The notes beneath the pieces are model-generated. The model was not told the origin of the DNA. It ran no database searches and saw only the letters and a program-made list of their open reading frames with translations. From Saccoglossus kowalevskii (taxonomy: Eukaryota > Hemichordata > Enteropneusta > Harrimaniidae): DNA of 46,673 bases. The stretch spans positions 386,961-433,633 of the forward strand of contig NW_003149765.1 in the NCBI RefSeq assembly GCF_000003605.2. The letters run 5' to 3'. Below are positions 1 to 46,673 of the stretch, one piece after another (position 1 is the first letter of the stretch; each line of letters starts with the position of its first letter). The translations under genes and the position numbers were made by a program.

Positions 1-1027
1 TTAATGTACTAGTAATAAGAGCTGTGACTGAAAGGCAGGGGGGCGATCGACGGACCGTTATCCATGTTAACTATTCAGTCATCCAATTTGAATAACCATT
101 TTAAGTGAAGTCTACAATCAGATATCCCTCGAGAAAAAAAGTGCGACGTGACATGAATATGATCACGGTAAGTAAAAACACTCCAATATATATACTCAGA
201 CGTCGCCTCATCTGACAGTCGTGATATACCGGCAATGACGTATATTGATCACCAATCTACATTCGCCGCCATCGCTTCTGGTAAAACACACCGACAACTT
301 AATCAGACTTGAAATTGTTGATAAATCCACAGGAAAAATGAATAGTATTATGATAGCTAAAACTAAAAGATCCTGTCGTGCCAGTTGAAGTCTCTAGGGT
401 TGATTGAAGTAATTGGAATGGTTTGCCGTGACCACCGCTTTATTACGTAGCCATCATTTAAAAGATAGATCTATTCATCATAGCTCTCTGGCCCACCTGG
501 CATTTTCTGATACTACGGGTTTGACATTAATAACCTATACATCTAATAATAGAGATTCTGTCATGTCGTTCACTAATTACTTGTCTCGCATATGGTGCGT
601 CCCATATTATAATAAGATCTTATCTAGAATGCGTACTGATGTAGTCCAAATTCAATGAACGCTTGGCTAAGCAATAGGAGCCCCATCCCCATACAGGGAA
701 AATATGACACTTTCAAAGAATCAACCTTCGCTTTCATTAGCTCACGATTAAAACATAAAGTCTCGCTAGCAGGAAGCACTTACAAGGCAATATAAATTTA
801 GTAAGTATTTCGGAACTACTGTAAAGATATACGCTTTGCTAAATCCATTGTATATATTTAAATCTACACGGATCGGTTACAACTAACTATGCTGACTGGT
901 TATCAAATCCAACGGTTTAATATCACCGCTGAGGATTCAACACGACATTTTGTCTGTTACACGCAATATAAGTAAATTGTCTGACATATTCAGTTCAGTA
1001 AGTCATTTTGAGAACATAACGTTATTT

Positions 1028-1330
1028 TTATTGGTATATCAATTATTATTTGTGCATTAAATTAATGTACAGACACTTCATCACGAGGTATATTATTATT
1101 CGCGCATAAATAAATGTGTTCACTTCATCACGTGGTATATTTCATTATTTATGCAGAAATAAATATACAATCACTTCATCACGTGATATATCAATCATTA
1201 TTTATGCAGAAAGAAATGTACAGTCACTTCATCACGTGGTATAACGATCATTTCATATGCTGAAAGAACTTAAATGTACAATCACTTCATCACGTGATAT
1301 ATCAATCATTATTTATGCAGAAAGAAATGA
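1028..1330. repeat. tandem array, period about 47-58 bp, with CACGTG cores
   Basis: Five to six degenerate copies of a unit built around CACTTCATCACGTG(A/G)TAT followed by a TCATTATTTATGCAGAAA-like segment. The repeated CACTTCATCA starts lie near 1074, 1121, 1172, 1225 and 1283. Four units carry the E-box palindrome CACGTG at 1129, 1180, 1233 and 1291; the first unit has the degenerate CACGAG. The spacing varies, so this is a diverged minisatellite. Confidence 0.85.
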
Positions 1331-3256
1331 TTTGGTTTGAAAATCTATTTTATTTTCTATTTATGTTTCGCTGAATTCTTTCCAAATCCCTAGAATGTCC
1401 CTGTAAAATATGGGGATAATGATTCGTATTAGTGCAACTGAATAATTGCATTGCATGAGAAAATTACAGTTTATTGAAATAGCGATTAGGAAGACGAGTC
1501 CATTGAGATTGTGATTTTAGAATTCTATTGATCCAGGAGAGTTTTCACGTTTTGTTCATTAACTCAATATCCATCTTGTTAATTCCCCCTTCTGAATAAT
1601 CCCCTATTATAATAATTAAATAAAATAGAACTGGCTTGTCTTACTTCCAAAATGGGCACTGGGATATTAGTTATGACATAAATCATCTGCGAAACATTTC
1701 TCTAGCAGGGATTTGCCCTAAATTATAATCTCGAGACCATTTTTCATTTTATTTTTATTTTAATCCAGATATTTATTCTTTTATTGGTTATTTTATTGTT
1801 GCTTCAATAAATGCCCAAAACCCGGGGCTAGTTGTTGCTCGTAAAACTATGGAAACACAAACGCCCCTTTCTGCTCACCATATAGAACAGCCAATAAAAA
1901 TGACTCTAACAGAATATAGTTCAAATCGTGGAACGAGGATCGTAGATGGACAAGTAGTTTCGTCGAGGGGAATTATAATTAAGTTTCATTTGTCTTCTGA
2001 CATATTTATTTATTTATGAACATCCATCTGTTTTTTTTTTCTGCCACCGAACACTTGCTGCGATCTACTACATTCGGGAACTACACCGTGAATGTGCTTA
2101 CGACCGGCATTGGCGCCCGTCCAACCGGATGGTGCTAAACACAATCGATTATCAGACGCTCATTGTGTTAACTCCAAAAGTTACACACATTATAACAGAT
2201 TCAAGCTATTTGTCGATCTATACGTACCTCATACTGCCATGTGCTATTCACAGTCGTGATTGCGTTAAGTTGTAATATGATAATATGTATAGAAGTGTTT
2301 TGGGCTTGCATAAATTAACGTAGACTACGATGCAATCACTGTACAGTGAAGTATTATACAGTTTTAATTACATGGATTCAATTCCCGGTTGACCATCGTC
2401 ATAATCTCATTGCTTGTTTGGTTACTGTGACACAAAATAAACACAACAATCTTAAATTATCAGGAAAGATGTATTAAAAATAACCAATACCAAATACATC
2501 TTGAGGGTTTAAAAGAAGCAACAACACGAATCCCGATAATTGATAGTTATGTTAACAATTAAACCAGTCTGTATTAATTGTATGTATTTCTAGTATAGAC
2601 AAGACAGATATATGTTAATAATATTGTTCGCTTCGTGGATTATGCGATACACACTCGTGCGAACAACAGTACAATAAAAAATATTTCATTGCAATAGAAT
2701 TCACTTAGAATACACATTCAATGCACGATCCAGATGATGACTAACATTTTCAAAGCCGGAGCTATATTGTCTGCATTTATATTTGATAAAAAAAACAGCA
2801 TAACATCTGAAAACAAATTGTGAAACACTGATTGAAGTAAAAGTATACTTGCTTCTGTCATGTTCATGAGATTTGCAGTCATATAACCCGCCAAGCTAAC
2901 AGTACTTTAACATAGTCGAAACTGTCATAATACGTATACGTTGCTAGTATAGGTAAACCTATAGTAATGGTGACCAACAATTTATCATTATTATATGTAT
3001 ATTCTCCGTTTCATTCAATTAATCAATTCAATTAATCGTGATTTTTTGAGTTATTCTTTCTTCTTCTTACTATTATTATATTGGCAGTTAAAAGAAAGCA
3101 ATCCAATAACCTTGGAAACTTAGGTAGTCACACGGTTATCTTGTTTGATATAATTAAATCTTCATAGTCATTGCACCGCGTCAATTTCCACATGGGTCCA
3201 AATATGGACACTAGTATATATTATATCAATTGTATATTAAAAATAGATAACATGAG

Positions 3257-3354
3257 GTTATTACGAGGTAAGTATGCACGAAGACAGTAGAGCGGGAGTA
3301 TCAATGCGACGGCGTACAGTCTGAGTGCATACTTTGAGGTATCCTCGTAATAAC
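3257..3354. repeat. 98-nt foldback (imperfect inverted repeat)
   Basis: The 12-base arm GTTATTACGAGG at 3257-3268 is the exact reverse complement of 3343-3354. Inside it, GTATGCAC at 3272-3279 pairs with GTGCATAC at 3325-3332. The loop is about 45 nt. It could be a small foldback transposon remnant or a hairpin-forming transcript; nothing else identifies it. Confidence 0.7.
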
Positions 3355-3944
3355 ATTATTATTTTCCATCTTTTCCTTCCAAGGATACATCATGGTATTG
3401 CCGAAATCCAAAAAGTTTAGAACAGAATAGGCGAACTTCTTTGTGTGGAGTCAGGTCAAACTTAGCGGCAGCCATGTTTGTTTTTTACTGGAGGACGATT
3501 ACGCGAGTAATCATTCCATATTTGGAATTCGCATTTCCATATATGGTAGGATGAAAATACCCCGTAAGATAGCGCAAAATGTAACGCCACGCTGTAACGT
3601 AGGGCGTTACGGTGACAGATGTATAATAATAGTGTTTACGTAATATTCCTATCCTTTGATTAATTGATTATAAAAGGCAGTCGATTATTCAGTAAAAGTC
3701 GTCGTGTAGCAGAACTAAGATAGTGGTAATACGTGGAATAGGGGGCTGTATATTTAATTAGCCTAAGTGTTATTTTTATGAACGCTTGACATGAGATGTA
3801 AAATTAGTTACCTCGTCAAATTACTTCTTCAAAATGCATTGCACGCATCAAATGCATAGAGCGAATCTAATCTACGAAAATGAAAGTTTTTTTTCCCGGA
3901 AATGTCTAGCCTTTTTCTTATACAGGCACACACACTAAAACAAT

Positions 3945-4150
3945 ACGTTGGAATATATGAATATATGCTTACTCTAGTGACGTTTTAACCTATGCCATGA
4001 CGTCACTCAAACGATACATTGAAATATATGAATATATGCTTACTCTAGTGACGTTTTAACCTATGCTATGACGTCACTCCAATGATACATTGAAATATAT
4101 GAATATATGCTTACTCTAGTAACGTGTTAACCTATGCTATGACGTCATTT
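3945..4150. repeat. three-copy tandem array, period 71 bp, each with TGACGTCA
   Basis: Three near-identical units contain GAATATATGAATATATGC, TTACTCTAGT(G/A)ACGT and CTATGC(C/T)ATGACGTCA. The full palindrome TGACGTCA, the consensus cAMP-response element, occurs at 3998-4005, 4069-4076 and 4140-4147, exactly 71 bases apart. A fourth copy of the palindrome at 4162-4169 lies just outside the array. Confidence 0.9.
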
Positions 4151-7100
4151 TTTAATTGTGATGACGTCAATGGTTTCGTAACTTTTGTGGACATTGTGGA
4201 CTACGACAGACGATTGCTGCCTGGGGAATCATAACGAAGGTCATTCAACGATTCATAAAGCTAAGATTATGCTGTCAGTTGACTATCTAATGTATATTTA
4301 ACAATGTTTACGAGTTACTTAGATGAAGTCACAGTACCGTTGTTTAATACATGTAGTCTCAGTGGTTTTATATTACCCGGTCTTAGTTAGGCAACGGAAG
4401 TAGCACAACCCGCACGGCACGTGCGTTGCATCGTGAATCGTCACATGTCCATCATATGGAAACAACAACTATATAATTTGCTTTTAACACATCCAAAATA
4501 TGTTCAAGCATTTTTCGGTGGGAAGCTAGAAAATCAAGTTCCATGCACTGAGAGCTCGATCCTATCATTGGGTGATTACGTTGCATGAATTCTAACAAGT
4601 GGCGCGTCGTTGTGTATGCGTTACTCGGATATGGACATCTACAGTCCTGAATCAAACGGTGATGAAAATGTACTTGCATATTTTATTCCAAATGTCACGG
4701 TGGTCCTGTTGTAATGAGGCAGTGTAATAAAAGTCGAAATTCCCCATACATGTATAATCCCGGAAATATGATTAGGCAATACAAGTATATTGAATGTTTT
4801 ATGACTGGCAATTAAATTATATTACGCGATGCATCATTTCTAATTCTCCCAACCTCAACTTGTCCTTGTAACGTACATTTGTTTTACCCATGTATATTGC
4901 CGATTTCTGAAGGGTTGCATTGCATTTTCCGCAACATTAGTAAAAATTGCAAGAAGGTAAATTGACGGCATCGTTAATAAATGAACATCATTTATGTTAA
5001 TAAAACAGAACGCGTCGGTGTTAGTATTTTTTACTTTATTTTGTTTTTGGCCAAGGCTCGAAACTAATACTACACGGCATTGATCAATTTGGTTGTCGGA
5101 TCACTCGTGCGATGTTTACTCTCCTCCCTCTAACACCCCGACTGGAAACCCGTATTGACTTATGTCTTCAGGCTGTCCATGTGTGTAGTATTAGTAATAA
5201 GAAACAGCCTTCGAGTCATTCAGGGCGTTACTAGTATCTTGCGCCAACGGTGTTCGTCATATCCAGGTATAATCTGTCGGTTTCCATCAAATGCAAATTT
5301 AATGTTACCTGAGTCTATCAACAGGCTTACTATATATGTTGAAATATATCCTTCTGATTTAAGCTTCTTTATATTGCAGACCTTCAATTCCTTACATAAT
5401 TCATACATTCAAATACCATACCGCTCTTTCAGTGGAACGAATATCATGAATATTTGACGTCAGAGAGGCGGTCTGACAGGGAAAGAACCGTTATTACCGG
5501 CGGTAGTGATCACGTGATTGGCAAATTTACAATGACAGCACGTTTAGAGCATCTTCATAATTCGCAGTCCCTGCAATTATATATATTGTATGTGTGTGTA
5601 TGTGATGCTGACGATTACTAGCCTGGGGGCGACATCGTGTTTGGTTTTATTGTCTACTATATACGGTACAACGCGTTCTTCAATTATAGAAGTCATCGTG
5701 TAAACGCCGATCTTCTCCTGCCATGTCCTATTGCACATATCGCTGTTCGCTGTTGATGCTACCAAGTAGGTTAGTAGATGGTTTATTTTATTTAATATGC
5801 ACAAATAATATCACTAATTGAACCCATGCACCAGACATAATGATATGAATGTCTAATATACTTTGATACCGTGGGCGAGACAATGTCAACGAGAACCTTG
5901 CACGTGAGTAGTAGCTGCGACAGTATAATTTAATTTCACCTAATGATGCGAATGTACATTGTGTATAACACAGAGCACCCAATTTCAGGCGATTTACACA
6001 GAAGTTTGTTTTCGGAATCAATAAATACACAATCGGCCTTTGCATTCGTGCAACAACTGTACGTTTACCTTCGCCGGGCATGTTGACGGGATGTGTCCTT
6101 CTAGAGCGGAGAAGGATACTCCAATCCCCGAGTTGAACGTTAACCATTCAGACGACCTGCTGAGTTCGCGAGTAAACAACGCGTTATCCGTCTATCGCCA
6201 CGTACCCATCTCATACTATTTACTCGTTAAACATTTAGTACATTTGGGACGATAAACATGATTTATAACAGCCCTTCATTTGAGACTGTGTAGAGAGACT
6301 TGTACATTGATCTATTTTTAACCAGTGTCAGCCAGCACGTAAAAGAACCCATAATTTATCATTTGAACACACATGCTGCGGCTGCTTACGTGCCGGTACA
6401 CGATACATTTAATATCGATTTTAACGCTTTTTTTAATTCGAGACAAATAAGCAACCAGCCCACTGTCCCTTATACTTTGCTAATGATTCTCAGGTACATA
6501 GATAGAAAAAACACACGCAGAATTCTAAAACCTGTTGTGTTTTCAAATAGGAGTTCATTTCATAATGGACGACAGCATGTTTTATTCTGTTGTGAATAAA
6601 CACTTTTTTTTATATTGGAATTAGTTTTCTTAATAAAAACTAATTTTATGAGGTAAGCTAATGGCTGTAACAAAAACAGAGAACGTAATTCATAACAATC
6701 CTGGAGTTAGTATAGTTCAAACTAAAGCTATTATCAGAAACTCACATGTAGTAAAAATAATTATTCACACATTTCTAACAAAACAATTTTAATATGTTAA
6801 AAGGATGTATTTCGTTTTGGTTCACGGCTCGGCATTATACATTTGACAGCGTTAGATGCTGACTGTAACCGCTCCGTGAGTGTCCATTATCCCCTACACT
6901 ATTTACTACATGTGTTCACGACGTGCTTTCAATTTCAATTTGTAATTGATTACATAATAACGCAAAACGTCTCATAAAAATAACACAGACTCTTCTAGAT
7001 GTGTAAGTGCGTTGCCATATGCAAGACCAGTTTATGTATCAGGTGTTGTTGCCACTTCATTAGTATTCAGCGTAGCTGTCTCTCCCGAGATCACCGGAAT

Positions 7101-7339
7101 CTGCCAGGCGACCGTAGGGAATGTATATGCTAATCTGAATAGTATTGCATTACGTGTATCTTTCATTATATTTCAGTCCGAACAACCGCCCACCGTAAAA
7201 AAAAACAAGCATCTCGTTACGATAGTAGCAGTCGGTATCTTTTGGCAGAACGTACGCTACTGATCGCGGGTTTGACTCCATGGGCGAACTCATAATGCGA
7301 GCTGCATGGGCTCCTTGTAGCAGAAGATAGGATACAAAT

Positions 7340-7787
7340 ATGATGAGTGAACAGATAGAGCTGGAAGAGGCCAAACTGCCATTAAATCAACAACCTAGGC
7401 GAAGCAGCGACAAAAGATCTAAACGTTTGCTTAAGGAGAAGCGGAAAAGTATCGGTAACATAACGCGAAGTTTTGCGTTGGGGACGTCAAGTCACGGAAT
7501 ACCGAGGATAGCGGCCTCCAAGACGGTGCATCGGAGGAGCATATGGACGCTTGTTGTGATCATTGTTCTCTCTGGATACATCACGCACATGACGGAACTA
7601 CTGCGACATTACTTCGAGTACCCCGTACGGATTAAATCTATTGTGGAGAGGAATGGATCATTGCAGTTCCCCGCCGTGACTGTGTGTAACAATAATAAAC
7701 TACGACTGAGTCAGCTATTGCAAAGTTCCGATTACGGGCATGTATTACAAGATTTATTGCGAGCCACCGGTGTGAAGGAAGGAACAG
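7340..7787 (+). CDS. channel exon 1: cytosolic N-terminus, TM1, first palm strand
   Basis: Encodes a basic N-terminal tail, the His-Gly gating motif (residues 52-53), TM1 starting at SIWTLVVIIV and the post-TM1 FPAVTVCNNN. The reading continues past the exon, but CAG|GTGAGG at 7787/7788 is a strong donor and the exit phase 1 matches exon 2. A second ATG follows immediately, so initiation could be at residue 1 or 2. Confidence 0.9.
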
Positions 7788-10700
7788 GTGAGGGACAATT
7801 GAATTGTGTCCACAGTGATATAAATTCCCCCATGGAATATCTTTTCTACTGTAATGGGGAAAGATATGTATATATGTCTATACACAGGCGAATCTCTAAT
7901 TACACACCTGTTACAGTGCATCAATTTGGCATACTTTAGCATTGGTGTGGAATAAATCGCCTTTGATATTCACCTTCCAACACAATACAATACTGTAACA
8001 GTATAATTACTTCTAATTAAACTAACCACGCTTGTCTGGTAAGACATGTGGGCGCTGTGAGCGTGTATATGTAATGGCTGCGACACAAAAATGATTGATA
8101 GACAAAATTAACGGATTTACGTTGATAAATGTGTTTTAAACTCTTTTAATTTATGGCGTCCATTAATTTTCAACCTTATATTCATAATTTGAAAACTTTA
8201 ATTTGTTTACGATGGTAAAACAACACATCACGTGACAATCATCCTTCGTTGGTGTATTGGAATACGTAGATACCTACAAGCATTTTCTGTTTATTATATG
8301 GTAGATATCCTAACAGATAATTAGGATAATTAGAATTATATCCGTTTTCAACAATGCTTTGTTTATACGACTTGACTGACATGTGTACTGTGTAGGTAGG
8401 TATAAATAAACTCGATATACAGCGGTATCTATCTCATATTAGAAGTAAAGATTAAATTACATGGGTGATTTTTGATCAAGTTATTTTTTACGCGAGAAAC
8501 CGTCCAGGTGAAAACGGAGAAAAAATCGGCGAAGTATAATGCCCTGGCAAAGTCATTATTCATATGATTAGATATAATGCATAATTTTGTGCAAAATATA
8601 TTTTTCAGTCAATCAAGCAATTGATCTACGTACAAAAATTAGGATAAGAGGAATCACCACTACGCTACTAGTTCTTTTAGTTCAGATTCGTATTTAAAAA
8701 AACTCGCTCCGAAATTGGAATTTATAACGCACAGTAGAGATGCAAAAATATAAAATATGTGGATAGTAGACATTCATCTTACTAACATCATACATCGTAT
8801 TCATCTAAAAGAATAGCAGTTATAATTCCGAACTCCCTTTTCTTTCATGTCACATGTGAACTGTAAATGATCTGAAATTTAATTCGGAATACAATCGCAA
8901 CCTCGAATTACTACCAATTACGGCACGGAATTCGTGCTTTGAAATTTCCCACACATTAATATATTTAACAAGGCATCATCAGTGAGATTCTGTTAACGTT
9001 CCGCGCAAACCAGTTGGAGGTGATACGCGATATGACACCGTATAACTACCGATACCATTATGTTGCTTGTAACGAACACTTCTAGAGTTAAATTAAAACA
9101 CAACATACCCCAACACGTATATTTGACCAACGATTTTAATACAAAAATACATTTTGTTTTTTTATAGAATACAGCCAAAGGAAACGCAGATATACAGATG
9201 GTGACGAAAATAAACCTGCGGGTAAATTAAATGATATTTATTTTTGGAATGCGAAACAGGTTTCAAGTTTGCGAATAGCATGCTGGTTTATCGTATACGC
9301 ATATTTGGTCGAATCTGTTATTATTAGAAAACCATAAAATGATATGAGCCATTAGTACAAACGAGTTGATCACTTATTGGCTGCCAGGTTATTTTGTTAT
9401 AACTCACCTTGCTAGATTCACATGAGTTATTTGATCGCATTTACTTACATTAATCAGGGGCGGATCTATGGATTCTGGAATAGGGGGCGATAAGTTGGCC
9501 TAAGGCCAAGTTCGTGAGCGCAGATGGCGCGAAACCCTGTTGGTTGTTTAAAATAAGGGAGCCGCGCCCCCCTCGGCCCCCATCTAAATCCGCCAATGTT
9601 AATTTGTATCTGCCAGATGCGGCTTCGGCGACCAGCGGTTGGGCGACGGAGGCGCATTTGCTTGCGAGAATGCGCGTATGCGTCCGACCGCGCGCAGGAA
9701 CAGCCATGATGTAATATCATTATATATTCCCAATACAACTGTAGTCGTTTTGAGCTACCCATATTTTATTCATGACTCAAGACATGATGCCCGAGTGGTT
9801 CTGCATGTTTTCACTACATTCGTGTTGTGAACTAAGCGAGGAACAAGCTCTTGAATACGGATTAATTTTAGTCGTAAATATATGTTTGTAATAAAAGCCC
9901 AGTAGTCAATGTGAGCGATGTTGTAAACAATCGAATCTCACGACATCAATATATTGCCATAACAAAATATTCGCCAGAATTTTCAGCTGTGAAAACCTAG
10001 TAACGCTTAGAATAATAATACTACTGATATTTAGATATCAAGTTTAGATTTGCAAGATTGGCATTTCTTCAACGATTTAATTTAACGGCTGTAGACTAAC
10101 ACCGACGGGAAATACGTGTTCAATTTCTGGGCATGCATCTAATTCACTCTTAAAATACTGTGTAATTCTAACTCCTAGGAAATGTTCCTGTCAGAGTGGA
10201 AACAAAATGTCATCTCACGGCTGCCATGCCGTATAAATGCTACAAAAACTCGACGCGTGCTACACATAAAAATAATTAGTTTGGCCAATGAATTGCATGT
10301 GTGTAAGACGAGTTGTAATATTGATTTCACTTATTTTGCCATTTATTGGATTGCAGCCTTAGAGGCACAACAGTGTGTGACTGAGATGCATGTTGATAGA
10401 CGAGGAGGCGCAGAGTGGAAAACAAAACCCACAGAAAGGGTAGACTCTTCCGGAGCATGCTGCAAGTTATGTGAGAGTACCACAGGTTGCGTGACATGGA
10501 CGTTCGATAAAACTACGTCTGCCGATAGTGGAAACTGTTGGCTGAGCGAAGATAATGTTTCTCAGGTCAGATCGAATTGCTGCAATTCTGGGATTGTACG
10601 AAGGTCCTCACAGGATACAGGTGAGACGATTGATAAACTATGTCTGCGTTAATGTATTACATATAGAGTCAAATGTAATTGCGGTCTCCAGTATAATATG

Positions 10701-13700
10701 CACATTTATCATACAGAGGGAATAATTGGGTACATGTGAACACGTTGTACACATTTCCCTCTCCATGTTGAAGTTTTCTAAAAACCTGATGATCTAAACC
10801 CAATCCTGGGGGGAAAATTCAGGCAGGCTGTTATCTGATCTTAGGCAAGAACAGTTGTTTATAAATCACTAGGAGGAGTTAGTTTGCATCGTGTAATCTT
10901 TGAAACAGTGGGTGTAGGAAGTAGACGTTTTGTTAATTACCGCAGCGTCTGTTTAACAACAGGAACAAATGTGAAATCGCGTGCAAGGTGATGTTTTAGG
11001 GTACATTAAACTTACCTATTTTTAAATTTGTTTAGGGACTCTTTGGAGAAGCGTACATTTATTTGAATAATTGTTTGCTAGAACGCTAAAAAAACATCAA
11101 GAACTAATTGAGAAAACGGAATTTATCGAGTTTATTGAGTATGAAAAACGTGTGCAAATGTTCGTACCAGAACACTATAATTACCGTAATGAGAATCAAG
11201 TTATTCTACTCTGTAATGTGTTCAAAAACTACACAAGCGTGACAATTAACATGTTGTTTTTGTTATTTGTTTTATTTTGTTTTCTATTATTCAATTAACT
11301 GCACTACATGACTTGTACACCACATTCATTTCTTGTGTGATAAAACATGTGTAATTTGAACACTCAATAGTTACTTATACTTAGGTGCCGTATTATCATT
11401 GCACAGCAATTGCGTATTATGCTACGTTTATTGATTTTCTCAAATCGATTACCTATGTTCAATTCAACTTTTCAGGAACCCTGCACGTTCAAGTAAATAC
11501 TAATTGCAATACTAAAGAAAACACCTCTATAATTGGTGCTGAGATTTTTCATAACGGCAGCGCTCAACGCAACAGTTCCGATGAATGTTGTGCGTTTTGC
11601 TCCGAAACCCCGGAGTGTCTGGCATGGACCTTCAATACAATTGGTGACGATGAACCGGGAAATTGTTCCTTGAAAAGTTCGATTGAAAGTGAAGTGTATC
11701 AAGTCTTCCGTTACTCTGGAGTTACACGAGAACTAAACAAGTCAGGTTGGTATTGTCAGTCTTTTGTACATCATTTATCATAGTTTTATCATCTGTAGAT
11801 GTAGATACCCAACTGGGCGGTAAATATATACTGTAAAACCATTTATTTTCACTGACATTTAATTTCACTATTTTTTTTTGTTTTGAGCATATTCACTGTG
11901 TTTTAATTTCACGAATTAGTCAAGGAAACAATGAGTTTTATTGTTATTGTACATGTTCATGTAGATTTAATTTAGCGATTTTCACTTATCAGCGAAAATA
12001 ACGAAATTAAAACCCAGTGAATAATTAAGGCATTTACAGTATACATATACCAACAAATATATCTTCGAATTTCAGGATTAATGGCGAACACACAAACCTG
12101 CATACATTCACTTTTTATACACGAGTTGCTATCAATAAATCGACAAGTGCACTTACTAGCTGGATTGAAAAAAAAAACAGTGATCCTATCGGCTGCCTCT
12201 TCAGACAGCTAGTTGTGATTCCATGCATTCACATTTTCGAAGAAAGCTTAACAACATTCTAAATGAATTGATGAATTGCCTGAACATGAAAGTAGTAACA
12301 TGACAACCTAATTGTTATTAATATGGTGTGAGTTCGTCTTTCGAAATGAGTAGCCACTGAAACTAATTTTAATTCACTAATCTATAAAGCACGTAACATA
12401 ATAAATATCACAGTTACTACACAGCGAATACGTAATACAGCTAAAGCTATCGAGTTCTCAACATTTGTTGTTGGGTTGTGCATGCATATAACCCGCTTCG
12501 TCCTCAGTACGGTCATATCAAAATACATATTTTACTCCTATGATAAATATATACAATAAATGAAATGTACATGCCGCAATATAATATCTTTTCATACGTT
12601 TGATTTGTTTTATAGTATGATTGTAAGCAATGTATTTACAATGTTGCTATTTTCTTGTAGTTGCGATCAATGCAACAGAAGGTATCCACTGCTCGATCGA
12701 CTTAAATGTGAGAAGAACGGGATTTGACATGACTAATGCGAGTGTAGAAAGCAAAGCCAGTCCCGAGGACTGTTGTGCAATGTGTTCCGACACCAACGGC
12801 TGTGTAGCGTGGGAGTTTGTGAAACACGGGGATTCACTCGGTGATTGTCACCTGAAAGATTATGTGCCCATGCCTGAAGCAAATGATTGTTGTGACTCAG
12901 GTATAATGGGCATCATTGAGTCCGGAAGTACACAAGTTCCTGTCCGTACAACGTCTAGTGCAAACACTCCAGCATACGCTATTTATGTTGACGTCGATAG
13001 TAACCAATACGAGCCTGAAGCTAACAGTAGTGTTTCATTTGGAGTAGGAAACAAAGACGTGTTAACAACTATTTTCGATGATGTGGTAACTGATAGTGAT
13101 GTGTATACGGATTTTATGGGCTACTGGAATAAAACGTCTGATATATTAAGCCAGTTGGATGGCGAATCTGCTGACTTAAAGTTGTCACAACTCATTCGCA
13201 GTATGTCTCAGGCTGAGATTATGGACTATGGCCATCAAGTACAGGACCTCATATTGGAATGCTCCTACAATCAAATGGATTGTACAGACAGGTACATACA
13301 CAACCTTATGTCGAATTTGAGGTTGTTGTTTTTTTTGAAATTGTGATGAGTATTTAAGTAAATATACAATTAATGATTCAAGGATCATACCAGAAACAAA
13401 ACTACATAGTCGAGTAGAGTGAAACACATTATGCCAAGCATATATACCCGATTGTCAGTTCCATGTGCGCGATCTATCCAAGAAAAAACTTGCAAGAGAA
13501 GATCGGCGACGATGTGGTATTCTAGGTTAATTAAAATACTCACCTGTAGTGCAACAACTAGAAACATGAATATTTGTGACACACTGCTGGTCGAAAACTG
13601 TTTTGGATAACTTAGCTGCATACGTCATTCGGGCTATATTACACATATAACTTAACTAAAGTTTGTTGTCACCCTATGATCAAAGTGCTGTCTTTTTGTA

Positions 13701-16700
13701 TTAGCCATATATTGTTTTCTTTGGCTTTCGTTTAATCATAATAATAATATTGCCATACATGAACTAAAACACGACTATGTATATCACCATATGTAAAGGT
13801 ACATTAACGTTAATTGTGTGTATGTGCATTATAAACGTTTAATATGTATGCAAATGCATACATATGTTTTGGCGAGACAAAAAATACTCTATTCCACATA
13901 GAAAACGTTTTTGATTTGGTCAAATGATGTTGTATGCAGGTAAACATCACAGATTCATATCGTGTATACTATAAAAAGGCACGTGAATCGGAGAGAATTG
14001 AATTCTAATCTAACACATTTACTTAATTTTCTATCATTACGAAAAATGTATACCGCATTTCACACAGTACTCACGTAATCTGAGGATAGTTGGAGTCTGT
14101 TGTAAGGCAATAACGTCATTCAATAGCCAAACCTAGAAACTGACGTAGGATTCAATAATGGCGTATTCATGCATCTAATTATTCTATATGCTAGAACTAG
14201 TGAATTGTTAAGCGTGGCCGGAAATCCGGTACATGTACATGTTAATGCAGTCATTTGCATTTGTATTTATAAAACACCGGTAGACGGATCGGAATTCCGT
14301 TTATTAAACCTTCACAACGTAATTGTAAGGAGAATACATGTTTCACGTCGCACGCATTTAAATGAAATACATGCCTAAACTTTTAAATGTGGCAGATGTC
14401 GAGAAGGGAACCGTTGAACTGAGTATGTCGGATATGCATCTCACATTAGCAGAAATATCACAATCAATCATATTTTATATTTAGAATGACTACTATATGA
14501 GTATTATCGCATAGCTTCCATAAATCGTTTTCATTAACTATTAGTGGTATGTGTGTCTTAAAATAACTAAACATAACATATCCATCTCGCAAAGACATGG
14601 AAGTTAACATTTGTGGAGGATGTATTGATATTCGCCATATCCCCTCAATTGGGTTTATTTAATTTACATTTTAATTCGGACGAAGTACAACATAGTTGGT
14701 TTATGCAATTGTACCCCGTCGCGTCGTCTCATTTAACGAACATACGTTGACATGGCACGAATACAAGATATGTGAGTTGTAGATTTCCTATACGATTGGG
14801 TATGTTATTTTCACTTTACAATTACAAGTAAAAAATAATTGATATATTTAACTGATATAAATAAACGTGGGGTGTTTTACTTTTTCGGTGAATTCTCTCA
14901 TTATCAGTTACTCAAACACGTGAACAAAGGTCATCAATCGTTTTTTTCAGATTTGACCAACTTCAGACCAAACTTCGCCTTGAAATTCACAGATGGTTGG
15001 CTACTGATTGGTCATTCTGCTTCATTGTTTTATACGCTGGTGACAAATGCCCATACAACCCATCGAGGGTTATTTCGAGCACAACATTGACAAATATATA
15101 CTAACATTAAGTATTAAATTAAGAGAGTAATTATACGGTTAGATTTATATTGAAAATCTATATAACAAGGAATGCATATTCTGTATCGATGTTAGTTCCA
15201 GACAGACTAAAACCTTTTATGTTTGCCTAGTCGTCTTCATCTGATTGTGATTCCACAAATCGGTATAACAATAAAACAAACCTGTTTTTTTTTCAAATTG
15301 TACGATCTTTGCATAAGTAATTATCAATAAGTACAGCTTATTAGGTGTAAAATCATCAGAACTACGATTGTATTTTCCATGGACCTCCCACGTGTTCTTT
15401 AGACGATTTGCATCAAACGAGTACTGCCTAACATATAATAGCCAATTCTCCCATATGGTTGTTTGTGAATAACATTTGTTTTTTAATTGTTTGTAGAGAT
15501 CTGTTATTACCAATGCAAGACCAGACATACGGGAATTGTTACACATTTGATTACGGAGAAGGAGACAAAGTCATACGATATTCTTTGAAACCAGGAAGCA
15601 ATAATGGTAAAAAATTATAAATCTCTATTCTGTAACAAACCCAACATACGGCAGCTATAGTAGAATATTAATTGTATTTTGGGTCACTGCTTGAACAGAA
15701 TTAAAATGGCACAGATGGCAAACATTTTTTTCTGATGATCACAGAATACCTGCCTTAATAGATGTCTAGAATAACTTGATGTGCACCTTTTTACGCAACA
15801 GTGTAATTTTATCCGAGAATAAAACAAGTGTTTTTTTTTCTCGGAAATATACATAATAACGCGAAGCTAGCTAATGAATCCAATGATTTCGTCGAATTGA
15901 ATCAATAATAGTTATACATGCCTCGATCGGCGTCAACTAGTCGTTTGCAAGTAGCTTGGGGAATAAACAACACCCGGTCTTTAATGAAAATTTATATATT
16001 TATTCCCATGACTAAGATGCAATGCTTGTAACCCTAATTGCCCCAAATAACATTCACTATTATGGTAATATTTTACAGTTTTCCCCACTGCTACATTCCA
16101 TTACAACTATGTTTGCACTAGCAATTGTATTTCTACACACACGTTATTCTTGTCACGTCTGTTAGCAAAAAGTCAGTATACACCAGCAACATTATATATG
16201 ACTACTGATTCGGGTCACCGGTTCATTGAGCGATGTCTGCTAATTATATTGCAATTTAGGTAAAATTTCCAACGGGCGCTAGTATGGCGTCGTCACTGCG
16301 GTGTGAACAGCTTACATCGGCATTAGAAGACAATTTTACCCTTCGTGATGCAATTTGCTCAGATTGCCAAATGTTTACAGCAAGTATTACATCAACTAAC
16401 TTGGCGTATTCAGAGGGAACACACTGATTAACCTTAAGCCTCATGACTGCATAGCAAAAAAAAAGTACTTTCCTTTTCTCCCATATGATGATGAATATAA
16501 AGCGCATATAATTGCATATGCAATTACTTTCCCAATATTGTATGAGCAAACATTTAGATTTCAAAACTGACATGTGATATGTAATCTTTTCCAGGATTGA
16601 AGCTGACTCTTAATGCGGAACAGAATGAATATATTGGACCAGTTAGTCAAGGTGCTAGCTTTCGTGTCGTTATCCATTCACAAAACTCCATGCCGTTCCC

Positions 16701-16985
16701 AGAAGAGAAAGGTATTGATATACAGCCTGGTACATCCACAACGTTAGCAATAAAACTGGTAAGTCACTGCCAACCAATGTGTATTATGAACATAAACGAC
16801 ATGTATGACGTCATATATTAGGCCATCTTGTACTTGGACAGGTTATATATTGTATGCTTTTAATGAACGCATTTATATGAAGAGATACATTTAATATAAC
16901 AAGTTGAAGTTAAGAACAACATGAGTACATGAGTCTCTTATTTATTTATTTATTTATTGATTAATTAATTAATTAATTAATTAAT

Positions 16986-17072
<87 letters not shown>

Positions 17073-20000
17073 TTCATTTATTCAACTTAATTTTATTCTT
17101 ATTTATCACAGACAACACAGGAACGGATGGGACCACCGTATAGTAACTGTACCTTTGCGGATCAATTAAGTCAATTCGATGAATACAGTTACACGATGCT
17201 GGTAGGACAATTTATGTAGTCTTCTACTTTCTTATTTCAGTATAGCAGATGATATATTCCTATTTTGATCAAAGTTGTTCTTTCTTGGTTATTTATATCT
17301 GTAATTTACAACAGAAATGTTCGATGATTTAGTACAAATGGAGGTAAAATTCTATAATGTGAATCAAATCAGCAATAAATCAACGTCCATCAGTCAGCTG
17401 AATTTGTTTTTCTTGTATAGATGACATATTACCCTAGTTCCCTAGTTTTACTAGTGTATCTTCATAATGGAAGCTTATGACACCGTATTTTACTCTTTGA
17501 ACTAGGCTTGTCAAAAGGAGTGCATCGAAAAGTATCTATACGCACGCTGTGGATGTGTCGATATGGTATCTGAACTCCCCGTTTGCATGGGATTCGTAGT
17601 CAACGCTACACAAGGTGAATACACTACGTGTTTGATAATTAGTACGTAAGAAGCATGTAATCACAGGATTAAGATCGGAAATTACAATTCTAATCCGGCC
17701 TTGACAGATAATATGCCTGCCGAAATCTCGTTATACAAAGGAAAATCTATTATTCAAATGTAATTAAACTTTCGCAATAGGATTTTCTGCATCTGTAGCT
17801 CGATATGAATATAATACAGCTTTTATTTTCCAGAAATGTGCCGAGAGTTTGTTTATTTCCTTAGTCGGCACGAACTGCTGCCCTGTAATTGCCGGCCTAC
17901 TTGCAGGTAAGCCGAGTTGTGAAATGTTTGTAATGCCGACTATAATGAAATAGTATACGATAAACATTAGACATCAAGTTATTCGATTTTAGAAAGTAGT
18001 ATTCAATCCATTTAGAATGTAAGATTTTTTTCAGATAATTTCTTCGTTTGTTTAAGAGCCTTGCGGTTTGCATATTTTATGAAGGTCAATACATCATATG
18101 ATCTCGTATGTTTAATATTTAACCTTTTGACATTTACGCTCGTGCAAGAAAATTTACCTTTCTGTTATCACTCGAAATCTCTACGAATTACTCATAGGAC
18201 AATTTGCAATAATGTCAATAACGCGATGCATAATTAAACACGTCTGTGAAATAAGTGTTCTACGATATTATCATACTAAGAAACACGTATTTATGAAATA
18301 AACACATCTGAGGCCTATGCATTTCTAGGTGCAGTGTATCAAAACAACATATTCGCACACTTGTTATTAACATTTATTTCGTCTCATCCTTTGCTTCACT
18401 TCTTCATCTGCGCATATTTAACCTAATGTGAAGACATTTAATGTAAACATGGTGACGTTTATTCTATCCATAACAGAAAGAATCTTTCGTACTGAAAGTC
18501 GCGAACTGAATGCATATAACATATTAGCTTGGTCATGTGATACTTGTATGTTTCTCGAATAGGTCAGCACCAAGTAATATATACGAACAAGTATGAAACA
18601 TATTCAGAAAGTTTATTCATTAATAGGGACCCTTTAATATGCGATTAGCTCAGCATAATGATAGTTAATTCATTCGATTGTAAATTCGATTTTGCCAAAC
18701 TTAGGCAGGCGAACATTTAAATGTGTTTGACATATCATGTTTAGTGAAATTGCCTGTATTCGCATTTGTCAGTATAACAAACGAGTTTTTTCATGACACC
18801 CTTGTCGATAGAATCAACCTTGTAGACAATTTTCAATAACATCCCAGCTTTTGCAAATTATTATGTGTATGAAGTAAAAACAACAAGAGAAAACTGTAAT
18901 TTTAGTGTAACACACTAAACGAAGTATAACATCATTTGCATTTATTCACATAGTGCATTTGGTTTCTATAATGAATAATGCATGCTGATAATCATTCGTC
19001 TGTGTGCAGAATACTCCATACAGGTTTTTATACCTATTGATTTTGACATTGCCATTGATACATGCTGTTGGATGGTTTATTACCGATGAAATATTGTATA
19101 TGGCAACCCAGACATAAATATGGTGGTTATGTGATTTAAGACGTTTAATTTAAATAGCCCAGCATATGCACACCTATTTAATATCATAACAGTAATAGTA
19201 TTTTGTTTTGTGCATAAGACAGCAAGAATGAAGTCTTTTTGGCAAAAACCAACAACATCGACTGTTGTTATACATGTGAATAAGATCAATTGCTATAACA
19301 AACAGTATCATCATCGTTATCATCATCATCATTAACATAGCTGATTTGAATTTGCACTCACGTACTAACACACATTTTTTTAATACCATGTATCATACGA
19401 TTATAGGACTCACAGTTTAGTGTCGCTAATAAAACAAATATGTCACAATGTCGTAGAAATATAATTTCTACATCAGGCTAATTATTACTCCTAACTGCCT
19501 CATCCCTGTTGCGGGTTACAATTTATAATTTATTGACAATATATTTATCCCCAATGGGCATCGTGAGTAGTGAACTAATAGACATATATTCACATCATAA
19601 ATAAGTTCTTGTACCTATAATGAGATCGTATTTTCATAAACATTTTATGATATTTTTAACCGTATATCTATATAACCTCGGGTTTGTTCATACACTCGCA
19701 CATATGTTACACACATGTTATTTGTTCGTCCTCCTGTTTTCTATTCTAAGACATAAATAGATTGATCGAGTGCACCGTATACGTACACACTGAACAAACA
19801 TGTTCCTAAATCCAATTATATTTGTGCCTAAAGAAAGGGTGATGAGGTTTTTTTTTTTGGATTTGCATCTACTCAAATCATGCTATTATAGTACGTAACA
19901 AATTACATTTGATTCTCATCTTCGCGGACTATTAGAGAAACAAGATTGGTGCAGACACGGTAAGACGTATAATAGCTGTGTTTTGAACACATACTCAGCA

Positions 20001-23000
20001 ATACACTGAAAATAATTCACTCACTAGCGGCCATTATCTAATTGCTGAATTCCCAAACACATAACCATGACAACACGTAAAAGTCAGGTCACTTACAATC
20101 ATGGACTGATCATCAACGGTACTAGAGGCTTTCAAATCATTTGATTCTGTTGGAAAGACATTAAATGAAAAATATGTTTTCTTAAACCGGTCAATGGTTG
20201 CATAGTAGCATCGGACTTACGATCGGTGGACCAGAGTTCACGAGACCGCTACCCAGACCCAGTTAGAATGCTAAATCCACTCGACAAAATCTTGGTAGAG
20301 GTCCGCAGGTGCTGGTTATCGTTGGCCACACAACCCTGTCACGCAATCCTACACTAGAACAGATCTGTGTGGTAGCATACATTACATATACGTCATCATT
20401 CGCACTTGTAAATTACACATTAAAAAAGTCAGGAAAAACAACAGTGACTTCGATGTCTCGAACTGTCGCCTAACATAAACATATTTAAAAAAATATGTTT
20501 TGAACTATTTCATTATCAGTTCTATGCAAATCACGATTACAGTACAATTGAGCAAATGTATATTACTGCTGAATTCTGGATAATTTTCTAAAAAAATGTT
20601 TTGGTATATGTATAGGATTGTTTTTAACTTTCATTTTAAAAGTGTCATAAAACGTTAGAAAATAGTATTAGAGCGCCACTGTCGCCGCGCCGCGTTCTGT
20701 TTGATACGCGTCTCATGTTTGTTCACACGACATTGAAAACGTGACTGAGCGCTTTAATGAAACTGAACAACTTTATTTCGTTACATTCATTTCTATATTC
20801 AATTAAACTACATCGCACTGAATAGCACGTGTGTGACAAACTAGTTAATATGTAGCATAGTATATGTACATGCATTGATTTCTTTACTCACTCATAATTA
20901 CTTTTAGGTTTGGTAGGAAAACATGGTAAATCGTAATATTATTGTTATTACTATTCTATATTTTTTGCAGAGAAGTGCAATATTCAACAACGGTTTCACA
21001 AAAAACATGGCCATCTGATAGATATATGGTGAGTTATACAACACTGTCATTTTTTACAAGGAGCGAAGCTATAAATGGTGCATTATTAACATTTAACGAT
21101 CTATTTAACTATATAATGCTTTACAATACTGTCTTACGTATGTGTATCCAATTTATCTAAACGTCGTTGTGTTTTTTTTTGTGAAAGTGAAAGATTGCAA
21201 GAAATGCATAACTTCAACTAATAAAACATTCCTCTCACAGCCTTATTTCATGCAAACGGTTGCAAAAAGCGGATTACATGATGCCTCAGCAGTTAGGTGG
21301 GTAGTTGTTCAATAATTCATGTTTTATCAACATCTACAAAAAGCGTACACACGCCCACACATTAAACACGGTTTAAAGGCGAAACCTTCTATCCTGCTTC
21401 CCTGAAGTCTTCAGTGAGAATCATTACGGCCAATGACATCATGACTTGACTATTTAATTACTGCAACAAATTACTGCAGGACTGATCAATCTCATGGTTT
21501 TAACATTGCTTGTCTACTGATTAACACTGTCCACTCAAGCGACATTGAAGAAAAGTAAAATAGTATATACACGATAGTTGTAATGCTGTTATTTATATAT
21601 ATAGTCTGTTAATCATATAATAATCCTCGAGGATATTTTATTTTGATACTGGTGAACAAGCCGCACATCACCTTGCCATATGATATTAACGTCATGCTTA
21701 TTATAATTGTCTTTCAGAAATAATCTTGCCAGGGTTGAGATATATTTCGAAGAATTAAATTATATAGTGCACCGTGAAGTCGCGGTTTATCTGGTAAGTG
21801 TATGTGGTTCGCATCCCTATCTCAATTTGTGTCGCATTTTATCAAGAGTCTATCAAAACGTGCAAGTTGTTAATGTGTCATATCGCCTCGAACACTATGC
21901 ATGGTAACCAGTTTTATTAGTGACGTACATTGCCATATATACTCGTTAATCTGATGTTGTATATTTCGCGTAATATGTTAAATTGTTCTCATTTGATGTG
22001 TCTACGATATAAAGGAAGAAGTCGAACGCTTATACACTATGTAGCGAATATCGAGCGGAATTGGAATTTATAATGTCGACTTATGTATAGCGACGTAGTT
22101 GTGTTTTTTCGAACTTCCCTCGTACGCTTATCTGGGCAAATGTGTAGGCCCTAGTGTGACGTCTACTCTGTGTGCAATTAAATGACCGTCCAGCCATGAT
22201 TAGTACTCGCCAATCTACAGTCTATAATGCTTCGATGTCTGCATCTGACACAAATGTTTGACCCGTCGGTGCATGAGAGCATAAATATACATCGTGCAAT
22301 GGGGCGAGAACAAACATAGAGAAACGTGCGACAGCGTTCAGAAGACCTGTCAACAATAAGACGTTTAAAAACAAATTGTATTTTTTTTTATTAAATTGAT
22401 GGTATCTATATATGTATAGTGAGTAAACAGGTGCACACATTAGTGTACAATGAATAATCGTGAAGTTTCGTTAATAATTAAATACATAATATTAACAGTA
22501 TTTATTTTTATTTTTTAATAACGACGAAGAATAAAAGAGATCATATAATATTAATGCGACGCTTTGCGTTCAGCAGTGAAATCGGGCGTATATGCATACT
22601 CAAGTGTTTTGTTTCAAATAATTTATTTCACTTTAATATCGAGGTAAATGCACTAAAAAATATCCAATGCTACATTGAAGATTTTTGTGAAATTATATAA
22701 TGTGCAGCTGCGCACGAAGCATATAAAGTATATAATAATGTTAACGAGGGAACGCTTACTAGGAATGGAGCAGTGATGTGAGGTAAACGACGTACACAGC
22801 ATTCAGACTCATAATCTTATCTGAACCCCATATGTTAACAACTGAGTTCATTGTCGTCATGAAATTAGAAATCATCATATGCGAATGATGGCAGTCAATT
22901 TGGAGCTCTGAATTGCAAATTGAGTTGTTATGCTAAAATGACATGACGAGGATCTCGGGCAATCCACATTGTTTAGAATGACTACTGCGCTCCGCGTCGC

Positions 23001-23410
23001 GCTGCGGCCAGTCGTACGAACAACACGTTGATTTGTTTTTAAACGGAACAAGACGAAATAATGTAATGAGAATTTGGTATTTTGTTTTGGTGAATAGTGT
23101 CAACAAAAGCATAAAAAATGGCTTGCTATATATGAGGCTACGAACGAACACATGACTATTAACACGAGTATCATTTTGCTGGGCCCAATTCGTTAGTAAA
23201 CTATATAGCTCTAATTCTCTCACTTCTTCACATATAATGCGTGGTGGTCACATCGCGTTAGATGAGTTGTTATTTCAATGTACATATAGAATTGTTCTGG
23301 GTTATAAAGTCCGATCTGAGATAAGACGTCGAGACCGTAGACAAAAACATCATATCGTGGATTGGGAGACTTTATATTCAGAATGATTTGGGAATGTGGG
23401 TTCAATCTGA

Positions 23411-23487
<77 letters not shown>

Positions 23488-25709
23488 GCGTGAAATTCGT
23501 ACTTGGTAAGGAATGTAATGCCTCTATTTCCAAATTGAATATACTGAAAAAAATTCTAGAATATTTATTATACAAAACGTGAATGCAGTACACGTGTAAA
23601 TGATCGTTGACCTCACGATTTGTGTAGGCAATGTTCTCATAAATAGTTCCCACTCATTCATAGTCATGATCATACTCGAAACGTCATATACTAGTATAAG
23701 CTCACAAGGCAATGACCTGCATCATGTTTTATGTAGCTCAATGAGCAGCGTGTCTATCACACCGCCAGCTGCGTTATCCAGGATTCGAACCCCTTGGCAC
23801 AGCAAGATTTGGCCAAGGTTACATCTGTGGTGTCACGAGTTCTATGCAAAATTCGCGGTACAATTTATGAAAACAATGAAATTTGACCTGATCCTAGTTG
23901 TGCGTATACTGAATTTCGTACTAAGCACGTCATATAACCGGACTGGAAAACAGGAGATTTGGTCTATATAAAGTCCTGTAATTGACTATTCTATTTGGCC
24001 GAGTATCACTATTTATTTTGAATATTTTTTTCAAATCTGCTTTATAAACACAACATGCCAAGTTTCCAAGTCTGATTCGTGTCAATGTTACACTTGTAAT
24101 AATACATATTGGCGCTAAAAATGATTTAAAACTCATAAATTGTTTTTATACTCATTTTTCAGCATCTAATTTTCCACATCTAATTAAATTCTTAAAACAC
24201 GTGCTAGGATAGTTGGTGTTTGCCGGTGCGAAAGATTATCGTAGAAAAACATTACCGCTTTACGTTGTATGTAATGCACTGCATTTTGTATCACGGCGCG
24301 ATATCACTTAGGTACACGTATTGTTAAAGAAAATAAGTAATTAATGAAAAACCAAATGTGAAAGGCGTGCTTAACTCACCTCGATTGAAGAGGATATCCG
24401 AATGTTCCTCTTTATTCAGCTGAGTCAACTTTTCCAATACTGTAATTTCTATAGTTGACCTGGCTGGTTTAATTTTGGTCATTTTCGACCAATATTGAAT
24501 TATAAAAGTAAACAAACAATCTACATCCTCATTTGGGTTTAAACTTGGTACTTTGAACTAAATGTGCCCTTGATGTACGTCATTTTATTTTTCGGAGCGA
24601 GTTCGAAGTTCGAAGTTTTGTTTTTTTCTCAATGCAGATCCGGATGCACATATCTTACATACCTAGGCCGATCAAGTGCAAATTTCAAACAGACATCGTA
24701 TTGGACACATATATTTTTGACATCAAATACAAAAATTGTATACTGGTAGTAATCATGTTTAACATCAGGTCGTATATTTAACTCATTTTCAGATACCCAA
24801 TAACTGGTTAGATTAGAACTTTGTGGATCTGGAGGCATCTCAGTTCGTTCCTCGTGCACATTATATCAATTCACACTTATTTGTTTACTACACTAATGTT
24901 GACTTTCATTAAAAGCTGGACGGGGACTACATCACTCACAGCACCGTCCCTCATTGAGGGACGGTGCTCACAGTGACTTGTTTCAAAAGCGTCGAAGCGT
25001 GAAATGCAGTTACAACTATGATTCAGTTTAAATAAATTTAATTCTGTACGGAATTATGCCACACAAACATGTTATTGATTTACAAACTCCTCTGATGGCA
25101 GAACGAGGCGCATGTGACTTGATTTCCGGTACAATTACACATTAAATGTTGACGTGTTTCCAAAGTTCTCTTTCTAATGTCTTTGGTTCAATGAAACCTA
25201 GTGTGCAGTGTGTTATCGACAAGTGAAACTCGAGATCAACATACAAACACGTTTTGTCTATTTTCATATTACTAGTAATATGTAAAAATCAAAATTGCTG
25301 ATACTCAATTGGTGTATGCTTTAAAAAAACGAGATAATATGTTAGTTAGAGTTAGGGCTAATCCACAACGACTCTTCAGTGAACAACTCGTCAATCGCAC
25401 ATGTTTCCGTTTTCCGGTGATGATGCTCAATGAATTTTTTCCCTGTAAGTGCATAACGTACACAAAGCAAATATTATCATATTAGTGCTACTTTTCCAAC
25501 GTTACGTTTTGTTTATATACTTGCAGTCAGCCAATCTTTGGGCAGACATTGGCGGATCGCTCGGATTATGGATTGGCATATCCATCGTCACGTTGGTCGA
25601 AGTGTTGGAGTACATCATTGATCTTGCAGTCCATATGAAACGCAGAGGAATACAATGTCATCTTCTACCAGAGGCAGAGACAACGCTTAGGTCTCCGTTA
25701 CGAACATAA
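7340..25709 (+). CDS. DEG/ENaC family sodium channel subunit with three inserted PAN/apple-like modules (13 coding exons)
   Basis: Exons: 7340-7787, 10357-10620, 11476-11745, 12661-13291, 15497-15606, 16595-16758, 17112-17201, 17506-17614, 17834-17906, 20971-21028, 21241-21296, 21718-21793, 25527-25709. All introns are GT-AG and keep frame, giving 2532 nt and 843 residues. The N-terminal gating motif TSSHGIPRI is at about residues 49-57, TM1 at about 68-88, FPAVTVCNNN at 110-119, three PAN-like modules at about 155-410, YGNCYTF near 549, the thumb cysteines with the CNCRPTC signature near 713-719, the WPS motif before TM2, and TM2 at about 791-813. Family members form trimeric cation channels, usually sodium-selective and amiloride-sensitive. 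The filter triplet reads GIS at 800-802. The residue before DIGG, the degenerin position, is Ala. The start is the first ATG after an in-frame stop at 7328. Most family members have about 500-700 residues; the PAN insertion explains the excess. No PY motif is seen in the 30-residue tail. Gating stimulus cannot be inferred. Confidence 0.93.
7788..10356 (+). other. channel intron 1
   Basis: A 2.6-kb AT-rich intron. It contains a 144-bp inverted-repeat element at 9455-9598 followed by a GC-rich stretch to about 9710. No coding exon of the channel was found between the two flanking exons, whose phases join directly. Confidence 0.75.
9450..9603. mobile_element. short inverted-repeat element (MITE-like)
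   Basis: The left terminus CAGGGGCGGATCT at 9455 and the reverse complement of the right terminus, CATTGGCGGATTT ending at 9598, match at 10 of 13 bases. Perfect 5-bp TTAAT flanks at 9450-9454 and 9599-9603 look like a target duplication. The interior is GC-rich and non-coding. The terminus resembles GGGGCGGAT-type elements widespread in animal genomes. The transposon superfamily is not assigned. Confidence 0.7.
10357..10620 (+). CDS. channel exon 2: PAN/apple-like module 1
   Basis: An 88-codon exon, phase 1 at both ends (TTGCAG|CC; ACAG|GTGAGA). It has the PAN pattern: an early Cys, then GACCKLCESTTGCVTWTF, GNCWLSEDN and SNCCNSGIV. PAN/apple modules usually bind proteins or carbohydrates. 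Because the exon is symmetric, it can be gained, lost or skipped without a frameshift. Confidence 0.85.
11476..11745 (+). CDS. channel exon 3: PAN/apple-like module 2
   Basis: A 90-codon exon, phase 1 at both ends (TTTTCAG|GA; TCAG|GTTGGT). It shows DECCAFCSETPECLAWTF and GNCSLKS, then YSGVTRE. Unlike modules 1 and 3 it lacks the Cys pair just before the SG motif (reads VFRYSG). Several N-glycosylation sequons are present. A second GT 4 bases downstream of the chosen donor would break the frame. Confidence 0.83.
11746..12660 (+). other. channel intron 3
   Basis: A 0.9-kb intron. It carries the CTGTAAA-ended inverted-repeat element at 11831-12039. The remaining sequence is AT-rich and featureless. 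Confidence 0.75.
11827..12043. mobile_element. 209-bp inverted-repeat element (MITE-like, TA/TATA target)
   Basis: The left end CTGTAAAACCATTTATTTTC at 11831 and the right end reading CTGTAAATGCCTTAATTATTC on the other strand form imperfect terminal repeats. TATA flanks both ends (11827-11830 and 12040-12043), fitting insertion into TA. The interior is largely self-complementary (TTAATTTCAC versus GAAATTAAAACCCAGTGAA) and non-coding. A TA target fits Tc1/mariner-type mobilisation; this assignment is inferred. Confidence 0.75.
12661..13291 (+). CDS. channel exon 4: PAN-like module 3 and finger region
   Basis: Enters in phase 1 (TTGTAG|TT) and leaves in phase 2 (GACAG|GTACAT). The first part is a third PAN-like module with EDCCAMCSDTNGCVAWEF, GDCHLKD and NDCCDSGIM. 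A low-complexity Ser/Thr linker of about 40 residues follows. Then comes ordinary DEG/ENaC ectodomain, ending in the CSYNQMDC pair typical of the CSFNG-C motif. It thus fuses the last added module to family sequence. Confidence 0.88.
13292..15496 (+). other. channel intron 4
   Basis: A 2.2-kb intron, AT-rich. No additional exon, RNA gene or transposon could be supported. Confidence 0.7.
15497..15606 (+). CDS. channel exon 5: YGNCYTF motif
   Basis: Acceptor TTTGTAG, donor AATG|GTAAAA; phase 2 in, phase 1 out. Encodes RDLLPMQDQTYGNCYTFDYG, the conserved DEG/ENaC segment that follows the finger cysteine pair. It has no internal ATG and is short, but is clear by motif and phase. Confidence 0.92.
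15607..16594 (+). other. channel intron 5
   Basis: A 1.0-kb AT-rich intron with no supported exon or repeat element. Confidence 0.7.
16595..16758 (+). CDS. channel exon 6: palm/beta-ball strands
   Basis: Acceptor TTTTCCAG, donor CTG|GTAAGT. Encodes GLKLTLNAEQNEYIG, the SQGASFRVVIHSQNSMPFPE segment and then GIDIQPGTSTTLAIKL. These match the conserved DEG/ENaC order of Gly-Leu/LNxEQxEY, FRVxIH and a Gly-x-x-x-x-PG turn. Phase 1 in, phase 0 out. Confidence 0.93.
16938..17090. repeat. TTTA/TTAA microsatellite
   Basis: About 150 bp of TTTA units, with a TTAA-unit block at about 16960-16984. It lies in the 353-bp intron 6 and ends about 20 bases before the acceptor at 17111. The T-rich strand of the array merges with the polypyrimidine tract. 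Confidence 0.97.
17112..17201 (+). CDS. channel exon 7: thumb entry
   Basis: A 30-codon exon, phase 0 at both ends. Encodes the PPYSNCTF motif followed by DEYSYTML. These match the family's PYxxC and YSxxxC segments, which form the first thumb-domain disulfide partners. Confidence 0.92.
17506..17614 (+). CDS. channel exon 8: thumb cysteines
   Basis: Encodes ACQKECIEKYLYARCGCVD and then LPVCMGF. The CxxxC and CGC spacing is diagnostic of the DEG/ENaC thumb. Phase 0 in, phase 1 out (CAAG|GTGAAT). Confidence 0.93.
17834..17906 (+). CDS. channel exon 9: CNCRPTC signature
   Basis: Encodes EMCREFVYFLSRHELLPCN followed by CRPTC, the most conserved DEG/ENaC cysteine motif (LPCNCxPxC). Acceptor TTTCCAG, donor GCAG|GTAAGC; phase 1 in, phase 2 out. 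Confidence 0.93.
17907..20970 (+). other. channel intron 9
   Basis: A 3.1-kb AT-rich intron. The only recognisable content is a possible tRNA-derived SINE relic near 20195-20340. No exon is needed here: phases of exons 9 and 10 join and family sequence is continuous. Confidence 0.7.
20195..20340 (+). repeat. possible tRNA-derived SINE relic
   Basis: The run CATAGTAGCATCGGACTTAC and the following bases resemble a tRNA D-arm and anticodon arm. AGAGTTCACGAGACC at about 20233 resembles a damaged B box. A non-tRNA tail follows. No poly(A) end or target duplication was found, so this is a tentative call. Confidence 0.35.
20971..21028 (+). CDS. channel exon 10: thumb-palm linker with WPS
   Basis: Encodes REVQYSTTVSQKTWPSDRYM. 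It matches the conserved C-x-E-x-x-Y...S...WPS segment just after the thumb. Phase 2 in, phase 0 out (ATG|GTGAGT). Confidence 0.93.
21241..21296 (+). CDS. channel exon 11: thumb-palm linker
   Basis: A 56-nt exon encoding PYFMQTVAKSGLHDASAVR. Acceptor CTCACAG, donor TTAG|GTGGGT; phase 0 in, phase 2 out. This stretch is variable in the family, so support comes from phase and splice sites. Confidence 0.85.
21718..21793 (+). CDS. channel exon 12: pre-TM2 palm strand
   Basis: Encodes RNNLARVEIYFEELNYIVHR and then EVAVYL. It matches the highly conserved VxxYFExLNYE motif before TM2. Donor CTG|GTAAGT; phase 2 in, phase 0 out. Confidence 0.94.
23413..23481. repeat. (TA)n microsatellite
   Basis: About 34 uninterrupted TA units in intron 12. 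The Tyr-Ile open frames read through it on both strands are artefacts of the repeat. Confidence 0.98.
23765..23840 (-). repeat. possible tRNA-derived SINE relic with B box
   Basis: On the minus strand GGGGTTCGAATCC at about 23785-23797 matches the RNA polymerase III B-box consensus GGTTCGANNCC exactly. No cloverleaf or clear A box could be drawn, so a decayed SINE is more likely than a tRNA gene. Confidence 0.35.
24940..24968. repeat. near-perfect palindrome
   Basis: The 13-base arm GCACCGTCCCTCA at 24941-24953 and TGAGGGACGGTGC at 24955-24967 are exact reverse complements separated by one T. An outer A/T pair extends each arm to 14. It is GC-rich in an AT-rich intron. Confidence 0.9.
25527..25709 (+). 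CDS. channel exon 13: TM2, selectivity filter, C-terminus
   Basis: Acceptor TTGCAG, phase 0. Encodes ANLWADIGGSLGLWIGIS, continuing TM2 into VTLVEVLEY, then a 30-residue cytosolic tail ending SPLRT before TAA. DIGG and GLWIG-x-S are the family hallmarks. No AATAAA polyadenylation signal was found close downstream. Confidence 0.95.
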   Translation, partial: SANLWADIGGSLGLWIGISIVTLVEVLEYIIDLAVHMKRRGIQCHLLPEAETTLRSPLRT

Positions 25710-26952
25710 AAAATAATAGCAGTTTTAAGACACAAAAATGTGTTCTGCGCCCTGATACGTGCATTTGAAACAACTATTTTTTGAACAATATCACAAGACA
25801 ACATTTTAATATAAGTATTTGCTTTGTGCCTTTACTCTCAGCTGCCAATATGGTTTTATTTCACTGCTTACAGAGAGCAAACTGAAGGAAGCAACTCACA
25901 GTTGTGTTGTGATACATGTTAATTGGTCTACAGAAACTCGTCTGTGCCAACAGCGACTGATCTTATCCGGCCCTAACACGGCCACAGTGGGCAAACTCCG
26001 CTGGTTATGAAAATAACAACGACTCTTGTGAGTACTCAACCAATTATAGAAGGTAGCGTCGTCCTCCGACTCCCTAAATTGACATCGGATCATTACACAG
26101 AGACGCGTTAAGAATTGTCTATATCATAATTACGTTGTGCATACTAATAATTGGTTTAACGTACGTTCGTGCATACTAAATATATCACTCGATTGTTCAA
26201 TGCATATAGATGTCGTGAAAAAATACAATTTGTAGCTCCATGTGGTACAAGGAACTTTAAAGAACGAATGGCAGAAGTTTCTTTCATTCTCGCAAATAAT
26301 CTCGGATGACGTAAAGACGTTTTCAACATACTAGCCGCTCTATTTGTATTAAGTCAGAATGCACAAGTGAAATATCGGCCAGGTCGTGGCATGCTTGTCC
26401 TCTAACTCTGTAACTTATAAAGTATCTGTTGGCAATTAGCAGTGGCTACTGTCGCCATGATAAATTAATCGTATTGAACTCGGCATGCGTGTATGCATTC
26501 CAGTCGTTTTTTATGGAGACCGAGAGACCATGCCTCAATTGGTCGATATTCGTCGCTACAAGGCTCGTAATTACGCGAAAACTTTTTGTTGTCCAAAATC
26601 GTCACGTACTCTTTCTCAACTCTAATCACAAACATCTTCATCAGCAATAAGGGTCCGCCACTCATCCAGGTATCATCAAGCAGCGGACACCGACAGGCAA
26701 CTGAATAGTTAGTATTCAGCTTGCTCCGTTGAGCAACATCATCAGGTGCTTGAAGCACACGGATCAACAAAAACGCAGAGCAATCAAAGAAAAAAATCAG
26801 TATTGTCTTTTGCAAATATCATTATATTATCGTGACAAAAACAACAATTTTCTCAAAATAACCGAAGATTCAAAAGACGGGCTTTTGAGAATATGACGCG
26901 TGTCATGTATTATCGTGAATAACATGGGGGTTCAGAGGTCGATGAAGTCATC

Positions 26953-27321
26953 NNNNNNNNNNNNNNNNNNNNNNNNNNNNNNNNNNNNNNNNNNNNNNNN
27001 NNNNNNNNNNNNNNNNNNNNNNNNNNNNNNNNNNNNNNNNNNNNNNNNNNNNNNNNNNNNNNNNNNNNNNNNNNNNNNNNNNNNNNNNNNNNNNNNNNNN
27101 NNNNNNNNNNNNNNNNNNNNNNNNNNNNNNNNNNNNNNNNNNNNNNNNNNNNNNNNNNNNNNNNNNNNNNNNNNNNNNNNNNNNNNNNNNNNNNNNNNNN
27201 NNNNNNNNNNNNNNNNNNNNNNNNNNNNNNNNNNNNNNNNNNNNNNNNNNNNNNNNNNNNNNNNNNNNNNNNNNNNNNNNNNNNNNNNNNNNNNNNNNNN
27301 NNNNNNNNNNNNNNNNNNNNN
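26953..27321. other. assembly gap (run of N)
   Basis: A run of 369 undetermined bases. Any reading frame through it is meaningless. Confidence 1.
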
Positions 27322-27338
27322 TAAGCTACCGAAAACTC

Positions 27339-27502
27339 TTAAAGCGGGGGTCATCTCCTGCGCATGCGCGGAAATTTAGTCCAAGGCGACGATAATAACA
27401 CACGCTAAAAAACGCAAAGGCTCATGGGTAGACGGTTGTTTGTAAACAGTGACACGCTATGACCATCTGACGCATGCGCAGGTGACGACTCCCCCGCTTT
27501 AA
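27339..27502. mobile_element. 156-bp inverted-repeat element with TTAA flanks (MITE-like)
   Basis: The left end AGCGGGGGTCATCTCCTGCG at 27343 and the right end, reading AGCGGGGGAGTCGTCACCTG on the opposite strand from 27498, are imperfect terminal repeats. They extend through a shared CTGCGCATGC block. TTAA flanks both sides (27339-27342, 27499-27502), as expected for a TTAA-targeting (piggyBac-like) transposase. The interior is non-coding. It begins 18 bases after the gap. Confidence 0.75.
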
Positions 27503-27779
27503 CATTACGTAGAATTGGTTTCCGGCGTCGAAATACATGCTACAGACTCTCACGATTGTGTCATCAAGTATAACATATGTTTGTTTGTTAATTCTACATT
27601 CCCGCTGGGTGTTGTATAATTATTATGTCAAGACAGGTTATTGTGAAGTAAGATACCTATATTTGTGCGTCACCCGTACAGGGACTTTAGCGAAGTAAAA
27701 TATGTAGGATTTGCGAGAGAGGAACCCCAGAGTGTATTTATTCGCTTACGTCGGACGACACAGGGATATATATATAATT

Positions 27780-28350
27780 TTATTTCTTTTAAGCACTTTT
27801 CTTTATTTTCATGTTGTTAATCGGATATCATTATTTGTACATACTGATTTTTTTTAAGATTACATTTAATATTATTTTCCAACTTCCCGTGTCTGTATTA
27901 TTTTCTGGGATGTTCGAGTGTGGGCCGAGGTTGTTTTGTTTTCCTTTAGTATTGCTCAATTTTGAAAAAAAAATCTTTCCAACAGAAACACAAGTGTACT
28001 ACATTTTTAAAGTCTATGTACCATAAACCCAATTTAAAGCGTGCAGCTGGGAAATTATTAAAACGCGTATTTGTGTTTCTTCTGCTTCATTGCTTCATTG
28101 CTTTTTTTTATTTCTCGTTTTCATGTAATTTTATTTTTATTATTATTAATTTTATTTTGTTTTATTCATTTTAATTTACGTTATTTTCTATTTTGTCATT
28201 TATCATTTTATTTTTATTTTGATATTTATGATTATATTGTTTTTATTTTAGCTAGCAAAATTATTTTTATTAAAAAAATATTGTTTTTTACAGTTTCTGT
28301 GTGTTTATTATTATTATTGTTTGCTGTACTGCTGATTTATTTTTTGCAGC
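27780..28350. other. T-rich tract with strand asymmetry
   Basis: About 570 bases in which T greatly exceeds A on the plus strand, with repeated TTTTATTTTTATT-like words. It gives Phe/Leu-rich spurious open frames. It is not a simple tandem repeat and no coding signal was recognised. Confidence 0.8.
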
Positions 28351-31300
28351 ACTTCAGCCATTCTATGTATGTCTAGGTGAGTACCTGTTCATATTCCATA
28401 TGCCTCATATCACTGTATATCACGTTAACATATGTGTAAATATTGTCCATGCAAAATCTGGTTACAGCAGCCACTCAATACACACGCTATATTCTATAGG
28501 ATACTTTCCTAAAACAAAGGCTTTAAAAACTTGATAGTTCATTAAAACAAGTATTGGGGAACCTAAGTAGGCTAGCTGTTGTGGGGTATAAAGTTTCATC
28601 CGTGATGCCTCAAAACAGTTGCAGGATCTTTATATACTCCTTACAATTAATCCTTGTTGTGTCCAGACTAAAGCCACAACTTAAACTATATATTTAGTAT
28701 ATATGCAGCCTTGCACTGAAACTTTGTGATAGGTCGAGACACTCTAAGCAGATTTTAAGTATCATTTAATGCATCGCGACGTTTATTGAGTACTAGTTCG
28801 CTAAAAGTCACTTGACATTTTCTTGACATTTGTTTTAATTCTACTACTTCATTCATTGACTGACTCCCAATTTAAATATAATGCACCTACTCGCAGGCTA
28901 GTATCACTATAAAGTTTACAACATGACGTTACGCAATCGATTAACATATGCGAGCGTAGGCTTCTCCTGAAACGTAAAAACACGCCAGAGTAAGTGGGTC
29001 ATTTTTAATAAATGGGAATTACGTTTATAATACTGCGCCGGTACCAGTAAAACTTAGCATATACGACTCTCTGTAACATTGAATTTAATTGGCCGACAAC
29101 TGGAAACATATATACATCATACATGCATGATTTATCGTCGCGATTTTATGCAAATCATAAACGGGAGACGCAGAGAACATTTATTTCAATAAAATTCATT
29201 TTTTATCTGTATGCTGATTTAGTTTTTCTCTAGATATAAAAAAAACTTTAGCCTCGTGGCGTCTCAGTCTGCTGGTGCGCATGTGCAGAACGCACCGAGG
29301 AGACTGCAATTCCATTCAGCCATGACGGAATCATGTTCCTTCCGATGGTGTGCACTCACTTGGAAATATACTAGAGAGACACACGCCACATTCATGATTC
29401 GCTGATTACCGCACGTCAGTGAGGGGGTATGAGAACGTGTAGCTAAAGTTGTAATATATGCCCCAACTGATCATCGACCTTATAAACAAAATGACCCGGA
29501 ATACGAATAGATTGTTTGGAAACTCGAATTAACTCACTTACCCACCTTAAATTGAGCTAAAATAAATCGATATTTCCGAAATCCCAATGATACTGACACC
29601 AAGTTAAGACGACAGTGATACCTAAGTTATTTAAGTACACCAATACTACCCGAATCGGCCTTCGATTGCCTTGTGTCGAGTCTACTACAATTGTCGATTC
29701 ATAGCGACAATATTCGTTTTTCCGATCAATACGCTGTTAAGCCACTATTCTGGGGCATAGGTCACTGGCGTAGATAACATTAATCTAAATCAGGTCGATA
29801 CACACATCAATTTGTAATGGGATGGATTGAGTAGACACAAACATGAGACATCCAGTTGGCAGCGGCCTCAATCTTTGGGTATCGGACGGCTGTGTTCATT
29901 ACAAAATTCTTGTCAATCAATATTTATTAATATGCAGAACGTGAACTATACAAATCAATTATTCAAATAAAGGGACACTACCTGTCTTCAGCCTGAGGTG
30001 TATTATCCCCTCGTTTATATCAATTATGTTTTATTGGGGATTGTATCGTCACATCTGGCGAAATGAACAAGTCAGACGCTACATTTAAGGCATTCTGACG
30101 TGCAAGTCTTGGATTGGCCCACACGAAATAGGTCAGATGGCAGTAATCTACACAGTAAATGTTCGTAAAAGGCAGTGTCATTTCGAACGTCAGACGCCGC
30201 CGGTGTACGTGACCAGCAAACCCTCACGCACTACAGCGATGAATACTAATGGCCACACAGAGTAACAAATGATACCTTATAACGGAATCCTCTGTCAAAT
30301 AGTGAGGCTGCATTTCAATGCGCAGTAAACAGTGTATTGGATATGCAATTACAAAATTGACCAAATACACAAGGAGGCAAACAAGTGTCTTTTATATGGG
30401 AACATCAGCGTTGCAATGACAGTAGTAATTCATCGAAATGTATTACAACACCACAAAAAACTTGAAGTCAATGAGCATGCAAATTAACTAAATGAATAAT
30501 TTCATAACGATTTTCTTGTATAATAATCCAATACTAAATTTTAAAAAAACTATCGGTAATCACACATTTATTTTGATTAAAATTGCACATAGGCATGAAA
30601 TGGGACACTTGAAAGATTCCGAAATTGCTGTATTCACATGTTTAATACGTTCCACACCATGGTTAGACACACCGGGTAATAACAGTCTTGTATAGAACCT
30701 GTTAGTGGTGTAAATCATTTAAATATTATCAATCAGTACGATGCAGTTGAGTCGAACCATTGGTATACTTTTATAAAAATAAATCTGCTAACAACAAGCT
30801 ACTATCTGATTGGTTATTGACTTATGGTCGGGTAGTCAATCGGGTACAAGCTTAGCTAAGCATTGACGATCATGGTGTGGTTTTCCGATCTCGTAAACCT
30901 GAACGTTGAGGGCTCCCCTGTTTGGTAAACAATCCGCGGTTCGATTATGATTAACACAAATATGAAACTTTTTTAAACGGCAATCCCGAAAGGCTTTCAT
31001 TTTAAACTTACGCCTAAGTGCACTTAGTATGCGTGATGTGTGACTGCCTTATTTGATACCAATCACAATGTATTAAGTGCGAAGTCAAGTGTGACGACTC
31101 AATATGACAGGTATTGATTACTTTTTCTACTCAGTCATAGTCAAAATTGCCTGCTTGACCTAGTACTCAACTATGATATGAATAAACATTGGACGCATCA
31201 GTAATTTAGTTGAAAACCTAAGCATGCACAGTTATACAAGTAAAATTTAGTGACAACGTGCCACTGTGACGTCAATTGATGAACGGAACGTTGTTCACAT

Positions 31301-32973
31301 GTTTGATGGTCCGTTGTTCTCCGCCAATAAAATATACGTTTTGAGAAATGTGACAGACGCCATTCGTCTTTAGAGGGCGCGACACATAGGAACCAGTTAA
31401 GTCACTTTCAATAGCATGTACAATTCGGATTCAATACGTCGTTCCACGGAAACTAAACAATTCGTTCTTGATGTATATCTAAACAAACACTGTTGAACAT
31501 GAACAGAGTTGTTTGTTGGATTGATTTCTAATTATTTGATTGATTGACTTCGAATACCAATTGTAATTAGTTTTTGATATTAAGCTGGTGGTTTCATGTA
31601 ATTTGTATGCTAATTTAAGTATGTATGTATATATAACAAAAGTCATGTTAGGAAGCAAATTGCGGCATGGATCATTCTTCAATACCGATTTCATTTGAAG
31701 ATCTTGTTGTTATATTTCCCTACTATTCGTCTGTTCTTGAGAATTATTTCAGATACTTATCCGTATATTATTTTTCATATGCATATTCACACTCTTATTT
31801 TGTGAACATGAGTTACTACGCCAAACCTACGTATATTATTCAAGATAATTGTCCATAACAATGTCAGCATTTCATCACATATCTGTAGAACCCATGGACC
31901 TACTCGGGTCATAAACACGTTTCGTTTTAGACCACACAACTAGATTTTTTACATTTTTTGTTTGTTCACAATAAATACATACTCAATCTTTTCACTTGCT
32001 AATTGTAACAATACCGCAATATATATATTAATCGTGCTAAGGCACCGAAGAGACCAATAATATATGTGGATTTGTATGAAAAAATGACCGCAATAGACCG
32101 TAGAGGCATATAACCGCCGATTTCTCGTTGAGATCGAAAAACCCACGTAACTTGCTTTGCTGACAAATAGTTTATTTGGGAGTTCGAAAAATGTCTCTCA
32201 GATTTCCCGCTTTCTTTATGAGATCTCGACAGCAAATTACGTCCGAAGTTGTATTGTCCTGTAGCATTAAAAATAACTAATTTCGTTATTGCCACCCCGA
32301 TTGCTGAGATAAAACTCAAATGGAGAGTGTGTACACTGTCATGTTTAGAGAGAAATTAATTAGAATGTAAAAAATGAAATTGAAACTCCGAACAGCTGAC
32401 TCGTATCAGATAATGTTGTACGTAATCATGTATTGTATGTTTCCTGTTAGGCATCATCGACATTAAAATTTAAGTCATTCATTTACAAGATGCAATTAAA
32501 ATGCAATAAACACAACGAATTTGGCCGCTCGCTACACTATTATTAAAAACATTTTACAATCGTCCCACACGATACAATAAAGTACAAATACTAATATCTA
32601 AGGAACATGTACAAGTCAATAACCAAATCTTGTAAAATATCTTAGTTTATTATTCTTTGCTGTAAAATGCATATTTATTTCGTCAAATGGACAATAGTTA
32701 ACATTATGTTATTTCTACTAATTAGTATGCGTAAGTTTTTAGTATGCGTTTCTTTTCAAATACAAACAAAATATGCAAATATCATTGTTTCTTTCTCATG
32801 GAATTAATACACACAGTACATACCAAGTAAATACAATTCCGACTGTTTCTCACATACGGAAGATTTATATTTTCCCTTAATATTGTTGACAGTGCATTTC
32901 GATGAAAATCATATAACGAAACCTGTGTCTAATGTTTGATACATTTTGGGGAGAAATATCTGTATTAGCATTT

Positions 32974-32993
32974 GAGCTATCGGAAGATAGCTC
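32974..32993 (-). other. small perfect hairpin in presumed 3' UTR
   Basis: GAGCTATC and GATAGCTC are separated by four bases, 127 bases past the mucin-like stop codon. In the minus-strand transcript it would form an 8-bp stem with a TTCC loop. Its function is unknown. Confidence 0.5.
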
Positions 32994-33119
32994 TTAAGAT
33001 TACTGAAATAGACGTCTTGAGATTGATTCACTACGAGGCTGTTGTACGTGCTAACGAATCCAAATAAAAATTGAAAAATAAAATGCAAGGCAAACTAGTG
33101 AATGAAAACTGGCGTATTT

Positions 33120-33400
33120 CTAGACTTCGACGCACGCTGAGCACACACAGCTTTCGATGAAATCATACTCGTGTGTGAAAATGCTCGAGTCATCGCAAAG
33201 TAAGTTGGTTCTCCGTTTACTTGTTTCCTGAGCGTAACAACACATACAACTGCTCTGTGCTTCTGACGCATAGGAGTAGCGGAACCAACTGCTACACCTC
33301 CCTTCACAGTAGGACCACTCCACTGTGCCGTTGCTATGGCAACCATTCACTTCGATCTCGATTTCCTCTACAACGTTTTTACATGGAGATACGGCCAATG
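33120..33400 (-). CDS. mucin-like exon 26: C-terminal cystine knot
   Basis: Acceptor TTACAG, phase 1. Encodes a complete CTCK domain with 11 cysteines: SPCKNVV, VNGCHSNG, YCEGRC, SCMCC, LLC and the terminal CVCSACVEV before TAG. This knot dimerises mucins and VWF through their C-termini. The fixed end identifies this as the 3' end of the gene. Confidence 0.95.
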
Positions 33401-36400
33401 CTGTAACATAAACACAGTGGGTTAGTGCCACGTTAGTGGGCGTAGTAGTTTTGCCTATAGCGCAAAGAGCTTTTTAGAAAGTATATACTAGTAACTCCCA
33501 GCGACTGACTCAACGTTCGACATTTTCGAACAAAAAAAAGTAGTCAAGATTGAAAAAAATGTGTGTTGTTATGGAAAATTTAAGAATGAGTATCACATTG
33601 TAAAAAGAGCTGGATATAACGTATTATACACGCCGATCGTAAACAAATTTATATTACAAAGAAATGATTCCGTTATCACAGCATTGGACTGTGATATGTT
33701 TAATCAATTTATTTGATGGAAAGATACGTATGCATTGCATTAAATATCGCGTTTACAATAAGAATCAGAAGACTGTCACAAGTTTTTCTAATTTTAGTGT
33801 TTTTGGAATGTCCGGTATCCGATTATGTTAGAAAACTTAAATACCTCAATTTTACAATAAAACCACATTAAATGAGAAACAGGCAGTCGGATCGGAAAAC
33901 CTGACGCAGAGCTATTTTGGTAACGATCATCTGCAACACTAACATTTTCGTGTAGGATTGTATACTGTAGATAGTCGAGATATTTTGTCAGGAAACATGT
34001 AAACGCCTAATGTGTTACAAACAACCAAATAGTGATTATTTTCATTGGTCTATCTATAGGACATCGGTCAGGTCCCGTCTCAAGCCACTAATTTATCATT
34101 ACTTACCACAGTAAGGACAGCATGTATCATTCTTTACGACAAAGGCCTGTAAGATATTTCAATTCAAATAGAATCAATTAATCAACATAAGCTATCTCGA
34201 CTCACATTCTGTCTATCCTCCACTACAACACCCGGCCTATATTGGCTGCTAATTTCCCCTAACGACATGTATTAGAACGTAGGCTTAGTGTCCGTAGTTG
34301 TAACAATAATCAAATCTAGATCTTTAAAATAATATAAAATAAAATTTATAAAACAATATTTTTATCATTATTTTCCATGTTGATATACATATTAAAACAC
34401 CACAGTCATGCGGCGCGTATTCGAATTCCGTGTAAGCAAGCGATATATTACATATGATGTATACGTTGTATATAACTCATATCAAATACGCCAACTGTGT
34501 GAGACATAATGTTTATAACCATATTTCGCAATGAAATGAATCTCGAAAAAAGTCTTTTTGGCTTTAATGATACGTAATGTTAATTAGAAATGCATTTAAC
34601 GTTCCCCCGATTGCTCTTTCAAGTTTTAGGCTTATCACCTTTCACTTAACCACACTAAAATACATGTCTAGTCGGACATTCTAAAGATTGATGACTCAGA
34701 ACACATCATGTACACTACTAGACAATGGAATAATAACCACTCTTATATATATAAGGTCAATAACCTCTTACTAATGCCAGAGGCATAATTAGCTTACCGG
34801 TCCCTTGCAGTCGGCACTAACGCTTTCACAAGAGATGTGAAATGGATACAGCAGTGGAGTGCCATCTTTATCTGCGACGCATTCATTGTAATCGCACTTA
34901 TTTATAGGATCATCCAGGGGCCATTTATCGCCGATCTAGGCAGGAGAGAAAATGAAGAGCTTTTATATTTACACACGTTTCTCTGAATATGGGAATGCAG
35001 TGTTCTGACAATTATTGTATTTCCCATTGATATTTATTATCCGTGAGTTGCTCGATCAATGTAGCTGTGAAATATGATGAACTGAGAGAGGATTTATCCA
35101 CGATGGTCCTACCTCGTACTTAACGTCGCCGTCCACACACCATCTCTTTTGGCATCTACCACAACACACTCCGCTTTCGGGTGAAAGATATTCAGATTGC
35201 TGCAACAACACATATATGATTTTAAAGAATGCAAATCCAGAATTACAACATGCTTTTCATAACACAAAAGACGTGATTGATCGAATCATTTCAATGATTT
35301 TCACGATATGTTAACTTATGATTGCTACTTACGACTTCCCACGGCTAAAGTAGTCAGATTGTTGAAATCGTACAATGATAAACGAGTCGAATATAAAAAT
35401 AAAAATTCTTACATGTGTGAAAATAGTAGTATGATGTGTCAAGTAAATTAGCAGATGTATGTTATTAAAAGATATTACCTCATCGCAGTCTTCCTGACTA
35501 TTCACGGCACATTGAATGACGTCACATTGAATCTGGTAAAAATCGCTGACAGGGTCGTGTTCCTCCAGACATTCACACACTCGGCATGGGTTATCGCCCA
35601 CAAGATTCGTGCTACCAGGCTTAAGAAAAAATAATATTTATATTCGAGTATATATAAAGTTACACAACATGAACGTCTATATCTTGTTGCCTTTAACATA
35701 GCAAGAACATTAATGTTTTAAACATATACGACGTTGTACCTGACAAAGTGCATGCTTTACACACCAATGCAAACACTATATAAAGTACGGTTCCCCAGGC
35801 TCATATGAATGGAATACATCAATATAATTGTATTGAACAACGAAATGCAGAGAAATCATCGACGCTATAGAAATTATTCACGCTGCAGTGATTGAGACTT
35901 TGTAAAAGATTCGATATAGTTTGTAAACGTATTTTACCTGTACTTCTTGGAGTTCGTTTACAAGCGTATTATTCCACACACATACTTCTTTTTTAACTGC
36001 AAAAGATATAAAATCATTCATTATTGTGAAGACCGAAAACTTAAATCAATATATAAATTCCGTGGTTATATAATTCAAAACTCTTAGTGTTATTGCAAAA
36101 TTGTATTGTAATTCTGACTTCTGTTTTGTTTTTTTGTACATCCAGACAAGCTTCACTGTGACAGTGATGATATAAGACTCTGAACACACTGTCTAGAGAG
36201 TGTGAGAGGCTATCTCTCAGTAATTTAGATCGGAATGTACATAGTCAGGATTACAAAAGCCACGCATGTAACGTAGAAACATATAACACAATTCAAATAT
36301 ATTAATGACTTACCACAACTGTATTTAATGCAATCACATTCTTCCCCATAGAGAACTTCTTCTTTCGCATAACCCTTGAAAACAGAATCGTAGTGTTCAT

Positions 36401-39400
36401 ATTCATTACATAACAAAGTAGTGAATGATGATAAAAAATAACCCCTTCCCGAGACTGTAAACATTTATCTTCGGCAATCTGCATACGTTCAAAGTTATTA
36501 TTAGCTCATTTTAGTGTAATAAACTATAGTGTTGTATTAAGCGTATTATTTAAATGTAAATGCTTCACGAAAACACAGACTATCGTGATATACCAACTAT
36601 ATTGAAATTATAATCGTCTGTACAAATGCTACAACACACTCGACACTGTCGTGACATAGTGGAAACGTGGGGTGGCGCTGTTCTCAACTATCTATTGATT
36701 CGCTTCTAGAATGATTCCAAATATAATATTTATAAGATCGCCAGCCTGAGCGACAATCATTGAAGCCACTATTGTCTTGTAGTTAATACATTTATTAAAA
36801 TACAATCTGCTAATAACTAGGTACATGACGTAACATATAACACACACACACGCATAAGAAATAACAATAGAAACATACCACTTGACAGTTTATCACTTCC
36901 GCTTCCGGACAAGAACAAACTGTCGAAAGAAGTACACATTTATATTACGAATTACCGTAACTTATTATGATTATGATTTTGATTCATAACTGAATACTTT
37001 AGTGCGATAAGTGCGAAATTGAATTGAACTCAAACGATTGCACACCCACCACATTCATGCTGCGGACAGCAGAGGGAAATGGTTTCTTCTATGAGCACTT
37101 GCTCTTTATACGTCGGACACGTTACTTCTTGTGGTGGACAATTGACAGGGTTACACACTGCAATGAGATAAGTAGGTCAACTATAATTGCTAAATATACC
37201 TAACTGAACTATGCCATCCCGGATGATACTATATTATTTAATTTTGGATATAAAATAAATTTTTATGGGCTTTTAATACCCGGTTTTTAAAGATCATACA
37301 TTCAGAATTATTACTGAGAAGCAAGATATATACGTGATACACTTACCACATCGATACTGATTACAACAATCATCGGTGTTTTCTTTATAAATGTCTAGTG
37401 ATTCAAAAGGTTGGCAGGTGGGTACTCCCGAGTAATCGCATTCTCTGCAAACTAGAATATATGCATCATTATTGTTCTGTTATTCCTAACGTTTATATTT
37501 GTATTACAATTTGTGACTTACTGACATTTAGTCATACTGCTCAGACATACCATTCACTATTTTTTTTAACACGAAACAATATTGGTACAACCTACCACAC
37601 TCCTGTTTGGTGCAGCACTCATTGATAACGGTGTCTACTAAATCTCTGTCGTGATTGCACATTTGTGTTGGGTGAAACGATTCAGGTGGACAGGCAAGCG
37701 GATCACACACTGAAAATAATACATTAGATGGTTACTGGTAACTAGATGTTTGTTATTGTACTAACACGAATTATAATATTTCATTGTGAACTTACCACAC
37801 TGGTAGACAGGACAACACTCTCCAGTGACATGTGTCGTTTCCAAACGTTTTGGTTCACTACATAGAGGTGCAGCCATGCATTGTTCGGACGTACAATGTG
37901 CGTTTCCACCAGGGTAGCATATACATGTCTGACAGGCGTCCGGCTGCCATGTTTCATTCATCTAAGCCATACAAGAACAAATATAGTTTGAATTATGAAA
38001 ATAGTGTGTAGTATAAATGTTTGAAATCACATGCAAATCGGCGTCGCAAAGAAGGAAAGTTGCTTCGTTAGAACCATTATATTTACATACCATATGTTTA
38101 ATCCCGTTAACGTCAGTGCAGTAGTCTGTGGGAATGAATATACAGAACCGTTAAAGTAGTTAGGTTAGTTAGGTTAGCAACTACCGATGTATTGTCTCTA
38201 AACAAGTAATCGTTCTTACCACATGACTGGACACACTCTCCATCGTCATCAACAATAGTGCCAGGTGGGCAAAAACACCCTTCAACGAGACGACCAGAGC
38301 AGATATCTACGTTATATACGTCTTCATTTACGCAGGTTTTAACGCAAGGAACATGACATGGGTCATATTCTCGCCCGTCTTCGCAATCAGGTGCGGCTGA
38401 AATGGCAAAGAATAGAACTATCAATGCAGTATTCAACAATTAATTCAGCGAAAGAAAAATATTGTATAAAACTTTACGTTAAGGCATATGCCAGTCTCTT
38501 CAATTGAATACGTACGGCACTCATGTTCTTCTCTCCAATCTAAGCACAAATCATGCCGTGAACATTCCATAGCGTACGATGCTAGTGCATCGCAGTGGTA
38601 TCCATGGCAGGCTCTTTCCAGCAAGCATGCGCGGTAGTACGGTAGCGGATCCACCAAGAGATTACACTGTTTAAATATTCCTTCGTATATATCTTTTCTG
38701 CATTTATCTCTATCCTTTTGTGTTTGGTCAACTCTACGTGGTACATCAGTGGTTACACAATACTGATTATCATCTTCGCTCTCCTGTAACCAGCTCAAAG
38801 CAAAGTCCGTGTCGTTAGTAGCTATCAAACTATTCTCTTTCATCCGATCATCTTCGGGATTGCGATTACATGGACCTAAGATAGAATGTAAAACAAACAA
38901 TATAGTCGCAAACAATATAGAATAACACGAACAGTGCACATACATTGTCAATAATTCAGTGTAAAAGATCACATGGCACATCGTTTCTAAAAGTTTTCCT
39001 CCGGCGACAACTCGTGTTTTTTTCCGTGTACGTGGCATAAATGGTAGACGCCATTCACAGCAGTGCTTCTGCAAATAAGAAATACTGTTATTGTTTCAAG
39101 AATATATCCAAATTTACAAAAGACAACACAGCCACAGAGAGTCGAATTTTTGAACGACTTGATATTACCAAGGTGCACGAATCGGTAAGGTGGTTTGCGT
39201 TTCACAAATCTCATCGTCAGTTCAGCTAACATTCTAATGAACATTCTAACCTACTTAATATCAATGTACCTAAACTATGAAGTGACCGATATGCAAATTA
39301 GCACATACTTATGCCATAAAATGGTTTGTTTTAGAACTTGATCTGTGAAAAGAATTATTCGATTATTATTATTAAGTTGAAGATATTATAATGTTTTGTT

Positions 39401-42400
39401 CAAGAGGATCACATACAAAAATAAAAGTTAGTAGACGTTGCGAATTCAGTTTAAACAAGGTGAAACGATTCGGTTAATTGGCCAAATATCGCCGATAACA
39501 ACAGTGTACTGATATTTATTTGCATTGATTATATTTATAAAATTATGAATCACGACCATATAATTACACTGATATATAGTTTAGAACACGAGCTTTGAAT
39601 AAATAATATAATATACTGTATGTACACGGAAATACGAAAAATGCCTAAAGAGGATCTTTTTAGCAAAAGTAACCACACTCACCACATAGCCCTTCTGTGG
39701 CATTCAAGTATTTTGTTCCCGGCATGAGTATTCCAAAACCATTGATGTAATCATAATAGGAAACCTCTAAGTTAATATCTGGAATTCGCAGGTAGAGAGA
39801 CCACCCTCCAAGCTGAGAAACATGAATTCCATCTACTATTATCTGTGGCGGTCTATAGTGCTCTACTCCATTGACCACTACCTGAAAACATATAGACCGA
39901 TGAGGTTAAACGGTGAAATCTAAACCCGTCACACACTGCCCGACTCTACACGCCTGTTGAGTATGCATTTTCAGCGGGGATTCAGTCATTAGAACCTAGA
40001 TTTCGCGACAGTTTGACACGTGGCGTTGAATTCGGACCACTCTGCTACAAGTTCCGCTTTGTAAAAGCATAACATCACAAACAGCGGCGTAAAGTACTAA
40101 CGCTTTTTGTAATAGTTTTTTCACTTTTTATATTTTACATTTTAAAGCCATATTAACACTACTTTCTTTAGGAGTAAAAACGAAAAGGGTATACACATCG
40201 ATATTAGTTTGTAAATAATTACTTCCGCATCAGGAATGAGGGTTGGACGCTAATGTGAATGAAAGATATATGTAAATAACAGTCACAATTAGTGTTTTAC
40301 ATAGATAGTTATACCATACTTTACTGGTAAGTATAATTATGCAAATGAATTGAGCAATCCTGTATACATATAATAAGGTAATAAATGGCGGCAGTCGTCG
40401 CACTGCGCATGTGCGACATTTGTGTTGATAAACATTGATTTTCCCCAAATCCAATGCGCTCTTCTAATGGAAATTACAAGTATGAGGTTTGACCTGGACG
40501 CAACTTGCACTGATTACCGCCGGTGACTCCTTCGATACCTTCCAATCACCTAAAAAATACCTAATCAAAACTTGGTGACGTCTCATTTCGTACTCGATGG
40601 TTTGCGCAACTAGTCAAAGTCACCATCTTTGTATATATGAGACCCATATATTTCGCGCACGCGTGAAGCGACGACTACCGCCCTTTAAAATAAATAAATA
40701 TTCTCCGGTGACAACATAACATTTACACACCGACTATTAGAAAGAAAGTAATGCCCACGTAAACAAAAAAAGGAGTAACGTTTTATAAAAAAAGTCATGT
40801 TAAAGTCATTCATTAACATTCGTGAATATGTCGTCGCTTTTTGAAAAAAATATATAATTAGTTCCAATATGTTCACTTGTGGCAAAGCTATAAAATTGTG
40901 TTTTTTTATGGGTAAGAGCATATTGTCAATATAGTCAGAATGTAACACTCCGACGACCGATTACCATGAATATATGTTTTAATTTAGTTATTTCTTTGTC
41001 GTTAGTTTTGTCTGGGTATAAAGTGAATGTGCATTATAGATAAAGTAATGTAATTGAAAATCGCAGCAAGTGCGTAAATACCCATAATACACAGCCCGTC
41101 AATGGCTAATATACATTGTTATTCCTAAATTGGATTGAGTTGTTTTCACCAAACTTCCATTTTATCACAAAAGGCGAATATTGTAGTACAGGACGATGCC
41201 GTAACTAGAACTTTGGTAGAAGTCTCTTTTAACGTTCCGCTACAGTGACCGAGCTAGCGTCCCGCTACAGTGACCGAGCTAGCGTCCCGCTACAGTGACC
41301 GAGCTAGCGTCCCGCTACAGTGACCGAGCTTTCTTTTTGTCAGTATCTGTTCTAGTATGTTTTGGCTTAACAGTTTATTCGGGTATGGTTCAGCGTTAAA
41401 AATCCTACAATTTATATTTTCTCATTCGCTCATAATTCCGCCATGATATTGATTAAATCGCGTCACATGATTAAACTTGACTACTTTATTGGATAAAAGT
41501 GCAAGGACACAAGAGTCTCGTCACATCGACGCTTTCAGACTTTTCAACTAAACAAATCAGTCTCCATCTAGACTATTTGCATTCATTAAGTATAGTCTAG
41601 TACAATGCTACGCCTCGCTATGCCTGGGCGTGATGGGATGAGATGGATAGTGCCGTGTACAGTCGGGAGACGCACGGTGGAAATAAACCGACGGTAACGA
41701 TCTATTATCTAAATATAGTTTACGCGTTCCACAATTGATATTAACAAACATATTATCGCGTTTGTTACACGGCCATGGAGTGTGTCATTTCTGTTCACAA
41801 AGGTTTATGCGAAAATAATTACGAACATTTCGACTCACCTTCTGACCATTTTCAAGCCGTATTTCGTTGCCATGGTAACGAACGATTACGGCAACAAAAC
41901 ACATAGTTTGAGGACGTCTGTTACACTCTTCATTTTCAACTAATATCTCAAAGTCGCCATTGGGCGACGAGTCACGTGCCGCCATGTATGTACAATTACC
42001 CTCAAACGCGAAGTAACTTCCGTCAAATGAAAAATAATGAATGCCACCATACCCATAACAGTAACCTAGGAAACAAATACACCATGGTTAAATACATTGC
42101 CGGTATCGTAAAAAAGAAAGACCTACTAACATTGTATGCCCTCGTGTTGATTTGTGAGACATTGAAAGTGTAGTACATTGAGATGCAGTCAAGAAGGTTT
42201 GAAATTCCATCAGAACGAGAACATTATCAGCCACGTCAACCTATATTACTGCACAGTACTGTACTGCCACTGTGTGTGATACTGTTTAATACTGACGACC
42301 AGAAACTATGAAAATTGCGGGGTGGCCTCCTACATGTTATGAAGTTTGTATTCAATAATATTATACACAAATACATCAATTTTAAACTGTGGCAATTTGT

Positions 42401-45400
42401 CTTCAAAATATGAGTCATGTATAATATTATTGTGTTTTGTATGAAGACACATTTATTAAACAACCGCTAAAGGCATATCCCAAATATAAAAAAATATATA
42501 TATATATAATTACATTGCGTGCATTCGTCAGGCTTTACACATGTATCTCCCTTTCTAACCAATCCCGGGGTACAGCCACATCCAGGTGTACACCCAGTTG
42601 GGCAATCATTCCATGGTCTTCCACTAGTTGTACATGTCCATTCGCAAGTTGTCAGACACTCGTACCAGATCATAGGGTAGTTACATTGGTCATACACAGC
42701 TGAGGTAAGCAAAACAGTTCAACATTAGTGAGAAAAACAATAACTTTAATTGTATATGATAAGGACGGCGGAACAGATGGGAGTAAATGATAATACATAC
42801 GACATAAATCCGGCGATCGCCATCCTAACAGCACATGGGCTTCAGTGTTGGCACAGTCTGTCGCATATATTGTAAGCACCTCGCATAGACAGTCGTCAAT
42901 ATTGTCACTTGCATGCCCAGTACTGTTGTACAAAAATTCGCATACAAGTTGTTCGCATCTCTCTATATAAGGTTCGATGTCGACGTGAGAGTGGCAAGGT
43001 GCAAATGCAGCAGACCTGTGGCAGAGATAGAGGAGGAATATTATAAACATAAACAGATGTCCCCATAAATAATTGTGAGCATCTCATGAAAAGTTTTCTT
43101 TCATGCACAGATTATTTCATGTTCGTGTTCGTGTATGTGATATTTACGATCTACCTGTAATGTTGGCAACGCGATTTTCTATAATGTTAACAGGCAGAAA
43201 TAAATCCTAGATTATACAAGAAAATTAGTTTCCACCATACCTTTTTTCTATGACTTAACGATAAGTTAGGTTATTAAAATACCAAGTACAGTGCACGCAG
43301 ACTAAACACATTGATATGATTTTATCTATTGTACATGTCCATTAACTATTATTAATAATACTAACAAATATTTTCAGACTTACCTCAATATTTCGCACTC
43401 CCTCCTGGCTTCATCCGCAAACTCGGCAAACGTTAACATACAAATTTCTTCCGGTTGGGGACACTCATCATGATTACCCCAACTGTCGCCAAATGACAAT
43501 ACGTCATTAGTGGGTGCAGCATCGGACATGGTTAAGTCATCACTGGCATTACTGTTTGGAATTCCACACATACCTGCAACTCTGTCGTACAGTTGATCAT
43601 CAATCTCAAGTGTGATCTCTGAATAAATATTCCAGTGCACAACTAAGCCAAAATCAGTTTTAATAATATACTCTTGACCACTTTTGATGATACTGAATCC
43701 TTGAGTTTTTTCCAATTGTCCACTGACAGCTGATAATTGTGACCTTCTCACGTACTGTCCGTTTATATGGAGAAGCATGTGTTTGCGAAGCAACATGTCT
43801 GTGTCTCTAATATTAACATGAAGTTCTTTTTTGCAAAGCATACTTGAATATCCAGTGCCACCAAATACACAGATTCTCACAACTGCAAAAAAGATAGTCT
43901 TAATTAAATACATGTTTAGATAACTCAGAGTGGTAATTCTTCTGACGGGAGCTCTTATTCGATTTTTATTTAAGATGCACACATACACATGTGCATTTGC
44001 ATACTAACCTTTGACGACAAAGTATGGCACTTGATCGGTCGAGTTTGTGACCATCACATGGTCGCACATATCATACTCGTAGACTAGGTCATCGAATGTG
44101 CTGAAGGAATTAAGGTAAACGCTACATTCTTTCGAGCATTTAGTAGAGTTGCAGATCACTTGGTCATCAGATAAACATTCACAGAACCTACACCCATACT
44201 CAGACCATATCTCTCCAACCCCGACAAAGTCACCTGCCAGTGTTGTACATCCTATAAAAAAATCACCAAAATAATCCTATTACAATTGAATTCAATCGAG
44301 TCCTGTCTTCATCATATATTATTATCAAACTGTTGACAGTCACTCTGGGGATTTTAATGAATGAACAATGACTTTGACTAGTGTTTACATGATCAAGAAA
44401 TAGTATAAATGTGCTTAGTATATATATATATATATATTGCTCCTTCTCACCTGGTGTTTCAGTTGGGCAGTTCAGCTCATCTTCTGAATTTAGGCAGTCA
44501 GGAGTTCCATCACACATAAGATTACGAGATATACATTGTTCACTGCATGTGGGACTCTCAGACATTGAACAATGGTATTCATCTGCTTCACATTTACACG
44601 GTACACATTGGCAACATTCACCATCGAGATGCTGCAGTATTTGCCCCGGCTGGCATTCGTCGATAACACAACGCTTGACACATGTTACTTCGGAATTAAA
44701 ACAATTGCACGTTTCGCATCTACTATTGATAAACATGCCACTTTTATACATGTTGTTCTCATAGTAACATGGGCACCATGCAGGCTCTAGGCAAATTTTC
44801 CCGTCACACATATGTCCGGATTGGCAACTCTCAGGACAGTTACTAATATCAGTTACATTTGCACATACTGCTACCGGTCTTACCGTTGGACCTGAAAGAG
44901 GCTCTGATGTAACATGAACACCGTCTGAAATACAGAATAATAATATGCAAATCACCATTGTGTTTTTTTGTATTGTTTTTGTTTTTATTTGACATGCATG
45001 CTCTAAAATATTACACTGAGTGAAGCACAGTTAAAATTTACCTGTTATTTCTATGGCCAATATATCTTCTGGCTGTGGAGTTGGATTGCACTCCCTTGTT
45101 GTTTTGTTAACACACACAATCTCGTTGTTAAAACAGGTACAAGTCTCACATAGTTCGAATTCCCACCTTGAACCGGGCTAGAAAGAGTATACATTCATTC
45201 ATCATTTGAATACATCATAGACCATGAATACGTCAGAGACCATGACATGTGTTTCATGTTGTGAAACATTCATGAAATTTCAAAAATACTTACTGCAACC
45301 ATAGTGCCTGTGTCTTCTCGTAAACAAAGACAATCTTGTTCGGGAATACACTTCAGTTCTCCATTCACTTCCATTACTAAGTTACCAGGTGTGTTACAGA

Positions 45401-46673
45401 AAGTAACAGAGTGTGATCGTGCTATCAGGGTACGATCCAAACAAGCATCCAATTGTGCATTCTCGTTGTCTTTGCACACTTGCTCGCTACTTTGCATTGC
45501 ATGGCACAGTTGTTTACAGGTAAATGCATTGGGGACTAGAATTTCATTGGAGCCACACGTATCTAAACAGACAATACAGAAACACACATGTGTGATATTT
45601 TGTAGAAAATTAACAATCAGGTCATGCATCCGATAACAGTACTTGCAGTATTTTTTTTCACGAAATGCATAGCGTTGAGATAAAAGCTCAATTATAGGAA
45701 AACAATCTTCAAGACAATAAAAATTGGAGATCATCCAATCAGTTCATTGATCTCTAGTATTAAATATGAAATAACCAACCTGTAACTAATGGTGTCTGTG
45801 GAGCAAGTGTCCTAGTTACTTCGATTGCTAGAACAAAAATTATCTGAAGGTTTACTATGGCATTAGAAAATCTAAAATGAGTAGTTATAACACACGTTTA
45901 TAATAAATTCGCTTGTGAAGGTTTCTGATATAAATATGTTATAAATATAGTATTGGCATACCTGAACATTCGCCACAGTGGAAGCGAACTTTATAATCTT
46001 TACATACTCCCATTTCTTGGTCCATACCATAACACAGTAGACCATTCAGTACATCACAAGTTACTGTCTGTCCAAGTTCATCAGGTGAAGTATCAGATTC
46101 AATATCTCGGCATTCTATTTCAATTGGCGTGTCACAAAATATGTAAAACAATCGCAGGTCTTCAATAGATTCAATATCATCTCCATCATCCAAAGGAGTG
46201 TCAGTGTTCATCCATTCAGTGTAGCCAGGTTTGCAAATCTCAGTGGTGCCTGTAGGTCTTGGTTCTGTTTGGACTGACTTCGATGTTGACAGGGATAATT
46301 CTCTTGCACTTGTAAGGCTAGTAGGGTGGAATTCTGTCAAAACATCTTTTTGTAAGGTTAAATCTGTCGAACGACTTTCCTTACTGATTGTACCAGCCAG
46401 GCCAGTCATTAGTGAAGGCATAATTGTAGGAGGAAGGGTTTTGGATAATGTGGTCAATATTTTTGGAAATAAAGTTGCTGCAGCAGTTTCAACTACACTT
46501 GCCAGCATTTTACTGGTTATTCCATGAGATGAGATTTCTGGTAATTTAGTAATTTTCTCTGTTACTAGTTCTGTTGTCAAGTCTATAATCTGTGTTAATG
46601 TTTCTGGTTGCGATGCGATGGTTGATTCAATGATTAATTTGATAGTAGATGGAGTTACTTTAGAAAATGTTGC
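33120..46673 (-). CDS. large secreted mucin / von Willebrand-type glycoprotein, 3' part, 26 exons (5' end outside the window)
   Basis: Minus-strand exons in transcript order: 46673(open)-45962, 45827-45780, 45562-45294, 45177-45042, 44924-44451, 44251-44009, 43882-43384, 43015-42801, 42699-42514, 42065-41839, 39881-39683, 38875-38516, 38396-38220, 38125-38091, 37961-37796, 37709-37596, 37451-37347, 37157-37050, 36919-36879, 36478 or 36454-36314, 35996-35938, 35619-35479, 35199-35113, 34935-34798, 34146-34107, 33400-33120. Phases join everywhere except into the 36314 exon. About 1741 residues: Thr/Ser-rich segment, WxxW domain, TIL/VWC-like modules, LDL-receptor A, VWC, VWD-C8-TIL twice, VWC and short cysteine modules, C-terminal cystine knot. 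Family members are secreted and form disulfide-linked polymers, with the cystine knot dimerising in the ER. It is mucin-like but also recalls SCO-spondin and VWF; an exact ortholog is not assigned. Confidence 0.9.
33401..34106 (-). other. mucin-like intron 25
   Basis: A 0.7-kb AT-rich intron; nothing else was recognised. Confidence 0.7.
34107..34146 (-). CDS. mucin-like exon 25: VWC end
   Basis: A 40-nt exon encoding AFVVKNDTCCPYC, the closing CCxxC of a VWC module directly before the cystine knot. Acceptor CTTACAG, donor TGTG|GTAAGT; phase 0 in, phase 1 out. Confidence 0.88.
34147..34797 (-). other. mucin-like intron 24
   Basis: A 0.65-kb AT-rich intron without recognisable features. Confidence 0.7.
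34798..34935 (-). CDS. mucin-like exon 24: VWC body
   Basis: A 46-codon exon, phase 0 at both ends. Encodes IGDKWPLDDPINKCDYNECV, then HISCESVSADCKGP. It matches the Gly-x-x-W...C...C layout of the last VWC module in mucin C-termini. Confidence 0.88.
35113..35199 (-). CDS. mucin-like exon 23: VWC end and start of next VWC
   Basis: A 29-codon phase-0 exon with GVCCGRCQKRWCVDGDVKYE. CCGxC closes one VWC module and CVDGDVKYE opens the next, as in vertebrate mucin C-terminal regions. Confidence 0.9.
35200..35478 (-). other. mucin-like intron 22
   Basis: A 279-base intron with no recognisable content. Confidence 0.7.
35479..35619 (-). CDS. mucin-like exon 22: VWC body
   Basis: A 47-codon phase-0 exon. 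Encodes GDNPCRVCECLEEHDP, then YQIQCDVIQC and DCDE. This is the CxxCxC core of a VWC module. It contains TGACGTCA at 35517-35524, here within coding sequence. The acceptor (TTCTTAAG) is weaker than its neighbours. Confidence 0.88.
35938..35996 (-). CDS. mucin-like exon 21: VWC entry
   Basis: A 59-nt exon encoding VKKEVCVWNNTLVNELQEVQ. It resembles the CVYNNTVY opening of the VWC module next to the mucin C-terminus. Acceptor TTTTGCAG, donor CAG|GTAAAA; phase 1 in, phase 0 out. Confidence 0.88.
36314..36478 (-). CDS. mucin-like exon 20: cysteine module with a frame conflict
   Basis: The downstream part encodes CNEYEHYDSVFK and EECDCIKYSC with a good phase-1 donor (TGTG|GTAAGT), matching the neighbouring modules. 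The only acceptor consistent with that frame, TTTACAG at 36455, is in phase 1 and has almost no pyrimidine tract. Exon 19 exits in phase 0. The acceptor at 36479 (ATGCAG) has phase 0, but the 165-nt exon would then need one extra base. A homopolymer of six T (minus strand, about 36431-36436) lies between. Either a base is missing in the assembly or the exon structure is unusual. Confidence 0.6.
36479..36878 (-). other. mucin-like intron 19
   Basis: A 0.4-kb intron. No alternative exon that would repair the phase conflict was found. Confidence 0.6.
36879..36919 (-). CDS. mucin-like exon 19: small cysteine exon
   Basis: A 41-nt exon encoding VCSCPEAEVINCQV. Acceptor TCGACAG, donor GTG|GTATGT; phase 1 in, phase 0 out. 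It joins the preceding HEC motif as HECVCSC. Mucins have similar CxCP linkers between cysteine modules. Confidence 0.8.
37050..37157 (-). CDS. mucin-like exon 18: short cysteine module
   Basis: A 36-codon exon, phase 1 at both ends. Encodes CNPVNCPPQEVTCPTY, then SLCCPQHEC. The layout C-x4-C...C...CCxxxxC is shared with exons 16 and 17, suggesting internal exon duplication. Confidence 0.88.
37347..37451 (-). CDS. mucin-like exon 17: short cysteine module
   Basis: A 35-codon phase-1/phase-1 exon with CRECDYSGVPTCQPFESLD, then DDCCNQYRC. Same module type as exons 16 and 18. Confidence 0.88.
37596..37709 (-). CDS. mucin-like exon 16: short cysteine module
   Basis: A 38-codon phase-1/phase-1 exon with CDPLACPPESFHPTQMC, then NECCTKQEC. 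First of the run of short modules following the VWC on exon 15. Confidence 0.9.
37796..37961 (-). CDS. mucin-like exon 15: VWC module
   Basis: Encodes NETWQPDACQTCICYPGGN, HCTSEQC and GECCPVYQC, a full VWC core. Phase 0 in, phase 1 out. With exon 14 it corresponds to the VWC that follows the D4 assembly in VWF and mucins. Confidence 0.92.
38091..38125 (-). CDS. mucin-like exon 14: TIL-VWC linker micro-exon
   Basis: A 35-nt exon encoding DYCTDVNGIKHM. Acceptor CCCACAG, donor ATG|GTATGT; phase 1 in, phase 0 out. It supplies the C-x-D-x-x-G start of the VWC completed by exon 15. Confidence 0.88.
38220..38396 (-). CDS. mucin-like exon 13: second TIL domain
   Basis: A 59-codon phase-1/phase-1 exon. 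Encodes APDCEDGREYDPCHVPC, KTCVNED, EGCFCPPG and DGECVQSC. The cysteine order is that of a trypsin-inhibitor-like domain following C8. Confidence 0.93.
38516..38875 (-). CDS. mucin-like exon 12: end of second VWD and C8 domain
   Basis: A 120-codon exon. It completes LCGPCNRNPEDD of the VWD, then a C8 domain with IFKQCNLLVDP, RACLLERACHGYHC and CLDWREEHEC. The donor is CGTACGT at 38516/38515: only this site gives phase 1 and joins EC to PAPDC of the TIL exon. A later GT would leave the wrong phase. Confidence 0.92.
38876..39682 (-). other. mucin-like intron 11
   Basis: A 0.8-kb AT-rich intron; no element recognised. Confidence 0.7.
39683..39881 (-). CDS. mucin-like exon 11: second VWD, C-terminal half
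   Basis: Encodes VVVNGVEHYRPPQIIVDG, then GWSLYLRIPD and ATEGLCG. Strand pattern and the closing GLCG are typical of VWD. Acceptor TTTTCAG, phase 0; donor TGTG|GTGAGT. Confidence 0.92.
39882..41838 (-). other. mucin-like intron 10
   Basis: A 2.0-kb intron, the longest in this gene. It contains a four-copy 25-bp tandem repeat at 41232-41330 and a short palindrome GTCGCAC-N7-GTGCGAC at 40397-40417. Confidence 0.75.
41232..41330. repeat. 25-bp minisatellite, four copies
   Basis: Three identical units of AGCGTCCCGCTACAGTGACC plus GAGCT (41256-41330), preceded by one near-identical unit at 41232-41255. The copies are contiguous with no spacers. Confidence 0.95.
41839..42065 (-). CDS. mucin-like exon 10: second VWD, N-terminal half
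   Basis: Encodes YGYGGIHYFSFDGSYFAFEG, then NCTYMAA, ENEECNRR and RLENGQK. It is a clear VWD start, but the usual GDPH reads GGIH. Acceptor TTCCTAG, donor AAG|GTGAGT; phase 1 in, phase 0 out. Confidence 0.93.
42066..42513 (-). other. mucin-like intron 9
   Basis: A 0.45-kb intron with a short TA run next to the donor of exon 9. Nothing else was recognised. Confidence 0.7.
42514..42699 (-). CDS. mucin-like exon 9: first TIL domain
   Basis: A 62-codon phase-1/phase-1 exon. Encodes VYDQCNYPMIWYECLTTCEW, then CPTGCTPGCGCTPG and CVKPDEC. The final CTQ plus a split Cys joins CYCYG of exon 10, the usual TIL-to-VWD junction. Confidence 0.93.
42801..43015 (-). CDS. mucin-like exon 8: first C8 domain
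   Basis: Encodes AAFAPCHSHVDIEPYIERC, QLVCEF, DDCLCEVLTIYATDC and GWRSPDLC, a complete C8 domain. Acceptor TGCCACAG, phase 2; donor GTC|GTATGT, phase 1. Confidence 0.93.
43016..43383 (-). other. mucin-like intron 7
   Basis: A 0.37-kb AT-rich intron; nothing recognised. Confidence 0.7.
43384..43882 (-). CDS. mucin-like exon 7: first VWD domain, main part
   Basis: A 499-nt exon. Encodes LLHINGQYVRRSQ, SGQEYIIKTDFGLVVHWN, YDRVAGMCGIPNSNASDD and SWGNHDECPQ. These are the VWD strands, the MCG-N-x-x-DD calcium-type loop and the post-VWD segment leading into C8. MCGIPN lacks the second Cys of the CGxC motif. Acceptor TTTTTTGCAG. Confidence 0.93.
44009..44251 (-). CDS. mucin-like exon 6: VWC and start of first VWD
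   Basis: An 81-codon phase-1/phase-1 exon. Encodes EIWSEYGCRFCECLSDDQ, CNSTKC, then the VWD opening FSTFDDLVYEYDMCDHVMV. No GDPH precedes the FD motif. Acceptor TTTATAG, donor AAAG|GTTAGT. Confidence 0.9.
44451..44924 (-). CDS. mucin-like exon 5: TIL/VWC-like modules and LDL-receptor A domain
   Basis: A 158-codon phase-1/phase-1 exon. Order: NCPESCQSGHMCDGKICLEP and CPCYYENN (TIL-like), CETCNCFNSEVTC (VWC core), CQPGQILQHLDGECCQC, then an LDL-receptor A domain with EYHC, CISRNLMCDGTPDC and SEDELNC. The CDGxxDCxxxxDE calcium-binding motif is intact. LDL-receptor A modules occur in SCO-spondin but not in typical gel-forming mucins. Confidence 0.92.
45042..45177 (-). CDS. mucin-like exon 4: VWC-like module
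   Basis: Encodes RWEFELCETCTCFNNEIVC, then TTRECNPTPQPEDI. CxxCxC followed by VC is a VWC core. Phase 0 in, phase 1 out (ACAG|GTAAAT). Confidence 0.88.
45294..45562 (-). CDS. mucin-like exon 3: TIL-like module
   Basis: Encodes DTCGSNEILVPNAFTCKQLC, then VCKDNENAQLDAC, VTFCNTPG and CIPEQDCLC. Ten cysteines with the closing ECxPEQDCxC of a TIL-like module. Acceptor CTGTTTAG, phase 1; donor GCA|GTAAGT, phase 0. Confidence 0.88.
45780..45827 (-). CDS. mucin-like exon 2: short Thr/Pro linker
   Basis: A 48-nt phase-1/phase-1 exon encoding AIEVTRTLAPQTPLVT. It is a cysteine-free linker, plausibly O-glycosylated. It is symmetric, so it could be skipped in frame. Confidence 0.82.
45962..46673 (-). 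CDS. mucin-like exon 1 in window: Thr/Ser-rich segment and WxxW domain (open at the window edge)
   Basis: The frame is open to base 46673, so this exon begins outside. About 135 residues are Thr/Ser-rich with few cysteines, as in mucin PTS regions. A WxxW (CysD-type) domain follows: KPGYTEWMNTDTPLDDGDDI, FCDTPIEIECRDIE, VTCDVLNGLLCYGMDQ, CKDYKVRFHC. In related domains the first position is Trp (WTEW); here it is Tyr. Donor TCAG|GTATGC. Confidence 0.9.

Follow-up and report, generated by a model that had tools for sequence, protein, structure and literature searches.

A DEG/ENaC gene with an enlarged finger

The window analysed here (46,673 nucleotides of Saccoglossus kowalevskii contig NW_003149765.1, positions 386,961 to 433,633) contains a 13-exon gene of the DEG/ENaC channel family. 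It spans 7340-25709 on the forward strand and encodes 843 residues in an intact frame with no internal stop. All of its introns are GT-AG, a model that bears out the extent proposed earlier for this gene. The exons are listed below, those from exon 5 onwards being placed by the gene model and the ASIC1 alignment.

Exon 1, 7340..7787, + strand: cytoplasmic N-terminus with HG motif, TM1, post-TM1 palm strand (FPAVTVCNNN) and finger helix alpha1 (open reading frame, GT donor, Pfam ASC)
Exon 2, 10357..10620, + strand: PAN module 1, 8 Cys, phase 1-1 (PAN_4 2.3e-9)
Exon 3, 11476..11745, + strand: PAN module 2, 6 Cys, phase 1-1 (PAN_4 3.4e-9, PAN_1 4.2e-5)
Exon 4, 12661..13291, + strand: PAN module 3 (8 Cys), acidic linker, finger alpha2-alpha3 and finger cysteine pair, phase 1-2
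Exon 5, 15497..15606, + strand: YGNCYTF segment
Exon 6, 16595..16758, + strand: palm / beta-ball
Exon 7, 17112..17201, + strand: start of the thumb (GPPYSNC)
Exon 8, 17506..17614, + strand: thumb cysteines
Exon 9, 17834..17906, + strand: thumb, CNCRPTC
Exon 10, 20971..21028, + strand: EVQYSTTVSQKTWPS
Exon 11, 21241..21296, + strand: ectodomain exon between exons 10 and 12, which we take to be the knuckle region
Exon 12, 21718..21793, + strand: palm strand ahead of TM2
Exon 13, 25527..25709, + strand: TM2 with GxS filter (G-I-S), short C-terminus and stop

The whole protein matches the Pfam family ASC (PF00858) at 1.4e-86 (291.7 bits) in two stretches, the better covering residues 501-812. Taken by itself, exon 1, which ends in phase 1, matches ASC over residues 46-132 (2e-17), while exon 4 by itself matches PAN_4 (2.1e-9) and does not reach ASC; its finger part is recognized within the whole protein, where the best ASC stretch begins at residue 501, and it resembles the finger exons of paralogs (best 9.9e-8). 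Once 324 residues of the insert are omitted, the protein aligns with ASIC1 from end to end (3.3e-49). The HG before TM1 and the G-I-S in TM2 align with HG and G-A-S of ASIC1, and 14 ectodomain cysteines (C116, 528, 535, 552, 642, 661, 665, 674, 676, 686, 698, 713, 715 and 719) align with cysteines of ASIC1. Fourteen cysteines are likewise described as common to MEC-4 and ASIC1 in the available part of PMC2943245.

The same alignment (numbering of chain 7rnn_D) places Lys at the position of ASIC1 K211 and Val at that of H73, leaving the ASIC acid-gating residue pair incomplete; given this Val, acid gating of the usual kind would not be predicted, and ASIC-like proton gating is disfavoured. An excerpt of PMC10507113 sets out the roles of H73 and K211, and also names proton-activated relatives that have neither of the two residues.

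Three PAN modules between finger helices

As originally predicted, three cysteine modules occupy exon 2, exon 3 and the first part of exon 4, flanked by FPAVTVCNNN on one side and by the finger cysteine pair C528/C535 and YGNCYTF on the other. The predicted core recurs in all three modules as CC-x2-C-x5-C-x-(T/A)W-x-F with a later GxCxL, the one correction being that the spacer is x5 throughout and not x5-6. Module 2 has FR where modules 1 and 3 have the terminal CC pair. HMM searches upheld the proposed PAN similarity: modules 1, 2 and 3, each by itself, match PAN_4 at 2.3e-9, 3.4e-9 and 3.7e-10 (37.6, 37.0 and 40.1 bits), each singly exceeding the curated cut-off of 27 bits. The PAN_1 cut-off is passed by module 2 alone in the module-by-module Pfam search, modules 1 and 3 falling below it, and the whole protein passes narrowly (21.8 vs 21.4). 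A DEG/ENaC channel whose finger region holds three PAN/apple modules is supported by HMM searches, by sequence matches in the PDB and by comparison within the genome. Judged from sequence, it is near certain that the gene encodes a complete cation-channel subunit of the DEG/ENaC type carrying them.

Solved PAN-like chains are weak matches in the PDB sequence search (best 0.015, factor XI) and are intermixed with unrelated chains, so that a PAN-subtype function cannot be read from them. A PAN model has the order strand-helix-strand-strand-strand at low confidence (pLDDT 48.9), on account of which we make no claim about the fold. A recent tandem triplication is unsupported by identities in a joint alignment with other PANs of the genome: PAN1 is 28% identical to PAN2 and 29% to PAN3, and the PAN2-PAN3 pair, at 26% or less, lies outside the best six pairs listed. 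Other PANs of the genome reach 35%, 31% and 38% identity with modules 1, 2 and 3, and the tree is without resolution.

In the ASIC1 alignment the PAN insert separates finger helix alpha1 from alpha2, which is where ENaC has its GRIP domain. As the available text of PMC6197857 describes it, GRIP of ENaC alpha, beta and gamma is a beta-strand, protease-sensitive domain that likewise lies between alpha1 and alpha2 and regulates gating by proteolysis. The finger corner is considered important for gating across the superfamily, and matrix-tether sites have been proposed there too (PMC11026163, in part).

Paralogs, intron phase and origin of the array

Scored with an approximate metazoan consensus table, the best donor after alpha1 is in phase 1 in 18 of the 20 paralogous loci, although the paralogs are mutually related and the shared phase does not amount to 18 independent observations; it falls at nearly the same codon in 17. 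In paralog L025 the phase at this site is 0. The finger exon was located in five of the 20 loci, follows in all five without a PAN match, and is preceded by a strongest acceptor in phase 1 in four of those five. This phase-1 intron, common to the paralogs, houses exons 2 and 3, each a phase 1-1 module, and the presence of such PAN exons inside a paralog-shared phase-1 intron after finger alpha1 is new. Of eight PAN exons looked at elsewhere in the genome, the three that were clearly readable (L013, L016 and L021) are likewise 1-1.

No second PAN-channel gene appeared when 28 ENaC loci (3.4-9.9 kb each) were scanned with the PAN profile, the best match, at 0.023, being taken as chance. None of the 13 other PAN_4 matches listed lies on a contig with a listed ASC match, counts of genome matches being lower bounds. 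In mitochondrial genes, TGA reads as Trp, and AGA and AAA of ND1 fall on Ser and Lys positions as judged by conserved sites; this reading of COX1 and ND1 agrees with a mitochondrial code of the invertebrate type and speaks against a vertebrate, echinoderm or tunicate source, without going further.

We infer an order of events in which class 1-1 PAN exons would have entered the shared phase-1 intron between alpha1 and alpha2 by exon shuffling, the third module becoming continuous with the finger exon afterwards. The phase-1 intron after alpha1 is suggested to offer class 1-1 modules a place where they can readily insert, and such a site may help explain the diversity of the finger corner between DEG/ENaC lineages.

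Alternative explanations

An artefact of the gene model or assembly, or a pseudogene, could be suspected from the gene being single copy among the genome matches listed. Such an explanation is highly improbable given that the 13 exons join across GT-AG introns into a single stop-free frame, that the whole gene lies inside one contig of 1,456,633 bases, and that the window's sole N run (26953-27321) falls outside the gene. One uninterrupted exon moreover spans PAN3 and the finger helices, so that the fusion of channel and PAN does not rest solely on inferred splicing, and a nested separate gene for the PAN modules is ruled out by that same exon. Exons 2 and 3 are both symmetric, and as phase 1-1 exons they would leave the frame intact if skipped; isoforms that differ in carrying one, two or all three PANs are therefore a tentative possibility, compatible with our preferred explanation, but this optionality would stop at PAN3, since skipping exon 4 would delete part of the channel together with the module.

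Because the insert occupies a position identical to that of GRIP, the array might be a GRIP-like inhibitory insert whose effect proteolysis lifts, and not a module that binds ligands. We regard this as quite unlikely: the insert is PAN by profile, and residues 150-500 hold no furin-type RxxR motif (the protein's only one, at residue 26, is in the cytoplasmic N-terminus), which counts against furin processing of the GRIP kind, although dibasic pairs inside the insert at 164, 231 and 345 mean that proteases other than the furin type could still act. It is also conceivable that the PAN modules hardly affect gating and serve only to traffic the channel, to assemble its subunits or to hold cells together, homophilic contact being one example. 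The density of N-glycosylation sequons in the insert (ten within residues 150-500) would fit such a role, and we count these sequons in favour of the preferred explanation as well. This, too, seems rather unlikely, as a large insert on helices that control gating in relatives is not expected to be neutral, an argument from position only.

Proposed function and relation to known systems

On balance, we think that the PAN array, presumably brought to the gating corner of this channel by exon shuffling, probably acts as an antenna, most likely one that binds a ligand or the matrix. The subunit would assemble as a trimer, which could display as many as nine PAN modules at the outer ectodomain corners. 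The array would most likely bind an extracellular protein or glycan (matrix, mucus or a soluble ligand), and binding or pull would be passed on to alpha1 and alpha2, the helices in control of gating in the relatives studied. We infer ligand binding or matrix tethering from the finger-corner position, a part of the outer domain with which relatives sense proteases and peptides; this points to a channel that an extracellular binding partner may open or tether. A more specific and rather doubtful proposal is that, by virtue of its array at the GRIP position, this is a DEG/ENaC tethered to matrix or mucus (or gated by a glycan or protein), in which the tether long assumed by mechanosensory DEG/ENaC genetics might be built into the subunit.

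Debate continues over the way in which forces or ligands from outside act on the DEG/ENaC gate, and knowledge of tethers for these channels is called scarce in part of PMC7958617. With a recognized array of adhesive modules on its gating helices, this subunit would be a sensor and a gate fused by nature, and one open to expression, trimming and probing. Our literature search found no description of a PAN-bearing DEG/ENaC channel.

ASIC1 and ASIC2 are the best PDB sequence matches of the PAN channel; the core is alignable and the K211-equivalent Lys kept, whereas the aligned chains have no comparable insert and differ at H73. The FMRFamide-gated FaNaC is also among the PDB matches; we know of no PAN array in FaNaC. 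In the accessible portion of PMC11026163, FaNaC has a ligand pocket at the finger helices and a divergent alpha1-alpha3 region. Caenorhabditis elegans UNC-8 (209 residues) and MEC-4 (NC1/NC2) have fingertip blocks without an ASIC1 counterpart, which the same portion of PMC2943245 that describes them does not label PAN. Factor XI, the microneme lectins and yeast Wsc1 are PAN/apple proteins and, unlike the PAN_4-matching protein described here, are not ion channels; Wsc1 is a fungal mechanosensor whose outer domain has the PAN/apple fold (PMC9024836, in part).

Channel gene and PAN modules

In an animal genome of 572 Mb, of whose contig C3976 the window is a stretch, 13 exons assemble through in-frame joins and GT-AG introns into an 843-residue protein. 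Exon assembly and module alignment upheld the coordinates, motif and gene limits of the original prediction, which had been read from the sequence alone:

7340-25709, +: DEG/ENaC channel gene, 13 exons
7340-7787, +: exon 1, ending after finger helix alpha1
10357-10620, +: exon 2, PAN1
11476-11745, +: exon 3, PAN2
12661-13291, +: exon 4, a single open frame in which PAN3 is followed by an acidic linker and then by finger helices alpha2-alpha3 with the finger cysteine pair

The architecture itself, a DEG/ENaC channel with three PAN modules, is as predicted and almost certain: Pfam ASC matches at 1.4e-86 over two stretches (the best being residues 501-812), and PAN_4 matches three times, each module taken singly clearing the 27-bit curated cut-off (37.6, 37.0 and 40.1 for PAN1, PAN2 and PAN3). 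The PAN_1 cut-off was passed by module 2 singly and narrowly by the whole protein, and was missed by modules 1 and 3 taken singly. The module core was likewise present, but with a spacer of x5 in all three modules rather than x5-6.

In a PDB sequence search the top solved relative is ASIC1 (1.4e-47), beside ENaC alpha, ASIC2 and FaNaC, and the core, once 324 of the insert's residues are removed, aligns with ASIC1 from before TM1 to after TM2 (3.3e-49). In this alignment the HG before TM1 is matched, G-I-S in TM2 occupies the position of the ASIC1 G-A-S, and 14 ectodomain cysteines line up, such that the channel subunit looks complete. Exon 1 by itself matches ASC (residues 46-132). Exon 4 by itself matches PAN_4 (2.1e-9) and does not attain the Pfam ASC threshold; its finger part is detected within the whole-protein ASC match, from residue 501 onward, and by tblastn against paralogous finger exons (best 9.9e-8, L026). 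Because PAN3 and the finger helices share this one uninterrupted exon, the fusion of PAN and channel does not depend on splicing inference alone.

A three-sequence alignment puts identity with PAN3 at 35% for PAN1 and 27% for PAN2, and in it the terminal CC of PAN1 and PAN3 is replaced by FR in PAN2. In a joint alignment PAN1 is 28-29% identical to the other two, PAN2 and PAN3 share 26% or less, and other PANs of the genome reach 31-38% with the three modules. This comparison does not support a recent triplication, the tree being unresolved. The predicted PAN structure is of low confidence (pLDDT 48.9), and the solved chains nearest the modules include factor XI and apicomplexan microneme proteins, at 0.015 to 0.38 with unrelated chains intermixed.

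Rarity of the combination

Of at least 16 PAN_4 matches in the genome, three fall in the channel gene, and by eye none of the other 13 among the matches listed shares a contig with a listed ASC match. When a PAN profile was derived from the three modules and run over 28 ENaC loci, the best E was 0.023; on other PAN loci it gave 6.6e-20 to 1.9e-6. The channel gene is single copy among the matches listed in a protein search of the genome, the best listed elsewhere being the first exons of L039 and L041 (43% and 47% identical), and the 9.9 kb covered at these loci contain no PAN match. Elsewhere, another gene (L010-L012, contig G000:C378) carries tandem, nearly identical PAN_4 modules about 365 bases apart.

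Insertion site and intron phases

Taking the finger helices to have the limits we assume for ASIC1, the insert lies 3′ of the stretch matching alpha1 and ahead of alpha2. The same alpha1-alpha2 position holds the GRIP domain of ENaC, where proteolysis relieves inhibition (section cited of PMC6197857), and fingertip blocks that, like our insert, have no ASIC1 counterpart are described for nematode MEC-4 and UNC-8 (209 residues in UNC-8; section cited of PMC2943245). Large inserts at the fingertip are therefore already known. We know of no PAN insert there, and none is described among the papers listed in the literature searched, a weak negative that covers a fraction of the papers matched.

Exons 2 and 3 are phase 1 at both ends, as is exon 4 at its start. 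Of the 32 DEG/ENaC first-exon loci listed, 20 were scored with a simple, approximate donor table; in 18 of these the top-scoring donor past the post-TM1 motif is phase 1, although these paralogs are mutually related and do not represent 18 independent events; the exceptions are L025 (phase 0) and L044 (no scorable donor). This donor lies 36-43 codons past the motif in 17 of the 20 loci (39 in the window) and 28 codons past it in L027, again in phase 1. Finger exons were found in five of the 20 paralogs, the strongest upstream acceptor being phase 1 in L026, L029, L035 and L043, and phase 0 in L025, which fits its own donor; weaker candidates in other phases are present. Three of eight other PAN exons (L013, L016, L021) are clearly 1-1, whereas in the remainder the phase could be read at one end at most. 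In extracellular animal proteins, exon shuffling characteristically deals in class 1-1 modules (PMC8001218, which in the part cited does not mention PAN or apple). The simplest history is that 1-1 PAN exons were inserted into a phase-1 intron common to the paralogs and that the intron after PAN3 was lost later.

Contig G000:C3473 carries six DEG/ENaC matches, including L002-L006, each of which spans profile positions ~15-21 to 217-233 without a break, four of them being free of stops; unlike most other paralogs, these five apparently lack an intron after alpha1.

Possible function and alternatives

PAN/apple modules mediate contacts of proteins with other proteins and with carbohydrates, and Wsc1, a yeast mechanosensor, has an outer domain of this fold (both from part of PMC9024836). 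N-glycans have been proposed as ENaC tethers (PMC7958617, in part); the protein here has 14 N-glycosylation sequons, 10 within residues 150-500 and one in the cytoplasmic part. The FaNaC1 paper considers the outer finger corner, including proposed matrix-tether sites, important for gating superfamily-wide (PMC11026163, in part). We hypothesize that subunits would form a trimer carrying PAN arrays, that these might bind something extracellular, and that the bound arrays would act on alpha1 and alpha2. Coupling of ligand or matrix to gating in this way is possible rather than probable. The observation is confirmed, and the interpretation first attached to it is partly supported. A PAN-bearing channel should surprise channel specialists and makes the tethering idea directly testable, its function being putative.

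The exon structure makes isoforms carrying fewer PANs quite possible, since skipping exons 2 and 3 keeps the frame. GRIP-like furin cleavage is less likely because a motif scan found no RxxR within the insert. Ordinary acid gating is not expected, as the ASIC1 alignment places Val at the H73 position, with Lys at the K211 equivalent; these two residues are core determinants of ASIC proton activation, and proton-activated relatives without both exist (PMC10507113, in part), which leaves acid gating some likelihood.

Neighbourhood and other observations

Convergent to the channel gene, ORFs at 38448-46673 (-) encode a mucin-like secreted protein, with C8 (twice), VWD, LDL-receptor A and Mucin2_WxxW above their cut-offs and TILa and VWC under theirs; the adjacency of a mucus protein to a channel bearing such modules for adhesion may be coincidental. 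The sole N run of the window (369 long, 26953-27321) falls outside the channel gene, whose introns hold long TTAT and TA microsatellites (16938-17082 and 23413-23484). Mitochondrial COX1 and ND1 on contig G000:C4830 (L045) occupy opposite strands and differ in AAA/AAG use in opposite directions, with TGA read inside both frames; ND1 has AGA and AAA at what we take to be conserved Ser and Lys positions, respectively, and these genes fit an invertebrate code.
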